Shown here: in pieces, positions 1 to 64,000 of the stretch
Layout of the letters: each line of letters opens with the position of its first letter
Position numbering within the stretch: the first letter of the stretch is position 1
Virus record (IMG/VR): IMGVR_UViG_3300035698_003924
Span: 1-64,000 of that record
Source of the DNA: a virus
Length of the DNA: 64,000 nt
Reading direction: 5' to 3' (one strand)
Translations under genes and position numbers: made by a program
The notes under the pieces: generated by a model
Seen by the model: only the letters and a program-made list of their open reading frames with translations
What the model was told of the DNA's origin: nothing
Databases searched by the model: none

Positions 1-2778
1 AATCAGCTGAAGAATTACTTCTTGACTCAGTGGGGCCAGCCGATCCTCGAGGTTATCAATACAGTACAACTGTCTCTTGGGGGCTTCACGTCAGTCATCA
101 GAGCCGTATCGGATACCTTCAAGCTTGTGGGTATCGCCGCCAGCGTAACTGCCGGTATCATGGTATTCAAGTATGTGGCCGGAGTCAAAGCTACTATCAT
201 TGCCACAAACGGCCTCGTTGCCTCTAACACCCTTCTAGCTGCTACTATGGGGCCAAAGGGTTGGATCACCCTGGCTATCGTGGGCATCACGGCTGTGACC
301 CTCTTGTTGCGTAAGGCTGAGGCGAGGTCTAAGGCACTAGGTGAAGCCTGGGCCAAGAATATCACTGAAGAAGTCCAAGAGTCCAACAGGTCGTTTGTGC
401 GGCTCGAAGAAGAAGCGATCAAGACTCTCAAGGCGCTTGCCTCTGCCCGTGCTCGCGCCACCGCGGAAGTCCAGAAGGTCTACAATGCTTGGCTGAATCA
501 GCAATTGGCCGCTGAGGATGCGACTAAAGCCAGCTTCAAGGCGATGGTGGCTAACGTCCAAGCAGGTGTCAAGGCGTCGCTTGACGCGATAAAGGTGCAG
601 CTTGCCGCGGCCAAGAAAGCTGTAAAAGACGTTACGAAGGACATGGAGAGCAACATCAAGAAGGGCCAGGACAATCTCCAGAGAGCTAAAACAGCCGTCT
701 TTGACAATAAGCTCGCAGGTAAGGGGCCAGCCGCACAGATGCAGATGCTCAGCCAAGAGGTCAAGCGACTGGCTGCGTTGCGTCGCACACTAAATGCTAG
801 CCAGCTCAAAGACTTTGAGCGAATCACAGATCGCATGACTGCGTTGATCGCCAAGCAGCAGCAACTCGCAGCCTCGGGTGCTAAGAAAGCAGCTGCGGCA
901 CAGGTTAAGACTGCAAAAGCCCGGCGTAAGGCCGCTGAGGATCTGACTAAGGTCGATGAAAAGCACAGGCGCAAGCAGCTCAATCAGGCGACTAAGCGCG
1001 CACAGCTTGAGAAGAATATCGCGACAGCTCGAAAGACTGTTGGCGTCAAGGAGCAGAAGGAGGGTCGTGCACCTGCGGCTAAGAGACCTGCGGCACATCT
1101 TGCCACAGAGAAGGCTAAGGCCGCCCTCGAGAAGCTAATCATTGCTCGCGATACTTTTAATCGTAAGGTACGCGAGGCTAACGCCGACCATCTTGCAAAA
1201 GCCGGCAAACTTCGACGCGCGCTCAATGCTCAAACTGCGGCAGCCAAGTTGCGCTTTGATTTCCAGAAGAAAACTACTGACTCGCTGATTGAAGAAATCG
1301 CTCTGCGCGACAAGATGCTGAAGGACCAGAAGAAGTTGAAGGAGGATGCCAACTCTGCTAAGATGTTGCTTGAAGGCCAGAAGGAAGCTGCCGAAGCTAA
1401 GCAGAAGGCCATCAAGCAGACTGCCGCCGAGGCAGCTAAGTTCAAACTTGATGACATAGCCAAGCTCAAGACAGAAGAAGAGTTGAAGGCTGCATTGCTG
1501 AAGCAACAGGCACTCCTCAATAAGCTAGAAGAACTCAAGACTGGTGTAGACCCCAAGGGCAAGGGTCAGTTCCTCTCAGATCGCGTAGAGGAACTCAAGG
1601 CGCTCATCAAGGAGCTTGACCGGATACAACGACTGAATGTCAGTGTAGCCCCCAATGAAGCTGAGCAAGGTGTCCGTCTCCAGGCGCAGCAGGCACAGAT
1701 AGCAGCTGAAAAGGAACTAGCGGCACTCCTAGCCCGCAAAGATCCGTCGGCTACTAGGCTCCCTGTCAAGGTCAAACTCACCGCGGAGCTGGCTGCAATC
1801 TACAAGAGGGTGGCCGCTAATATCCGGGAAAGAGACAAGGCCGAGGCATCTGGCCAGAAGTTCGATAAATCCGTAGCAGCATTGAAGGTTCTCACAGATG
1901 CCGCCGACAAAGCGCAAAAAGAGTTGAATAAGCTGTACCGGACGATTACTACTGTCACCCCCGGCGGATTGTTCAGTAAGCCGACAGCAGTAACGCAGTC
2001 ACTTGAGGACTACTTCAAGGACCTACGAACTGGTCTAGACAGATTCCTTGAAGCCAAACTGAGTTCCGGGACTATGACCGGTGCTCAAGCGAATAATGTC
2101 CGATTGCTAATAGACACGCTTGTCAAAGAACCTACTCAAGCGATCCGAAAAGAGCTCATGGCTGCTCTAAAAGCGTTGCCTATGCGGAGGGTTACGCACG
2201 ATAAGAGCAGCCCCTTCACGCATGTGCAACGAGTCATGGATGCATTAGGTAAGCTGCAAACTCCGGAGTATGCTACAACCCTGGTGAATAACATCAAGAA
2301 GATGCGCGCTCAGGGAGTGCTACTGGAGAGGGAGATTGCAGCCCTCGCTAAAACCCTCGACCAGAAGCTACAAGTGACTGCGGCGGGCGTGGACTCGTTT
2401 GCTGAAAGTATCAGTAAAGCTAACACGGCTATCCGTAACTTCATTCTCAGCCTACCCGCCGGTACGTTGAAGCCGGCCCCAGAGGCACCTGCAAAAGCCA
2501 AGGGTAAAATCACTGGCGGCTACACACGAGGACTGGACACCATCCAGCGATCACTGAGTCCCGGCGAGCTGGTCATGAATCCTAGTGCATCGAATCAGTT
2601 CTACGGTCAGCTTCAGGCGATGAACGCCGGAGTCCATAGAGCCGATGCCCCGAACACAAACATTACAGGCAACTGGAATATCAGTGTCAACTCTACTGGG
2701 GACACGTCAACAGATATCCAATCTATCGCTAAGGGATTGCGTCGCGAGCTGCGCCGCAAGCGGGTGTCACTCTCATGA
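1..2778 (+). CDS. Tail tape-measure protein, C-terminal part (5' end outside window)
   Basis: The frame is open from base 1, so the true start lies upstream; the first in-window start-like codon is a TTG at 22. Tape-measure proteins run inside the tail tube, set tail length and help DNA entry. About 925 residues are visible. Residues ~30-105 are Ala/Gly-rich and hydrophobic with the MGPKGWI-type segment common in tape measures. A long Lys/Glu/Ala-rich coiled-coil region follows to ~residue 640. The C-terminus has the SPGELVMN-type motif often found at the end of these proteins. I see no lysozyme or peptidase domain. It overlaps the next tail gene by 4 bp (ATGA). Confidence 0.88.
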   Translation, partial: NQLKNYFLTQWGQPILEVINTVQLSLGGFTSVIRAVSDTFKLVGIAASVTAGIMVFKYVAGVKATIIATNGLVASNTLLAATMGPKGWITLAIVGITAVTLLLRKAEARSKALGEAWAKNITEEVQESNRSFVRLEEEAIKTLKALASARARATAEVQKVYNAWLNQQLAAEDATKASFKAMVANVQAGVKASLDAIKVQLAAAKKAVKDVTKDMESNIKKGQDNLQRAKTAVFDNKLAGKGPAAQMQMLSQEVKRLAALRRTLNASQLKDFERITDRMTALIAKQQQLAASGAKKAAAAQVKTAKARRKAAEDLTKVDEKHRRKQLNQATKRAQLEKNIATARKTVGVKEQKEGRAPAAKRPAAHLATEKAKAALEKLIIARDTFNRKVREANADHLAKAGKLRRALNAQTAAAKLRFDFQKKTTDSLIEEIALRDKMLKDQKKLKEDANSAKMLLEGQKEAAEAKQKAIKQTAAEAAKFKLDDIAKLKTEEELKAALLKQQALLNKLEELKTGVDPKGKGQFLSDRVEELKALIKELDRIQRLNVSVAPNEAEQGVRLQAQQAQIAAEKELAALLARKDPSATRLPVKVKLTAELAAIYKRVAANIRERDKAEASGQKFDKSVAALKVLTDAADKAQKELNKLYRTITTVTPGGLFSKPTAVTQSLEDYFKDLRTGLDRFLEAKLSSGTMTGAQANNVRLLIDTLVKEPTQAIRKELMAALKALPMRRVTHDKSSPFTHVQRVMDALGKLQTPEYATTLVNNIKKMRAQGVLLEREIAALAKTLDQKLQVTAAGVDSFAESISKANTAIRNFILSLPAGTLKPAPEAPAKAKGKITGGYTRGLDTIQRSLSPGELVMNPSASNQFYGQLQAMNAGVHRADAPNTNITGNWNISVNSTGDTSTDIQSIAKGLRRELRRKRVSLS

Positions 2779-3146
2779 GCTTCTTGATGGAATACCCGAC
2801 TATTGGCTCACCGACTGAGACCGTGACACTACGGAACCCACAGTTCGAGGATCAGCAAAAGACCGAGGCCGCTGCGATCATTGGTCGTAGCGACTTCGGC
2901 CAAGCTCAAACTCGGCACGTAACGGGTCGCAATGTTTGGCAGGTGTGGGAATACACATTCCTTGTCTACGATGACCCCGAACCCTTGCGCGAGTTCCTAG
3001 CAGCTACGACGGGCCTAGAGATTAAGGTCACAGACCATGACGCCAATGTTCGTAACGGATTCATTATCATGGAACCGATACAGTTCGTAGAATTACGTAG
3101 TGGCGTGTTATGGGAAGTTACCTTCACGTTCATGGAGTCACAGTAA
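2775..3146 (+). CDS. Small tail-tip protein (distal-tail-like)
   Basis: 123 residues. It begins with an ATGA overlap with the tape measure and ends in a TAATG overlap with the adhesin gene, so it is translationally coupled at both sides. The pattern TVTLRNP, then a WEYTFLVYDDPEPLREFLAATTGLEIKVTDHD segment, then WEVTFTFME, is repeated at low identity at the N-terminus of the next protein (TVTIRNP ... FFELTAGETIKYTDYNGDIW). The two therefore share a tail-attachment fold. Position directly after the tape measure is where distal tail and baseplate proteins lie. The exact role is inferred. Confidence 0.7.
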   Translation: MSFLMEYPTIGSPTETVTLRNPQFEDQQKTEAAAIIGRSDFGQAQTRHVTGRNVWQVWEYTFLVYDDPEPLREFLAATTGLEIKVTDHDANVRNGFIIMEPIQFVELRSGVLWEVTFTFMESQ

Positions 3147-6100
3147 TGTCAGTAACTTTCTCATACCCATATACCAGCCCATCGACCACCGTAACCATCC
3201 GTAATCCTGACTTGGGTAACGCGGATATAGCCCACTTCCGCCCCAATATAATGAAGGCTACCGATGGGACGGTCTACTCGTATAAGCGCACACCTGTACT
3301 CCGCCAGTTCCTGCTCAATTTTCGGGGTATCTGTGACACTGAGATTGCTGCAATCCAAACATTCTTTGAGCTGACCGCTGGCGAGACTATCAAATACACG
3401 GACTATAATGGAGATATCTGGCAGGTTGTTTCATTGAATCAGCCGCTAGAGTATGAAGATACGCGAGACAACAACTACAAGTTCACGCTCCAGCTTGAGG
3501 GCATACCAGACTCCAGCACATCGACGACGACTACTGAGGCGCCCACGACCACTACCACAGTAGCGCCCACTACGACCACTACCACAGTAGCGCCGACAAC
3601 AACTACGACCACCGTCGCGCCGGTATGCAATGACTGTGAGCCAGCTATAGCGGTAGAGATGTGTGTAACCCTGGCCGGTCTAGCTGGCGACCTATTAGCG
3701 TACAACGGCCAGACTACTGTGACGTTCGACGCTGCCTGTACTTGGTATGATGATTCAGATGATCCGCATATCATCCTACAGTATGTCAGTGGGCGCTGGT
3801 ACATTTTCGTCAAATCCGTGAACAACTGTACTAAGACCTTTGTGGGTGACGTTACGCCCAACGTCTGTGCCCCTTGGGATGACACATTTACCGAGGCGGC
3901 TTGTGACGTGCTAGCTTGCACGGATCCGGATACGTGCACAGATAGTATCGGGGCCACGGCAGCGGTAACATCTGGTCCCTGTGTCACAACGACTACCACT
4001 ACAGTCGCGCCAACCTCGACGACCACAACTGAAGGCCCGACCACAACGACCACGACAGCCGCGCCCACAACGACCACAACGACCACTACCGGTGCACCGA
4101 CCTCGACGACTACGACAGTCGCACCGACCTCGACGACCACCACGGCAGCGCCGGACTGCAACAGTTGTAATCCTGCTCTACCGAATCAAATGTGTATCAC
4201 CCTCGTGGGTCTCGCAGGCGATCTAGCCGTTTGGAATGGCGCCAATACCGTGACATTCACCACTGGGTGCAGATGGCATCTAACTGATGGCACCGCAGAT
4301 TTGGAGTTATACTATGCCGGCGATCACTGGTGGCTTTATGCGAGTTCGGGGCCGAGCTGTATCAAGACCTGGGTGGGACCATCGGAACCCTCAGATAGCA
4401 AACCGTGTGCACCCTGGGATGCAACGTTCAGCGAAGATGACTGCATCGGCAGTCTTTGCGCAGATCCGCAGACCTGTGGTGATAGTGCCGGAGCTACTGC
4501 TGTGGTGGCTTCGGGTGCTTGTACTACAACGACCACGACAGCCGCGCCCACAACGACCACATCAACGACCACCACGGCAGCGCCGGACTGCAACAGTTGT
4601 AATCCTGCTCTACCGAATCAAATGTGCCTGACCATCGCAGGCTTAGAGGGTGACCTAGCGCTGTGGAATGGCGAACACACAGTAACCTGGGTATCGGGCT
4701 GCAACTGGCTGAAGGATTTGGGCGGCGGCGATGAACTGCTCCTAGAGTATATTACTGATTCTTTGTGGTACATCTCTGCCAATGTTGGCGATGCCGACTG
4801 TTCAATGCAGTGGGAAGATAGCGCTGGCCCGATCCATGATGCTCCCTGCGATCCGTGGAATGTTACATACGTTATCGCAGACTGCATATCTAACTCCTGC
4901 AGCGATCCGTCAACGTGCGGCGAGAGTGGGGCCGCAACAGTCTCAGTCGTTTCGGGTGCTTGTACTACAACGACCACGACAGCCGCGCCCACAACGACCA
5001 CAACGACCACTACCAGTGCACCAACGTCTACGACGACCACGACCACGACCACGACTCACGCCCCGACATGTAATGATTGTTGGCCCGACTTGCCGCCGAC
5101 ACTATGTGTGACGCTAAACGGCTTGGGTACGGGCTTCAGCTACTGGAATGGTGCACATGAGATCACACAGCTGTCTGCCGGCTCATGTACGTACTCGGCT
5201 TCCGATGGTGACAAATACCTGATATTGAGCTATGATACAGGCAGATGGTACACAAAAATCACCGAAGATTTCGGCGGCAGTTGTACCAAGCAGATGGAAC
5301 TCGTGGCCGGGGAGCATACCTGCGCCCCTTGGGATGGCGTTTGGAGAGCAGTAGACTGCGGTAACATTTGCTCTTACGGCGACGCGTGTTTGGACAGCGC
5401 AGACGCTACCTTATCAATAGCTAACACGGGTACCTGCACGACCTCCACAACGGCTGCACCCGTATCTACTACCACCACAACCGTTGGCCCCGGCTGCTTG
5501 GGTCAGCAAGTTTTCACTGAGTTCGTTGAGGCTGACCCCACAGACTTCTTGACTATGACACCCACGAAGATTCAAGGAATCGATATTAGCACCCGTGCAG
5601 ATGCTTGGGCGTATAAAGACTGCTGCGAGGGCTACTTCAATGAGTTGGATATTGATTTTGAGCTCAGGGTCAATGACGCTACCGGAAGCACAAGTTTTGG
5701 TACTTTCGCGGTGTCGAATGTGGTGGACACTGTTACGCACTGGATTTCTAGTAGCGACCAAGCCCTAGTTGTCTGGGTCTATGCTTTCAGCGGGTCGGTA
5801 GATATCTACTTCTCGAATACTGAACTTGGCACCTTTGACTCCATATCCGTCGGAGTGGGCACCAAGTTTTATCTCTCAGTAATCAGGGAGACAGGCGCTA
5901 CCACAGCTGAGTGTAGGATCTATACGGACTTCGCTAGGACGCAACTGGCCGTCACTTTGAGTGTGACTGTGACTGCCGGCAGGTCTTGGAAAAATCTCTT
6001 CGGGTTCGTCAGCTTCAATTCTGGCGCCGGCGGTTACTGTGATGCAGACATTGAGAACATGGTCGTGCACTCAGGTAGTTGTGCTGACGACCTCGAAGTA

Positions 6101-6529
6101 GATAGTGTGACGCTGACAGAGGGTACGTTGGCCACTGGCGATCTGGATAGTCTCACGACGGTAGATGCTGACTATTATCAGATCACAGAGGTCACGGGTA
6201 CACCCGGCTTTGATCTGCGATTCAATTTTGTCGATGTGTGTTCCGAGATTTTCTATATCAAGTTCGTGGGCCAGTACGACGGCAACCCCGCCCACATAGT
6301 AAAAGCCCAGTGGTGGAACTACGATACCTCAGCTTGGGTAGATGCAACAGCAGAGTCCACGGACTTCCCCAGTCAGGCGCCTGACTATGTGCGCACATTC
6401 GATATACCCAGTGCAGATTATGTTGAGGGCTGTGAGGCGATCTTCCGTATTAATCACACCTCTCCGGGCGACACAAATCACGAGTTCTACATCGACCAGT
6501 TGGTACTCTTAGCTGGAGTCGCCCCATAA
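3146..6529 (+). CDS. Modular Thr-rich (mucin-like) tail adhesin with four Cys-rich repeats
   Basis: Start at 3146 (TAATG coupling) rather than the longer frame from 3110. 1127 residues. Residues 1-121 resemble the preceding small tail protein and probably dock to the tail. Four Cys-rich modules follow at about residues 160-281, 336-460, 481-608 and 641-766, each of pattern CNxC...MCxTLxGLxGDL...WNG...CxW...C...CxPWD...C...CxDPxTCxxSxxAT...SGxC, with roughly ten cysteines each. They are separated by Thr/Ala/Pro linkers such as VAPTTTTTT. The C-terminus (from ~residue 785) has a lectin/LamG-like beta-rich domain and a second beta-sandwich. The cysteines suggest disulfides in an extracellular particle protein. 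The linkers resemble O-glycosylated mucin stalks, and the next operon segment encodes glycosyltransferases. Receptor binding is inferred from architecture and position. Confidence 0.75.
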   Translation: MSVTFSYPYTSPSTTVTIRNPDLGNADIAHFRPNIMKATDGTVYSYKRTPVLRQFLLNFRGICDTEIAAIQTFFELTAGETIKYTDYNGDIWQVVSLNQPLEYEDTRDNNYKFTLQLEGIPDSSTSTTTTEAPTTTTTVAPTTTTTTVAPTTTTTTVAPVCNDCEPAIAVEMCVTLAGLAGDLLAYNGQTTVTFDAACTWYDDSDDPHIILQYVSGRWYIFVKSVNNCTKTFVGDVTPNVCAPWDDTFTEAACDVLACTDPDTCTDSIGATAAVTSGPCVTTTTTTVAPTSTTTTEGPTTTTTTAAPTTTTTTTTGAPTSTTTTVAPTSTTTTAAPDCNSCNPALPNQMCITLVGLAGDLAVWNGANTVTFTTGCRWHLTDGTADLELYYAGDHWWLYASSGPSCIKTWVGPSEPSDSKPCAPWDATFSEDDCIGSLCADPQTCGDSAGATAVVASGACTTTTTTAAPTTTTSTTTTAAPDCNSCNPALPNQMCLTIAGLEGDLALWNGEHTVTWVSGCNWLKDLGGGDELLLEYITDSLWYISANVGDADCSMQWEDSAGPIHDAPCDPWNVTYVIADCISNSCSDPSTCGESGAATVSVVSGACTTTTTTAAPTTTTTTTTSAPTSTTTTTTTTTHAPTCNDCWPDLPPTLCVTLNGLGTGFSYWNGAHEITQLSAGSCTYSASDGDKYLILSYDTGRWYTKITEDFGGSCTKQMELVAGEHTCAPWDGVWRAVDCGNICSYGDACLDSADATLSIANTGTCTTSTTAAPVSTTTTTVGPGCLGQQVFTEFVEADPTDFLTMTPTKIQGIDISTRADAWAYKDCCEGYFNELDIDFELRVNDATGSTSFGTFAVSNVVDTVTHWISSSDQALVVWVYAFSGSVDIYFSNTELGTFDSISVGVGTKFYLSVIRETGATTAECRIYTDFARTQLAVTLSVTVTAGRSWKNLFGFVSFNSGAGGYCDADIENMVVHSGSCADDLEVDSVTLTEGTLATGDLDSLTTVDADYYQITEVTGTPGFDLRFNFVDVCSEIFYIKFVGQYDGNPAHIVKAQWWNYDTSAWVDATAESTDFPSQAPDYVRTFDIPSADYVEGCEAIFRINHTSPGDTNHEFYIDQLVLLAGVAP
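3508..5489 (+). repeat. In-gene repeat region: four Cys-rich modules with ACN-codon linkers
   Basis: Within the adhesin gene the linkers are low-complexity ACN codons at about 3508-3625, 3985-4155, 4522-4587, 4966-5067 and 5440-5489. Long identical stretches occur at DNA level between modules: the linker-to-module junction at 4130-4193 recurs at 4562-4625, and the junction at 4508-4565 recurs near 4954-5012. Modules have therefore been copied or exchanged recently. Confidence 0.85.
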
Positions 6530-9411
6530 TGGTAAGAACACTCTCGTCAAATCTGGCTACTAAGGTTGCTACGCTCCACGGCACAGAGCCATACTACGTT
6601 GTCAAGATCGAGTGGACCAGCGGTACTGTGTGCTATGCTAGCAAGGCCAAGGTGTTTGATGGCTTCAACTGTAAAGCATACCTCCAGAATACTGGTGACA
6701 TATCTGCGGTGGCTAACACCGACAACTATGGGGAGTCCTCCACATTTAGTATCGTATTGTTCGGTGAGACTGGCTCATTGAAAGATATACTTGATACCGA
6801 TGTGATGGAGCGTACCACCGCTACGTTGTATATGATGTTTGAGAATATCGACGATGCTGACGCGTTGATCTTAATCAAGGGTGTTGTCTCTGGCGATATA
6901 GCTTACTCCGAGATTGACCGTAAGCTGTCGTTTGAAATTGAATCAATCATCGACTCGAATGAAATCGGCTATGCCCCGGCAGAGGACGAGTTCGCCAACC
7001 TCAATCCAGACGGTGTGGATAAAGCATGGCCTCTGTGTTATGGTACAGTCTTGCGTGTACCGACTGCCCCAGTATATAAGAAAATCCACAGCATCACAAC
7101 TGTCGCGATACAGGGCTTCTTCAGTACCGGCACTATCGTAATGGCTAAGGTATTCGAGGAAGGTCCGACGCTGACATTTACCTGCGGCGGCCTGAAGTTC
7201 ACTGGGACCGTGGACGGTACTCTAATAACTTTCGTCACGATGAATGACAGTTATTACACAGATGTAGCCATCCTAGACCGCCCACTCCCCGCTGATGATC
7301 CTAGCTACTTTGACGCCTCGGTCTGTTGGGTCAGCTCTGACGTAGACCTTACGAACAAATACTGTACCGTGTTCGATCTGGCTATGGGCGGTTGGGCGGT
7401 CAACTGGTGTATCCGTCAAGAGGGCACGAAGTGCCACTTTGTGAAGCCCTGGGGTTCCGTGAATCAGCAGAAGGCACTTGATTCTACTAACGTCATGACT
7501 GACGTAGCCGGATTCCCCAAACCAAGTTGGCCGGCCGACATGACCGTACCGTCGTCACTGTATGATTACAACTGGCGGCTCGGTTCTTGGGAAGTAAACG
7601 GCGACTTCTCTGGCTATATCCTGACGCCAGACAGCTACGAGATACTCCCGCACAGTGTCTTTCTGCAGCTCACGGGTGTCGATGATGTGTACGTTTGTAA
7701 CCTGGGCGCGACCACAGCTATACTGGAAGTATTCAGTCACCGCCCCGTCAATGGCGAGAAAGCCCTAGCACCCATACCCTCTCGCTATTATGCCACGAAC
7801 TTGAGTGACACCATCAACGGTAAGAGTTGTACTACTCTCACTTTCTATGTACCTCTGGCACAGCGCGACGATGGTGCGTGGGAAGATGAGATTTATGTAT
7901 CATTGACCTCAGCTAAATCCTCGAGTACCCCGGCCATCATTGAAGATTTACTGACAACCTACACGAACATCACTGTAGATGCGGCCAGTTTCGCGGCGGT
8001 GGCAGCTGACCTAGCCACCTACCCCTCGCATGTAGCCTTCTTGGAGCAAGAAGATGCGTTGAGCTTATGTGAGGAAATCGCATACGAGGCTCGCTGTGCG
8101 CTGTACGTATACAATAATGTGGCGTACCTGAAGTATCTGTCTAAGGCACCGGCATCCACCGTAGCTATCAGCGACGCTGATACTATCGACGGGTCTGTGC
8201 GCATGATGTTCACGACCTACGAGGACGTCGAAACGCGGGTTGATGCAAACTGGAAGTTGGACTACTCCGGTGAAGAAGATACGGAGTGGGTCTATACTTA
8301 CAAGAATAACATAGAGGCGTATGGTCTCCGTGAAGAAGAGCGCACCTACAAGATTTACAACATCAAGGCCTTGGTCAAAGCCTCCGTGGACTTTTGGGGT
8401 CACAGGGATTCAAACATCTGGCGTGTTGTATCATTCAGTACGCCGCTACAGACTACGGCCCTGCAACTGTTTGACGACGTATCTCTGAGCCTAGCCATCT
8501 TGAGCAGTAATACAATCGATGGTATCGTGATCGACCAGAAGTTTGCAGTAGCCGGGGACACGGTCACATATAAGGTGCTACTCGCCTCCCGCGCGGGTGT
8601 TTCCGATGGTGGTGGCCAGCCCCTGGAAGAATCAGATTTTTGGTCTGTGGCAGCCGTATCAGTCACTAACCCCGGCCTCGGCCTGTCACAGACCGACTAC
8701 ATTGTAGACTTCGTAGAGAACCCCGGCTCTGGCAATACCCACGGTAGCAAGTACACCGAGGGTAACGGCTCTGTGACTGTGGCACCTACCGCCCCGGCTA
8801 CGCCGACTCCGACTACACCGCCCACTACATCGGCGCCCGGCTGTAGCTATAGTGACCCATTCACCCGCGCCAATGAGAATCCACTTTCGACGCCATACGC
8901 TCTTATCAACACCGATGGCACCCCTGATAACATGCAGCTCATTACTAATCGTGTGGTCAAGTCAATCAGCACCGGCGAACAGTTCGCTGTGTACTACCGT
9001 GTTGCGTGTGACGCGGACCATTATGCACAGGTAGACTATAATATAGTATACGGGGGATCGCCAACAGGGTGGGGTGCCGTTGCTGTTCGTTTTGCCGCTA
9101 CTCCTGATGCTTACCCTGCTTACTTGGCCAGGATCACTGGTAACGGGATTCTTACTATAGATAGACTCACGGACTACGGGCCGCCAGCAACCTACGATAC
9201 CCTGGGCACCATTTATGGCCAACCGTCAGCGGGCACACTGAAGCTGACGGTTATCGGCGATGAGCTGCGGGCATACATAGACGGCAACTTGAAGCTGACT
9301 ATAACCGATACAGCCATAGCTGGCGAACCTGCTACAGCTTTTGGTGCCGGCAATACCGCTGGTAGCAGTTCGGCTACCTTCCTAGATAATTTTGAGACAG
9401 GTGACTTATGA
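6529..9411 (+). CDS. Large tail-tip/baseplate protein with Pro/Thr linker and C-terminal LamG-like domain
   Basis: 960 residues; the TAATG overlap couples it to the adhesin. Residues 1-~160 resemble the N-terminal region of siphophage tail-tip proteins and the middle region is long and beta-rich. Residues ~750-775 form a Thr/Pro linker (APTAPATPTPTTPPTTSAP). The last ~185 residues (from SDPFTRAN to FLDNFETGDL) match the concanavalin/LamG-like pattern of a DxFxR start, a YxARI segment and an xAYIDGNLKLTITD strand. Such domains bind carbohydrate or mediate adhesion. With the preceding gene it probably forms the host-contacting tip. Function is inferred. Confidence 0.7.
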   Translation: MVRTLSSNLATKVATLHGTEPYYVVKIEWTSGTVCYASKAKVFDGFNCKAYLQNTGDISAVANTDNYGESSTFSIVLFGETGSLKDILDTDVMERTTATLYMMFENIDDADALILIKGVVSGDIAYSEIDRKLSFEIESIIDSNEIGYAPAEDEFANLNPDGVDKAWPLCYGTVLRVPTAPVYKKIHSITTVAIQGFFSTGTIVMAKVFEEGPTLTFTCGGLKFTGTVDGTLITFVTMNDSYYTDVAILDRPLPADDPSYFDASVCWVSSDVDLTNKYCTVFDLAMGGWAVNWCIRQEGTKCHFVKPWGSVNQQKALDSTNVMTDVAGFPKPSWPADMTVPSSLYDYNWRLGSWEVNGDFSGYILTPDSYEILPHSVFLQLTGVDDVYVCNLGATTAILEVFSHRPVNGEKALAPIPSRYYATNLSDTINGKSCTTLTFYVPLAQRDDGAWEDEIYVSLTSAKSSSTPAIIEDLLTTYTNITVDAASFAAVAADLATYPSHVAFLEQEDALSLCEEIAYEARCALYVYNNVAYLKYLSKAPASTVAISDADTIDGSVRMMFTTYEDVETRVDANWKLDYSGEEDTEWVYTYKNNIEAYGLREEERTYKIYNIKALVKASVDFWGHRDSNIWRVVSFSTPLQTTALQLFDDVSLSLAILSSNTIDGIVIDQKFAVAGDTVTYKVLLASRAGVSDGGGQPLEESDFWSVAAVSVTNPGLGLSQTDYIVDFVENPGSGNTHGSKYTEGNGSVTVAPTAPATPTPTTPPTTSAPGCSYSDPFTRANENPLSTPYALINTDGTPDNMQLITNRVVKSISTGEQFAVYYRVACDADHYAQVDYNIVYGGSPTGWGAVAVRFAATPDAYPAYLARITGNGILTIDRLTDYGPPATYDTLGTIYGQPSAGTLKLTVIGDELRAYIDGNLKLTITDTAIAGEPATAFGAGNTAGSSSATFLDNFETGDL

Positions 9412-9851
9412 GCGCATACTTAGAATACTGGGTGGCCGCCACCGATCTGCCGAAACTAGCAAAAGCCGAGATAGGCTATGTCAGTAATAACTTACAAAGA
9501 ATCGGCGGCACGGTGAACATACTCATACTGTTCAGCGATATGCACAGACTGCGTAAGGCCGGCGTCGCGCTAACAACTTTTGAAGATGGGTCACCCGAAG
9601 GTGTGTGTATGATTAACATCATACGGGCGGGCCTCAAGAATGGTAAGTGGCGGCGCCGTACCGTTCGGCGCATGGCACTGGATGCCATGAATCATATCAC
9701 TGTTGAAGCCATAGTTAGGATAGTGGTTAATCTGTATGAGCGCGGGCTGGACATTGAGATATGCTTGCTTATAGTCAAAGATGCCGGAATCGAAGCACCT
9801 TTTATGAGAGAGATTGATGCCCGACTCGCCAAGCGTGGAAGCACAACTTAG
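9408..9851 (+). CDS. Hypothetical protein at the junction of tail and glycosyltransferase genes
   Basis: 147 residues, ATGA overlap with the tail protein and 35-bp overlap with the next glycosyltransferase. I do not recognise the family. It is basic and partly hydrophobic, with a Lys/Arg-rich stretch (KNGKWRRRTVRRMALDA) near the middle. The tight coupling shows it belongs to the same transcript. Confidence 0.65.
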   Translation: MSAYLEYWVAATDLPKLAKAEIGYVSNNLQRIGGTVNILILFSDMHRLRKAGVALTTFEDGSPEGVCMINIIRAGLKNGKWRRRTVRRMALDAMNHITVEAIVRIVVNLYERGLDIEICLLIVKDAGIEAPFMREIDARLAKRGSTT

Positions 9852-11589
9852 GCAGAAACTTATGGAGTTGCGGTTTGGGGTTACCACAACTACGCCCAAG
9901 CCCATATTAGCGCCGGTGCCGCGCCCGCCCAATAAGACAAGTGGCTGTGGGCCGTGTCAGGCTAAGATGCTGGCTGCTACAAAAGCGGCTAGCGGTAGCC
10001 CGATGCGGCTGTCTGTGATTGCAGCGGCGGCTAATGAGGGCAACTGGGTTCGCAGCACCTTTGCCAACGTCGAGGCCGACATGCCAGAGGCAGAGCGTAT
10101 TGTCTGTGATGATGCTTCTACGGACGGGTGCTGTGACGCGCTAGGTGACGCCACTGTCCTACGCTCTAATGTTCGCCGGGGTGCTGGCATGTCCCGTAGC
10201 ATAGCAATGGCGGCAGCCACAGGTAACGTTCTTGCCAGTATCGACCCACATGAAGAATACTCCCCCGGCCTATTTCAGGGCATGGCACAGTTTGTTTTAG
10301 AGAATCAGTGCATCGCCTGTCCGTCAGTAGCCTCTATGGAAGATAGGGCTGCACAGGGATGTGGTGCACATCTGAAGTATGTTGATGAACATGGCTTCCC
10401 GGTTATCAAGTATAATTCAGTCCCGCAGGATAAGAGTCCACGGTTGACCGAAGCCGTAGTTGGTGCCGCGTACTTCATGCCGCGAACAATCTATAACAGG
10501 CTGCCGAGCTGGCCGTCTATCATAGACATATGGGGCTACGAAGAAGAAACGCTGGCTATCTGGGCGTACATGCAGGGGATCAAGACGTATGCCCTACCTG
10601 AACACACGGTGTACCATTACTACCGGGACGGGAAAGTTGTGCCGTGGGGAGGGCCAACAACTGAGGGCATCCTACTCAATGCTCAGGCTGCGCTATTCAT
10701 GCTGTTCGAGCGCGGGACCTATGACGAGCATTTCGCGAAGAATGAGTCACGGATCATTACACCCGCGTTGAAGAACAAATTGGCTTTACTCAAAGCCGGG
10801 ACAGCTTATGATACAGGCCAGTGGAAGATTGGAAAAATCCGCTCGGACGAACAGACTCTAACTGAGTTGCTTCAAATGACTGCCCCGGCCAACCCCAAAG
10901 TATCTGTCATTGTCCCCACATATAATAGAGACGAGCTACTGCAACACGGATTGAAATCATTACGCAGCCAGTCGCTCGACGCCGAGATTATCGTAGTCGA
11001 TGATGGTGGGTCGCACCCGAGCACCACGCGCAAACATTGTGAGACATACGGCGCGAGATACATCCGACTGGAGTCTCCAGACAGACGGGTACCTAGTGTC
11101 CCGATCAATGCCGGGGTTAGGGCTGCGACAGGCGATATCATAGTGCTGACTTGCCCTGAGATTTATCATCTACAGCCCGATACGTTATCCCTACTCGTAG
11201 AGCCGCTGTATATCAATGATACAATACACACAACATGCAAGGGTTGGGATGACTCCGGCGCTGTTCTAACGGCGGTACGGAACGGGGAGACTGTTTCCGC
11301 GCAGATATACAAAAACATGGGCGTGTTGCAAACAGACTTCCCGTTCTTTTTAGCCCTGCACAAGAAACATTTTGAGGCTATCGGCGGCTACGATGAAGGC
11401 TACTTGGGTTGGGGCTTCGAGGATTACGACTTCATCACTCGCATACAGGCACATGGCCTCCATAAGAAAGTTACAGGCGCTGAGATTATCCACTTATCCC
11501 ACGAGCGATTCAATGATGCAGAGTTGCTGAAGCTGAACACCGATAGATTCAATGCTATGAAGGGTACGATTGTGAGGAATCAAAAGTGA
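9817..11589 (+). CDS. Two-domain family 2-type glycosyltransferase
   Basis: I chose ATG 9817 (GAGAGAG upstream) over the TTG at 9814. 590 residues. An N-terminal Cys motif (CGPCQAKM, ~residue 45) precedes a first GT-A domain from ~residue 63 (RLSVIAAAANEG ... IVCDDASTDG ... GAGMSRSIAMAAATG ... IDPHEEY). A second starts at ~359 (PKVSVIVPTYNRDELL ... EIIVVDDGG ... NAGVRAATGDIIVL) and ends in GYDEGYLGWGFEDYDFITRI, the late acidic motif of polypeptide GalNAc/Gal transferase-like GT2 enzymes. These enzymes transfer sugars from nucleotide-sugars. It lies directly behind the Thr-rich adhesin, so a virion-protein acceptor is plausible but unproven. Confidence 0.85.
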   Translation: MPDSPSVEAQLRQKLMELRFGVTTTTPKPILAPVPRPPNKTSGCGPCQAKMLAATKAASGSPMRLSVIAAAANEGNWVRSTFANVEADMPEAERIVCDDASTDGCCDALGDATVLRSNVRRGAGMSRSIAMAAATGNVLASIDPHEEYSPGLFQGMAQFVLENQCIACPSVASMEDRAAQGCGAHLKYVDEHGFPVIKYNSVPQDKSPRLTEAVVGAAYFMPRTIYNRLPSWPSIIDIWGYEEETLAIWAYMQGIKTYALPEHTVYHYYRDGKVVPWGGPTTEGILLNAQAALFMLFERGTYDEHFAKNESRIITPALKNKLALLKAGTAYDTGQWKIGKIRSDEQTLTELLQMTAPANPKVSVIVPTYNRDELLQHGLKSLRSQSLDAEIIVVDDGGSHPSTTRKHCETYGARYIRLESPDRRVPSVPINAGVRAATGDIIVLTCPEIYHLQPDTLSLLVEPLYINDTIHTTCKGWDDSGAVLTAVRNGETVSAQIYKNMGVLQTDFPFFLALHKKHFEAIGGYDEGYLGWGFEDYDFITRIQAHGLHKKVTGAEIIHLSHERFNDAELLKLNTDRFNAMKGTIVRNQK

Positions 11590-12164
11590 TTAAGCAACTG
11601 TATATCTTAGAGGGAGATATTCATCTTGGACCGACTGAAGGTGAGGGCGCGTTTCGTTGTAGTCTTGGTGATATTGTGGGTACTTATGGCAATTCAATAT
11701 GGTGGCTGCCGCTGGAGTATCTCACAGGGGTAAAGATTCTAAATACGCACCCAAGCAAAACTGAACGGGGCGCGTGGCGGGATATCTACGCGCGGCAGAT
11801 TGCGCTTGCTGATGTCCTGCAAGGATTGAAACACTCTATAAAATACTGGCCCAATATCCAGGGCGTTACGGTGGTCCGCCATACCGGAACGTATACGAAC
11901 TATGAGTATATTCGTGGTAGGGCAGACGTCGAGACCCTAACCAATCTGGATACCTACTACCCGGCGTGGATCATGACGGAGTACATATCAGACCCCACTA
12001 AGGTGATGCATTCTCTGCCTTGGGAGACGATGTGTGATGCTTTCAGTGCCGACGGTATCGAGCTTCACCATGATTGTATATGGGGACGTCAATACAGCGC
12101 GGATGTTTGGGGTAATATAAAGCTGCTTGATATAACCGACACGGCTGGTAAGAAATACCTGTAA
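11586..12164 (+). CDS. Hypothetical protein in glycosyltransferase cassette
   Basis: 192 residues, GTG start overlapping the previous stop (GTGA). Rich in Trp, Tyr and His, with motifs such as SIWWLPLEYL and ELHHDCIWGRQYSADVWGN. The family is unknown to me. It is translationally coupled to the upstream glycosyltransferase, so it probably works in the same modification pathway. Confidence 0.65.
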   Translation: MIKQLYILEGDIHLGPTEGEGAFRCSLGDIVGTYGNSIWWLPLEYLTGVKILNTHPSKTERGAWRDIYARQIALADVLQGLKHSIKYWPNIQGVTVVRHTGTYTNYEYIRGRADVETLTNLDTYYPAWIMTEYISDPTKVMHSLPWETMCDAFSADGIELHHDCIWGRQYSADVWGNIKLLDITDTAGKKYL

Positions 12165-12181
12165 CTTCGAGGGAGCAAATT

Positions 12182-12796
12182 GTGGCTAAGAACGCTGGCG
12201 TACACTATCAAGGATTGGACCTGAAGGGCGTGAAGCACGAAGGCCGGGACCGTAGACCAGAGTATGATCTGATTTTCCCTGACGGTGTGGTGGGTCAGAG
12301 CATCTTGGACATTGGCTGCAACATCGGCTACTATGTCTTTGAGGCATGGGCCAACGGCGCTTCACGCTGTATGGGTGTTGATCGCTCTACGGAGTACCAT
12401 CTCAAGTCGCTGCAGCTACTTGCAAAACTAGGCAACCCCGACACGCTGGCTTTCACATTGGCGAACACGCGCGTATGGAATCCGGATCAGCTCTACGATA
12501 CAGTCCTGTGTCTGAATGTTCTACATCACTGTGTAACCAAAGATAGGGCTGTTGTTCTACTGAAACAGTTGGACAGCTGGTCAACGAAGCGTATCGTCTT
12601 AGTCCTCACACCCGTAGGCGAAACACCGCCAGCTATCGAGGGCGGAGACACCTGGGCTATCGAACGTTGCGCTAAGGATATTCCCCGCGTGAGACTGATG
12701 CCTGAGTTCATGCAGGAGTTGTGGCCCAACTATACCGTAACATCCTGCCCGTCAATCGTCAACGAGGGCCGGACGATTGTGAGTATCGTGAAATGA
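12182..12796 (+). CDS. Class I SAM-dependent methyltransferase
   Basis: 204 residues; GTG start at 12182 preceded by GAGGGAG. Motif I is clear (SILDIGCNIGYYVFEAWANGASRCMGVD, ~residues 40-67), and a post-motif LCLNVLHHC corresponds to motif IV. Proteins with this profile methylate small molecules, sugars or proteins using S-adenosylmethionine. In this cassette a sugar or glycan O-methyltransferase role is likely but inferred. Confidence 0.8.
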   Translation: MAKNAGVHYQGLDLKGVKHEGRDRRPEYDLIFPDGVVGQSILDIGCNIGYYVFEAWANGASRCMGVDRSTEYHLKSLQLLAKLGNPDTLAFTLANTRVWNPDQLYDTVLCLNVLHHCVTKDRAVVLLKQLDSWSTKRIVLVLTPVGETPPAIEGGDTWAIERCAKDIPRVRLMPEFMQELWPNYTVTSCPSIVNEGRTIVSIVK

Positions 12797-13035
12797 AACT
12801 CGGCCCGGATTCCACATTGATAGCTCCGCACAGAGGTAAGCCGCCTGTGTGCCCCGAAGGCTATATACGCGACGGTGATCCCTTTGTGTTCATACCTATA
12901 CTACCGGCTTGCAGCCACCGTATAACTAAGAAAGTCAAGTCAGCCTGTTGCCCCGGTCAGGGATTGAGGTGGTGTTCTTTGAAAGAATGTACCCGCTGTA
13001 ATACACTGTGTCTGGAGTGTGTGGACTATGCATAA
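12793..13035 (+). CDS. Small Cys-rich protein
   Basis: 80 residues; ATGA overlap with the methyltransferase fixes the start at 12793. It has about ten cysteines (VCPEGY ... ACSHR ... SACCPGQGLRWCSLKECTRCNTLCLECVD), suggesting bound zinc. Similar short Cys-rich proteins with a CPEGY-like opening are seen among phage tail-associated genes, but I do not know a function. It overlaps the next glycosyltransferase by 8 bp. Confidence 0.6.
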   Translation: MKLGPDSTLIAPHRGKPPVCPEGYIRDGDPFVFIPILPACSHRITKKVKSACCPGQGLRWCSLKECTRCNTLCLECVDYA

Positions 13036-13780
13036 ATGCACTATACTTATGACCACATACCAGCGTGATGCCCTGCTGGAGTTGGGCCTACAGAGCCTAG
13101 CCAATCAGGACTTAGCCAGCAAAGACGTAGAAATTCTCGTGTTGGACGATTGTGCGAATCCCGATACGAGTACCAGAGCTATTGCTACGCAGCATGGCGC
13201 ACAGTATCTAGCCACATCATCCGGCGATCCTAACTGGAGGATACCCGGATTCGCATTGAACATTGGTGTACAGCGCAGCGATTCAGAGTATATTATCATA
13301 TCTTGTGCCGAGATGTATCATGTCGATGAAGAAACAGTCTCGGATCTAATAGGTATCCTCGATCAGGATAAGGACGCCATTGCCATAACCGGCGGCAAGA
13401 ACGACGTGCGCGGTAGGTATCTGGCTGAACTCACTACGACAGGTAAGCATGATCTGTCAGCATACCAAGATTGTGCAGATCTGAAAACACATCTGCCGTT
13501 CTTCATGGGTATGCACCGCAATGTTTTCATGAGCGTACGCGGCTACGACGAGGACTTCACAGGTCAGGCTTGGGACGACAATGATTTAGTTGATCGGCTG
13601 CTGCTTTACGGCTGCGAGTACACCCAAGCAGAGTCCCGTGTCGTACACCTGTATCATGGCCGGCAGTCATTAGGCCGTGAGGAAGATCATAAGGAACGGT
13701 GGGCGCGTAACTTGCGCCTGTACACTGAACGTAAAGGTGTTATACTCCGCAACATCGGCAAACATTGGGGGACATTGTAA
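13028..13780 (+). CDS. Family 2-type glycosyltransferase
   Basis: 250 residues from ATG 13028; an upstream GTG at 13019 is possible but lies deeper in the previous gene. Single GT-A domain: CTILMTTYQRDALLELGLQSL at the start, EILVLDDCANPDTSTR, NIGVQRSDSEYIIISCAEMYH, and a C-terminal GYDEDFTGQAWDDNDLVDRLL. It resembles the second domain of the 9817-11589 enzyme, so the two are probably paralogues within the cassette. Confidence 0.82.
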   Translation: MHKCTILMTTYQRDALLELGLQSLANQDLASKDVEILVLDDCANPDTSTRAIATQHGAQYLATSSGDPNWRIPGFALNIGVQRSDSEYIIISCAEMYHVDEETVSDLIGILDQDKDAIAITGGKNDVRGRYLAELTTTGKHDLSAYQDCADLKTHLPFFMGMHRNVFMSVRGYDEDFTGQAWDDNDLVDRLLLYGCEYTQAESRVVHLYHGRQSLGREEDHKERWARNLRLYTERKGVILRNIGKHWGTL

Positions 13781-13781
13781 A

Positions 13782-14315
13782 ATGTTCATCTCTCTTCCAG
13801 ACTGGATACAATACGAGACTGAAGGCCACGACGTTGTTGTGGAGTTTGGCGCGGGTCTTTTCAAGCGTATCAACCTCGTGGACTGCCCCTACCGCATCGG
13901 TATCGAAATCTCTGAGAAGTATATTGCAGAAGCCGGAAAACTCGGGCGGCTAAAAGACTGTGCAGCCGTCTGCGGTGACATACGGGAATACTACAAACTG
14001 ATACCCCACTGTACGTATGACTGCGCTATGATTATTGACGTACTAGAACACCTGCCCGCCAAGGATGCTAAGCAGTTCATAGCCAGCTTGCAACGAAACT
14101 TCAATAAAATCTTGTTGATGATACCCGCTGGCAGGTATATTCAGCAGGGCGACCCCACTGGCTTCGGCGAGCATGAGTACCAGACGCATCGGAGCTACTG
14201 GAAAGTTCCCGATATTGTGAAGATGGGCTTCCAGGAAATTATACTCATGCCCGGTTACCATAAGATCGCACCCAAAACAGGTTGTATATTTGCCACTTGG
14301 AGGAATGATGGATAA
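13782..14315 (+). CDS. SAM-dependent methyltransferase
   Basis: 177 residues from ATG 13782, just after the previous stop. VVVEFGAGLFKRI is motif I, GIEIS holds the acidic residue that contacts the ribose, and CAMIIDVLEHLP is the motif IV region typical of class I methyltransferases. The C-terminus contains GEHEYQTHRSYW, as in small-molecule or sugar methyltransferases. Substrate unknown; its place between a glycosyltransferase and a radical SAM enzyme suggests glycan tailoring. Confidence 0.75.
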   Translation: MFISLPDWIQYETEGHDVVVEFGAGLFKRINLVDCPYRIGIEISEKYIAEAGKLGRLKDCAAVCGDIREYYKLIPHCTYDCAMIIDVLEHLPAKDAKQFIASLQRNFNKILLMIPAGRYIQQGDPTGFGEHEYQTHRSYWKVPDIVKMGFQEIILMPGYHKIAPKTGCIFATWRNDG

Positions 14316-15261
14316 CAAGCAAGCATTTGTATCTGCCGGGCAACTCCCTTGGAAGCTTATCAAGAATCATCCAGACATGGTGTCAGCTGATGGGGTAATC
14401 ACACCGGTACATTTGCAGTTCAGCCCGACGAATAAGTGCAATGGCAACTGCACATGGTGCTCATGCTGTAACGAGGACAGGTCGCTAGAGTTGCCGATAA
14501 GCGAGATTGCGGATATCGCTGAGTACTTCGGCAGCTTGGATACCCAGGCGGTGACTATCACGGGCGGCGGCGAACCCACTATGCACCCGGAGTTCGATGC
14601 TATCATACGGCTATTCGAGCAACAGTCTATCGCCGTGGGACTGGTGACCAATGGTATCATACTGTCTAAGACTACAGATGATCTTACGTACCTCGATGAA
14701 GCTATGACGTGGATGCGCATATCCGTGACAGATACCGAGGGCAATTACGACTATAACCGGATTGTCAGAATCTGCAATAAGCTGCCCAACGTAGACGTTG
14801 GTATCAGCTTTGTGGTTGGCCATGAGGTCAACATGTCCACGGCTCGTGGTGTCTGTAACATCGCTACCGCGATTGACAACATCACGCATATCCGTTTCGT
14901 CCAAGATATCATGGACCCAGACAATGTGCAGATGCGGCGAGTACAGCGGGAGTGCAGCGGCATCACTGATAAGGCAATCTTCCAGTACCGAGATACCTTC
15001 ACCGGTGGCTCAGAGTGTTGCGGCATAAGTCTACTGAAGCCCGTGCTTTGGGCTGACGGTTACATCTACCCATGCTGCGGGGTGCAGTATGCATCAGACG
15101 ATCTACACCACATGCCAGAATCCTACCGTATGTGCAAGTGGACACAGTTTGAAGGTGCGGCCTCCTTCAACGGTACCCGCTGCAAGAAGTGCTACTATAA
15201 GAGCTACAATGATTGTCTGGAATCATTGCAAGGGGAGTTGAAACATGAAGCCTTCGTGTAA
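14308..15261 (+). CDS. Radical SAM enzyme with SPASM/Twitch-like C-terminus
   Basis: 317 residues from ATG 14308, overlapping the previous gene by 8 bp. C44-x3-C48-x2-C51 (TNKCNGNCTWC) is the radical SAM [4Fe-4S] motif, followed by TITGGGEPTMHPEF, the glycine-rich SAM-binding motif. The C-terminal third has a second set of cysteines (SECCGIS ... YIYPCCGVQYA ... CKKCYYKSYNDC), as in SPASM or Twitch auxiliary-cluster domains. Such enzymes cross-link or epimerise peptides or dehydrogenate sugars. In this cassette it could modify the adhesin or its glycan (inference). Confidence 0.85.
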   Translation: MDNKQAFVSAGQLPWKLIKNHPDMVSADGVITPVHLQFSPTNKCNGNCTWCSCCNEDRSLELPISEIADIAEYFGSLDTQAVTITGGGEPTMHPEFDAIIRLFEQQSIAVGLVTNGIILSKTTDDLTYLDEAMTWMRISVTDTEGNYDYNRIVRICNKLPNVDVGISFVVGHEVNMSTARGVCNIATAIDNITHIRFVQDIMDPDNVQMRRVQRECSGITDKAIFQYRDTFTGGSECCGISLLKPVLWADGYIYPCCGVQYASDDLHHMPESYRMCKWTQFEGAASFNGTRCKKCYYKSYNDCLESLQGELKHEAFV

Positions 15262-17722
15262 GCCAATATTCTGGACATGTTGTGACACAGCGGTGCTAGA
15301 GTTCATCGACGCGAATAGGGTACTACAAGACCTGAGTCGCGAGTATGACTTCTACTTCATGTGCTCAGGTACCAGTCTCCCACGCGTACGGGAGCTGTAC
15401 CGAGGCCACCACATCAAGTGTATCAATGACTTCTGTGTGAAGGCTAACACGCTGTTCACGCTACTGCGACGCCGCAACGACTATGATGTGGTGATCCGCG
15501 TGGACATGGATGCTATACTTTTCAACGTGCCGGATTTGCTGAACCGGGCACAGGCGGCTGTAGACGCTAAGGTAATCATCGGCAACCAGTCACCCGACAA
15601 ACGCTACGACTATATCCGAGGCGGCTGCAACATTAGCTCCCGTGCTGTGATCGAGACGATAGGTCGTCTATACTCGGACAATCCGCTAGAGTTTGATCCG
15701 GTGTATAGCGACGCAGCGGTAGCGGCAGGTGCTGTCCTTGATAGGCAGCCGATCTTTGAGGAGAGCTTGGTCTATGGCGGTACCGCCCCGACGTGGCACC
15801 CGTTGAAGTACGGCGGGAACCCACCCACGATAGCTCAGTTCAAGACCAACATCGCTGGCTACGTCAAGCCCGAGCCAGTGGCTGCACCTGCACCCGCGCC
15901 CACCGGGAATAAGATACCGAAACACATGCACTTCTTTTGGGGCGACAGCCCTATGTCGTGGATGAGGTATATGACGTTGCAGTCCTTCTGTAAAACGAAT
16001 CCCGACTGGGAGACTACGCTACATACGTCCGCCGCAGCGATAACAAAGAAGCCCTGGCATGAACACAACACCCAGGATTTCTTCAATTACACCGGCGAGG
16101 ATTATCGTAGCCGCCTAAGCGACTTGCCCATCAACATCGAGACTGACTGGAAGCCGCCAGCAGGATTCAGTGAAACACCCATCAATGTCTGTGCCTCACA
16201 TCAGAGCAACTTCTTCAAGTGGACTACACTGGCCACTCAGGGCGGCTGGTACTCCGACATGGACATACTCTTTGTCAAGAGTCTGAATCCACTGGCCGAA
16301 CGCATGGAGGATAGGTCAGTAGACACTGGCATCTGTTTCGATGGCCGGAGTCTACTCATCGGCTTCATGTGTTCCACACCTGATAACAGATTCTTTGCTG
16401 ATATAGCGAAGGCCGCACACGAGAGTTACAATGTGAACAACTACCAGTGTGCGGGTGTCCACGCTGCGTATGCGGCGATATACGGCATGGAAGGCCGTAA
16501 AAAGATGAATGGCGCAGAGATACTCCAGGATATTGAAAGCAGGTACCCCTACCTGGAGCTGTATAGTATCCCGACGCAGTACGTGTACCCCTGGTACTAT
16601 AATAGTTTGGATAAGGTCTATCAGGAGAGCCACGACCTGCCCGAAGATACACTGGGTATCCACTGGTACGGTGGCGACCCACTATCGCAGAAGTACAATA
16701 GCGTTCTGACGGATCAGAACTATGGCATCTACAAGAGTACATTTTGCAGGTACGCGCGTGAGGTGATACCGATTGACGCACGGGTCGCCCCGGTCAAAGA
16801 TACCGAGATTAAGTTAATCAGGCAGCCGGTATTCGCGGCTGAAGTGGAACCTATCCCCAAACATATGCACCTATTTTGGGGTAGTAGCCCGCTGTCTTGG
16901 CTCCGGTATCTGACACTCGAGTCCTTTTGTAAAACGAATCCCGACTGGAAGGTCACGTTGCACACGTCCTCCAGTTGCAACGACGTGGATAAGCCCTGGG
17001 GTGATGCTAATTTTCAGGACTTCTTCGCGTACACCGGTCCAGACTATATGCCACTGGCATCGAAGCTGCCCATCACGGTGGACAGCAACTGGGGTCCACC
17101 TGCGGGCTACGAGCCATTGCCCGATACGATGGGGCCATCGCATAAGAGTAACTTCTTCAAGTGGATGACACTCGCGGAGCAGGGCGGCTGGTATGCTGAC
17201 TTTGACATCCTGTTTCTACGCAGTTTGAATCAGCTGCATGATAAGGTAACAGCATCTAAGGCCACAACCGGCATGACCTTTGATGGTACGAATCTGCTTA
17301 TCGGTTTCATGTTCTCCGTGCCAAATAATCCATTCTTCCGTGAGGTAGCCAAACACGCGTATGGTTGTTACAACCCGGCGAAGTACCAGTGTGTCGGTGG
17401 GCGCTCGATATACTGGATGCTGTACGGTACAGGCTTCGGCGGTGTAATCGGTCACCGTTCGATATGGGATGATCTGACTGTGCTGTATCCGGATTGTAAC
17501 TTTTACAACATACCCATGCACATCGTGTACCCCTGGCCGCATAACCGGATGCGTTGTGTCTTTGAGCGTCGCTACAACATGGGTCAGCTCAACGAGGAGA
17601 CCGTGGGTGTCCACTGGTTTGGCGGCTGTGAACAGGCACAACAGTACAACAATGAGATGTTAGATACCACTATCGGCGACTACGATAACACCTTCACGAT
17701 CCTGAGAGGCGCGCAGCCATGA
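15245..17722 (+). CDS. Three-domain glycosyltransferase (DXD sugar-binding type)
   Basis: 825 residues. Domain 1 (1-205) has VIRVDMDAILF at ~83-93, a DxD metal/sugar-nucleotide motif. After an Ala/Pro linker (~208-220), domains 2 (~222-525) and 3 (~535-823) are clear paralogues. Each starts IPKHMHxFWG and contains FCKTNPDW, SNFFKWxTLAxQGGWYxDxDILF (DxD at ~336 and ~650) and ends with VxWxGG. These two belong to the capsular/mannosyl 'DXD sugar-binding' glycosyltransferase group (Gly_transf_sug-like). Tandem duplication inside one polypeptide suggests processive or two-step sugar addition. Confidence 0.85.
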   Translation: MKPSCKPIFWTCCDTAVLEFIDANRVLQDLSREYDFYFMCSGTSLPRVRELYRGHHIKCINDFCVKANTLFTLLRRRNDYDVVIRVDMDAILFNVPDLLNRAQAAVDAKVIIGNQSPDKRYDYIRGGCNISSRAVIETIGRLYSDNPLEFDPVYSDAAVAAGAVLDRQPIFEESLVYGGTAPTWHPLKYGGNPPTIAQFKTNIAGYVKPEPVAAPAPAPTGNKIPKHMHFFWGDSPMSWMRYMTLQSFCKTNPDWETTLHTSAAAITKKPWHEHNTQDFFNYTGEDYRSRLSDLPINIETDWKPPAGFSETPINVCASHQSNFFKWTTLATQGGWYSDMDILFVKSLNPLAERMEDRSVDTGICFDGRSLLIGFMCSTPDNRFFADIAKAAHESYNVNNYQCAGVHAAYAAIYGMEGRKKMNGAEILQDIESRYPYLELYSIPTQYVYPWYYNSLDKVYQESHDLPEDTLGIHWYGGDPLSQKYNSVLTDQNYGIYKSTFCRYAREVIPIDARVAPVKDTEIKLIRQPVFAAEVEPIPKHMHLFWGSSPLSWLRYLTLESFCKTNPDWKVTLHTSSSCNDVDKPWGDANFQDFFAYTGPDYMPLASKLPITVDSNWGPPAGYEPLPDTMGPSHKSNFFKWMTLAEQGGWYADFDILFLRSLNQLHDKVTASKATTGMTFDGTNLLIGFMFSVPNNPFFREVAKHAYGCYNPAKYQCVGGRSIYWMLYGTGFGGVIGHRSIWDDLTVLYPDCNFYNIPMHIVYPWPHNRMRCVFERRYNMGQLNEETVGVHWFGGCEQAQQYNNEMLDTTIGDYDNTFTILRGAQP

Positions 17723-19056
17723 ACAACATACGCGTCGTAGCTTTCTACACAATCGACACCCCGTACGAACAAGAGGTGGAGGTCTTACGCGCATCGTTAG
17801 TTGAAAATGGTGTCCGGCATCATATAGCGGGCTACCCGTCACGCGGGAGTTGGGTGGCAAACTGTGGGGTCAAACCTGAGTTTCTGCTGAGTGTACTGCG
17901 GCTGTTCCGCAACGATGATTTATTGTATCTCGATGCGGATGCCGTGGTGCAAGGGTCACTGGATTATTTTCGTAGACTCAGCACGGATGTCGGCGTACAC
18001 TACAAGGACGGCAAGGAGCTACTCAGTGGCACGATCTTCTTGAAGAATAATATCCGTGTAGAGGCGTTGCTAGAGTGCTGGCTAGCCGAACAGCGCAAAG
18101 CCCCGACAGAATGGGACCAGCGTGTTTTAGCCAAGTTGCTGGCCACATATTATACCAGCGGGCTAATGATTGAAGATATACCGCCGGAATACTGCAAGAT
18201 TTTCGATAAAGATATGGGCATCGGGGACACCGAGCCTGTCATCGTACACAATCAAGCTAGCAGACGGTTCAAGGAGGCCGTGAATATGTCAAAAGAGAAG
18301 CCCGTACACACATTCAAAGACGTTCCTGTGGAGTTGTTTGGTCTGAGGATTCGACGTGGCGGGGATGGCACGATCTGGATATCGCGGAAGAACAGGCAAG
18401 TCATCGACTACCTGGACCAGCGATACACGCGGGTGCCGGGAACCTTGAAATGGTACCCTAAGGCTGAGGCCGCTCAACCGTTTGAGTCCGAGAGGGTTCA
18501 CTTTGACGGGGTGGGCTGTTACTTGGTGGGTAAAGGCCCAAGCCTGGATGAGCTGACTCGGGCAGATTTTACGAATCCTACGTGGCCCATCATCGCGATC
18601 AACGATGCGATCCACAAGGTAGAGAGTCTGGAGTTGTCGAATCCCATGTACTGTGCCCAACAGGATACGAGCCTACAGGATACATGTAAGCCCGCGACGG
18701 GTAAGCTATTCGTGGCTCACCAGTCGAGACACTTCTACGCAGACTTCCGAAACAAGTTTGTGTTCCATCCAGTAGACCTGGAACTCAGCTCCAGTTCGCT
18801 GACAGTCTTGTGTGCTATCAAGATTGCGAAAATCTTAGGTACAAAGCAGTTCACGATGCTGTGTTTCGATGCTTGCGTAAATCGAGAGACAGCCTATGCA
18901 GAGTGCATAGGCTATTCTCCCGACCATCATGGTGGACCGCCGTCGCGGTTCCTTGTACACCGTGAGAAAATTGATAAGCTACTCGACAAGACGTCTGCAA
19001 TCTGGCTTACACCCAGACTCCCTGTGAGCAGAGTAGACGATATACCTCCGCAGTAG
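17719..19056 (+). CDS. Glycosyltransferase fused to DUF115/Maf-like domain
   Basis: 445 residues, ATGA overlap with the previous gene. N-terminal half: GT-A-like with LLYLDADAVVQGSL (DxD, ~70-78), SGTIFLKN and WDQRVLAKLL, as in GT8-like or related nucleotide-sugar transferases. C-terminal half, from ~residue 265: GCYLVGKGPSLDEL ... PIIAINDAIHKVE, the glycine-rich pattern of DUF115 (motility-associated factor/sialyltransferase-like) proteins, which glycosylate flagellins in some bacteria. A protein acceptor would fit that kinship. The last 50 bp overlap the convergent exonuclease gene. Confidence 0.75.
   Translation: MNNIRVVAFYTIDTPYEQEVEVLRASLVENGVRHHIAGYPSRGSWVANCGVKPEFLLSVLRLFRNDDLLYLDADAVVQGSLDYFRRLSTDVGVHYKDGKELLSGTIFLKNNIRVEALLECWLAEQRKAPTEWDQRVLAKLLATYYTSGLMIEDIPPEYCKIFDKDMGIGDTEPVIVHNQASRRFKEAVNMSKEKPVHTFKDVPVELFGLRIRRGGDGTIWISRKNRQVIDYLDQRYTRVPGTLKWYPKAEAAQPFESERVHFDGVGCYLVGKGPSLDELTRADFTNPTWPIIAINDAIHKVESLELSNPMYCAQQDTSLQDTCKPATGKLFVAHQSRHFYADFRNKFVFHPVDLELSSSSLTVLCAIKIAKILGTKQFTMLCFDACVNRETAYAECIGYSPDHHGGPPSRFLVHREKIDKLLDKTSAIWLTPRLPVSRVDDIPPQ
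18891..18913. terminator. Perfect 10-bp inverted repeat inside the glycosyltransferase gene
   Basis: AGCCTATGCA, a 3-nt loop (GAG), then TGCATAGGCT. It lies in the coding sequence, about 95 bp beyond the stop of the leftward gene that ends at 19007. It may end or protect the 3' end of the leftward transcript, since the two operons overlap and leave no intergenic space. There is no T-tract, so termination is uncertain. Confidence 0.45.
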
Positions 19057-19636
19057 TGATACAGTCCTGAAGGGCATCGTGTGCTCGTAATGTCTGCACA
19101 CCAAGCTTCTTCGCCAGCGCCTGTAGACCTACTTTGGAGTAGGGAACTTTGGCTCCGTGCATGGCTGCCCGGTCATTCAAAAACTGGGCGGTCAGCATGG
19201 AGTCTTTGTAATGGTAGTGGAAGAACTCATCGTATACGTCTGCCGTGAGCCACCGCTGGATGAAGCCACGGTCGAACGCATAGTTCTGACCAAGCGGGAT
19301 GATTTTGTGTGGGTTACCCCAACGGGTAACGGGTAGCCCTAGCTTCTTGACCCACTCCCGTAGCATGTCGATAGCCTTGAGGGGATCGTGGCCGGTATCC
19401 ATAGCTCTAGCCATCTGTTCCCGATTCATCCTGATAGCTTCGGGGTCAATGGTATGCTCATTCTCGATCTTCATCTCGATGTAGAATGGTGCTACGTCCT
19501 TACGGGGTTTGAAGTTTGAATCCAGCGCCAAGATACTGAGTTGCCAAATCTCGTGGCGCGTGGAGTCCAGACCCGTAGTCTCAGTGTCGATAGCGCACAC
19601 CTGATTCCCGTTCCAATGCTGCATACACTTAGCCAT
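19007..19636 (-). CDS. DnaQ-like 3'-5' exonuclease (DEDDh)
   Basis: 209 residues. AIDTETTG (Exo I, ~15-22), GQNYAFDRGFIQR (Exo II) and AHDALQDCITTAEVYRLL (Exo III, DEDDh type with His before the final Asp) are all present. It probably proofreads or degrades DNA in replication or repair. Last gene of the leftward replication operon; start overlaps the previous stop (TAATG). The 3' end overlaps the opposite-strand glycosyltransferase gene by 50 bp. Confidence 0.88.
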   Translation of the reverse strand: MAKCMQHWNGNQVCAIDTETTGLDSTRHEIWQLSILALDSNFKPRKDVAPFYIEMKIENEHTIDPEAIRMNREQMARAMDTGHDPLKAIDMLREWVKKLGLPVTRWGNPHKIIPLGQNYAFDRGFIQRWLTADVYDEFFHYHYKDSMLTAQFLNDRAAMHGAKVPYSKVGLQALAKKLGVQTLRAHDALQDCITTAEVYRLLCSQGVWV

Positions 19637-19830
19637 TAGGTTACTCCCCTATGCAGGACGATCTGGAAGGCTTGTTCCTCGGAGAAACCGGCCTCGATGT
19701 AGCCTTGGTACATTGTATGTAGCATCCTCGCCATATTTCTGGCGGACTCCTGTATCATATCCTGGTTGCTGGCGATTGACAGCAACGCTTTTTCCATCTC
19801 TGCGCGTTCCTCCGGCGTCGGCTCTGCCAC
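19636..19830 (-). CDS. Small hypothetical protein
   Basis: 64 residues from a GTG at 19830, chosen because CAAGGAGTAACACC precedes it with good spacing; the longer reading frame upstream would run into the methyltransferase gene. Sequence begins VAEPTPEERAEMEKALLSIASNQDMIQESARNM and looks all-helical. Between the D12 methyltransferase and the exonuclease; function unknown. Confidence 0.7.
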   Translation of the reverse strand: MAEPTPEERAEMEKALLSIASNQDMIQESARNMARMLHTMYQGYIEAGFSEEQAFQIVLHRGVT

Positions 19831-19834
19831 GGTG

Positions 19835-20710
19835 TTACTCCTTGATCCAAAGACACTCTGTTTGCGGGGTACGTTCTTGCAAGTGAGCCACATGCCCCTT
19901 GTTATTACCCTCGCTACCATTGACACCTTGTATCGAACTGTGAACGTCCCAAGTATATTTCGTGTCCCAGTCATACCCATCGTACAACGGATTCGAGAAA
20001 CCAGATACTGCTACGAACCCCTGCATATCCATAACAGTGTTGAGCAACTCGCGGTGCTGGTCTTTCGTGAGTTCGTTGCCATACGATCCTGAGTAGGCAC
20101 CAAGATACGGCGGGTCCAGATAGAACACAGCATCCGGCCCGTCGTAATCGTGTAAGCAACCCGCGTAGTCCCTGTTCTCTATCTGAACATGGCGGAAGCG
20201 AGTGTGTATCTCAGGGAATAGTCCAAGTTTGCCTTTCGCGATTCCCGCAATCCGTGCAACGGCGCTAGTGGCCCGTCCCCAGTTACGACTGAGCTGACCA
20301 AAGGACGTCTTGGTCATGTAGTACCAACGGGCAGCGCGTTCCACATCATCTTGACACCCTTCCCATGTGGCTTTACACCAGACGAACTCCTCTCTGCTGT
20401 GTACCGTCAAGTCCAGTCTGTCTATGAGGGCGTTCAATTTGGTAGCGTCACGGATACATCTGTAGAAGGCAACAACACCCGCGTAACGGTCATTGAATAC
20501 CTCCAGCTTCGACCGTTCCCGCGCTATCAGTACCGCGCCAGAGCCACCGAAGGGTTCGATGTACGCGTCACGATAGGGCAGTAACGGTAGTATCTGCTTC
20601 ACGGATTTGGACTTCCCGCCAGGGTAACCGAATGGTGCACGTAGCACCTTCTTATCGGTAGACGCAGCGGTCTGATTGTCCAAATCATTGAAGGCATCAA
20701 GTAGACTCAT
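19835..20710 (-). CDS. D12-class N6-adenine DNA methyltransferase
   Basis: 291 residues. APFGYPGGKSK (~25-35, the PxGGK motif), YIEPFGGSGAVLI (SAM-binding FxGxG), and FYLDPPYLGAYSG (catalytic DPPY) mark a Dam/D12-class enzyme that methylates adenine N6 in duplex DNA. No restriction endonuclease partner is next to it, so it is probably a stand-alone phage methyltransferase that guards against host restriction or alters regulation. Recognition site not deducible. Confidence 0.9.
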   Translation of the reverse strand: MSLLDAFNDLDNQTAASTDKKVLRAPFGYPGGKSKSVKQILPLLPYRDAYIEPFGGSGAVLIARERSKLEVFNDRYAGVVAFYRCIRDATKLNALIDRLDLTVHSREEFVWCKATWEGCQDDVERAARWYYMTKTSFGQLSRNWGRATSAVARIAGIAKGKLGLFPEIHTRFRHVQIENRDYAGCLHDYDGPDAVFYLDPPYLGAYSGSYGNELTKDQHRELLNTVMDMQGFVAVSGFSNPLYDGYDWDTKYTWDVHSSIQGVNGSEGNNKGHVAHLQERTPQTECLWIKE

Positions 20711-20919
20711 ACGCGGGCCTCCCTGAGTATCCTTTGACAGATGACACCGGATTTTTCTAGCTGGCCGGTGTCGGTGAACCCGGCATTATTACCCATGTAG
20801 TCGATACCGTGGTCCTCGTAGTAGACCATCATTGCTTCTGCCAGTTTTATAACTGACATGAACGCTGGAATATCCTTGCGCTCCAGCTCGATCCTAAGCT
20901 CGGCGGGGTAGATTCTCAT
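20707..20919 (-). CDS. Small hypothetical protein
   Basis: 70 residues, ATGA overlap with the methyltransferase gene. MRIYPAELRIELERKDIPAFMSVIKLAEAMMVYYEDHGIDYMG... A short, probably alpha/beta protein that I do not recognise. The interval length and coupling support it as real. Confidence 0.65.
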   Translation of the reverse strand: MRIYPAELRIELERKDIPAFMSVIKLAEAMMVYYEDHGIDYMGNNAGFTDTGQLEKSGVICQRILREARV

Positions 20920-21125
20920 AACGCCTCCGACAGCCGGCTACAGAATGACTCAATCGCTCCGGCGTCTGCGACTGTGGGTACACCGGCATCAATACAGACG
21001 CTATTCACCTGTTTGTTTTGTAGCGAGTTATTCAGTGCCGGTATAGCGATTTTCACAATCGCCCGCAGCATCGCTACTTCGTTAGCTTCTAAGCTAAGGT
21101 CGATACCCTTGGTCTTGATCTTCAT
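20916..21125 (-). CDS. Small hypothetical protein
   Basis: 69 residues, ATGA overlaps at both ends. MKIKTKGIDLSLEANEVAMLRAIVKIAIPALNN... It has weak similarity of layout to the neighbouring 70-residue protein (short beta start, then a helical region). The two may be distant duplicates; function unknown. Confidence 0.65.
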   Translation of the reverse strand: MKIKTKGIDLSLEANEVAMLRAIVKIAIPALNNSLQNKQVNSVCIDAGVPTVADAGAIESFCSRLSEAL

Positions 21126-22024
21126 GATGTCTCCTCGTTGAATCTCCGCTGGCAGTTCGGGCAGAAACGGAATGCCTGGAAGTTATTGACTGACTCCCGT
21201 TCGTAATGGTGTTCATGCCCCTCTTGGTGTGCTTGCTCGTACCGGATACCATCTGTATCGAACCAGTAGTCTATACCGTCGATACAGTTCGGACATCGCT
21301 CGATCACTGGCTCGACAGGCGGGGCATCACCATGTTTCAGGAAGTGTGCCAAGAACATTGCGTTGCAGAGCATGTGCGCCCAGTGGGGCAAGTCGCTCTC
21401 CCCGTCTCGGTGCCCACCTGCCATAGCCGCAGCGTAGTGGCGCATCATTGCAGCAAAGTATCGTTCCTTGCCGTTCTCAACCTTCTGCCAATTATCAGCA
21501 GCATACTTCTGTGCGCCAAAGGTCAGTACCTCTGCGACGCCCTGCAACACCGGCAGATTCAGCAAATCCCAACGGGCCTTATCGTCGTCGAACTTCATAC
21601 CCGATTCCATGTCGCGCCTTTCTAGCTCGTCCAGCCGTGACTGTTCAATCATTTTATACCTCAGTCTCCAGTATTCGGTCAATATGTTCAAGGCACTCGC
21701 CTGACGGAGCTTATCACCGTCAATCGGTGCGGGCTCCTTGGGCACATATTCGTATAGTTCGCGCATACCGTTGATTATGGCCTGTTCATAGATGCCCTCA
21801 CCGTAGTTAGTAATATCCGTATCGGTTATTGTGACCCTGTAAGACTGGCCACTGGCCTTGTGGGTCACCTCACAGTGGCATACCCGCATGTCTTGGACAC
21901 GCTCCCACGGGCTAACGTCAAACAGCTTTCGGAATTCATAGTCCTTGAAGGAGGCCGGAGTCCCAATGTAAGAGCATCGCCGGTCTTTGGACATTTCATG
22001 CCGGTCTAGTACAGGTTCACTCAT
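21122..22024 (-). CDS. dATP/dGTP diphosphohydrolase-like protein with C-terminal zinc ribbon
   Basis: 300 residues from ATG 22024 (GGGAGGGTGG upstream). The central part (~160-260) has MKFDDDKARWDLLNLPVLQGVAEVLTFGAQKYAADNW ... RYFAAMMRHYAAAMAGGHRDGESDLPHWAHMLCNAMFL, the pattern of phage dATP/dGTP diphosphohydrolases (MazG-like helical fold). The C-terminus carries a CPNC ... CPNC zinc ribbon. The ~150-residue N-terminal part is unrecognised. Probable role is adjusting dNTP pools. In Z-genome phages a related enzyme works with PurZ, but no PurZ is visible here. Confidence 0.72.
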   Translation of the reverse strand: MSEPVLDRHEMSKDRRCSYIGTPASFKDYEFRKLFDVSPWERVQDMRVCHCEVTHKASGQSYRVTITDTDITNYGEGIYEQAIINGMRELYEYVPKEPAPIDGDKLRQASALNILTEYWRLRYKMIEQSRLDELERRDMESGMKFDDDKARWDLLNLPVLQGVAEVLTFGAQKYAADNWQKVENGKERYFAAMMRHYAAAMAGGHRDGESDLPHWAHMLCNAMFLAHFLKHGDAPPVEPVIERCPNCIDGIDYWFDTDGIRYEQAHQEGHEHHYERESVNNFQAFRFCPNCQRRFNEETS

Positions 22025-22212
22025 TCCACCACCCTCCCACAGGCCCATTGATTTTTCTTATCAAGTATCTCAAGGTTCGGTATCCCGGCGACGTTCACGC
22101 CGATGAAGTGTGTCTCGCCTACACGTATGTACCGAGAGGCACCTTCCTCTAGCGAGTACAGCAATAACTTCTGCTGCTCCGCTGTCAGCTTATCGAGTAG
22201 TTCTCTCAGCAT
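22021..22212 (-). CDS. Small hypothetical protein
   Basis: 63 residues between the primase-helicase and the diphosphohydrolase; its stop overlaps the next start (ATGA). MLRELLDKLTAEQQKLLLYSLEEGASRYIRVGETHFIGVNVAG... N-terminal amphipathic helices followed by a beta segment. Not recognised. Confidence 0.65.
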   Translation of the reverse strand: MLRELLDKLTAEQQKLLLYSLEEGASRYIRVGETHFIGVNVAGIPNLEILDKKNQWACGRVVE

Positions 22213-24893
22213 TAGTCTTGTACCTCCAGGAATACGCCCCGTAGAATATACTTACCCGGCTTGACATCTACGGGTTCTACACCCTTCCACCAGATGTTAC
22301 CAATGTAGTGCTGGCCATCCTTGTGCTGCCGGCCTTTTGGATACTCCGGTGGCAGCTTACGATCCATAGTCTGCTTCGACCACTCCGGCCGGTCATTAGG
22401 ATCAAGCCATGTGTGGAACTGCTTGTGAAAATCACCGACCTTAATCTTAGCTCCTGGCATATACTCACAGAACTCGTCGATGAAGGAAGCGAGTGCGGAT
22501 TTATTATATTGTTGTGCCCGTTCTTTTTCTACCGTCGTTATGACAGGTACATTGAGGCGGTCTGGTGACACTGGTAGCTCTAGCGACAACACCGCTGCTA
22601 GAAAGTCTGGTGCCTCTTTCTCCAGCTTGGGTATGATCGCCTTCTTCGGGATCACTTCCAGCGGATCGAGAGCCGGGACATAACACATAGTGATACGGGT
22701 ATCGCCGGGGAACACCGGACAATACTCGCTACTGTTAGCACACTGAACCCAATGTGACGTGTTCGGGATGTGGTAGGGCGCACGATACATATGCCGGATG
22801 TTCAGTTGCCTAGATGTCACCCAGTCTTTGATGCGATTGTATGCTTGCTTGTTACTGCTCAAGTCCACTTCCTCAACGACGCAGATAATGGCACCTTCAA
22901 GCTCACCGTTGAATCCCGACTGTGTCGTTAGCGCCAAGTCAGCCCGTTGGTAGCCACTGGTCACCAATAGACTCAGCGCCTCATGGAAGATAGACTTACC
23001 GGAGTTCTCGCTACCGTAGAAGAATAGGTATGGCAGCGGTTCTGTTGGCTCCTGGAATAGCGACGCTATCCAACATTTTAGGTAGTCCGCGCCCGTGAGG
23101 ATACCGTTGGCTTGCGCCCAGGTGTTACGCTTGACAGCATCATCGAGGCCCAGGCCACAGTGATTCAGAATACCGAGCCATGTATCGTATTTGAGATTGT
23201 CGCTAGACTCGGTGGGACTATACCTGAACTGCGCGGCATTTCGATTCCACTCACGGTCACCTGGATACTCGGATTCAAAAGGTTTGTTCACAAGCTGCCA
23301 TGCTCTTGATACCGATGACCCTAGCACAACATCGATGTCTTTCGCAACCATACCCGTGGCTTTTAGCCCAAGCTTGACGTGCACGATAGGCTCGAAACGC
23401 CAGTTGTCATCTGAGAACATGACCCACCCGGAGTCCTCGTTGTTGGACGTTATCAGGTGACGCACAAGATCGTCGTAGTTGCCCATGTCCGGGTCTTTGG
23501 TAGCCACCGTAGTACAGTTGTAGATACGTGCCCATGGCTTCTTGCCATCAGTCAACCATCCGGGCATCTTATCGGCGGAGTCCATTGGGTCGTGGTCGAT
23601 TTCGATAATCAGTCTGCCGTCACGGTGCTCGCGTAGCGTGGCTTTACGGCTGTGCAGCGAGGGGTCAACGGACACCGTTATACCCAACAACAGCGCAGCG
23701 GATACAGCCAGCTCTGCTTCACGGAAATTGAATCCGCCCTTCTCATCTTCGAGGCCACCGTATGCGCGACATGCTGTACGCAAGTCCGGTAGCTTATTGA
23801 AGTAGCAATGTGTCCAGCCTTGACCATCTTGAATCCATGACGGATCTTCTGATACCCCGCGTGAGTACCTACGTAGCGACCATGAGCCGTTACGCGTAGG
23901 GAACAAGAAACAGTTGTGGTCTGCACCAATCTCTTTACCCCTGGATATGGTTTTATAATAACCGGTAAGGCCCAGCTCCGCGTGGGCCTGTGTCAGGTGT
24001 ACCGTGTGTGTTACCAGCATGTTCTTATCTTGATCCCACCACCAAACCGCATCGGTCTGTCTGAGGAACTCAATCAGTTTCTTGTGGCCCTCGTCCAGCT
24101 TGGTCGTAGATCGTTGGCCGGCCAGTGTTGTTAGCGGGTCAGCGTCGATATCCTGATTCCCTGAAACATGTGACCGCCGTTTCAGTACGGCCAGATGGTC
24201 ACGCCAGTTCGGGGGTATTTGGGCCAGTGGCTCACCCTGTTTGATTAACTCCAGGCCGCTAGTCCCGGCCATTTTGCGGTGCCATACCCACATGTTACTC
24301 CCGCACACGTCTACGCGTGAGCAGAAATCGTAACCCGTAAGCGCAGCCAACTGTCCGAGTATAGCTCGCGCTAGTGCGGCATGTTCCGTGTGATTGTCCG
24401 TGGGTACAGGTGGGTCTAGGCTTATGTACAGGTGTATGCCGTGGCCTGATGTAGACCTGCGTATCGTGAGGTAGGGTATAGTCTTGGCAGTATCCTCAAG
24501 ACTCTGCAATTCCATCTTAGACAAATGGTTGCCTGAATCCCCGTGGTCTACTATAGCATCGAAGTCGAAGGCCACCCATCTGCTGACACGATTCTTCCAA
24601 TCCCATCCGGTCATACCGATACCTTCAGCGTGTAGCTGAAGGTCGAACCTCATATCAGTATCTTCATAGTGTGCATCTTTGTTGGCGGAGTACGGGATAC
24701 GGAAAGACTTCCAAGTCGTTAGCCCGTCCGTCCATCCGTGCCACTTGCGCCCCTTGTAATCACCGTCGATGCGTTCGCCCGAATCTTGGCCCACGTTGAC
24801 TTGACATTCCATATCAAACGAATACAGGTTTGCCAAATCAGCGTGTGTTGCGTGGTTCAGTAAAGCAGATATGGCTTGCGTCCGGGTCGGCAT
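22212..24893 (-). CDS. PrimPol-SF3 helicase replication protein
   Basis: 893 residues; GGAG precedes ATG at 24893. The N-terminal archaeo-eukaryotic-type primase shows a DFD metal motif (~110-112, in VAFDFDAIVDH), STSGHGIHLY (~147-156) and a later VD (SRVDVCG). The C-terminal superfamily 3 helicase has Walker A GSENSGKS (~627-634), Walker B IICVVEEVD (~669) and a downstream QCANSSE sensor segment. Such fused proteins make primers and unwind DNA at phage and plasmid origins. First gene of the leftward operon, next to the AT-rich divergent region that is the likely origin. Confidence 0.9.
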   Translation of the reverse strand: MPTRTQAISALLNHATHADLANLYSFDMECQVNVGQDSGERIDGDYKGRKWHGWTDGLTTWKSFRIPYSANKDAHYEDTDMRFDLQLHAEGIGMTGWDWKNRVSRWVAFDFDAIVDHGDSGNHLSKMELQSLEDTAKTIPYLTIRRSTSGHGIHLYISLDPPVPTDNHTEHAALARAILGQLAALTGYDFCSRVDVCGSNMWVWHRKMAGTSGLELIKQGEPLAQIPPNWRDHLAVLKRRSHVSGNQDIDADPLTTLAGQRSTTKLDEGHKKLIEFLRQTDAVWWWDQDKNMLVTHTVHLTQAHAELGLTGYYKTISRGKEIGADHNCFLFPTRNGSWSLRRYSRGVSEDPSWIQDGQGWTHCYFNKLPDLRTACRAYGGLEDEKGGFNFREAELAVSAALLLGITVSVDPSLHSRKATLREHRDGRLIIEIDHDPMDSADKMPGWLTDGKKPWARIYNCTTVATKDPDMGNYDDLVRHLITSNNEDSGWVMFSDDNWRFEPIVHVKLGLKATGMVAKDIDVVLGSSVSRAWQLVNKPFESEYPGDREWNRNAAQFRYSPTESSDNLKYDTWLGILNHCGLGLDDAVKRNTWAQANGILTGADYLKCWIASLFQEPTEPLPYLFFYGSENSGKSIFHEALSLLVTSGYQRADLALTTQSGFNGELEGAIICVVEEVDLSSNKQAYNRIKDWVTSRQLNIRHMYRAPYHIPNTSHWVQCANSSEYCPVFPGDTRITMCYVPALDPLEVIPKKAIIPKLEKEAPDFLAAVLSLELPVSPDRLNVPVITTVEKERAQQYNKSALASFIDEFCEYMPGAKIKVGDFHKQFHTWLDPNDRPEWSKQTMDRKLPPEYPKGRQHKDGQHYIGNIWWKGVEPVDVKPGKYILRGVFLEVQD

Positions 24894-24983
24894 GATTTTG
24901 ATTCTCCATTATCGTCGAAGTGCTGAACCATAATCATATCTGTGGGCGACTGACTGACTGACTGCCCTATATAATGATATACT

Positions 24984-25016
24984 ATTATAAGGCGCGTACG
25001 GGGGGAATAATAAATA
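24984..25016 (-). promoter_or_regulatory. Leftward promoter P1 (TATTTA-N21-TATAATAG)
   Basis: Reading leftward, TATTTA (25016-25011), exactly 21 bp, then TATAATAG (-10 at 24989-24984) preceded by CCT. The same layout and spacing occurs at 25145-25179 and 55176-55210. Drives the PrimPol-helicase operon; start of transcription is expected near 24977. Confidence 0.72.
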
Positions 25017-25144
25017 ATTCTCGAAAAACTTTTCCTGACTGACTAACTACTAACAGACATGTTATACATTGAAGAAGAAGAAGAATAATAATTGTATATA
25101 AGAGATGGGACGGCGGATAATTAGTCAGAAATTTTTTTTATTTT

Positions 25145-25179
25145 TATTTACTTTTCGATAGGCTGCCGCCTTATAATAG
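25145..25179 (+). promoter_or_regulatory. Rightward promoter P2 (TATTTA-N21-TATAATAG)
   Basis: TTTTTATTTA (25141-25150), 21 bp, TATAATAG (25172-25179), with CCT before the -10. The upstream decamer TTTTTATTTA is identical to that of the promoter at 55 kb, at the same distance. The leader (~25184-25314) carries three GATTC motifs before the ParB-like gene. Confidence 0.72.
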
Positions 25180-25268
25180 AGTAACATTTATATAGCCTTG
25201 CGCCAACGCCTATACATGGAGGGCAGGAAAGTAGCTTATTGCAAAAAACCAGAATCAAGTTACGATAT

Positions 25269-25304
25269 GATTCATGATTCAGCAGTACACGCCAAACTGA
25301 TTCG
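25269..25304 (+). promoter_or_regulatory. GATTC motifs in the leader of the first ParB-like gene
   Basis: TGATTCATGATTCAG (25268-25282) and CTGATTCGG (25297-25305) lie between promoter P2 and the start codon. CATGATTCAG (25273-25282) recurs as its reverse complement right after the gene (26347-26356), so the gene is bracketed by a 10-bp inverted pair. Possible autoregulatory operator (inference). Confidence 0.4.
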
Positions 25305-25314
25305 GAGAAGCATG

Positions 25315-26340
25315 ATGGGTGAGCTGAAAAAGCTGGACATTTCGCTGGTTCGTGAAAACCCGATTGCCTTGCGTACCTGTGACCGTACCCGCGAAGATTA
25401 TCTTGGTCTCGTCGATTCTATGAAGCAACTCGGCTTCCAAGGTGCTGTCACGGTTCGCGCGTCCAAAGACCCCGAAACGGGCGAGGACTACTACGAGTTG
25501 ATCGACGGGCTCCACCGCCTCAACGCTGCGAAGGATGCGGGGATTCAGGAAATCAACGTCGATGTGGCAAGCATGACGGACGCACAGGTTTTGGCCGCGC
25601 AGCTTATGGCAAACGTCCATAAGATCGAGACCAAGCCCGTCGAGTATTCGCAGCAGCTCAGTCGTATCCTCGCGAACGACATGATGCTGACCGAGGCCGA
25701 GCTTGCGGCCCGCTTGGGTAAGAGCCCCGCATGGATCGCTCAGCGCCTCGGCCTGAACAAGATTCAGAACGAGGAAATCGTCAAGCTGATTAACGAAGGC
25801 AAGATCAACCTCTCCAACGCTTACGCCCTTGCGCGTCTGCCAGAAGAGGAACGTGCCGACTTCGTTGATGAAGCCATGACGCTCGCGCCCAACGAGTTTG
25901 TGCCCAAGGTGCAGGCTCGCGTGAAGGAACTCAACGAGGCCCGTCGTAAGGGCAAGGACGCGGCACCCAAGGTGTTCACGGCCATCGCATACATGCAGTC
26001 CAAGAAGTCCATCGAGGATGATTTGGCGAACCCGGAGATCGGTCCCCATCTCATCTCCGCCACCGAGACGGCCACCGTCGAGGACGCCTTCCAGCTCGCG
26101 CTTCAGTGGGTGTTGCATCTTGATCCCGAAAGCATCAAGGTCCAGCAGGCCAAGTACGACGAGAAGGAAGCGGCCAAGGCTGCGAAGAAGGTCGAGTCGG
26201 ACGCTAAGAAGGCTGACAAGGCCGCCGCGAAGGCTAAGAAGGCCTCCGAGGAAGCCGCCGCTGCCGCTGTGAAGGCCACGGCTGTCTTGAACGGCGAGGA
26301 AGTCGCTGAAGAGACGCCCGTCGAGCCTGTCGAGGCGTAA
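25315..26340 (+). CDS. ParB-like DNA-binding protein 1
   Basis: 341 residues from ATG 25315, with GGAG seven bases upstream; in-frame upstream codons (25198, 25216) lack this. ParB/Srx N-domain: QGAVTVRASKD ... ELIDGLHRLNAAKDAG (~62-76), QLMANVHKIETKPVEYSQQL (~96-115). Helix-turn-helix: TEAELAARLGKSPAWIAQRLGL (~126-147). The C-terminus is a long Ala/Lys/Glu tail. ParB family members bind DNA and use CTP. Phage ParB-like proteins act in partition or regulation. Its codon use is strongly biased (GAG, AAG, GGC, CGC/CGT), unlike neighbours, suggesting high expression. Confidence 0.85.
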   Translation: MGELKKLDISLVRENPIALRTCDRTREDYLGLVDSMKQLGFQGAVTVRASKDPETGEDYYELIDGLHRLNAAKDAGIQEINVDVASMTDAQVLAAQLMANVHKIETKPVEYSQQLSRILANDMMLTEAELAARLGKSPAWIAQRLGLNKIQNEEIVKLINEGKINLSNAYALARLPEEERADFVDEAMTLAPNEFVPKVQARVKELNEARRKGKDAAPKVFTAIAYMQSKKSIEDDLANPEIGPHLISATETATVEDAFQLALQWVLHLDPESIKVQQAKYDEKEAAKAAKKVESDAKKADKAAAKAKKASEEAAAAAVKATAVLNGEEVAEETPVEPVEA

Positions 26341-26353
26341 GGTTCACTGAATC
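26341..26353 (+). promoter_or_regulatory. 13-bp palindrome GGTTCACTGAATC
   Basis: Begins at the base after the ParB-like gene's stop codon. One of eight copies of GGTTYRCTGAAYC-type sites in the window, six of them in regulatory or gene-junction positions. Confidence 0.5.
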
Positions 26354-26354
26354 A

Positions 26355-26389
26355 TGGAACAGGCAGCGGGATACCCGTTGCCTGTTCCA
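26355..26389 (+). terminator. 16-bp hairpin after the ParB-like gene
   Basis: TGGAACAGGCAGCGGG, ATA loop, CCCGTTGCCTGTTCCA: a nearly perfect 16-bp stem (one G-U). No T-tract follows, so it may be a transcript-end stabiliser or partial terminator that sets the ratio of this gene to downstream genes. Confidence 0.65.
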
Positions 26390-26441
26390 CATTACTATCT
26401 AGGATTCACCAAACCATCCACATCAACTGAAAGAGACTACT

Positions 26442-27116
26442 ATGACTGAGCTGGAAAAGACGCCCGAAGCCGCTGTCCCCGCGACCCTGGATATGGGCAG
26501 CGCGGTTCAGAAGCACAGCGCCGAGGAGTTCGATAAGCTGGCTGCATCGACGTTCATGCCGCGTCTGCAACTCATGACGTCCAACTCGGAGAAGTGCAAG
26601 GCGGGCGAGTTCCCGATCAACCATTACGCGTTGGTCAAGGGGAGCGAGTTTGTGGACATGGGCGGCGAAGTGGACGTGCTGGTTATCATCTGGAGGCCCA
26701 AGGCGTTGCGTATGGGCGATCAGGTGCTGGCTTACTTCGACACCGAGCATGAGGAGTTCAAGCGGATCGAAGCTGATTCAACGAAGCCGAACTCGAAGTG
26801 CATGTATGGCCCGGAGTTCTTGGTCTGGATCCCTGAGGCCAAGACGTTCGCGACATTCTTTATGGGCTCTATCTCAGCCCGTAATGAATCCGGGGCTGTT
26901 CTGGCAAATCTCGGGCAGGCCATGACCATTGCTGCCCAGAAGATCAGCAACCCCAACTTCACTTGGTTCGCACCTCAAGCGAAGAAGTGTTCGAATCCGA
27001 TTCAGCTCCCGGACCAGGACATCTTCGACGCCGCTGCCGAGAAGTTCAACAATCCCGTACAGTCGGACGTCGAGACTGCTGACGCCCCGGCGGACGGTGA
27101 GGAACGCGCTAGGTAG
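26442..27116 (+). CDS. Probable phage ssDNA-binding-like or abundant early protein
   Basis: 224 residues. Central block FMPRLQLMTSNSEKCKAGEFPINHYALVKGSEFVDMGGEVDVLVIIWRPKALRM ... CMYGPEFLVWIP looks like a compact beta fold; the C-terminus is acidic and flexible (DVETADAPADGEER), a layout seen in phage SSBs. Codon use is as strongly biased as in the preceding ParB-like gene, implying high protein levels, which would suit an SSB. No domain is firmly recognised, so the SSB call is a guess. Confidence 0.5.
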   Translation: MTELEKTPEAAVPATLDMGSAVQKHSAEEFDKLAASTFMPRLQLMTSNSEKCKAGEFPINHYALVKGSEFVDMGGEVDVLVIIWRPKALRMGDQVLAYFDTEHEEFKRIEADSTKPNSKCMYGPEFLVWIPEAKTFATFFMGSISARNESGAVLANLGQAMTIAAQKISNPNFTWFAPQAKKCSNPIQLPDQDIFDAAAEKFNNPVQSDVETADAPADGEERAR

Positions 27117-27173
27117 AGTAGATGGCCTCCTCGACCGAAGTAGTCTGACGAGACGAAAAGGCGGGCGGCGACG

Positions 27174-27201
27174 GGTACCGGGGAGGATTCTCCCCGGTGC
27201 C
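27174..27201 (+). terminator. Rho-independent terminator
   Basis: GGTACCGGGGAG, loop GATT, CTCCCCGGTGCC: 12-bp GC-rich stem followed by TTATTTA. It separates the two highly biased genes from the replication genes downstream. Confidence 0.8.
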
Positions 27202-27243
27202 TTATTTACAACCAACGTAAGCATAACGAGAGACGATCACGAC

Positions 27244-27747
27244 ATGCCCAAGGTTACACCCATACTGGCTACCCAGGTCAACTGGGGCACGTTCATTGAA
27301 TCTGCCAAACGCTACACGGGAGTATCCCCAACAAGATGCCTTGACGACTCCAACATTGAACTGCAGGATGCTGGCGCACTTGTGCATACCATGAATGATC
27401 TTCTGAATCAGGGCCGGGTACCCCGTCTGGGGTGTCCGGCCCTACGTTATGTATCCTATGGATTCCTGATCGAGGCAAGTTGGGACGCGGTATCTACACT
27501 GATGGATGATACTGACCTGGACGTGACCCGGCTATCCGGTGACAGGCATACCGCCTGTGTAGCGACGGGCACCCTGCAACAATGGCTTATGGCGTTCCTT
27601 GGCCTACAAGATTACCACATTAGCGACTATCGCCAAGCCATGAACCAGTGTCAGTCATACCTGGAACAGTCCAAAGTGATTCGAGGAATCCTAGATACCC
27701 GTAGCAAATTGTATAGTGTTGACGGTACCTACACATTGAGAGGATGA
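27244..27747 (+). CDS. Hypothetical protein
   Basis: 167 residues from ATG 27244, the first start after the terminator (weak GAGA upstream). MPKVTPILATQVNWGTFIESAKRYTGVSPTRCLDDSN... Leucine- and tyrosine-rich, probably globular and helical. Not recognised. It opens the rightward replication gene run that leads to the helicase and polymerase. Confidence 0.65.
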   Translation: MPKVTPILATQVNWGTFIESAKRYTGVSPTRCLDDSNIELQDAGALVHTMNDLLNQGRVPRLGCPALRYVSYGFLIEASWDAVSTLMDDTDLDVTRLSGDRHTACVATGTLQQWLMAFLGLQDYHISDYRQAMNQCQSYLEQSKVIRGILDTRSKLYSVDGTYTLRG

Positions 27748-27750
27748 GTC

Positions 27751-28248
27751 ATGATCCCGTCGTTCTATGAAAATACACCGTTCGAGTACAGAGGCTATCA
27801 TGCTTATGGCTGGCACCCAGGTAACAGAGTAAACGAGTATGAGTGCTACCTGGACAAAGGCTATGACACCCCGTGTCTTGTGGCCCGTGTCTTGCTGCCA
27901 GAGATATCGCTATACGGGTTCCAGTACGAGCAGTTAGCGGCACTCGCACTAGACGGAGCAGTATATAATCCGCCGCTGATTCAAGTACAGTCGAAACTGG
28001 TGCCCAGAGGTACGCACACCTACACTCATGCACATATGGATCCGATGGAACTCGTGTGGCGGGGTGACATAGATATTACGGTAAAGGATAATTGCTGCCT
28101 GTCACCCGCATACCAGTCCATGTATAAGTGGGTATACACAATCGGCAGGAAGTGTTGGATATATTATTCGGCAACAACGCCCTGTGAGGAATGTGGCTTG
28201 ATGCCCTACACACTACCTGAAAGGTACGACAGATGGCTGACCGTATAG
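27751..28248 (+). CDS. Hypothetical protein
   Basis: 165 residues; AGAGGATGA precedes ATG 27751, 3 bp after the upstream stop. Rich in Tyr and Trp, with a C-terminal CEECG pair that could join other cysteines in metal binding. Overlaps the helicase gene start by 16 bp. Not recognised. Confidence 0.65.
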   Translation: MIPSFYENTPFEYRGYHAYGWHPGNRVNEYECYLDKGYDTPCLVARVLLPEISLYGFQYEQLAALALDGAVYNPPLIQVQSKLVPRGTHTYTHAHMDPMELVWRGDIDITVKDNCCLSPAYQSMYKWVYTIGRKCWIYYSATTPCEECGLMPYTLPERYDRWLTV

Positions 28249-30203
28249 TCCATACGAAGTTCATCGCTGGTGGCTATAAGTTACCTATCACGCTGACATA
28301 TAAAGGTGCTCGTATCTTTGTCCAGTTCCCGTTCAGCCGGATTATGATTAGCGAAATCAAACAGATGGAAGGCCACAAGTGGCATGGCTTTGAAGATCCG
28401 CCCCGTAAGGTTTGGTCAATCGCTGACAGTACCCGTAACGCGTTCCAGATGGCGTATCTTGAGGGCAAGAACCCGTACGCTACATACGAGGCACCGATAG
28501 ACCTGGAGCAAGTATCATCCGACCGACCGCTGTACAACCACCAGCTACAGATGAAAGCCACGGGCCTCCAGTATCATTATGTGATCTGGGGCTGCGAGAT
28601 GGGAACAGGCAAGACCCTCTCGGCGATTGAAGTAATCGAGGCGGCCGATCTTGGTGGGTACGCTGTCTGGTATGTCGGTCCCCGTTCCGGTGTGATCGCC
28701 GTGGAACGTGAGATACGCAAGTGGAAGTGTACTGTACCCATCGAACTCATGACCTACGAGCGTCTAACGAAGCGCGTAGCTGAATGGGAAGATGACGCTC
28801 CAGCCCCGCGTATCGTGATCTTCGATGAATCCTCCAAGATCAAGAACCCTACCGCGCAACGCTCCCAGGCTGCTAAGCATCTAGCTGATGCTATCCGTAC
28901 CGAGCATGGTGACATGGGCTACGTGATCCTCATGTCTGGTACACCTGCTCCAAAGAATCCGGTTGACTGGTGGTGGCAATGCGAGGTAGCGTGTCCGGGC
29001 TTCATCAAGGAAGGTTCGCAAGGTAAGTTTCGTACCCGCTTGAGTGTTATCGAGACACGCGAGAACATGATAACAGGTGGTAGCTACCCGCATATCGTGA
29101 CATGGCTCGACGATGCCAAGAAGTGTAACATCTGTGGCGAGTTCGAGGACCATGAGAAACATGACCCGTCTAAGCGGTTATTCAAGGGTAAGACTGGAAC
29201 CAAGACGGCAACAGAGCAACCGTCCTTGGGGCCACATGCTTTCATCGCGTCCAAGAATGAGGTCGAGTACCTATACAAACGTATGATGGGTCTGGTGCTG
29301 GTACAGTTCAAGAAGGACTGTCTCGACCTGCCGGACAAGCAATATGTGGTTGAGAAAATCAGACCGACACCGGACATCTTACGAGCAGCCAAGCTGATTA
29401 AGCAAACCGCCAACAGGGTCATTGAGGCTTTGACCCGTATCCGTGAGTTGTCGGATGGCTTCCAGTATTCCAAGGAACAGGACGGTACAGAACAGTGTCC
29501 GAACTGTCTCGGTACTGGACAAGTTCAGATACCAGAGATGGCTGAAGGTGCAGTACCCGAAGAAGTCAAGACCGAGAACTACACGATGGTCGATGCCTGT
29601 TGTGACTACTGCGGTGGCGATGGCGAGGTACCCCGGTATGTGCGCCCGACCATCGAGACTGGTAGCCCGAAGGATGCTTTCTTCGTGGATCAATTAGATT
29701 TGCATGAGGACATCGGGCGCTATGTCGTGTGGGGAGGATTCACCGGGACTATAGACAGGCTCGTAGCCCTGGCCCACCAGCAGGGCTGGTGTACGTTGCG
29801 TGTCGATGGTCGAGCGTTCGCCGCACAGTCGCCGATGGGTGACATAGCTGACGTGAACGAATACTTCGATGCGATGGACCTGTCGCACCCGGACCACGAG
29901 AGACTGCTGGAGAAGATTCCTAAAATCTGTTTCGTGGGTCACCCGCAAGCTGGGGGTATGGCGCTCACTTTGACGTCCAGTCCTACCGCCCTGTACTATA
30001 GCAACTGCTTCGACGGCGGTGCGCGTATGCAGTCTGAGGATCGTATCCACCGTGCTGGCATGGACGTGAACCGGGGAGCAACGATCATTGATCTGGAGAT
30101 GCTACCTACGGACAGGCTGGTACTGGAGAACCTGCGTAAGAAGAAACGTATGCAGGACTTGACGATGGGCCAACTTGAGGAGGTAATGGCAGATGCGAGT
30201 TAG
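28233..30203 (+). CDS. SF2 (SNF2-like) DNA helicase with zinc hairpins
   Basis: 656 residues. Walker A EMGTGKT (~128), DESS box (~195, IVIFDESSKIKNP), SGTPAPKNP (motif III), and C-terminal VGHPQAGGMALTLTSS ... SEDRIHRAGM (motifs V/VI). Two zinc-binding insertions: CNICGEFEDHEKH (~292) and a DnaJ-like CPNCLGTGQ ... CCDYCGGDGE (~425-470). Members of this family remodel or unwind DNA in phage replication and recombination. The N-terminal ~100 residues resemble no domain I can name. Confidence 0.87.
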   Translation: MADRIVHTKFIAGGYKLPITLTYKGARIFVQFPFSRIMISEIKQMEGHKWHGFEDPPRKVWSIADSTRNAFQMAYLEGKNPYATYEAPIDLEQVSSDRPLYNHQLQMKATGLQYHYVIWGCEMGTGKTLSAIEVIEAADLGGYAVWYVGPRSGVIAVEREIRKWKCTVPIELMTYERLTKRVAEWEDDAPAPRIVIFDESSKIKNPTAQRSQAAKHLADAIRTEHGDMGYVILMSGTPAPKNPVDWWWQCEVACPGFIKEGSQGKFRTRLSVIETRENMITGGSYPHIVTWLDDAKKCNICGEFEDHEKHDPSKRLFKGKTGTKTATEQPSLGPHAFIASKNEVEYLYKRMMGLVLVQFKKDCLDLPDKQYVVEKIRPTPDILRAAKLIKQTANRVIEALTRIRELSDGFQYSKEQDGTEQCPNCLGTGQVQIPEMAEGAVPEEVKTENYTMVDACCDYCGGDGEVPRYVRPTIETGSPKDAFFVDQLDLHEDIGRYVVWGGFTGTIDRLVALAHQQGWCTLRVDGRAFAAQSPMGDIADVNEYFDAMDLSHPDHERLLEKIPKICFVGHPQAGGMALTLTSSPTALYYSNCFDGGARMQSEDRIHRAGMDVNRGATIIDLEMLPTDRLVLENLRKKKRMQDLTMGQLEEVMADAS

Positions 30204-30372
30204 TGAGCTGATAAGCAAACTACAAGAGGCACAAGCAGAGTCTGGCGATCGGATGACTTGGTGCAATACCTTCTGCCCGGTATGCGATGCCGAGTTTGAC
30301 AATCATCATGTCAGTGAGATCAACTTCACTGAGGGTAAGGGATTCGAGCTACTTTTTGAAAGGATGGACTAA
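30193..30372 (+). CDS. Small zinc-finger-like protein
   Basis: 59 residues, starting inside the end of the helicase gene with AGGAGGT upstream, and ending 3 bp before the next ParB-like gene. Sequence contains FCPVCDAEFDNHH, a CxxC-x6-HH arrangement that could bind zinc. Too short for usual gene callers but well placed and with a strong ribosome site. Confidence 0.65.
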   Translation: MRVSELISKLQEAQAESGDRMTWCNTFCPVCDAEFDNHHVSEINFTEGKGFELLFERMD

Positions 30373-30374
30373 TC

Positions 30375-31217
30375 ATGGCCGGACCGACGCTACACACTAT
30401 CAACGTGAAGGACTTGCACATCGACGCCGCCTTCAATTGTCGCGGTATGATTGCGCCAATCGATGTCGTCGAATTGGCTAAGGACATCGAGGCCCATGGC
30501 CTCATCCAGCCCGTGACAGTCTCGCCATATAATGAGGAAATGCGGCTCAAGACCGGCTATAAGTATAGGCTAGTGGCAGGATTCCGTAGAGCTACGGCGA
30601 CGTTTGTGGTGCTGAAGCGCACCGTGATTCTGGGAATCGTCAACGATAACATGCAGGATGATGCGACAGCCCGTATCTTCAACTTGGCCGAGAACATCCA
30701 GCGCAAGGACTTGAACATCTTGCAGGAAGCCCTTGCTATCAAGTCCCTGTATGATATGGGTATCGGTGAGGAAGCTTGTGCCGCGCAGCTCGGCAAGTCA
30801 CGCGGTTGGGTGCAGGTACGTGGCATGTTGCTACGGCTGCCCAATGATATCCAGGTCCAGTGTGCTGCCGGATTCATCAAGCAGACACAGATCCGCGACC
30901 TCACTACGGTCTTGAATGACAGCGGCACAGATGCCTGCATCCTCGTGGCCCGTGACATGAAGGCCGCCCGTATCAAGGGTGAGGTACTGGGACCGGTCGT
31001 GAAGAAGCGTAGTCCCCTCAAGTCCAAGTGTGTCCGTAAGCGCCCAGAGATTCAAAACATGATCGACCACATTGCAGCTAATGTCGGTATGGGCATCCAG
31101 ACACGGGCGCTCGCATGGTGTGCCGGTGAGATCACGACCGGAGAGATTTGTACTGACATCAAGGAGCATATGCACGGACTAGGTTTGCTCTACGCCCCGC
31201 ATGAGGATGAAAGCTAA
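30375..31217 (+). CDS. ParB-like DNA-binding protein 2
   Basis: 280 residues. Typical ParB order: LIQPVTVSPYN (~43-53), YRLVAGFRRATAT (~64-76, the GxRR box), FNLAENIQRKDLNILQEALAI (~102-122), then a helix-turn-helix GEEACAAQLGKSRGWVQVRGMLLRLP (~135-160). It is closer to canonical ParB than the other two in this genome. No ParA is visible, so partition is unlikely on its own; a regulatory or replication role is more probable. Confidence 0.88.
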   Translation: MAGPTLHTINVKDLHIDAAFNCRGMIAPIDVVELAKDIEAHGLIQPVTVSPYNEEMRLKTGYKYRLVAGFRRATATFVVLKRTVILGIVNDNMQDDATARIFNLAENIQRKDLNILQEALAIKSLYDMGIGEEACAAQLGKSRGWVQVRGMLLRLPNDIQVQCAAGFIKQTQIRDLTTVLNDSGTDACILVARDMKAARIKGEVLGPVVKKRSPLKSKCVRKRPEIQNMIDHIAANVGMGIQTRALAWCAGEITTGEICTDIKEHMHGLGLLYAPHEDES

Positions 31218-31474
31218 TGGCCGACCCTGACCTGATTGAGAAAACCACCTCCGCATTGGTAGAAGAACTGGCTAATAGGCTAGATCTTTTTGTTGTGGCC
31301 GGCGTGAAGATGCGAACAGCCAAAGAGTCTATAGAATTCAAGTTCTACAGGGGCGATACCACCAGCTGTGCGGGCCTTTGCTCTGGCTTGACACATGTAA
31401 TCTGGCAAGATCACGCTGCTGAGGATGCCCTCGACATGGAGGAAGAAGGCAATGAGTCAGATCACATGGGTTAA
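31217..31474 (+). CDS. Small hypothetical protein
   Basis: 85 residues, TAATG coupling to the ParB-like gene. MADPDLIEKTTSALVEELANRLDLFVVAGVK... with an acidic C-terminus (EDALDMEEEGNESD). Not recognised. Confidence 0.65.
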   Translation: MADPDLIEKTTSALVEELANRLDLFVVAGVKMRTAKESIEFKFYRGDTTSCAGLCSGLTHVIWQDHAAEDALDMEEEGNESDHMG

Positions 31475-31592
31475 GATGTTAGCTGTTGTAGCAATTGCCG
31501 TAGGTTTCGGATTTATGTCCAGGTGGATGGGCTACGATGAGGGTACCTGCTACATTGTAGCGATGGTCGTTTATTTCAACATGATTGGGTGA
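31452..31592 (+). CDS. Small membrane protein
   Basis: 46 residues, starting within the previous gene after GAAGGC. MLAVVAIAVGFGFM and YIVAMVVYFNMIG form one or two membrane-spanning segments. Overlap with neighbours and hydrophobic pattern support it. It could be part of a dispersed lysis or membrane function, but nothing proves this. Confidence 0.5.
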   Translation: MSQITWVKMLAVVAIAVGFGFMSRWMGYDEGTCYIVAMVVYFNMIG

Positions 31593-31595
31593 ACC

Positions 31596-31754
31596 ATGAA
31601 GAAGAAAACAAGAAAACTACTGTGCAGTATCGCGATACCCGTGGCAACCGGAATGTTCTTCATGACTATTACTACCCTCATAGGATACACTGAGGATACT
31701 GCGTTATTGGTGGGGCTAATAACTTCTTACGCAGCGAACGCGGAGTTGACATGA
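31596..31754 (+). CDS. Small two-helix membrane protein
   Basis: 52 residues: a basic start (MKKKTRK), hydrophobic LLCSIAIPVATGMFFMTITTLIGY, short loop, ALLVGLITSYAANA. ATGA overlap with the DNA polymerase gene. A two-helix topology with short length is compatible with a holin, but there is no endolysin nearby, so this is only a possibility. Confidence 0.55.
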   Translation: MKKKTRKLLCSIAIPVATGMFFMTITTLIGYTEDTALLVGLITSYAANAELT

Positions 31755-34078
31755 TAATCTTCGACACAGAAACGTGTGGCCTACACGGACCCATCGTCTT
31801 GATACAGTATGCGTATGACGATGGCCCGGTGCTTATGCACGGGCCGTGGACTACGCCGATTGCTGAGACCAAGGAACTGTTGGAGGAACTATGTAACCAC
31901 GAGGGCGGTGTCTGCGGATTTAACCTAGCGTTCGACTGGTTCCATGTGTGTCAGATGTATACGACCATTGTCGAACTCTTGCGTACAGGTGTACCTGCTA
32001 CCGCGATCATGGGTGACCATATCAATGAGTACGCAGCTTGTGAGCCAGAGGCCCGTTACGGGGATTGTTTGAAGCCGGTCACGGCTCTCGACCTCATGCT
32101 ACACGCCCGTAAAGGCCCCTATCAAAGTACGATGAACCGTGCAGATATCAAGATCAAGCGTGTACCTACACTGTTGTCCGAGGCGTTAGCTAAGGAGCTG
32201 ACTAAGCGAATCAAACTGAAGGATGTGTACTTCGCTCGTAAGCAGGACTATCGGAAGCGTTGGCAGGTCGAGGACATCCTCGACGAGAATGACGTTATGG
32301 TCCCGGACTTCAAGGATGTGGTGTTGAGGTTCGCACCATCGTCTGCCCTCAAAGCCCTGGCCGAAGATGCATTAGGCGTTGACACAAAATCCGTGACCCG
32401 GTTCGCTGCTGTAGAGGTACACAAGAACCACTCCCCAAAGGAGTACGGATACGCGCCATTCGCTCTTGCTGTGGGTACGTCCGAGGACTGGATGGGCGCA
32501 TGGCCACAGGTCATACGTGCGCATATCCAACACTGGGAGTACAACGTACTTGCTAGACAGTATGCGGAAGACGACGTCACATACACCCGTATGCTTTATG
32601 AATACTTCGAGCGGCCACCCGTAGGCGATAACGATAGCCTGCTAGCCTGCATGGTGGGTGCGGTACGGTGGCGCGGATATAAGATTGACGTAGAGCGTAT
32701 GCGTGAGCTACGGGCCGACGCTGTGACACGACGGGCTGCACTCGGATTCAATTTCAACTCAGCGCCTATGTGCCGCCGGTACATCGAGGATAAGCTATCG
32801 GATACCGAGGCGGGTGTGCTGGTAGTAGACGGTAAGGTCACCACCAAGGCCGTGATCTTGGAGGCTGTAGCTGGCTGGACGACGTCCGCTGTGTGCCTGT
32901 ACTGTAACGGTATGGGCTGCATGGCCTGTGAGGACGGGTTGATTGAATCAGATGACCCGCACCCCGCGGCTGTACGTGCTAGAGAGATACTGAACGCTCG
33001 TCATGCAGCCAAAGAGGTAGAGCTGTTCGATAAGCTGCTGACTGCAGAAAGATTCCATGCATCATTTGTGGTGATCGGCACCAAGAGTTCACGGATGGCC
33101 GGCGCCGATAAGCTCAACGCTCAAGGTATCAAACGCGCCAAAGAGGTACGGTCCGCGTTTCCGCTTGCCGACCGTGGCTTGATACTAGCTGGCGGTGACT
33201 TCATCTCGTTCGAGGTCAACATCACCGCTGCGGTGTACCCTGATGAGCGGCTGATCGCACAGCTCAAGACAGGTAAAAAGATCCACGGCTTTTGGGGCCA
33301 GAAGTTTTTCCCCAAGTTGTCCTATGATGAGATCATGGCATCTAAGGGGCACGAAGATCCGTGGCAGGACTTCTACACACGCAGCAAGAACGGTGTCTTT
33401 GCTCTGATATATTTCGGCACGGAGTACACGTTACAGACACGCGTAGGGTTGGGCGAGGTTGAGGCTACGGCTAGCTTCGCTGCTATCCTAGAGGAATACC
33501 CTGACTTCGCTGAGAAGCGTAAGGTCGTAGTCAAACGGTTCTGCTCAATGCAGCAGCCCGCTGGCCTAGGTACGAAGGTGGAGTGGCATGAGCCGGATGA
33601 CTATATCGAATCTATCTTTGGATTTCGTCGATACTTCACCCTTGAAAATCAGATCTGCCGGGTCTTATTCGAGCTTGCCGAAGACCCACCCAAAGCTTGG
33701 ACCCGTCTCCAGATCAAAACGGTTCGACGAGAGCGTATCCAAACTGTTAGCGGAGCAGCTCGGTCAGCCCTTTTTGCTGCTGCCTTTGCAGTCCAAAGTG
33801 CAAATATGCGGGCGGCGGGTAACCATATCATTCAGTGTACCGGAGCCGAGACCAATAAAGAACTCCAGTGCCGTCTATGGGCCTTGCAGCCATGTGGTAT
33901 TACTAAGTGGCACATCCAGCCCATGAACATCCATGATGAAATCATGGCACCCATGCTGCCGGAGTGCGTACAGGCGGCAAATGGTATCGTAGCAGACATG
34001 ATAGAAGAATACAAGCAGCACATACCTTTAATCGGCATAGATTGGGGAGATCATTTAGAATCATGGGCAAGCAAATAG
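31751..34078 (+). CDS. Family A DNA polymerase with 3'-5' exonuclease
   Basis: 775 residues. Exonuclease: IIFDTETCG (Exo I, residues 3-8), FNLAFDW (Exo II), YAEDDVTYTRMLYE (Exo III). Polymerase: GGDFISFEVNITAAV (motif A), RSKNGVFALIYFG (motif B, with Lys, Phe and Tyr at the expected O-helix spacing), MNIHDEIMAP (motif C, HDE). A zinc-hairpin-like CLYCNGMGCMACEDG sits between the domains, like the hairpin in the phage's helicase. This is the replicative polymerase. Confidence 0.92.
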   Translation: MIIFDTETCGLHGPIVLIQYAYDDGPVLMHGPWTTPIAETKELLEELCNHEGGVCGFNLAFDWFHVCQMYTTIVELLRTGVPATAIMGDHINEYAACEPEARYGDCLKPVTALDLMLHARKGPYQSTMNRADIKIKRVPTLLSEALAKELTKRIKLKDVYFARKQDYRKRWQVEDILDENDVMVPDFKDVVLRFAPSSALKALAEDALGVDTKSVTRFAAVEVHKNHSPKEYGYAPFALAVGTSEDWMGAWPQVIRAHIQHWEYNVLARQYAEDDVTYTRMLYEYFERPPVGDNDSLLACMVGAVRWRGYKIDVERMRELRADAVTRRAALGFNFNSAPMCRRYIEDKLSDTEAGVLVVDGKVTTKAVILEAVAGWTTSAVCLYCNGMGCMACEDGLIESDDPHPAAVRAREILNARHAAKEVELFDKLLTAERFHASFVVIGTKSSRMAGADKLNAQGIKRAKEVRSAFPLADRGLILAGGDFISFEVNITAAVYPDERLIAQLKTGKKIHGFWGQKFFPKLSYDEIMASKGHEDPWQDFYTRSKNGVFALIYFGTEYTLQTRVGLGEVEATASFAAILEEYPDFAEKRKVVVKRFCSMQQPAGLGTKVEWHEPDDYIESIFGFRRYFTLENQICRVLFELAEDPPKAWTRLQIKTVRRERIQTVSGAARSALFAAAFAVQSANMRAAGNHIIQCTGAETNKELQCRLWALQPCGITKWHIQPMNIHDEIMAPMLPECVQAANGIVADMIEEYKQHIPLIGIDWGDHLESWASK

Positions 34079-34452
34079 TTAGTAACTCTGAGAAAAATAT
34101 GGCCAAACTGGTCACGGTGCAGGACGGGCTACACGATACCATATTGAAACTACGGCGTATCGAGTACATCGTGGACTCACACCTGTTCCAAGTCTTTTGG
34201 GGCCGGTCAACGAAGGAGCAGCAACTAACCGTCATCGAGGTACTAGAGCACCGTGATCTTATAGCCCTAATCAAGTGGCTGGATACACACCCGAGTCTAG
34301 ACGTGGGAGAACTGTCGTCCGGGCAGCTCAAGGCCCGTGCCCGTATGCTCAAGATCGTGAATTACAGCAGGCTAACTAAGGTCGAACTGATTCGTGCAAT
34401 CAAGGAGTGTGAGAATGAGCGGCTCCAAGCAGCAACTGTATCTAAGGATTGA
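34063..34452 (+). CDS. Protein with SAP/Rho-N-like motif
   Basis: 129 residues from ATG 34063, overlapping the polymerase stop by 16 bp. The C-terminal LSSGQLKARARMLKIVNYSRLTKVELIRAIKE has the helix-extension-helix pattern of SAP and Rho N-terminal domains, which bind nucleic acids. The N-terminal part is helical. Probably an accessory replication or RNA-binding factor (inference). Confidence 0.65.
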   Translation: MGKQIVSNSEKNMAKLVTVQDGLHDTILKLRRIEYIVDSHLFQVFWGRSTKEQQLTVIEVLEHRDLIALIKWLDTHPSLDVGELSSGQLKARARMLKIVNYSRLTKVELIRAIKECENERLQAATVSKD

Positions 34453-42020: not shown

Positions 42021-42412
42021 TGGGTATCAAGTATGTCTCGGAGTCCGAGTGCCCGAAGTGTGACCTGTGTAAGGTGAACCCCGCTGCGTTCGATGCCCCG
42101 ATGGGGGTGGGTATGCCGTGGGCATACCAGTGCATGGACTGTGCATCACCTGAGGTGGCTAGGTATGCAGACAAGGGTGGCACGGTGTACAAAATCCGTG
42201 AGCCGGTAGCGCCGAAGGCTGACAGTACGGCGGTGCAGGGCATCGAGCCTGCATACACTGACGTGGACTACTGGGCGGGTGCGTTCGATGGTGATCGACA
42301 CATCGAGTGCCCGTCGTGTGGCGAGGAACGCTCCGTTGAACCAGATGCTGACTATAAGTATACGTGTGAAGGCTGTGGAACCAGGGTCCAGGTACCCGCG
42401 CCGATTTGCTAG
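42020..42412 (+). CDS. Double zinc-ribbon protein
   Basis: 130 residues. N-terminal CPKCDLC ... CMDC and C-terminal IECPSCGEERSVEPDADYKYTCEGCGTRVQV each give a CxxC pair set for zinc. The C-terminal ribbon is of the ordinary rubredoxin-knuckle type. Part of a run of zinc-ribbon genes from 42 to 47 kb. Confidence 0.65.
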   Translation: MGIKYVSESECPKCDLCKVNPAAFDAPMGVGMPWAYQCMDCASPEVARYADKGGTVYKIREPVAPKADSTAVQGIEPAYTDVDYWAGAFDGDRHIECPSCGEERSVEPDADYKYTCEGCGTRVQVPAPIC

Positions 42413-42429
42413 TATAGGAGAGCAAGAAT

Positions 42430-42627
42430 ATGGCGAAGTGCAAACATTGCGGCGTAGACTATGAAGTTTGTTTCGGCTGTAGACAGACGTTCCTGGACAC
42501 CGACATGGCCGGTAGGCTGTGTTATGAGTGTGCGGAGAAACCAGATGCCAAGGACGTGGCACCCAGTGCCGGCTTCGTGCCACTGTCTGAAGTGGCTTGT
42601 CCCGCGTGTAACAGAAAGGCTGGATGA
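42430..42627 (+). CDS. Small zinc-ribbon protein
   Basis: 65 residues, ATAGGAGAGC upstream. MAKCKHCGVDYEVCFGCRQTFLDTDMAGRLCYECAEK ... VACPACNRKAG: four CxxC-type knuckles, enough for two zinc sites. Resembles the protein at 43180-43389. Confidence 0.62.
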   Translation: MAKCKHCGVDYEVCFGCRQTFLDTDMAGRLCYECAEKPDAKDVAPSAGFVPLSEVACPACNRKAG

Positions 42628-43187
42628 TTATGAGAATCTATGCATGTCGTGATGACAGTGGCAAGAAGCGCGTGTTCAAGGGTAGGGTGCGTAAGCGCGG
42701 TGGTCGTTGGGAGATGGACACCAATGGCTGTTCGCTATCAGTTTTCAATGTGCCCGACGACATCTGGGCAAATGTGCCGCCCGGCAGAAGTCTCGAGTGT
42801 CTGTTGCCCGAAGCTGTAGTGGCCCACGGTAAGCCGAAGCCCGGTGATGTCGTGGTATACGACGGTAAGTTTGCGATCTTTTGTTGCATGGTACCCGATA
42901 GCCTGGATGCCTCTATCCTACTGCTGGATTGCGGCCACGAGTTCGTTGATGCCTTCAAGCTGACACTCTATGCCCGTCACGAATCAGCGAGGAGCCTAGA
43001 ACCGCCGGAACCCGTGCCGGAGGCGTGTTGCTGGTGTCCGGGTGGCAAGACACCGGTATTGGTAGGAGACGGCGCGTATGCCGTTCATTGTCCCCGTTGC
43101 AAGAGTCACGGTCCCCGTCGCCAGTCCAAAGAGGAAGCCGTGTTGCACTGGGACATCCAGAATAGTAGTGGTGACTCTCATGAGTGA
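42624..43187 (+). CDS. Lar-like zinc-ribbon protein (copy A)
   Basis: 187 residues, ATGA overlap with the previous gene. The C-terminal CCWCPGGKTPVLVGDGAYAVHCPRCKSHGPRRQSKEEAVLHWD follows the restriction-alleviation (Lar) family pattern CPxCG ... V.C..C...GP...EEA...W. The N-terminal domain has VPDDIW, also found in copies at 45668 and 46192. Lar-type proteins modulate host type I restriction; whether these do is unknown. Confidence 0.65.
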   Translation: MIMRIYACRDDSGKKRVFKGRVRKRGGRWEMDTNGCSLSVFNVPDDIWANVPPGRSLECLLPEAVVAHGKPKPGDVVVYDGKFAIFCCMVPDSLDASILLLDCGHEFVDAFKLTLYARHESARSLEPPEPVPEACCWCPGGKTPVLVGDGAYAVHCPRCKSHGPRRQSKEEAVLHWDIQNSSGDSHE

Positions 43188-43389
43188 GAGCCCAATACCG
43201 ATGGAGAAGTGTACGAAGTGTGGCTGCACAGCTATGGCCGGGTACCTGGACCGTGGTCTGTGTAACTATTGTGCTAAAAAGAAGCAGGACGCATACCTTG
43301 ACCGCTTCTGCCCGACTTGTGGGCAGGAGTACGAGGACTGTGACGACGGTAACGATACCGGGTACCTGGACTGTGTGCCCGAATACTGA
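43180..43389 (+). CDS. Small zinc-ribbon protein
   Basis: 69 residues from ATG 43180, overlapping the previous gene by 8 bp. EKCTKCGCTAMAGYLDRGLCNYCAKKK ... RFCPTCGQEYEDC: CxxC pairs like the 42430-42627 protein, with a shared Y/MAG-x-LDRGLC / MAGRLC segment, so these two are probably paralogues. Confidence 0.62.
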   Translation: MSESPIPMEKCTKCGCTAMAGYLDRGLCNYCAKKKQDAYLDRFCPTCGQEYEDCDDGNDTGYLDCVPEY

Positions 43390-43409
43390 AGAAGAAAGGT
43401 TAGGTTATT

Positions 43410-43973
43410 ATGAGTGACGATTACGGCTACGCTGTAGAGGATAAGTTGGCTGAGCTGGGGCGACACATTACGGACGCCAAAGCGGCTGACGAAGGCATCA
43501 AACAGGTTCTGAAAATCGCTGAGGATACACTGGAAGGCTACGGTATCAAGACGAAGAGGGAGTTCACGATACCTGAGGCCAATGGCCTGTACGTGGACGT
43601 CCGCTGCGGGATACGGCGTACCTGTGCGTTCAGCGTACGTATCTGGAACATCGTGGATATGAACACGATCAAGAAGTTCTTGACCCGGCTACTGACACAG
43701 GGCTACCACCTCTCCTGCCATGATGACTACCCCAATTCCGGTAGTCGGGTGTACACCTACTGGTATTGCCCGGACGGCGGGAATCGTTTCGACTATGACA
43801 AAGGTGCCTATAGCTTCACAGTCGAGGCGTTCTTGGATGCTACAAATAAGATCTGCTCGTACGTCAAGGTCGGGGAACAAATGCAGCCCATCATGGAGCT
43901 GCAATGTGGGGGTACCAACGTGCCTGAGTTGGGTGAGGCGTTTGTTGCTCCAGATACGGGAGACGAGGTATGA
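43410..43973 (+). CDS. Hypothetical protein
   Basis: 187 residues, GAAGAAAGG upstream. MSDDYGYAVEDKLAELGRHITDAKAADEGIKQVLKIAEDTLEGYGIKTKREF...: N-terminal helical, then a beta-rich middle with aromatic residues (YWYCPDGGNRFDYDKGAYSF). Not recognised. Confidence 0.6.
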   Translation: MSDDYGYAVEDKLAELGRHITDAKAADEGIKQVLKIAEDTLEGYGIKTKREFTIPEANGLYVDVRCGIRRTCAFSVRIWNIVDMNTIKKFLTRLLTQGYHLSCHDDYPNSGSRVYTYWYCPDGGNRFDYDKGAYSFTVEAFLDATNKICSYVKVGEQMQPIMELQCGGTNVPELGEAFVAPDTGDEV

Positions 43974-44245
43974 GTGACGATGAGAAGGCAGCCGTGCCAC
44001 CGAAACTCAATGAGCTAGCGGAGGCTGAGGCTGAGGCTGAGGCCGTGCGTAAAGCCAAGAGCCGCGTGGTTCATGGCCTCGCAGCCAGAGCCATGCAGGG
44101 TCTGTTAGCTGGTGGCTACTGTACCGTTGTGACCGGTGAGATGCGGCGGATCGACATACGTCAGCTGCGTATCGTTGCGTATGAGGTCGCGAATGAGATG
44201 ATGGTTCCCATACTCGAGGAGGCACCTGATGGGCTACAACGATAA
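43970..44245 (+). CDS. Small hypothetical protein
   Basis: 91 residues, ATGA overlap. Contains an Ala/Glu run encoded by GAGGCT repeats (ELAEAEAEAEAVRKAK) at about 44020-44045, then a globular-looking C-terminal half. Overlaps the next gene by 17 bp. Confidence 0.58.
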   Translation: MSDDEKAAVPPKLNELAEAEAEAEAVRKAKSRVVHGLAARAMQGLLAGGYCTVVTGEMRRIDIRQLRIVAYEVANEMMVPILEEAPDGLQR

Positions 44246-44684
44246 GTGTGTAGACATATCGGCGCTGTTAGGCGTGACGTTGGTACGTTGCGAGCGTTGT
44301 ACCACCCGCAGCCCCTATAGATGGGGCGATGACACCATCGTCTTCGAGGCCACGGATGGTCGCAAGTGGATCATGCTGCATAAGTACGATTGCTGTGAAT
44401 CCGTGACCATCGAGGACATCTGCGGTGACCTATCTGATCTGGTTGGCACCCCGTTGCTTATGGCTGAGGAGGTTAGCAACGAGAAGGAGCCGGCGCCACT
44501 GGATGCGGGTAACGACGCGTCATACACATGGACGTTCTACAAGTTGGCTGCAATGGCCGGCGCTGTCACGATACGGTGGTACGGTACCAGTAACGGGTAC
44601 TACTCGGAAGGTGTGAGTGTCTTGGAGTTCGAGGCCGGTGATACCATAGTGGAGGAGAAATACTGTAACGCGTGGGTAGGTTAA
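44229..44684 (+). CDS. DUF7448-like protein
   Basis: 151 residues. The sequence DDTIVFEATDGRKWIMLHKYDCCESVTIEDICGDLSDLVGTPLLMAEE ... YTWTFYKLAAMAGAVTIRWYGTSNGYYSEGV matches a phage domain family I know as DUF7448 (DCCExVxIEDI, WTFYKLA, GxSNGYYSE). Biochemical role not established. Confidence 0.75.
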   Translation: MGYNDKCVDISALLGVTLVRCERCTTRSPYRWGDDTIVFEATDGRKWIMLHKYDCCESVTIEDICGDLSDLVGTPLLMAEEVSNEKEPAPLDAGNDASYTWTFYKLAAMAGAVTIRWYGTSNGYYSEGVSVLEFEAGDTIVEEKYCNAWVG

Positions 44685-44709
44685 TCGAACCAGAATAGGA
44701 GAGACGCAG

Positions 44710-44991
44710 ATGAAATGGTTGAATGGACTACGTGTCGTACGTTGGATCAGTAACCCGTCCGCGGGCAACATCGGTAAGCTGGTGGGCTTCATCTTGGGTA
44801 CCGTGGCCAACCCGCAGACGTTCGTCGTGGCTCTGATCACAGATCTGGTCTTGATGGTGGACGGTGATGACGCTGACGTCATCAAGCAGGTCGCGGCCAA
44901 TGTATTGGTGCGCAGGCATAAGGGTGAGGGTAACGGCGGTAACGACTACATCAAGGCTCGCCTCGGCTCGCTGCTTGATGCCCTGAAGTAG
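44710..44991 (+). CDS. Hypothetical protein with hydrophobic segment
   Basis: 93 residues, ATAGGAGAGACGCAG upstream. NIGKLVGFILGTVANPQTFVVALITDLVLMV contains a likely membrane or buried helix; the C-terminal half is basic. Followed by a hairpin. Not recognised. Confidence 0.58.
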   Translation: MKWLNGLRVVRWISNPSAGNIGKLVGFILGTVANPQTFVVALITDLVLMVDGDDADVIKQVAANVLVRRHKGEGNGGNDYIKARLGSLLDALK

Positions 44992-44999
44992 GGTAGCCC

Positions 45000-45034
45000 G
45001 GCCTCTGGTCGCCTGTTGCTTGTGGCCAGAGGCC
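45000..45034 (+). terminator. Hairpin GGCCTCTGG/CCAGAGGCC (family element)
   Basis: 9-bp GC-rich stem with a 17-nt loop containing GCTTGTGG, just after a stop codon. No T-tract. Its loop words (GTCnCC, GTnGCTTGTGG) recur in the hairpin at 48923-48963 and the arm AGAGGCCCG recurs elsewhere, so it belongs to a repeat family. Confidence 0.6.
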
Positions 45035-45052
45035 CGTTACAAGGAGACGGTC

Positions 45053-45241
45053 ATGTTGATTATGCAAATCGTCGGGCTGTTAGTAGGCTGCAACGCGTGT
45101 ATCGCTGGTGCCGCGTGGCTAGCGAACGTGAACTACCGCGATAATCCCAGATGGGTAGAGTATGCCGCCATAGCGGGGTGCCATACCTTTCTCACCGTTG
45201 CCCTGTTGTGCATGGCTGTACTCGTTAGGCTGGTGACATGA
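45053..45241 (+). CDS. Small two-span membrane protein
   Basis: 62 residues from ATG 45053 (AAGGAG upstream). MLIMQIVGLLVGCNACIAGAAWLA and AAIAGCHTFLTVALLCMAVLV form two membrane helices with a short polar loop. Holin-like size and topology, but no endolysin is near. Overlaps the next gene by 4 bp. Confidence 0.6.
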   Translation: MLIMQIVGLLVGCNACIAGAAWLANVNYRDNPRWVEYAAIAGCHTFLTVALLCMAVLVRLVT

Positions 45242-45666
45242 AATACTGTGCAGACTGTAAGTACCGGACGCTGGCTTACTACACAACAGAGACCGGGCCG
45301 TGGTGGTGGTATTGGTTCAAGTACAACTTCGGGCGCTCGCCTAACTGCAAGTGTCCCGCGGTACTGCTGCCCGAGACCATCAATGACGTGACGGGTGAGC
45401 CCACACGACGGGAGTACCCTTGTTGTGGGAACGCTCGCACAAAGTACAGTAACGAGGAGGAACTGAAGCAGTCCACCTGTGAGGAGGGCGCGTATCATGT
45501 GCCCGTGGATACGGGTGACGGTGGGAGGCAAGGTGTACCCCGTTGGGTGCTGCTGGCTAACGTGGCTGTTACTGGTGGTACTTGTATCATGCTGCCTTGG
45601 TATCTCGGTATCCCGTGGCTTGTGGCAGACCTGTTTGTGATTACCAAAATCTATAAGGAGGCATAA
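45238..45666 (+). CDS. Cys- and Trp-rich membrane protein
   Basis: 142 residues. MKYCADCKYR ... PNCKCP ... YPCCGNARTKYS has eight cysteines for metal binding. The C-terminal VLLANVAVTGGTCIMLPWYLGIPWLVADLFVI is a probable membrane segment. Not recognised. Confidence 0.6.
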   Translation: MKYCADCKYRTLAYYTTETGPWWWYWFKYNFGRSPNCKCPAVLLPETINDVTGEPTRREYPCCGNARTKYSNEEELKQSTCEEGAYHVPVDTGDGGRQGVPRWVLLANVAVTGGTCIMLPWYLGIPWLVADLFVITKIYKEA

Positions 45667-45667
45667 C

Positions 45668-46192
45668 ATGCTAGCTACAGTATGGTTGCTGCGACGTATG
45701 GAGGGCGGGCACGAGGTCCGTAGGATCTGCGTCACTGAACCCAAATGGGGGTCCCGGTGCCGCGTATGGAACGTGGGTAACTGCGAGTTCATGGATAATA
45801 GGCTGGTGCCCGATGCACAGTGGGAACAGCTGAAATTCAATAAGCTGGCTGAGTGTAGTGTACTCATGCACTGGTCCGACAACGCACGGTATGTGATGCG
45901 GAAAATCGCAGAGCGTGGTGGTGTGGCTGAATGCCACGGTGCAAGCGGCGCCAAGTACGGCGACATACGGCTAGTGTTCAAGCCGGTGCTGGCCAACTGT
46001 CAACACTGTGGTGTCGGGCTGCCGGAACTTCGAAGCCCGGAGCCCGTGGCGGGGCCGCTGGATGGCAAACTGGCGCAGGTGAATCACTGGTATGTGGTTT
46101 GCGAGACACTAGGATGTGGTCAGCATGGCCCCATCCGTGACACTAAGAATCAGGCCGCCAGAGCCTGGGCGAAACAGAACGAGGGAGCGTGA
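45668..46192 (+). CDS. Lar-like zinc-ribbon protein (copy B)
   Basis: 174 residues. N-terminal domain with LVPDAQWEQLKFNKLAECSVL; C-terminal CQHCGVGLPEL ... HWYVVCETLGCGQHGPIRDTKNQAARAWAKQ, a Lar-type ribbon. Tandem with copy C, whose LIPDSVWDSM segment aligns with it. The pair arose by tandem duplication. Confidence 0.62.
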   Translation: MLATVWLLRRMEGGHEVRRICVTEPKWGSRCRVWNVGNCEFMDNRLVPDAQWEQLKFNKLAECSVLMHWSDNARYVMRKIAERGGVAECHGASGAKYGDIRLVFKPVLANCQHCGVGLPELRSPEPVAGPLDGKLAQVNHWYVVCETLGCGQHGPIRDTKNQAARAWAKQNEGA

Positions 46193-46710
46193 TGATTAAG
46201 ACACTATGGTTGTGCAAGACTCGAGGGGCTATACACTATGTATTGGAGCAAGATCCCGGTGAGCTGGATGGTTGTGACTTCCGCGCCCATGCTAAGCTGG
46301 CCAGCCGTCTGATACCGGACAGCGTGTGGGATAGCATGGAGCCGCACAGCAAACGCATGTACCAGATCCTGGTGCCAGAGAGCGCGGCTGAGGCGGACCT
46401 GATAACGGCGCTGACTAACGGTCACATCGTGCAGATACAGACGGATAGGGGTCGCGGTGAGGAGGATCGTATACTGGTACAGCTGGAACTACAGCGACAT
46501 GCCCCGGTGCCTGTTGCCTGTGAGTACTGCGCTGGCCGCGACCTACCTGACCGTACTGAGATAGCGGTATACGGTGGAGGCTACGCCGTGGAGTGTCGCC
46601 GATGTAAGCAATGTGGGCCAGCTAAAGCTGCCAAGAAGTATGGCATCGCGGCCTGGAATACGCAACAAGCGGCTATTGATTTTCTGAAACAGAATAGAGA
46701 GGACGTCTGA
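46192..46710 (+). CDS. Lar-like zinc-ribbon protein (copy C)
   Basis: 172 residues, GAGGGAG before the start. RLIPDSVWDSMEPHSKRMYQILVPE in the N-terminal domain, and CEYCAGRDLPDRTEIAVYGGGYAVECRRCKQCGPAKAAKKYGIAAWN at the C-terminus. Same two-part plan as copies A and B. Confidence 0.65.
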   Translation: MIKTLWLCKTRGAIHYVLEQDPGELDGCDFRAHAKLASRLIPDSVWDSMEPHSKRMYQILVPESAAEADLITALTNGHIVQIQTDRGRGEEDRILVQLELQRHAPVPVACEYCAGRDLPDRTEIAVYGGGYAVECRRCKQCGPAKAAKKYGIAAWNTQQAAIDFLKQNREDV

Positions 46711-46711
46711 T

Positions 46712-46873
46712 ATGAGCATCGGCTACACCGAGACCAACACGCTTGTAGCAACGTGCGCCACTAATAGCTACGTTAACCTAGTTGTTATCATCAAGCGCAT
46801 GTTGAAGGAGCAGTACACGATTGTGGAAATCCAAGAGACGGCTGGCACGACAACCGTTATTGGCGAGAAGTAG
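46712..46873 (+). CDS. Small hypothetical protein
   Basis: 53 residues, AGAGAGGACG upstream of ATG 46712, fits the gap between copy C and the nuclease. MSIGYTETNTLVATCATNSYVNLVVIIKRMLKEQYTIVEIQETAGTTTVIGEK: plausible small alpha/beta protein. Not recognised. Confidence 0.5.
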   Translation: MSIGYTETNTLVATCATNSYVNLVVIIKRMLKEQYTIVEIQETAGTTTVIGEK

Positions 46874-46893
46874 CACAATGAAAGGGTAACAGT

Positions 46894-47913
46894 ATGCGCA
46901 CACCAAAATACTTGAGTCCGACGTCGCTGTCGAAGTTCTACGGTGACCGTACCGCGTTCTACTTGGACTACCTCGCGGAGAATAGGGTACCACGTATGCC
47001 GCAGACCAAGCCGATGTCTATTGGCTCGGCGTTCGATGCCTATGTCAAGGCGTACCTGCACTCCAAGCTGTATGGTAAAGGGTACGACCCGGCGTTCGAG
47101 TTTGATGCGCTGTTTGAATCCCAGGTGGAGGCGCACAATAGGGACTGGGCGAGAGAACACGGGAAGTATGTGTTCACGTCGTACATCTTATCCGGTGCGT
47201 TAGCTGACCTGATGCTAGAGCTAGGGCGCGCGTTCGATGCACCCCGGTTCGAGTTCACCGTGGAGCACAGAGTCGGGCACTCGGCGGTGGCGGGTGGCGT
47301 ACCTATCTTGGGTAAGCCTGATGTCTTTTTTAGGACGGAAGACGGTACCCCCGTTATCGTGGACTGGAAGGTCAACGGGTACTGTTCGAGGTCGGCGACG
47401 TCGCCTAAGCCTGGATACATTATGATCCGGGATGGGTGGGGTGCTGATGTGGCGAAAGAATCCCGTGGCTGTGGACAGGCACACAAGGACTGTGTGCTCG
47501 GGTCGCATGAAGGGCTGTCGTATAATACGGCAGGTTGTCTGAGTATGGTTGATAGAACCTGGGCTGCACAGTGTACCATGTATGGGTGGTCACTCGGCGC
47601 GGCGCATGGCGAGGACATCCTTGCCGGTATCGACCAGCTGGTGTCGAAGCCGCGGGCCAGTGAGCTGCCACTGGTACGTGTAGCACGGCACCGGACGCTT
47701 GTTAGTAAGGCGTGGCAAGACGAGTTGTTGGAACGGATAGTGTGGGCCTGGAAGTGTATTGAATCCGGATACATCTTCGACGAGCTGACTAGGGCCGAGT
47801 CCGACGACCGGTGTGGGATTCTGGATGACTACTATAAGGTGTACGAAGGTACGACACCGGCGGACAAATGGATACAGGGTGTGATGCAGCGAGGCGCACC
47901 GTATCGTGGCTAA
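46894..47913 (+). CDS. PD-(D/E)XK nuclease (RecB/Cas4-like exonuclease)
   Basis: 339 residues. LSPTSLSKFYGDRTAFYLDYL resembles the N-terminal motif of phage PD-(D/E)XK exonucleases. GKPDVFFRTEDGTPVIVDWKVNGY is the catalytic D-x(n)-D-x-K core (~140-165), and QCTMYGWSLG matches the QxxxY motif. There is a spaced Cys set (CGQAHKDC ... C) that might hold an iron-sulfur cluster or zinc. Probable recombination exonuclease. Confidence 0.85.
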   Translation: MRTPKYLSPTSLSKFYGDRTAFYLDYLAENRVPRMPQTKPMSIGSAFDAYVKAYLHSKLYGKGYDPAFEFDALFESQVEAHNRDWAREHGKYVFTSYILSGALADLMLELGRAFDAPRFEFTVEHRVGHSAVAGGVPILGKPDVFFRTEDGTPVIVDWKVNGYCSRSATSPKPGYIMIRDGWGADVAKESRGCGQAHKDCVLGSHEGLSYNTAGCLSMVDRTWAAQCTMYGWSLGAAHGEDILAGIDQLVSKPRASELPLVRVARHRTLVSKAWQDELLERIVWAWKCIESGYIFDELTRAESDDRCGILDDYYKVYEGTTPADKWIQGVMQRGAPYRG

Positions 47914-47925
47914 GGAGGCGGAAAT

Positions 47926-48147
47926 ATGTACGTGTATGTTTGGCAAGAAGTAGCAGAGTGTAGTGGCCATTACCATGCCTCGGGTGGCGTGGTCGTGTTT
48001 GCGAAATCACAGGCACGGGCTCGCGCATTGGCGAACAACGAGGCGGGCTGTAACATTGGCGTAAACGAGGAGCCTGATACCACGCGGAAGCTTGCAGGCG
48101 AGGGCAAAGAAGCCGTGTACATTATGCCCGATGCCGGGTGTTGCTGA
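47926..48147 (+). CDS. Small hypothetical protein
   Basis: 73 residues; TAAGGAGGCGG gives a strong ribosome site. MYVYVWQEVAECSGHYHASGGVVVFAKSQARARALANNEAG... A beta-hairpin followed by a helix typical of small ferredoxin-like folds. Not recognised. Confidence 0.6.
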   Translation: MYVYVWQEVAECSGHYHASGGVVVFAKSQARARALANNEAGCNIGVNEEPDTTRKLAGEGKEAVYIMPDAGCC

Positions 48148-48179
48148 GTCCGAGACACGGGCCTAGATAAGGACGTACT

Positions 48180-48911
48180 ATGACTGAGATGATTAACGAT
48201 ACCATCACCGTAGGTGAACGTATCCTACGACCCGTTGTGATCGAGCAGGATGAGTTGAGCTTGACTACACCCCGGTACGGCAAGAAAGTCGGCGACGTAG
48301 CCTTCGAAGATTACAAGAATCAGGGGCAGAGTGTGGTGTTCCGTGCGATACGGTTAGCCAACTGCCGTGACCAGTATGTAGCCTTTGCGAACGACGTGCG
48401 TGGGCTGATCTGTTTCTGTGAGGTGGAGATACCCGCGGACTGGACGCATATGGTGGTGGATTCAGTGAAGTCCGGTGGCCGGTGTTGCGTGACGCATCCG
48501 GTGTGCGGTGATACCTCGGAGCTACTGGGGTGTTTTGGTACGCCCGCGACCGAGGCGGAGTACCGCGCACGTATGTATCGAGAGGTAGCTGCCGGTATGC
48601 CTGATGCGCTCCGAGCGATACCTACGGAGACACTGGTACAAGGACTTACCGGTGACAAGGCACGGTCGCTGTATTATGCTTGGCTGGATCGGGACGCGGA
48701 GACGGGAGCCAGTGGCTCGGTGCCCGTTAACCTGCTCGTCGCAGTCGAGGACGTGCTCGGCATGACGCGTGAGCTGATCAATACGGTGCAGCTGCTACTT
48801 GTCATGGACGAGGTGCAGAACTGTGGTAAGGATGACGTGCTAACGGACGTACTCAAGTCCTTGGGTGACAGCTACGATGGCATCGTGGCCTTCACCAAGG
48901 AGATGATTTAG
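48180..48911 (+). CDS. Hypothetical protein
   Basis: 243 residues. N-terminal half beta-rich with cysteines (CRDQY ... LICFCEVEI ... CCVTHPVCGDTSELLGCFG), C-terminal half helical (VNLLVAVEDVLGMTRELINTVQLLLVMDEVQ). Not recognised. Followed by a hairpin element. Confidence 0.6.
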   Translation: MTEMINDTITVGERILRPVVIEQDELSLTTPRYGKKVGDVAFEDYKNQGQSVVFRAIRLANCRDQYVAFANDVRGLICFCEVEIPADWTHMVVDSVKSGGRCCVTHPVCGDTSELLGCFGTPATEAEYRARMYREVAAGMPDALRAIPTETLVQGLTGDKARSLYYAWLDRDAETGASGSVPVNLLVAVEDVLGMTRELINTVQLLLVMDEVQNCGKDDVLTDVLKSLGDSYDGIVAFTKEMI

Positions 48912-48922
48912 TTAATCATGGT

Positions 48923-48963
48923 ACGGGAGGCCTGTCACCCGTAGCTTGTGGCGGGCCTCCCGT
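48923..48963 (+). terminator. Hairpin ACGGGAGGCC/GGCCTCCCGT (family element)
   Basis: 10-bp GC-rich stem after the 243-residue gene, loop with GTCACCCGTAGCTTGTGGC, closely matching the loop of the 45000-45034 hairpin. No T-tract. Confidence 0.6.
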
Positions 48964-48985
48964 GTCCGGCCTGATAGGAGTGTAC

Positions 48986-49504
48986 ATGGATATACGGACT
49001 TGCTACAAAGTAGCCTTTATACCTTGGGATACGGATGTGCGGATAGGCAGGAGTTGGGGTGCCGGGTGTGGGTTGGGCCTTGATGATGCGGCCGTGTGTG
49101 ATTACAGGGTGGGCGTGACGACGTTGGCGCCAGCGGGGACACTACTATTTGTATATAAGACGGTGGTTGACGCAATGGAACTGGGTAGCTATGGCCGGTC
49201 ACTGATATACCGGTGTATAGCGCCTTGGCTAACGCGAGCAGAGTACCAAGGCCCGCCCGACGTGGACGGACGGCGAGCCTTTTGGGCACTATATGATGTG
49301 TCCCCGGAGCCTGGGCCCGGTACCCGAGGCCAGAGGCCCGTGGCTTGGGGGCCGGAGTTGATGCATAGAATCGATAGCGTGTGGGATGGGAGTGTGTACT
49401 GGGTGCCCTCGGTGACGCCGATAAGCATTGAGTATGTAGCCAAGCACGGATTCACCACTACTGAACGGAAGGTGTTACGTGAACAGCAAGAGGAGGTCTC
49501 ATGA
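48986..49504 (+). CDS. Hypothetical protein
   Basis: 172 residues from ATG 48986 (ATAGGAG upstream). MDIRTCYKVAFIPWDTDVRIGRSWGAGCGLGLDD... The DNA segment coding for SPEPGPGTRGQRPVAWG contains the AGAGGCCCGTGGCTTG family word (49331-49346), so a repeat element appears to lie inside the coding sequence. Not recognised. Confidence 0.58.
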   Translation: MDIRTCYKVAFIPWDTDVRIGRSWGAGCGLGLDDAAVCDYRVGVTTLAPAGTLLFVYKTVVDAMELGSYGRSLIYRCIAPWLTRAEYQGPPDVDGRRAFWALYDVSPEPGPGTRGQRPVAWGPELMHRIDSVWDGSVYWVPSVTPISIEYVAKHGFTTTERKVLREQQEEVS

Positions 49505-49791
49505 CTGAACCAACACGACGGCTATGTGTAAGCTGTGTGCGTAAGCATTTAGCACACGCTTCGGTGCTGCTGGGCGAGGCTTCGACGCCGGAGTATATGG
49601 GCACACACTTGTGGCTAGCGATAGCGCATTTGGGTGAGGCGGTTAGCGAGTGTCCCTCGGCAGAGATACGTGATAGGATTGAGGGAATCAGGCGTGAGTA
49701 CGTGACCTTCGGTACTGAGTACGTTGGCGGCACTTGGTACTATGATATCATGAAGATGATTGACTTGGTTGAAGCGGGAGATTTAGTATGA
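49501..49791 (+). CDS. Small hypothetical protein
   Basis: 96 residues, ATGA overlap. RRLCVSCVRKHLAHASVLLGEA ... HLWLAIAHLGEAVSECPSAEIRDRIEGIRREYV: one CxxC pair and two histidine-rich helices with a repeated LAHxxxLxGEA/AIAHLGEAV pattern, reminiscent of a helical metal-binding protein. ATGA overlap with the next gene. Confidence 0.6.
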   Translation: MTEPTRRLCVSCVRKHLAHASVLLGEASTPEYMGTHLWLAIAHLGEAVSECPSAEIRDRIEGIRREYVTFGTEYVGGTWYYDIMKMIDLVEAGDLV

Positions 49792-50189
49792 TTAACATAT
49801 CGTTGGACCGAGGACGTATGCTGATAGCTAACGCGGAGTTGGTGGTCCGGGGTAAGGCATGGGCCTTGGTGTATGCGGATGGGGATGCCACGGGGAACGC
49901 GACGCTTATGTTACGTGTATCGCGGATTGGGGTGGGTATGGCGCAGGTGAACCGGCTGGTATGCCGAGTGCAACGGGAGACAGGCCTTACGCTACGGGCT
50001 TGGGCATACGATAGTAGCGGGGACAAGGTGGTACTGGGAACCGTGGGGAACTTACCTGGGAAGGTGTCGAGGTACGGATTCGAAGATGTACTACGCACGG
50101 CCTTAGAGTATCCGGTTACAGTTAGTGGGGTGCTGGTACTACGGCCTGGGTCTGACGTGCAACACAACGGGATGGTGACTCCGGGGTGA
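49788..50189 (+). CDS. Hypothetical protein
   Basis: 133 residues, last gene of the rightward run. MINISLDRGRMLIANAELVVRGKAWALVYADGDATGNATLMLRVSRIGVGMAQVNRLVC... Beta-rich. Not recognised. Confidence 0.58.
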   Translation: MINISLDRGRMLIANAELVVRGKAWALVYADGDATGNATLMLRVSRIGVGMAQVNRLVCRVQRETGLTLRAWAYDSSGDKVVLGTVGNLPGKVSRYGFEDVLRTALEYPVTVSGVLVLRPGSDVQHNGMVTPG

Positions 50190-50200
50190 CGGGCCATTGG

Positions 50201-50242
50201 TATCGGGCATCGGGCATCGGGTATCGGGTATCGGGTATCGGG
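50201..50242 (+). repeat. Heptamer tandem repeat (YATCGGG)6
   Basis: Six perfect tandem units in the order TATCGGG, CATCGGG twice, TATCGGG three times. Likely produced by slippage. Begins 11 bp after the last rightward stop codon. Confidence 0.9.
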
Positions 50243-50604
50243 TATGCGATTTATACAATCATATACTGGTATGCCCGGTGCCTTGTAGCCAGAGGCCCGG
50301 TATGCCCGGTGCCTGTGACATGATTCACGAATGTGGGCGAAGGCTTATCTCGTGGCTGCGGGGTCGGTTTTTGTGCCCTAACGTCACACCACGGCGATAC
50401 ACGATGCTCCACAGCGGCCTGAGAATGGGCACACGGAGAGATTAGCGGTGGCTTGCTGCCAGTGACCGACCTTGGCATAACGGCTTGAATTCCTATCTCT
50501 CTTATACATATATTATTATTATTCTCTCTCCATGTATAACATGTAGGTTCGGAGTCAGTCAGTGAGTAGGCATTTCGTCGAGAAACGTGAATCATATTAC
50601 ACCT

Positions 50605-50644
50605 CAGATTCAGAGTATCTGGTTCAGATGCAGAGTATCTGGTT
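50605..50644 (+). repeat. 20-bp tandem duplication
   Basis: CAGATTCAGAGTATCTGGTT followed directly by a copy differing at one base (T to G at the sixth position), then a partial CAGGTTCAG. The unit contains TTCAG/CTGGTTC words related to the 13-bp palindrome family. Confidence 0.85.
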
Positions 50645-50700
50645 CAGGTTCAGCCATTTGCTGTAAGTTACGGGCTACCTCGATTCCATGAATCTGTGCA

Positions 50701-50756
50701 GACACAAAAATAGCCTTGCTCGCCCCGTTGCCGGGATAAGCAAGGCTATTCGTGTC
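50701..50756 (-). terminator. Terminator of the leftward operon
   Basis: Stem AATAGCCTTGCT (50709-50720) with AGCAAGGCTATT (50739-50750), extended by GACAC/GTGTC. Read leftward the stem runs into TTTTTG, giving a rho-independent terminator for the eight-gene leftward operon. It may also stop rightward readthrough. Confidence 0.85.
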
Positions 50757-50777
50757 TCCGTATACGTTGTGGCATCA

Positions 50778-50798
50778 AGCAACGAGCAACGAGCAACG
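50778..50798 (+). repeat. Heptamer tandem repeat (AGCAACG)3
   Basis: Three perfect AGCAACG units followed by AGAGGCCCGTTGCCCG, which contains the AGAGGCCCG family word. Confidence 0.85.
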
Positions 50799-50814
50799 AG
50801 AGGCCCGTTGCCCG

Positions 50815-51021
50815 TCACCATTCGCGCATCCTATCTAGTACCCGTTCGAGCAGTTCCAGGTGCAGTCGGGCGGGTTCCACTTGACCCTCACGTATTGCCC
50901 TCCGTAGGCTCGCCATTCCGGTGGCTGTATGCTCCCGTAGGTGCTTTGCCTTTGCGTCTGGCGTTGGAAGCACCGATTCACTACATATCGGACATCTGGT
51001 TCGCTGAATCAGAGTTTCCAC
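50815..51021 (-). CDS. Small C2H2-type zinc-finger protein
   Basis: 68 residues from a GTG at 51021; AAAGG is 9 bases upstream, whereas it directly abuts the ATG at 51030. TRCPICSESVLPTPDAKAKHLREHT is a CxxC-x12-HxxxH finger; the C-terminal half is helical (RRAIREGQVEPARLHLELLERVLDRM). Possible DNA- or RNA-binding regulator. A copy of the 13-bp palindrome lies inside the gene. Confidence 0.65.
   Translation of the reverse strand: METLIQRTRCPICSESVLPTPDAKAKHLREHTATGMASLRRAIREGQVEPARLHLELLERVLDRMREW
50998..51010 (-). promoter_or_regulatory. 13-bp palindrome GGTTCGCTGAATC (in-gene copy)
   Basis: Lies in the first codons of the zinc-finger gene, close to its start, where an RNA stem-loop or bound protein could affect translation. 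Confidence 0.4.
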
Positions 51022-51245
51022 TAGTACCATCCTTTCAGTTGTCGTACGTCCGTCGTAGCCAGAGGCCCGGTGCCGATTACCGTGTGGCCGTGGCCGTTAG
51101 TGTTCGGGTAGACCTTGGGTGTCAGCCCGACTGATTCTAAGAACCGCCCTTCGCTGCCTACCGCAGCATACGGGGCGCGGGAGGACACGACACATATTGT
51201 CAGTATGCCCGCCGTATCCTGCGTCATTCGTCGCTTGAATAGCAT
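51021..51245 (-). CDS. Small hypothetical protein
   Basis: 74 residues. Start is fixed by AAAGGAGGTGA (51262-51252), a perfect match to the 16S anti-Shine-Dalgarno end, the strongest ribosome site in the window. MLFKRRMTQDTAGILTICVVSSRAPYAAVGSEGRFLES... Not recognised. Stop overlaps the next gene's GTG by one base. Confidence 0.65.
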   Translation of the reverse strand: MLFKRRMTQDTAGILTICVVSSRAPYAAVGSEGRFLESVGLTPKVYPNTNGHGHTVIGTGPLATTDVRQLKGWY

Positions 51246-51282
51246 TGAGTATCACCTCCTTTCCTTTCGCTGCGTCGTTGAT

Positions 51283-51295
51283 GGTTCGCTGAACC
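51283..51295 (-). promoter_or_regulatory. 13-bp palindrome GGTTCGCTGAACC
   Basis: Upstream of the AAAGGAGG ribosome site of the 51021-51245 gene and touching the previous stop codon. Confidence 0.5.
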
Positions 51296-51573
51296 TAGCC
51301 CCGTTCCGCCTTACGGCGCAGCAGGAGCGCATCCATCTTGAGGTTACGCTCGAAGCCTACGGCCCGGACTTCGTAGCCTTGCCCGTAGGCATTGACTTCG
51401 ATACATGGTTTGCTGAACCCTACCCGATACAGCCATTCCGACTGGAGGCGGGCATTGAGGGCCGAGGCGCGGGGTCCGCCCGCACATATGATGCGAACGT
51501 CGAGTTGCGCCAGCGTACTGTATCGCCCTTGTCGGGACGTGCTACGCACCATCGTCATTTTTACGCCTGCCAT
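51295..51573 (-). CDS. Small hypothetical protein
   Basis: 92 residues, with CAAGGAGTGAAGCG before the ATG. MAGVKMTMVRSTSRQGRYSTLAQLDVRIICAGGPRASALNARLQSEWLYRVGFSKPCIEVNAYGQGYEVRAVGFERNLKMDALLLRRKAERG. Alpha/beta, basic. Its 23-bp leader is identical to that of the upstream gene. Confidence 0.62.
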   Translation of the reverse strand: MAGVKMTMVRSTSRQGRYSTLAQLDVRIICAGGPRASALNARLQSEWLYRVGFSKPCIEVNAYGQGYEVRAVGFERNLKMDALLLRRKAERG

Positions 51574-51574
51574 C

Positions 51575-51605
51575 GCTTCACTCCTTGCAAAAGGTTCGCT
51601 GAACC
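51575..51605 (-). promoter_or_regulatory. Duplicated leader with ribosome site and GGTTCGCTGAACC palindrome
   Basis: The 23 bp at 51575-51597 (SD plus spacer) are identical to 51871-51893 before the neighbouring gene. GGTTCGCTGAACC at 51593-51605 sits just 5' of the SD on the leftward transcript. Confidence 0.7.
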
Positions 51606-51614
51606 ATCATCGGA

Positions 51615-51869
51615 CTACTTGTACGCGGTGATGCTGATGATGCCTTCGGTGGCGGCACCACATGGCGCACATTCGCAGGCATCGCAGAACAACTCGTAAC
51701 AGCAGGTCGGGTCAGCGGGTTGGGTATGCTCCACTGTTTCGATGCCGTCGAACCCGGCTTTTTCCAGCCTTGCGAACTCGCCGCAGGCGGCCTTACGCTC
51801 CACGTCCGTGATGACGGGCGCGGTGATGTGCGCTGTTGCGCGAGTCATTTGTGATCGCGTGATCTTCAC
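51615..51869 (-). CDS. Small Cys-rich protein
   Basis: 84 residues from a GTG at 51869, with AAGGAG upstream; the frame's ATG at 51920 would lie upstream of this SD. VKITRSQMTRATAHITAPVITDVERKAACGEFARLEKAGFDG ... CCYELFCDACECAPCGAATEG: six clustered cysteines probably bind metal. Not recognised. Confidence 0.62.
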   Translation of the reverse strand: MKITRSQMTRATAHITAPVITDVERKAACGEFARLEKAGFDGIETVEHTQPADPTCCYELFCDACECAPCGAATEGIISITAYK

Positions 51870-51870
51870 G

Positions 51871-51901
51871 GCTTCACTCCTTGCAAAAGGTTCACAAAAC
51901 C
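51871..51901 (-). promoter_or_regulatory. Second copy of duplicated leader (GGTTCACAAAACC variant)
   Basis: 23 bp identical to 51575-51597, followed on the leftward transcript's 5' side by GGTTCACAAAACC (51889-51901), a degenerate form of the 13-bp palindrome whose arms remain complementary. Confidence 0.65.
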
Positions 51902-51922
51902 ATACCCCACAAAGAGGCATTT

Positions 51923-51948
51923 CAGTGTGTGTGATATTGGGCCTTTGC
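51923..51948. repeat. Left 26-bp inverted repeat flanking ParB-like gene 3
   Basis: Matches the reverse complement of 53143-53168 at 24 of 26 positions with no gap; both ends read CAGTGTGTG ... ATATTGGGCCTTTGC. It lies 51 bp past the ParB-like gene's stop. Confidence 0.88.
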
Positions 51949-51999
51949 CGAATTGTACTGTAACTGTGCTAATGCCCGATGGCATCAGCGAAAACGGCA

Positions 52000-53121
52000 T
52001 TACGACTTCGCGGCTGCGAGTGTCGCGGCGTTCTGTTCGTCACAGATCGCCTTGTACTTCGCTTCGACGGCAGCCCAGAGCTTTTTGTCCATGCGGCTGA
52101 CGGTCTCGGCGACCACGGCCAGATGCTCCAATGCCGCGTATTCGGCATTGTCCACGCCCTGCGTGTACTGCAAGGCGGCCTGCATGATGGCCGAGTCCGA
52201 CGACTGCACCTTGTCGTCAACGTCCGACGCCTTGCGGCGCTTGGGCGTATCGTCCTTCGGTGCCGTCGCGGCCTTGAGCGCATCATCTTCCAACTTCTTC
52301 CACGCGGTGAGGTACTGGACACCCGGCGTGTCCAACTTGGGGCTTGGGGTGCCTTTGTCCTCAACGTCGGCATTCCAGGCCTTGTTGAGCGCGGCGATCT
52401 GAGTCTCGTTGATGCTGAGTCCCTTCTCGCCGTTGTAGTTCCGCAGGAACGCCGAACGCACCTGCACCGGCAGCTTGGGGATCATCCGCAACTTCTGGAT
52501 GCTCCCACGGCGAATGTCAAACAGCTTACCGTCCCACAACTTCTGAGCGGCGTTCACTGTCTGAGCGATCACCAGTTTGTCCGTGATGCCCTCAAGGGCG
52601 GTGTCGCGCTCGGTGAAAACGGCGTCGAGCTTGTCTTGCACCTTCTTGGACAGCGGACAAACGCTGTCGAGCAACGTCGCCAAGTGCATGATAGTTTCCT
52701 TCTCCGGCCTGCCGAATGCTTCCAGCTCAAGGAACAGCTCGCCCTTATTTGACAGGGGCTTGCCATTACCGTGATCGGCCAGCAGGATCATCTCTTCGGC
52801 GAGGGACAGTCCCGTGAGAACTTTCGCGGGAATACCCTTCTTGAAGTGAAGGGCGAACGCCTGAGCGTTGGTCTCGTGAATTTCCGTCAATGCGGCATGG
52901 CGGAGATGCCCACGAACGCCAACGATGCTACCGTCCTCACGCTGTGACAGAACCAGTTCCTTCTCCAGGCCAACTTCGACGATGGAGGGAACTAAGTTCC
53001 CGTACGTCTTGTCAATACGCGAGTTCCTGTCCTGATCGAACGTGAAAGTCTCGAACTTGGGATGGGTGACGGGGGTCTCAAGCACCTTCTTGTTCAGGAG
53101 GGCGATGTTGATGGTAGACAT
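52000..53121 (-). CDS. ParB-like protein 3 (divergent)
   Basis: 373 residues from ATG 53121 (AAAGGAAAG upstream). N-domain: NLVPSIVEVGLEKELVLSQREDGSIVGVRGHLRHAALTEI (~42-81), equivalent to the ParB GxRR box region, then a helical domain (LFLELEAFGRPEKETIMHLATLLDSV) and a charged C-terminal part (DDTPKRRKASDVDDKVQSSDS). Less typical than ParB-like protein 2. Codon use is strongly biased and GC-rich like the capsid gene, implying high expression. The gene is bracketed by 26-bp inverted repeats. Confidence 0.7.
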   Translation of the reverse strand: MSTINIALLNKKVLETPVTHPKFETFTFDQDRNSRIDKTYGNLVPSIVEVGLEKELVLSQREDGSIVGVRGHLRHAALTEIHETNAQAFALHFKKGIPAKVLTGLSLAEEMILLADHGNGKPLSNKGELFLELEAFGRPEKETIMHLATLLDSVCPLSKKVQDKLDAVFTERDTALEGITDKLVIAQTVNAAQKLWDGKLFDIRRGSIQKLRMIPKLPVQVRSAFLRNYNGEKGLSINETQIAALNKAWNADVEDKGTPSPKLDTPGVQYLTAWKKLEDDALKAATAPKDDTPKRRKASDVDDKVQSSDSAIMQAALQYTQGVDNAEYAALEHLAVVAETVSRMDKKLWAAVEAKYKAICDEQNAATLAAAKS

Positions 53122-53142
53122 AGTGACTTTCCTTTGCATTGA

Positions 53143-53168
53143 GCAAAGGCCCAATATGTCACACACTG
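53143..53168. repeat. Right 26-bp inverted repeat flanking ParB-like gene 3
   Basis: 24/26 match to the reverse complement of 51923-51948. It lies in the gene's leader, 22 bp 5' of the start codon, overlapping the region before the ribosome site. Confidence 0.88.
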
Positions 53169-53378
53169 TAGCCTAATTTGACGTGATATGGTTAGAAAAA
53201 CCATCACGCCCTTATTGGCCTAGACCGGGCGACCTGCATAGCCGGCAGGTTATCGCCTCAAGCGTCCACATACATACTTTGACTATATCGTCGGCTTGTC
53301 GCCATGCCACAAGGCGACTACCGGGTAGAAAGACTAGCGGCGCCATAGTCCACATATAGGGGCTATGGTGTCGGCAGT
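53169..53378 (-). ncRNA. Dyad-rich leader upstream of ParB-like gene 3
   Basis: 210 non-coding bases with at least four inverted repeats: CGTGAT-AT-GGTT/AACCATCACG (53180-53206), CCTGC/GCAGG (near 53233-53250), GTCGCC/GGCGAC (53299-53318) and CGCCATAG/CTATGGTG (53341-53348/53363-53370), the last extended by AGACT/AGTCT. A structured RNA or a set of operators; no known riboswitch or tRNA is recognised. Confidence 0.45.
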
Positions 53379-53753
53379 CTAGGCTAACAGGTTACCGTAA
53401 AGGACAGCGGCAGACTTCGGCATAGCTCGGCAATGGCTGTTGAAATGCGCCAGTTCACGGTCTAACTCTTTACGGCATCGTCGTACCGTCAATTCATCGA
53501 CCCGCATGGGGTACAATGCCGCTTTTTTGTCAATGGCAGACCCTACGGCAGCCACCGGAACTGGCACATATGTCCCATCTCGTTTGGCTTGTGCGTTGAC
53601 AAGCCCTAGCATGCGCTTATGTGTAGCGGTATCGGCGGAGCGTTGGAATAGTACCGCTCTATCTGCCCGCTTGATCTTGCGCGTCAATGCATCCTCAGAC
53701 TTGATCTTCAGCGTCAATAATCCGGCTCGACTATCACGGTGTACTTTTGCCAT
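53379..53753 (-). CDS. Hypothetical basic protein
   Basis: 124 residues, AAAGGATACCCCG upstream. MAKVHRDSRAGLLTLKIKSEDALTRKIKRADRAVLFQRSADTATHKRMLGLVNAQAKRDGTYVPVPVAAVGSAIDKK... Many Arg/Lys residues, so possibly nucleic-acid binding. Not recognised. Confidence 0.62.
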   Translation of the reverse strand: MAKVHRDSRAGLLTLKIKSEDALTRKIKRADRAVLFQRSADTATHKRMLGLVNAQAKRDGTYVPVPVAAVGSAIDKKAALYPMRVDELTVRRCRKELDRELAHFNSHCRAMPKSAAVLYGNLLA

Positions 53754-53769
53754 CGGGGTATCCTTTCAG

Positions 53770-54015
53770 TTATACAATACCATACTCGTTGACGATACTT
53801 TCCAACTTCGCACAAGCCAACTTACAGAGCCGGAGTTGGTGGCCACGTTGACAGGCTAGCATCTTTGAATAGTAAGGTATCTCGGTATAGAGATACCTAT
53901 TGCGTAGCAGTAAAATTTCGCGTAGTAGCTCGTTGCTACGGTGTATCTGCATATAGTCTTCAGACTGACTGCGCAGACTCCGTATCTTTGCAAAGCGTTT
54001 GCGCCAGAATAGCAT
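53770..54015 (-). CDS. Small helical protein (pair member 1)
   Basis: 81 residues, GGAG before the start. LLREILLLRNRYLYTEIPYYSKMLACQRGHQLRLCKLACAKLESIVNEYG aligns loosely with the protein at 54064-54261 (Cys-x-x-Cys helix then LESIVNEYG / KIDEYVADCN). The ~42-bp leader is nearly identical to that of the neighbour, so the genes arose by tandem duplication. Confidence 0.6.
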   Translation of the reverse strand: MLFWRKRFAKIRSLRSQSEDYMQIHRSNELLREILLLRNRYLYTEIPYYSKMLACQRGHQLRLCKLACAKLESIVNEYGIV

Positions 54016-54054
54016 GCCAAAACTCCAGAAAAGTGTTTTCTTGTATGCTTCTTT
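54013..54054 (-). repeat. Duplicated leader, copy 1
   Basis: Covers the start codon, ribosome site and upstream A-rich sequence; about nine tenths identical to 54259-54301. The core AAGTGTTTTCTTGTATGCTT (top-strand reading) is identical in both. Confidence 0.85.
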
Positions 54055-54063
54055 GGCCTATCC

Positions 54064-54261
54064 TCAGAAGGATGCTAGAACGCTACGCGACGTGGCGACG
54101 CCCCGGCGGTTACAGTCTGCAACATACTCGTCAATTTTGCGGCAGGCATCGTCACAGCGTTTCTGAATATCTGCAATGGCTCGCCGCTCGCGAATAACAT
54201 ACTCGCGTCGCGCTATCTGCGTTGCCAACTCATCTTCGGATAATTCGCAGAATATCATCAT
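54064..54261 (-). CDS. Small helical protein (pair member 2)
   Basis: 65 residues, first gene of the leftward operon. MMIFCELSEDELATQIARREYVIRERRAIADIQKRCDDACRKIDEYVADCNRRG... Probably a helical hairpin with CxxxC. Shares its leader and some sequence with the 53770-54015 protein. Function unknown. Confidence 0.58.
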   Translation of the reverse strand: MMIFCELSEDELATQIARREYVIRERRAIADIQKRCDDACRKIDEYVADCNRRGVATSRSVLASF

Positions 54262-54301
54262 GCCGAAACTCCATAAAAAGTGTTTTCTTGTATGCTTCTT
54301 T
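54259..54301 (-). repeat. Duplicated leader, copy 2
   Basis: See copy 1 (54013-54054). This copy lies just downstream of the sigma-54-type promoter and may be the original leader. Confidence 0.85.
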
Positions 54302-54325
54302 TTCTCCTTCTTACGACTTACCTAT

Positions 54326-54342
54326 AGCAATGCCCGTGCCAA
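54326..54342 (-). promoter_or_regulatory. Sigma-54 (RpoN)-type promoter
   Basis: Reading leftward: TTGGCACGGGCATTGCT, a full match to TTGGCACG-N4-TTGCW with GG and GC exactly 10 bp apart (the -24/-12 spacing). The expected start (~54316) is about 55 bp before the first gene of the leftward operon. Two 27-bp repeats lie 143 and 366 bp upstream, where sigma-54 activators usually bind. Function is inferred from sequence alone. Confidence 0.6.
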
Positions 54343-54484
54343 AGAAATAATTATCTGAGAATGTTTCAGAAAACCAGACCACAATATGTAGTGGTGACGG
54401 AAAACTGACACCCCTACATATAGTATTTCTTCGCCAACTTTCATAATCATATTACAGATAGTCAACCGAGTTTACCTCATAAGC

Positions 54485-54511
54485 CACTGGTATCAAACGA
54501 CTTAGGACAAT
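54485..54511. repeat. 27-bp direct repeat, copy 1
   Basis: CACTGGTATCAA, two variable bases, GACTTA, one variable base, GACAAT; 24/27 identical to 54708-54734. 143 bp upstream of the sigma-54-type site when read leftward. Confidence 0.85.
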
Positions 54512-54527
54512 TAACCAGACTTCTTTT

Positions 54528-54555
54528 GTCCAGGTATCTGGACACGCGAGTCCAG
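54528..54555. other. Alternating hairpin GTCCAG-CTGGAC-GTCCAG
   Basis: GTCCAG (54528), GTAT, CTGGAC (54538), ACGCGA, GTCCAG (54550). The middle arm can pair with either neighbour, giving two exclusive structures or overlapping protein sites. Confidence 0.7.
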
Positions 54556-54641
54556 AATTCTGTACTACACGTTACGGGGGGACTTAGGAAACGGTTGTCC
54601 TAACATGTTGGTACGACACGAGTTACGACACGCCGACCGAC

Positions 54642-54685
54642 CTACATAAAATGTAGCTCGACCTACAATCCATGTAGGTTTCGAG
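54642..54685. other. Two adjacent hairpins with CTACA arms
   Basis: CTACAT-AAA-ATGTAG (54642-54656), then CTCGA-CCTACA-ATCCA-TGTAGG-TT-TCGAG (54657-54685). Arms of the two could cross-pair. Confidence 0.7.
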
Positions 54686-54707
54686 AGAAAAGTAAGGAAT
54701 TGTAACT

Positions 54708-54734
54708 CACTGGTATCAATGGACTTATGACAAT
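54708..54734. repeat. 27-bp direct repeat, copy 2
   Basis: Partner of 54485-54511, same orientation, 223 bp away; 366 bp upstream of the sigma-54-type site. Confidence 0.85.
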
Positions 54735-54780
54735 CACTTTGTTATCGGACGCGACTTGTCGTAAAACCTACAAAACAAAC

Positions 54781-54815
54781 AACTTGTGACAAGACACAAG
54801 TTTCCAGTGTCTTGT
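54781..54815 (-). other. Mutually exclusive hairpins (attenuator-like)
   Basis: AACTTGTG (54781-54788) pairs with CACAAGTT (54795-54802), while ACAAGACAC (54789-54797) pairs with GTGTCTTGT (54807-54815); both cannot form. Read leftward, the first stem runs into a T-rich stretch (TTTGTTTTGTAGGTTTT), as a terminator would. Confidence 0.5.
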
Positions 54816-54960
54816 GGCATGATATGTGCGTACCGTCCCCGGTGGGTGCAAATACCGTGCCAGGTTCAAAAAAATCTTGGGGTGGCCCGATTCCCCTATT
54901 GACCGAGAATTTTCGGATTTTTTGGATTTGGGATTGGTGCGGTGAATCAGCACCGGGTAA

Positions 54961-55081
54961 CGGGCCTCTGGCTACAATATACGGGTAACGGGCCTCTGGC
55001 TACAATATACGGGTAACGGGCCTCTGTATGCGGGCCTCTGTATGCGGGCCTCTGTGTACGGGCCTCTGTACGCGGGCCTCT
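54961..55081 (+). repeat. Phased array of seven CGGGCCTCT units (14/28-bp period)
   Basis: CGGGCCTCT begins at 54961, 54989, 55017, 55031, 55045, 55059 and 55073: spacings 28, 28, 14, 14, 14, 14. The 28-bp units add GGCTACAATATACGGGTAA; the 14-bp units add GTATG or a close variant. Position just upstream of the packaging genes suggests a terminase-binding (pac/cos) or operator array (inference). Confidence 0.85.
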
Positions 55082-55175
55082 GGCACCGGGTAGCCCGTGT
55101 CTTGTCACCCGGTCCCCGCACCATAACTGTGTAGACGTGATTCCGTATTCTCGACTAAAAATTTTCCCAAATTTT

Positions 55176-55210
55176 TATTTATATTATTCAACCCCCCTAC
55201 CTTATAATAG
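55176..55210 (+). promoter_or_regulatory. Rightward promoter P4 (TATTTA-N21-TATAATAG)
   Basis: TTTTTATTTA (55172-55181), 21 bp, TATAATAG (55203-55210), CCT before the -10. Same layout as P1 and P2. Drives the packaging/capsid operon. Confidence 0.75.
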
Positions 55211-55280
55211 TATGTAAGGTTGCCTTGTCACGGCGGCCAAGAGCTGATTTTAATCTTCGACGAAGAATCGGAAGCATATT

Positions 55281-55916
55281 ATGAGCGAGCATGATTCAGC
55301 AAACCCAGTACCCGCACCCGAAAGCGACGCGGTACCCATGGAGACTCACTCCTCCGCTTGGGGCGACATCACTGAACCAGTAGACCCCACCCAAATAAAA
55401 AGAGCCGAGCCTGATTCACCTAATCGTTGTCAGGCCGCCGTGGCTATGGGCCAGTGTCCTAACGAAATTGCGCTCGGCGCCACAACCTGTCGTGTACATG
55501 GTGGCGCGGCCCAACAAGCTAATGCCGCTAAAGCCTCACTCCGTAACTATCAGGTCGGCAAGTATCAGGCCCGTCTCGAACGTTTCTCCAGCTCCGACGT
55601 GATTAAATCGCTGCGCGAGGAGATTGGTATCTTGCGACTGTTGATCGAGACAATGTTTGAGAAGTGCCAGGACAGCCACGACTTGCTCCTACAGTCGGGG
55701 CCGATTGCTGATTTGGTAATGAAGGTCGAGAAAACCGTTGTCTCGTGTCACACCTTAGAGGGCAAGTTGAAGCAGGTCCTCGACAAGCAGGCACTGATTC
55801 AGTTCGCCGGTGAGGTAGTTGGCATCGTCGGCGACGCGCTACCCGAAGCTCCCGATAAGATTGACGAAATCTCTAATGGCATTTTGGCCCTAATTGGCCG
55901 TCTAGGTGAGGAATAA
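55281..55916 (+). CDS. Probable terminase small subunit
   Basis: 211 residues; GAAGCATATT precedes ATG, without a strong ribosome site. Disordered acidic start, then RCQAAVAMGQCPNEIALGATTCRVHGG, a Cys/His motif common in phage proteins encoded just before the large terminase. NYQVGKYQARLERFSSSDVIKSLREEIGILRLLIETMFEKC follows as a coiled-coil oligomerisation region. Position upstream of the large terminase gene supports a DNA-recognition packaging subunit. Confidence 0.65.
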   Translation: MSEHDSANPVPAPESDAVPMETHSSAWGDITEPVDPTQIKRAEPDSPNRCQAAVAMGQCPNEIALGATTCRVHGGAAQQANAAKASLRNYQVGKYQARLERFSSSDVIKSLREEIGILRLLIETMFEKCQDSHDLLLQSGPIADLVMKVEKTVVSCHTLEGKLKQVLDKQALIQFAGEVVGIVGDALPEAPDKIDEISNGILALIGRLGEE

Positions 55917-55919
55917 CCG

Positions 55920-56240
55920 ATGTGTAAGTGTAACGACGTCAACGTATACGAACTGCCCGACTCAATTCGTGGCGTGAACAAGACTCACTCCTCAGCAGGT
56001 ACTGCCGAGGAAATCATCGGTACCCCGCCGTTCACCGAGGGTGCGACGATTCGTATCTCTGACGGTGGCGCGGCCCCGATCTTCGTGGGTTCCACGAAAA
56101 TCGAGGCCCAGGCGCATAAGCTCGGCACCGATGCCGTAGGCCTGCTTACCTTCCGCTTACAAGGCAACAAAACCACATTCTGGGTCGATACGGCCACAAG
56201 CAACAATTATCAGGCCACTCAGATTTCTATCGTGAAGTAG
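55920..56240 (+). CDS. Hypothetical virion-associated protein
   Basis: 106 residues, 3 bp after the previous stop (GAGGAATAACC upstream). Beta-rich: GATIRISDGGAAPIFVGSTKIEAQAHKLGTDAVGLLTFRLQGNKTTFWVDTATS. Could be a decoration or small head protein because of size, fold type and position, but I do not recognise it. Confidence 0.6.
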   Translation: MCKCNDVNVYELPDSIRGVNKTHSSAGTAEEIIGTPPFTEGATIRISDGGAAPIFVGSTKIEAQAHKLGTDAVGLLTFRLQGNKTTFWVDTATSNNYQATQISIVK

Positions 56241-56254
56241 CCCAACGGTAACCC

Positions 56255-57940
56255 ATGACCCAACTCGCGCCCACAAAGAATACCAGCGTGTTATACAAGC
56301 TCATGGCTGAACGTATACACTCTGGTCTCAAGCGTAAATCGACTACGACGTGTAGCCGGTGGGCCAAGAATTATCGAATCATGGGCCAGCCGTTCCCGGG
56401 ACCGTGGACCTTTGACCATCACCCGTGGGCTAAAGGGATGCACGACGCCGACGAACAGCTCATTGTGGGTATGAAGGCCGCCCAGATGGGCTTCACTGAA
56501 GTCTGCTTGAATAAATCATTCTTCAGTATCGACGTGCATGGGTATTCCGTGCTGTATGTTCTCCCGGCGCTGAACCCGGATGCCTCTAACTTCTCAACAT
56601 CTCGTTTCGACCCCGCACTAGAGATGTCGCCGTACCTGTCCAGCTTATTCTCCAACGTCAAGAACGTCGGTCATAAGCGGGCAGGTAACGCTAATCTCTT
56701 CATCCGTGGCTCTCGTTCCCGCGCGAATCTCAAATCGCTACCGGTCGCCCGTCTGGTGTTCGATGAAGTCGATGAGATGGTTCAGGCGAACATACCTCTC
56801 GCCCTGGAGCGTCAGTCTGGCCAGACTCAGAAGTGGGTAGATATGATTTCCACGCCTACCGTAGATGGTATGGGCATCGACGTCTATTATAATGAATCAA
56901 CGCAGGATCACTTCTTCTTCAGGTGTCCGGGCTGTAGCAAGTTCATCGAGCTGCTGTTCCCAGATTCGCTGGTCATCACCGCTGAGAGCCTACACGACCC
57001 CAAGTTACAGGACACGCACATCATTTGCACCTCATGCTCGAAAGTCTTGGACCATAAGGCTAAGTCCGAGTGGCTCACCCTAGATAACACGAGATGGATC
57101 CCGACATTTGAGGGCCGGGCCTCCAGAGGCTTCTACGTGAATCAGCTCTACTCGTTCACGGTCTCTCCGCAAGAGCTGGCCGTATCATACCTCAAGGGCC
57201 AGATCAATCCGGCCGACGAGCAGGAGTTCTTCAACTCCAAGATGGGCGTAACCCACGTCACACAGGGTGCGCGAATCATGGAGACAGACATTCAGAGCTG
57301 TATAGGCTCCTACATCTCCCCGCTTACTGTGGACAGCTCGGAGCTTATAACGATAGGGATTGACGTCGGTAAGTGGCTCCACTATGAAATCACGCAATGG
57401 TCCTTTCCCGATGGTAATATCCATAACGACCTTTCTTTGTCCGCCGTACCTCGTGTCCTTACCGCTGGCAAAGTTCTCGAGTTCCACGAGCTGGATGACC
57501 TGCTGATTGACTACCGCGTGGTCTTTGGTGTGATTGACGCGAATCCGGAGAAGCGCAAAGCGTTGGAGTTCGCGAAAAGATACGAAGGCCGGATCAAACT
57601 CTGTTACTATACACGCGGGAAGTCCGGTCGGAGTATCACGACACATGCGGAAGAAGAATACACCATCTCCGTAGACAGATCATCGTGGATGGAGGCGGCC
57701 CTCGGAAGATTCCGGGCCAACAGAATCACCATCCCAAGAGACATATCCCAGGAATACCGGGACCATCTGCAGGCCGTAGTGAAAATCTACGAGAAGGACG
57801 CCGATGGTAACCCCACCGCCAAGTTCGTAACAGGCCAGAATGTCCCCGATCACTTTGCACATGCACGGACGTATAGTGAGCTGGCATTACAGTTCGCGGC
57901 CAGCATGTCCGCCTCAGAGTCTATAACAGGTGTCTACTAA
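56255..57940 (+). CDS. Terminase large subunit (GpA-like)
   Basis: 561 residues. The ATPase has KAAQMGFT (~74-81), a deviant Walker A with the lysine at the first position as in lambda gpA, and ARLVFDEVDEM (~165) as Walker B. A zinc ribbon CPGCSKFIE ... CTSCSKVLDHK follows (~225-270). The nuclease domain begins ITIGIDVGKW (~368) with a later VIDANPEKR. It packages DNA into the prohead and cuts it. TAATG coupling to the portal gene. Confidence 0.88.
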   Translation: MTQLAPTKNTSVLYKLMAERIHSGLKRKSTTTCSRWAKNYRIMGQPFPGPWTFDHHPWAKGMHDADEQLIVGMKAAQMGFTEVCLNKSFFSIDVHGYSVLYVLPALNPDASNFSTSRFDPALEMSPYLSSLFSNVKNVGHKRAGNANLFIRGSRSRANLKSLPVARLVFDEVDEMVQANIPLALERQSGQTQKWVDMISTPTVDGMGIDVYYNESTQDHFFFRCPGCSKFIELLFPDSLVITAESLHDPKLQDTHIICTSCSKVLDHKAKSEWLTLDNTRWIPTFEGRASRGFYVNQLYSFTVSPQELAVSYLKGQINPADEQEFFNSKMGVTHVTQGARIMETDIQSCIGSYISPLTVDSSELITIGIDVGKWLHYEITQWSFPDGNIHNDLSLSAVPRVLTAGKVLEFHELDDLLIDYRVVFGVIDANPEKRKALEFAKRYEGRIKLCYYTRGKSGRSITTHAEEEYTISVDRSSWMEAALGRFRANRITIPRDISQEYRDHLQAVVKIYEKDADGNPTAKFVTGQNVPDHFAHARTYSELALQFAASMSASESITGVY

Positions 57941-59643
57941 TGGCTACGAACTTCAAGATTAACCAAATCGTGCACCCCGAGTATGCCGCAAACATCGCGA
58001 GTTGGGAGAAATACCGGGATACGTATGCTGGCGGTTCCCAGTTCGTAGAGAAGTACGTCAAGAAGTTCAGTCTCCGCGAGGAACAGACAGATTTCACAGC
58101 TCGTAAGGCACTAAGTTACTGCTCCGCCCACGCGAAGGCCGCTTTGATCGACGTTAGGAACGCTATTTTCCAGCGTATGCGGGATATCACGCGCGAAGGC
58201 GGCTCACCGTCGTTCCAGGAGGCCGTTGTCGGTGAAAGTGGCGGCGTGAATCGCTCTAACAGTACAATGAATCACTTCTTGGGCAAAGAAGTGCTCCCAG
58301 AGCTACTGGTAGAGGGCAAAGTAGGCGTATACCTGGACCGTGGCACCCAGTCTGCGGATACATCACTACTTGAGTCCCGTCAGAACATGCCGTATATGTA
58401 CATTTACCCCGCGGAGTCCATCAGATCTTGGACATACGGCCCCGATCTGGAACTTACGGACCTTTTGCTTGAGGATACGGTCGAGATAGTCGATGATGCA
58501 ACAAATCTGACCGTCGGCACCGAAATGCGTTTCCGCCTGCTCAAACGCACCCCCGCCGGCGTCGAGGTCACATTCTACGATGCAAATGGCGACCCGATCC
58601 TGGACGACGCGTTACTCACTGGCACCCTAGTCCTCAATCTGCCGCGGATACCTTTCGTGATCTTCGAAATCAGCCAGTCCCTGCTGACAGACATCGCGGA
58701 TCAGCAGATCGCCCTAACAAACTTGGTCAGCTCGGACATGAACTACTGTACACGTAGCGGTTTCCCGATCTACGTGGAGCAGTTCAATCCGCTCTCGAAT
58801 TTTGAGGATTTACGCCGAGCTGACGTAGCTCGTACTGGGGCAGAAGGCGGCACAGCTGATGAAGCACCGAAAGCCAAGCCGAATGAAATCAATACCGGCG
58901 TAGCTCAGGGTCGCAGGTATCCTAAAGGTCTGGAAGCGCCCACATTCATCCATCCGTCGCCGCAGCCGCTACTCGCGAGCATGGAGAAGCAGGAGCAGAT
59001 TAAGCAGGACATCCGCCAGAATATCAATCTCGCCCTCACCAACATCGACCCCAAGCGCGCTTCAGCTGAATCAAAACAGGTAGATGAGCGTGGCTTAGAG
59101 GCCGGTCTCTCGTATATTGGCCTCGTCCTACAACACGGCGAGATGCAATTGGGTGAGATGTGGGCGCGGTATGAGCGTACCGATGCCGTCCCCACCATCA
59201 CCTACCCGTCGAATTACTCACTCCGTACTGATGAGCAGCGCGCCGAAGAAGCTGATGGTCTGCTCGAAATGCTGCCGAAGGTTCCGTCAATCACTTACCA
59301 GAAGACACTGGCCAAACGCGCCGCTGCACTGGTTATTGGTCACCGTGTCACGACGGATACGCTGCGCGCTATCGAGGGCGAAATCGATAAAGCCCAGGTC
59401 ATTGATATTGACCCCAAGCGACTGATAGAGGACCATGAGGCCGGACTGGTCTCCACAGAGACCACCTCAAGTGCCCGCCTCTACCCGGATGGTGAAGTCG
59501 AAAAGGCCAGTAAGAACCACGCAGAACGTTTGGCACGGATTCAGGATGCGCAGACACCTGTTGGCGTCATACCAACTAATCCCGCCGCCCGTGGTATCCC
59601 GGACGGTGCTGTTACTCCCGTCGCTGAAGCTAAGAAGGAATAA
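57940..59643 (+). CDS. Portal protein
   Basis: 567 residues directly after the terminase. DFTARKALSYCSAHAKAALIDVRNAIFQRMRDITREGGS and MNHFLGKEVLPELLVEGKVGVYLDRG are features of one group of phage portal proteins. The middle is mixed alpha/beta, and the C-terminus is a flexible charged region. Dodecameric portals form the DNA channel and head-tail vertex. The call rests on position, size and these motifs. Confidence 0.8.
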   Translation: MATNFKINQIVHPEYAANIASWEKYRDTYAGGSQFVEKYVKKFSLREEQTDFTARKALSYCSAHAKAALIDVRNAIFQRMRDITREGGSPSFQEAVVGESGGVNRSNSTMNHFLGKEVLPELLVEGKVGVYLDRGTQSADTSLLESRQNMPYMYIYPAESIRSWTYGPDLELTDLLLEDTVEIVDDATNLTVGTEMRFRLLKRTPAGVEVTFYDANGDPILDDALLTGTLVLNLPRIPFVIFEISQSLLTDIADQQIALTNLVSSDMNYCTRSGFPIYVEQFNPLSNFEDLRRADVARTGAEGGTADEAPKAKPNEINTGVAQGRRYPKGLEAPTFIHPSPQPLLASMEKQEQIKQDIRQNINLALTNIDPKRASAESKQVDERGLEAGLSYIGLVLQHGEMQLGEMWARYERTDAVPTITYPSNYSLRTDEQRAEEADGLLEMLPKVPSITYQKTLAKRAAALVIGHRVTTDTLRAIEGEIDKAQVIDIDPKRLIEDHEAGLVSTETTSSARLYPDGEVEKASKNHAERLARIQDAQTPVGVIPTNPAARGIPDGAVTPVAEAKKE

Positions 59644-59645
59644 TC

Positions 59646-60089
59646 ATGGCCACATATGCAAGTATTGCCGAGGGCGACGCGTACTTCCTCTTGCGCCTCA
59701 ACGCCGAGCCGTGGTCAGATGCCACAACAGACAACAAAACCCGTGCGCTGAATCAGGCTACCCGAATCATCGACAGATTGAACTTCCTGGGCACACGCAC
59801 GGACGACGATCAGGACTTACAGTTCCCGCGTGACGATGACTCAGCGATCCCCACAGACATTGTCAATGCCTGTTGTGAATTGTGCCTTGCACTATTGGAC
59901 GACGTTGACCCCGACCTAGAGTTTGAAACGCTGTCTATGGCTAGATTCAAATTCGCAGATGCTGAGGCAAACTATAGTAGGCAGACCGTACCTATGCACA
60001 TCCTAGCAGGTGTCGTAAGCGTAGAAGCCTGGAGATACTTGATACCCTATCTTAGAGACCCCAATGAAATGCATATCAACAGAGTCTAG
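59646..60089 (+). CDS. Head-tail connector (DnaT-like domain adaptor)
   Basis: 147 residues. MATYASIAEGDAYFLLRLNAEPWSDATTDNKTRALNQATRIIDRLNFLGTRTDDDQDLQFPRDDDSAIPTDIVNACCELCLALL: the pattern of phage 'DnaT-like' adaptor proteins (helical, R/D-rich, with a QFPR motif) that bind below the portal. Position between portal and scaffold fits. Confidence 0.72.
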   Translation: MATYASIAEGDAYFLLRLNAEPWSDATTDNKTRALNQATRIIDRLNFLGTRTDDDQDLQFPRDDDSAIPTDIVNACCELCLALLDDVDPDLEFETLSMARFKFADAEANYSRQTVPMHILAGVVSVEAWRYLIPYLRDPNEMHINRV

Positions 60090-60099
60090 GAGCCGTACT

Positions 60100-60891
60100 A
60101 TGTCGAGAAACCTGAGATTCACCAAATCGTATTGGACACCGGCCTACGAGGGCGAGCCCGCCCCGGTCACTCCCGCACCGGTCACCCCGGCACCACCCGC
60201 GCCGGGTACAACGCCCGCACCGCCGAAGCCTGACGCTGAGGCGCAACGGCAGTTGGAACAGTATAAAAAGACCACCGCAACATTGGCCGCAGAGATCGAA
60301 ATGCTGAAGAAGCGCGCCGACCTCACAGCGGGCGAGAAGTCTGAGATGGAACAGCGTCTGGAAGCTGCACAGAATCAGTTGCTCACCAAGGAAGAACTCG
60401 CAGCCCAGGCCAACAAGAAACTGACTACCGAGCATGCAGCGACTATTGAGGCGCTTACAGGCGAGCGCAACAACTGGCAGTCCCGTTACACAGACTCAAT
60501 GATTATTAGAACCATCAAGGACGCGGCAGCGGCGAATGAGGCTTTCGAAGCCGACCATATCGTCGCAATATTGCGTTCCAATACCAAGCTCGTTGAGAAG
60601 AAGGATGAGGAAGGCAACAGTTTGGGGTTTGAGCCCCGCACACAATTCGATACAGTAACAGCCGAGGGTAAGCCAGTTACGCTCGACCTAACCGTAAACG
60701 AGGCTGTCGTGAAGATGAAGGAACTCCCGAAGCACCAGAACCTGTTCAAGGGCGAAGGTGTCAGTGGTATGGGAGCGAACTCGCGACCCGCAGGCAGCCC
60801 CGTTGACCTAGTAGCAGCCGCCAGACTCAGCCCCGAAGCCTATCGTAAGGCACGGGCCGTTTCCGAGCTGGCCAACGCACCCAAGAAATAG
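60100..60891 (+). CDS. Capsid scaffolding protein
   Basis: 263 residues from ATG 60100 (AGGAGC upstream); the longer frame from 60064 overlaps the adaptor and lacks an SD. Pro-rich N-terminal linker (APVTPAPVTPAPPAPGTTPAPP), then a long coiled coil (~45-125) and a C-terminal domain. Located directly before the major capsid gene. N-terminal NLRFTKSYWTPAYEGEP is unusual. Typical of scaffolds that guide prohead assembly. Confidence 0.78.
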   Translation: MSRNLRFTKSYWTPAYEGEPAPVTPAPVTPAPPAPGTTPAPPKPDAEAQRQLEQYKKTTATLAAEIEMLKKRADLTAGEKSEMEQRLEAAQNQLLTKEELAAQANKKLTTEHAATIEALTGERNNWQSRYTDSMIIRTIKDAAAANEAFEADHIVAILRSNTKLVEKKDEEGNSLGFEPRTQFDTVTAEGKPVTLDLTVNEAVVKMKELPKHQNLFKGEGVSGMGANSRPAGSPVDLVAAARLSPEAYRKARAVSELANAPKK

Positions 60892-60901
60892 GAGTACGAC
60901 C

Positions 60902-62287
60902 ATGAGGTACCGATTTGTTCCCAGCTTGTTCACCCCGGCCCACGCCAACAGCCTGGAAGCGTTCATTCCGGAAGTTTGGGCGCAGGAGTCCCTGCTTGTC
61001 CTTGAGGAGAATATGGTTATCTCCAACTTGGTCAATAAGGATTTCTCGAGCGAGGTTGCCGCGTTTGGCGATACCGTCAACACCCGCAGTATCGCTGAGT
61101 TCGAGATGGCCCGCAAGACGGACGCGGACGAAGTGACCACGCAGAACGCCGAGGCCACCAACATCCCCGTTGTTCTGAATCAGCACAACTACTCCAGCTT
61201 CATCATCAAGGATGGTGAGGAGTCCAAGGGTTTCCAGAACCTTCGCGAGAAGTATCTGGTCCCGGCGGTTCGCTCAATCGCCCGTGGTATGGATCAGTTG
61301 CTGTTGGCTCAGGTCTATCAGTTCAAGGCCAACAACGCCGGCTCGCTCGGCACCGCGGCCTCCAGAGGCTCAGTCCTGTTGACTCGCGAAGTCATGAACA
61401 TCAACAAGGCGCCGCTGGAAAACCGTAACTTCATCATCACCCCCGGTGTCGAGACAAACCTGCTCGACACCACGCAGTTCATCGACGCCAACACGCGTGG
61501 CGATGATGGTTCGGCGATGCGTGAAGCCAACATCGGGCGTCTGCTCGGCTTTGACTTCTACATGGCCCAGAACTGTCCCGCGATTGCGGACGGTAACACC
61601 GTTCACACCGCTGCGGTGAATCTGATCGCCGGTTATGCGGCCGATTCGACGTCCATCGCCATCGACGGTACCAGCGAAGACTTGGTCGCGGGTTCCTGGT
61701 GCACGATTGGCGGCGACATGATTCCGCAGAAGATCACCACCGTCACTGGCTCGCCCACGACGCTGCTCACCATTAGCCCTGGCCTGAAGCGCGCCGTGGT
61801 CAATGATGCAGTCGTCACGGTGTACGCTCCGGGCGCCGTGGATCTGCTCGCGGGCTACGCGGCCAACTGGTCCAAGCCCATCGTGGTGGACGGCTTCTCC
61901 GTCGCCCCGAAGGCTGGTCAGCTCGTTAGTTTCGATGCTGGTGCCTCGAAGGACGTGTACGGTACCATCGGTACCCCGACCACGACCAGCATCTTGCTGG
62001 ATCGTCCGTTGGTGGTCGCCGAAGCGAACGACGACGTTGTCGGTATCGGGCCGGCTGGCGATTACTGTTTCGCCTTCCACCCGAATGCCATGACGTTGGT
62101 GTCTCGTCCGTTGGCGGCCCCTGCCCCCGGTACGGGCGCGGCCTCCTTCGTCGCAGACGCGAACGGTCTCGGCATCCGAGTCACGATCACGTACCAGGGC
62201 TACAAGCAGGGTCACCTCGTTACGGTGGACATGCTGTGTGGTGTCAAGGTGCTGGATACGTCTCTCGGCGCTGTCATGTTCGCCTAG
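60902..62287 (+). CDS. Major capsid protein (HK97/P22-like fold)
   Basis: 461 residues, TAGGAG upstream. Starts MRYRFVPSLFTPAHANS, then FIPEVWAQESLLVLEENMVISNLVNKDFSSEV, as in P22-type coat proteins, and ends in TYQGYKQGHLVTVDMLCGVKVLDTSLGAVMF. A beta-rich insertion (~235-365; AGYAADSTSIAIDG ... SFDAGASKDVYG) resembles an extra surface domain. Codon use is strongly biased and GC-rich, as expected of the most abundant virion protein. RFVPSLFTPAHA is repeated at the start of the tail-tube gene. Confidence 0.88.
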   Translation: MRYRFVPSLFTPAHANSLEAFIPEVWAQESLLVLEENMVISNLVNKDFSSEVAAFGDTVNTRSIAEFEMARKTDADEVTTQNAEATNIPVVLNQHNYSSFIIKDGEESKGFQNLREKYLVPAVRSIARGMDQLLLAQVYQFKANNAGSLGTAASRGSVLLTREVMNINKAPLENRNFIITPGVETNLLDTTQFIDANTRGDDGSAMREANIGRLLGFDFYMAQNCPAIADGNTVHTAAVNLIAGYAADSTSIAIDGTSEDLVAGSWCTIGGDMIPQKITTVTGSPTTLLTISPGLKRAVVNDAVVTVYAPGAVDLLAGYAANWSKPIVVDGFSVAPKAGQLVSFDAGASKDVYGTIGTPTTTSILLDRPLVVAEANDDVVGIGPAGDYCFAFHPNAMTLVSRPLAAPAPGTGAASFVADANGLGIRVTITYQGYKQGHLVTVDMLCGVKVLDTSLGAVMFA

Positions 62288-62295
62288 TCCGCTCA

Positions 62296-62334
62296 GGAGT
62301 GGGATCAGGGAGGGGTGCAAACCCCTCCCACTCC
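62296..62334 (+). terminator. Strong hairpin after the major capsid gene
   Basis: GGGAGGGGT (62308-62316), GCAA loop, ACCCCTCCC (62321-62329), extended outward by GGAGT/ACTCC. No T-tract, so it may act as a partial terminator or mRNA stabiliser for the capsid transcript. Confidence 0.75.
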
Positions 62335-62345
62335 CAAACTATCTT

Positions 62346-62519
62346 ATGTGCAACAAACGCCTTATAAAGAAGCTCGAAGCTGTGACTCAGAGAATCACAG
62401 CGATACCCAACAACAGTCCACCCAAGACCGCGCTCGTTATCCGAACTACGGATAAGACGCTACAAGCGGCATTAGAGTTGGTGGGACTGAAATACGTTGA
62501 TGCTGAGGGAGGCCAGTAG
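62346..62519 (+). CDS. Small hypothetical protein
   Basis: 57 residues from ATG 62346, the first start after the hairpin. MCNKRLIKKLEAVTQRITAIPNNSPPKTALVIRTTDKTLQAALELVGLKYVDAEGGQ: alpha/beta. Weak ribosome site. Not recognised. Confidence 0.5.
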   Translation: MCNKRLIKKLEAVTQRITAIPNNSPPKTALVIRTTDKTLQAALELVGLKYVDAEGGQ

Positions 62520-62522
62520 TAG

Positions 62523-62978
62523 ATGGACATTACGCCAGAGGTACCTGCTGCAAGTGACTGGGATAGATATGCTATGTTTGTCACCCAGGCGATTCAAGAA
62601 CACACAGCAGGGATTGCATCGGTTTGGCAAACCATGGACAGCAATGCTCGTAGCGCAGAAGCACAGTTGGCAAAGGTTTCAAACAGCGGTCAGGCTGCAT
62701 TGTTTCAGCATCAGCAGGACGAAGCAAAGATGTGCAGGGGATGCCATGAGCGTTTGGCCGGTTTGGAGAATCAAGTTGGCACAAACTCAGAGAGTATCGC
62801 CAACTCGTTCAGCGCCGCTGGTAAGTCGGACTTCAGGCTGTGGAGTCTCGCGAAAGACTTAATCATCTTGATCCTGGCCGCGTCTGTTTGGCTGTACTCC
62901 ACACAGCATACATCCACCGTACCCACTAAGTCGGCGCCTAAGAAAGTTGAGATCCAACGTGGTAATTACAAACCATAG
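62523..62978 (+). CDS. Hypothetical protein with C-terminal membrane segment
   Basis: 151 residues. Helical N-terminal two thirds with CRGCHERLAGLENQ, then LWSLAKDLIILILAASVWLYS, a likely membrane helix, and a short basic tail. A membrane-anchored protein inside the head-gene run is unusual; it might be an internal or lysis-related protein. Overlaps the next gene by 20 bp. Confidence 0.58.
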   Translation: MDITPEVPAASDWDRYAMFVTQAIQEHTAGIASVWQTMDSNARSAEAQLAKVSNSGQAALFQHQQDEAKMCRGCHERLAGLENQVGTNSESIANSFSAAGKSDFRLWSLAKDLIILILAASVWLYSTQHTSTVPTKSAPKKVEIQRGNYKP

Positions 62979-63384
62979 TCAAGTCAAGCGCATCTTGTAT
63001 CAGCTCAAGAAGATTTTTGGAACCTCGATTGTCTTGAGAGAAAAGACTGCCACGACAAACTATGCCACGGGCGCGATAACCAACTCTGTAGATACGCTCA
63101 CAGTCAAGAAGGCTATACTGCTGCCCCGTAGGATGCAGCGGCAGTTTGACTATGACCTGTCTTTCATTGCAGCCAACAAGAATTTCACATATGGCGGGCT
63201 GTATGATTCAAATACCCGGTGGCTCATAATTGATGAGCGTGACGTTACGGGTGCTTTTGATATCACCCTCAACTATGAATGCGATGCTAATGGTCTCAGG
63301 TACGACGTCGCTGAGGTCAACTATGACGATTACTCAAAGGTGTACTACCTACGTATGATTAATACCGCGAATCTCACCGCATAG
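62959..63384 (+). CDS. Head closure/connector protein
   Basis: 141 residues from a GTG at 62959 (GAGATCC upstream); a TTG at 62947 is the alternative. Beta-rich: TIVLREKTATTNYATGAI-like start (SIVLREKTATTNYATGAITNSVDTLTVKKAILLPRR), then FTYGGLYDSNTRWLIIDERDV, as in head-closure proteins that plug the portal. The call depends mainly on position between capsid and tail genes. Confidence 0.6.
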   Translation: MVITNHSQVKRILYQLKKIFGTSIVLREKTATTNYATGAITNSVDTLTVKKAILLPRRMQRQFDYDLSFIAANKNFTYGGLYDSNTRWLIIDERDVTGAFDITLNYECDANGLRYDVAEVNYDDYSKVYYLRMINTANLTA

Positions 63385-63392
63385 GAGTAGAC

Positions 63393-63869
63393 ATGCCTAT
63401 AAATGCGAACTGGTCCCGATGGATTTTCGCATCAGTCATACAGCACTTCGACGCCCGCAAGGCTGACTTGTTCCTGTATGTGGAAGGCGAACACAGGGAG
63501 ACAGAGGGCAAGCCCAACGTGATGGAACTGCGTATGGACGGCCCCTACACTACAGAAGTAAGCAAGAATTACTTTCGTGTATTTATCGAAGTCAACGTAC
63601 TTATTCAGACAGCCGTGCTAAATGTGGATTTATACCAACACAGGACGAACATAGGTGCAGCTGAAGCAGCGTTCACAAACTCAATTTTACTATACAAGTT
63701 GGGCGGCCTAGCTGGTGATACTGGCGATCTGGTTGGGTGCCTACGGTTAGAATCAGATTGGCGTGGTAGGGAAAGAGTACAGACCAGCGACTTTGGTCTT
63801 GTGCGCCCGAATACGCCTGTGCTACAAGCGACCATCGAAGGTCACTACGAGATTTTCCTGGAGGTCTAA
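63393..63869 (+). CDS. Tail completion/tail terminator protein
   Basis: 158 residues, TAGGAG upstream. Mixed alpha/beta, beginning MPINANWSRWIFASVIQHFDARKADLFLYVEGEHRETEGKPNVMELRMDGPYTTEVSKNYFRVFIEVNVLIQT. Length and position directly before the tail tube gene fit a tail terminator. Not confirmed by any motif. Confidence 0.6.
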   Translation: MPINANWSRWIFASVIQHFDARKADLFLYVEGEHRETEGKPNVMELRMDGPYTTEVSKNYFRVFIEVNVLIQTAVLNVDLYQHRTNIGAAEAAFTNSILLYKLGGLAGDTGDLVGCLRLESDWRGRERVQTSDFGLVRPNTPVLQATIEGHYEIFLEV

Positions 63870-63871
63870 TC

Positions 63872-64000
63872 ATGAGATTTGTTCCCAGTTTGTTCACCCC
63901 GGCCCATGCCAGAATCGATATGAAGGATGTTATCTTCAAGATCAAGGATGGCACCGGCTCACCTAATGAGCTGCAGATCAAGATTGCCGAGGGCAACTTC
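63872..64000 (+). CDS. Tail tube (major tail) protein, N-terminal part (runs off window)
   Basis: 43 residues visible after a GGAGGT site. After MRFVPSLFTPAHARIDMKD, the sequence VIFKIKDGTGSPNELQIKIAEGNF follows the opening of a phage tail-tube family (IKDGTxxPNxLxIKIGEGN). The first 12 codons after ATG nearly copy the major capsid gene's start. The gene continues beyond the window. Confidence 0.72.
   Translation, partial: MRFVPSLFTPAHARIDMKDVIFKIKDGTGSPNELQIKIAEGNF

Follow-up and report, generated by a model that had tools for sequence, protein, structure and literature searches.

Downstream of a threonine-rich tail adhesin, the viral DNA analysed here (the window, 64,000 nucleotides) carries a series of genes for glycosyltransferases, methyltransferases and a radical SAM enzyme. 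Do these enzymes glycosylate the neighbouring adhesin, as an earlier note on this DNA had proposed, or do they serve another acceptor? Our analysis upholds a cassette for building and tailoring a glycan within the tail operon; its dedication to the adhesin is not borne out.

Tail genes and cassette of the window

The following features were assigned.

22..2778, + strand: tape-measure-like protein, the upstream landmark (name inferred from position and composition of the open reading frame)
2775..3146, + strand: the first of two Dit-like tail proteins, paralogous to the N-terminal part of the adhesin (the DIT family profile matches both)
3146..6529, + strand: adhesin with Dit-like domain, five Thr linkers, four Cys-rich modules and C-terminal domain
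6529..9411, + strand: tail hub (HUB), 960 aa, the query that retrieved 21 related contigs
9408..9851, + strand: U147, a 147-aa protein between HUB and the two-domain GT2
9817..11589, + strand: two-domain GT2 glycosyltransferase (PF00535 1.5e-27, two stretches; start position chosen by homology)
11586..12164, + strand: 192-aa protein with a motif that may loosely resemble a kinase-fold active site
12182..12796, + strand: SAM methyltransferase MT1 (PF08003 1.7e-9, PF13649 2.1e-7)
12793..13035, + strand: CYS, 80 aa, Cys-rich, constant cassette member (16-member alignment)
13019..13780, + strand: single GT2 glycosyltransferase (PF00535 1.1e-8)
13782..14315, + strand: SAM methyltransferase MT2 (PF13649 2.8e-4, under Pfam's cut-off)
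14308..15261, + strand: radical SAM/SPASM-like enzyme, rSAM (PF04055 2.2e-13; CX3CX2C and CX(9-15)GX4C motifs)
15245..17722, + strand: three-domain glycosyltransferase, an N-terminal DxD-motif domain and two Gly_transf_sug domains (PF04488 1.5e-14, two stretches)
17719..19056, + strand: PF03407 GT-A domain (2.5e-5) fused to a GPSL domain
about 18343-19053, + strand: GPSL (MptE/DUF115/GT42-like), constant cassette domain, the C-terminal part of the preceding protein
19007..19636, - strand: RNase_T exonuclease, convergent, the downstream slot boundary (PF00929 2.8e-13)

All the genes that the earlier note had named were recovered in their places, tightly packed and with short overlaps. The cassette does not, however, follow the adhesin directly as described there, the hub and U147 lying in between. 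It occupies a slot bounded by the HUB gene at the 5′ side and the convergent exonuclease gene at the 3′ side.

The adhesin comprises 1127 aa with 203 Thr and 49 Cys. Its Thr-rich linkers of the O-glycosylation type (95 Thr in 17 runs of at least three) and its Cys-rich modules, four in number, had been correctly recognized. The longest run has 9 Thr, a length that was reached in 0/1000 shuffles. The runs are encoded by 29 ACG, 29 ACC, 21 ACA and 16 ACT codons and, since all four Thr codons are used, they look kept at the protein level and do not resemble a DNA microsatellite. The adhesin has the Thr/Pro-rich tract of an acceptor for mucin-type O-glycosylation, and in the relatives the same Dit-like protein stops without the extension. 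HUB also carries at its C-terminus a short Thr/Pro linker, followed by an additional domain. A literature search for Thr-rich or polythreonine phage linkers gave nothing relevant.

Four glycosyltransferase genes with at least seven catalytic domains had been claimed; we find the four genes and predict eight such domains. Both methyltransferases were likewise found, and the radical SAM enzyme is supported by its Pfam match and cluster motifs. The SPASM Pfam domain was not detected in the window's rSAM although the SPASM motif CX(9-15)GX4C is there. In addition to these genes we identified CYS, the 192-aa protein, which has no Pfam or NCBIfam match above cut-off, and the MptE/GT42-like domain in the last protein. 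By hydropathy no membrane segment is predicted in any cassette protein of the window, and neither a flippase nor a lipid-carrier enzyme nor any membrane protein is predicted there. Scanning with a three-sequence rSAM alignment gave 36 loci, whereas the single sequence gave none; one relative with 40% identity sits in an apparent bacterial glycan cluster (L201). A literature search for phage cassettes combining radical SAM enzymes and glycosyltransferases gave nothing relevant.

Two of the cassette parts deserve a separate description. CYS is a previously undescribed Cys-rich protein of about 80 aa, in which P18, P21, G23, Y24, C40, C61, C73 and C76 are invariant in the 16-member alignment. Its AF2 model has a pLDDT of 88.8, and comparison of this fold with the PDB gave no match at E<=0.001. 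The GPSL domain carries the motif G-K-G-[PS]-S-L-D and frequently shares its protein with a GT-A or methyltransferase domain. PF01973, its only recurrent Pfam match, is found in 13/15 GPSL members (best E 2.3e-7). Its best PDB sequence match is a CstII-type (GT42) sialyltransferase with a weak E of 0.0075, and the full-length PF03407/GPSL protein gave only chance matches to PDB sequences.

A fixed slot with exchangeable enzymes

The HUB scan yielded 21 related viral contigs, and the order hub, cassette, exonuclease is identical across distinct contigs, the RNase_T exonuclease being present past the slot in the relatives as well. The slot was readable in 15 contigs, and 13 of these have the core of CYS and GPSL; within one uncultured family of tailed phages, most members possess the cassette. 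The remaining enzyme content differs. Counterparts of the three-domain glycosyltransferase are split into separate genes in L145, L146, L257 and L265, the PF03407/GPSL protein corresponds to separate genes in some relatives, and a Sulfotransfer_2 domain is found in L145 and, slightly under Pfam's cut-off, in L183. In L259 and L261, CYS forms one protein with methyltransferase-like sequence; in L184 its fusion partner is a GT2-like stretch. The slot of L273 contains CYS without other cassette parts and that of L269 is empty; these two slots are natural contrasts, and a fixed slot with exchanged enzymes would allow the chemistry of virus surface glycans to be compared across natural variants.

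Compared with the closest relative, 0.68-0.91 of synonymous sites differ, which is near saturation or saturated, and 0.16-0.39 of nonsynonymous sites; the far lower nonsynonymous values point to purifying selection throughout. U147 evolves fast, with 40% identity to its counterpart in the close relative. Mantel coefficients calculated without the window were 0.34 for CYS, 0.25 for GPSL, 0.08 for rSAM and 0.47 for GT2, as against 0.80 for hub versus Dit. Cassette and hub distances thus agree only partly, and the cassette has no tight tie to one tail protein.

With tblastn neither the adhesin nor the three-domain glycosyltransferase or a CYS relative was found in 50,697 annotated phage records, the hub had no match there either, and the two-domain GT2 gave a single weak match to an uncultured phage. 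For the three-domain glycosyltransferase and the two-domain GT2, homology to glycosyltransferases of sequenced phages, among them mycobacteriophages, was thus not established. As to the host, the L201 contig is titled Planctomycetota, and distant tail-hub matches occur in 7/392 genomes of this phylum compared with 1/398 genomes for the phylum to which a contig titled Alphaproteobacteria belongs. This is a weak pointer to Planctomycetota as host; CYS was not found in the 392-genome set.

Possible targets of the cassette

We favour the reading, to which we give an even chance, that the slot holds a modular phage cassette for glycan building which works in the cytoplasm, most likely on a component of the virion. 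Soluble glycosyltransferases would build a short glycan on a protein acceptor in the host cytoplasm with neither lipid carrier nor flippase, and the methyltransferases and the radical SAM enzyme, joined by sulfotransferases in some relatives, would tailor it afterwards. CYS and the GPSL domain would stay constant while other parts are exchanged among phages. The enzymes may well provide a glycan coat for part of the virus particle, probably the tail, and the phage could benefit from altered adsorption or from shielding.

Alternatively the cassette could alter a glycan of the host envelope during infection, leading to superinfection exclusion or a receptor change. The matched phage glycosyltransferase families are moron or O-antigen conversion genes by their PHROG categories, the rSAM relative of L201 has bacterial glycan genes as apparent neighbours, and soluble enzymes could also act on host envelope precursors or on a small molecule. 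Nevertheless the location in a tail operon and the missing membrane protein, flippase and lipid-carrier enzyme argue against a host glycan, and we regard this explanation as unlikely.

CYS itself could be the target, either as a phage-specific acceptor or dedicated carrier on which swappable transferases build and tailor a glycan that the virion would then display, or as a peptide of RiPP type that the radical SAM enzyme and the glycosyltransferases would mature. It is the constant non-enzyme gene, has the invariant P..P.GY motif, stands alone in L273 and in most contigs is encoded ahead of the core enzymes; in the close relatives it lies upstream of rSAM. On the other hand CYS has no conserved Ser/Thr, its fusions in L184, L259 and L261 would also suit an accessory Zn-type domain, and rSAM is undetected in several CYS-bearing cassettes, the minimal forms among them. 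When the window's rSAM was compared with known RiPP maturases, the best 25 of 41 NCBIfam matches were all far under cut-off. We consider such a role of CYS quite unlikely.

We then have to ask whether the cassette serves specifically to O-glycosylate the adhesin next to it, on its Thr linkers. Adjacency and the type of the linkers speak for it, and the two-domain GT2 (GT2x2), the 192-aa protein, MT1 and MT2 are restricted to the two Thr-bearing contigs. Since these two are close relatives, this association counts as one event. Furthermore, in a distant prophage-like locus (L287) a tail hub with a Thr linker is followed by other glycosyltransferase and methyltransferase genes. Among the 15 contigs whose slot could be read, however, Thr linkers occur only in the window and one close relative, and 11 of the 13 contigs with the core cassette have no Thr linker in the tail module (cassette/Thr-linker table 2/0/11/2, Fisher p = 1). 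The pattern TTTxxPTTT is missing from the entire sequence of 21 of the 22 related contigs searched. Homologous cassettes are thus regularly found where a Thr-rich virion protein is missing, the very observation that the earlier note had named as contradicting its proposal. In a set of 100 viral contigs with poly-Thr, 24 have a GT2 match and 76 have none, so Thr linkers do not need a GT2. Because the cassette-bearing relatives lack the Thr-rich adhesin, the enzymes evolved otherwise than specifically to coat it, and we judge this dedication distinctly unlikely. A Thr-rich linker beside glycosyltransferases is not on its own evidence of a relation between substrate and enzyme. The Thr-rich adhesin may be a later addition whose linkers and Cys-rich modules perhaps offer a further acceptor in the lineage of the window.

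A small molecule or modified nucleotide as product is very improbable: radical SAM and methyltransferases would suit such chemistry, and MptE-type enzymes, to which the PF01973 match of GPSL points, use a pterin as substrate, but the many glycosyltransferase domains per cassette and the sulfotransferases suit a glycan better.

Comparison with known systems

Virion glycosylation has been documented in few phages. Another phage-borne system is that of the Gtr modules for O-antigen conversion, which have a membrane flippase and membrane-bound glycosyltransferases. They have phage-borne GT2 genes in common with the window, whose cassette is located in the tail operon and is devoid of membrane proteins; for the latter reason we judge phage O-antigen conversion unlikely. 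The GPSL domain resembles Maf/DUF115/MptE-like and GT42 transferases in its motif, in PF01973 and in the CstII-type match, at weak scores.

The favoured reading, a cassette acting on the virion, has a counterpart in the mycobacteriophage Che8 and its relatives, whose virions are glycosylated (Freeman et al. 2023, as cited in PMC11256854). Both are tailed phages with their own glycosyltransferases and a virion acceptor, which for the window is a proposed one. Compared with the Che8-type system, the window has in addition predicted tailoring by a radical SAM enzyme and methyltransferases (a sulfotransferase in relatives) as well as CYS and GPSL. Chlorovirus PBCV-1 likewise glycosylates its capsid by virus-coded multidomain glycosyltransferases and a methyltransferase domain (A064R, A111/114R; PMC7826918). 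Multidomain enzymes and, as a predicted activity, sugar methylation are shared by the window, and so is the GT-A fold of the 17719-19056 protein, which resembles a PBCV-1 capsid glycosyltransferase (TM 0.68-0.71 on the target) at a sequence identity of just 13-14%, a generic likeness as glycogenin and others match too. PBCV-1 is a virus of eukaryotes with an N-linked capsid glycan and differs in this from the window; its glycan assembly is independent of host organelles (PMC7826918), a trait that the window's cassette would share.

Composition of the adhesin–cassette region

The earlier note had placed a glycosylation cassette directly downstream of the Thr-linker adhesin (3146-6529). The adhesin and the enzymes are there as described, but a 960-aa tail hub (6529-9411) and a 147-aa unknown protein intervene, and the gene list had missed parts of the cassette (9817-19056): CYS, a small Cys-rich protein of 80 aa (12793-13035), a 192-aa unknown protein and, in the last protein, an additional domain. 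At least seven catalytic-type domains had been claimed, and we count eight predicted glycosyltransferase (GT)-type domains:

9817-11589, two predicted GT-type domains
13019-13780, one predicted GT-type domain
15245-17722, three predicted GT-type domains (DxD motifs VDMD, SDMD, ADFD)
17719-19056, two predicted GT-type domains

Every cassette gene is under purifying selection (window versus nearest relative), and the Thr runs of the adhesin use all four Thr codons. The two-domain GT2 (9817 onward) carries a short CGPC motif near its N-terminus, with CLPC at the same place in a relative.

The viral record comprises 67,997 bases, of which the window covers 1-64000. It belongs to a tailed phage, as PHROG matches identified terminase, portal, scaffold and major head protein. 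Among annotated phage records the head protein has only distant relatives, and no relative of the queried tail proteins (adhesin, hub) was detected. The phage encodes two ParB-like proteins (25198-26340 and 30375-31217), and 21122-22048 matches PF18909, a dATP/dGTP diphosphohydrolase N-terminal domain, possibly indicating altered nucleotide metabolism.

Cassette and Thr linkers among relatives

Scans with radical SAM, last-GT and nine-member hub alignments reached 21 hub-bearing contigs. The closest relative, G006 (L003/L125/L254), is about 60-75% identical across most genes, the 147-aa and 192-aa unknowns being less alike (40% and 47%), and possesses both a Thr adhesin and the full cassette gene set. 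In its locus L125 (10259-11400) the 192-aa unknown is duplicated in tandem, the second copy being broken by a stop. Contig G001 (36% hub identity) has a cassette of CYS, GT2, radical SAM (52%) and last GT protein (about 40%); its Dit-like protein is without the C-terminal extension, and its hub has a proline tract in place of the Thr linker.

A readable slot behind the hub was found in 15 contigs including the window, closed in most by a convergent exonuclease gene. These slots were picked for readability, and several contigs are fragments; 13 of the 15 contain CYS and the MptE/DUF115/GT42-like (GPSL) domain of the last protein, accompanied by one or more other enzymes or enzyme domains, one (L273) has CYS alone and one (L269) neither. 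Thr linkers (called at a minimum of 11 Thr per 20 residues, or of 10 for one table) are confined to the window and G006, and the pattern TTTxxPTTT was not found over the full extent of the other 21 related contigs searched. No association between linker and cassette was detectable (Thr linker and cassette, linker only, cassette only, neither: 2, 0, 11, 2; Fisher p = 1), p-values being descriptive because Thr-linker calls, readable-slot set, profile cut-offs and Mantel contigs were chosen during the analysis and several families were rebuilt iteratively. Stated probabilities are judgements and were not computed. The cassette is clearly not conditional on Thr linkers: 11 of 13 cassette-bearing contigs do without them, contrary to the pairing proposed earlier.

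A linker pattern occurs in at least 120 viral contigs. A survey of 100 poly-Thr viral contigs for a single GT family, which speaks to absence and not to enrichment, gave PF00535 matches (E ≤ 0.001) in 24, of which 23 were above the curated cut-off, and shows only that many recovered contigs with Thr linkers have no GT2 gene. The prophage-like locus L287 (G515 contig 1), from a genome in the phylum of the Planctomycetota-titled contig L201, has a Thr linker in its tail hub, followed by two GT2 genes, two GT-like-looking genes without Pfam match and a methyltransferase.

Constant and variable parts

In CYS, P18, P21, G23, Y24, C40, C61, C73 and C76 are invariant (16 members); only weak matches, none over cut-off, were obtained with curated families. 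The structure models of CYS (confident, pLDDT 88.8) and the full-length last protein (pLDDT 79.9, pTM 0.48) were built on alignments, one of 14 rows and one of 16. The CYS model matched no PDB fold at E ≤ 0.001, and the N-terminal half of the other matches GT-A enzymes including the PBCV-1 capsid glycosyltransferase.

The GPSL domain has G63, K64, G65, S67, L68, D69, N87, D108, D176, Y185 and A186 invariant (15 members), and 13 of 15 members match PF01973 (best E 2.3e-7). Among its matches in the viral library are phage proteins with an MptE-like annotation; the nearest PDB sequences, weak at E 0.0075-0.074, are GT42-type sialyltransferases. The 3′ ends of the genes for the last protein and the exonuclease share 50 bases in the window (17719-19636) and 122-200 bases in L183, L184, L185, L257 and L259, and therefore the C-terminal low-complexity tails of the GPSL proteins are antisense to the exonuclease.

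Extra GT2s, Gly_transf_sug proteins and methyltransferases vary across the family. Sulfotransferases occur in L145 and, just under cut-off, L183, a B12-binding radical SAM protein in L185, and the three-domain GT of the window corresponds to separate genes in other contigs.

Proposed acceptor and comparison with known systems

Hub and cassette gene distances correlate modestly (Mantel tests, with the window included or left out). This is consistent with cassette genes being exchanged and speaks against their being closely matched to a single tail protein. A simple hydropathy scan predicted no membrane segment in the window's cassette proteins, and we infer from this that soluble cytoplasmic enzymes would assemble the glycan, with a protein as its acceptor. 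The acceptor is probably a virion component, judging from the tail-operon location and the analogy with PBCV-1 capsid glycosylation (PMC7826918) and virion glycosylation in Che8-type mycobacteriophages (as cited in PMC11256854).
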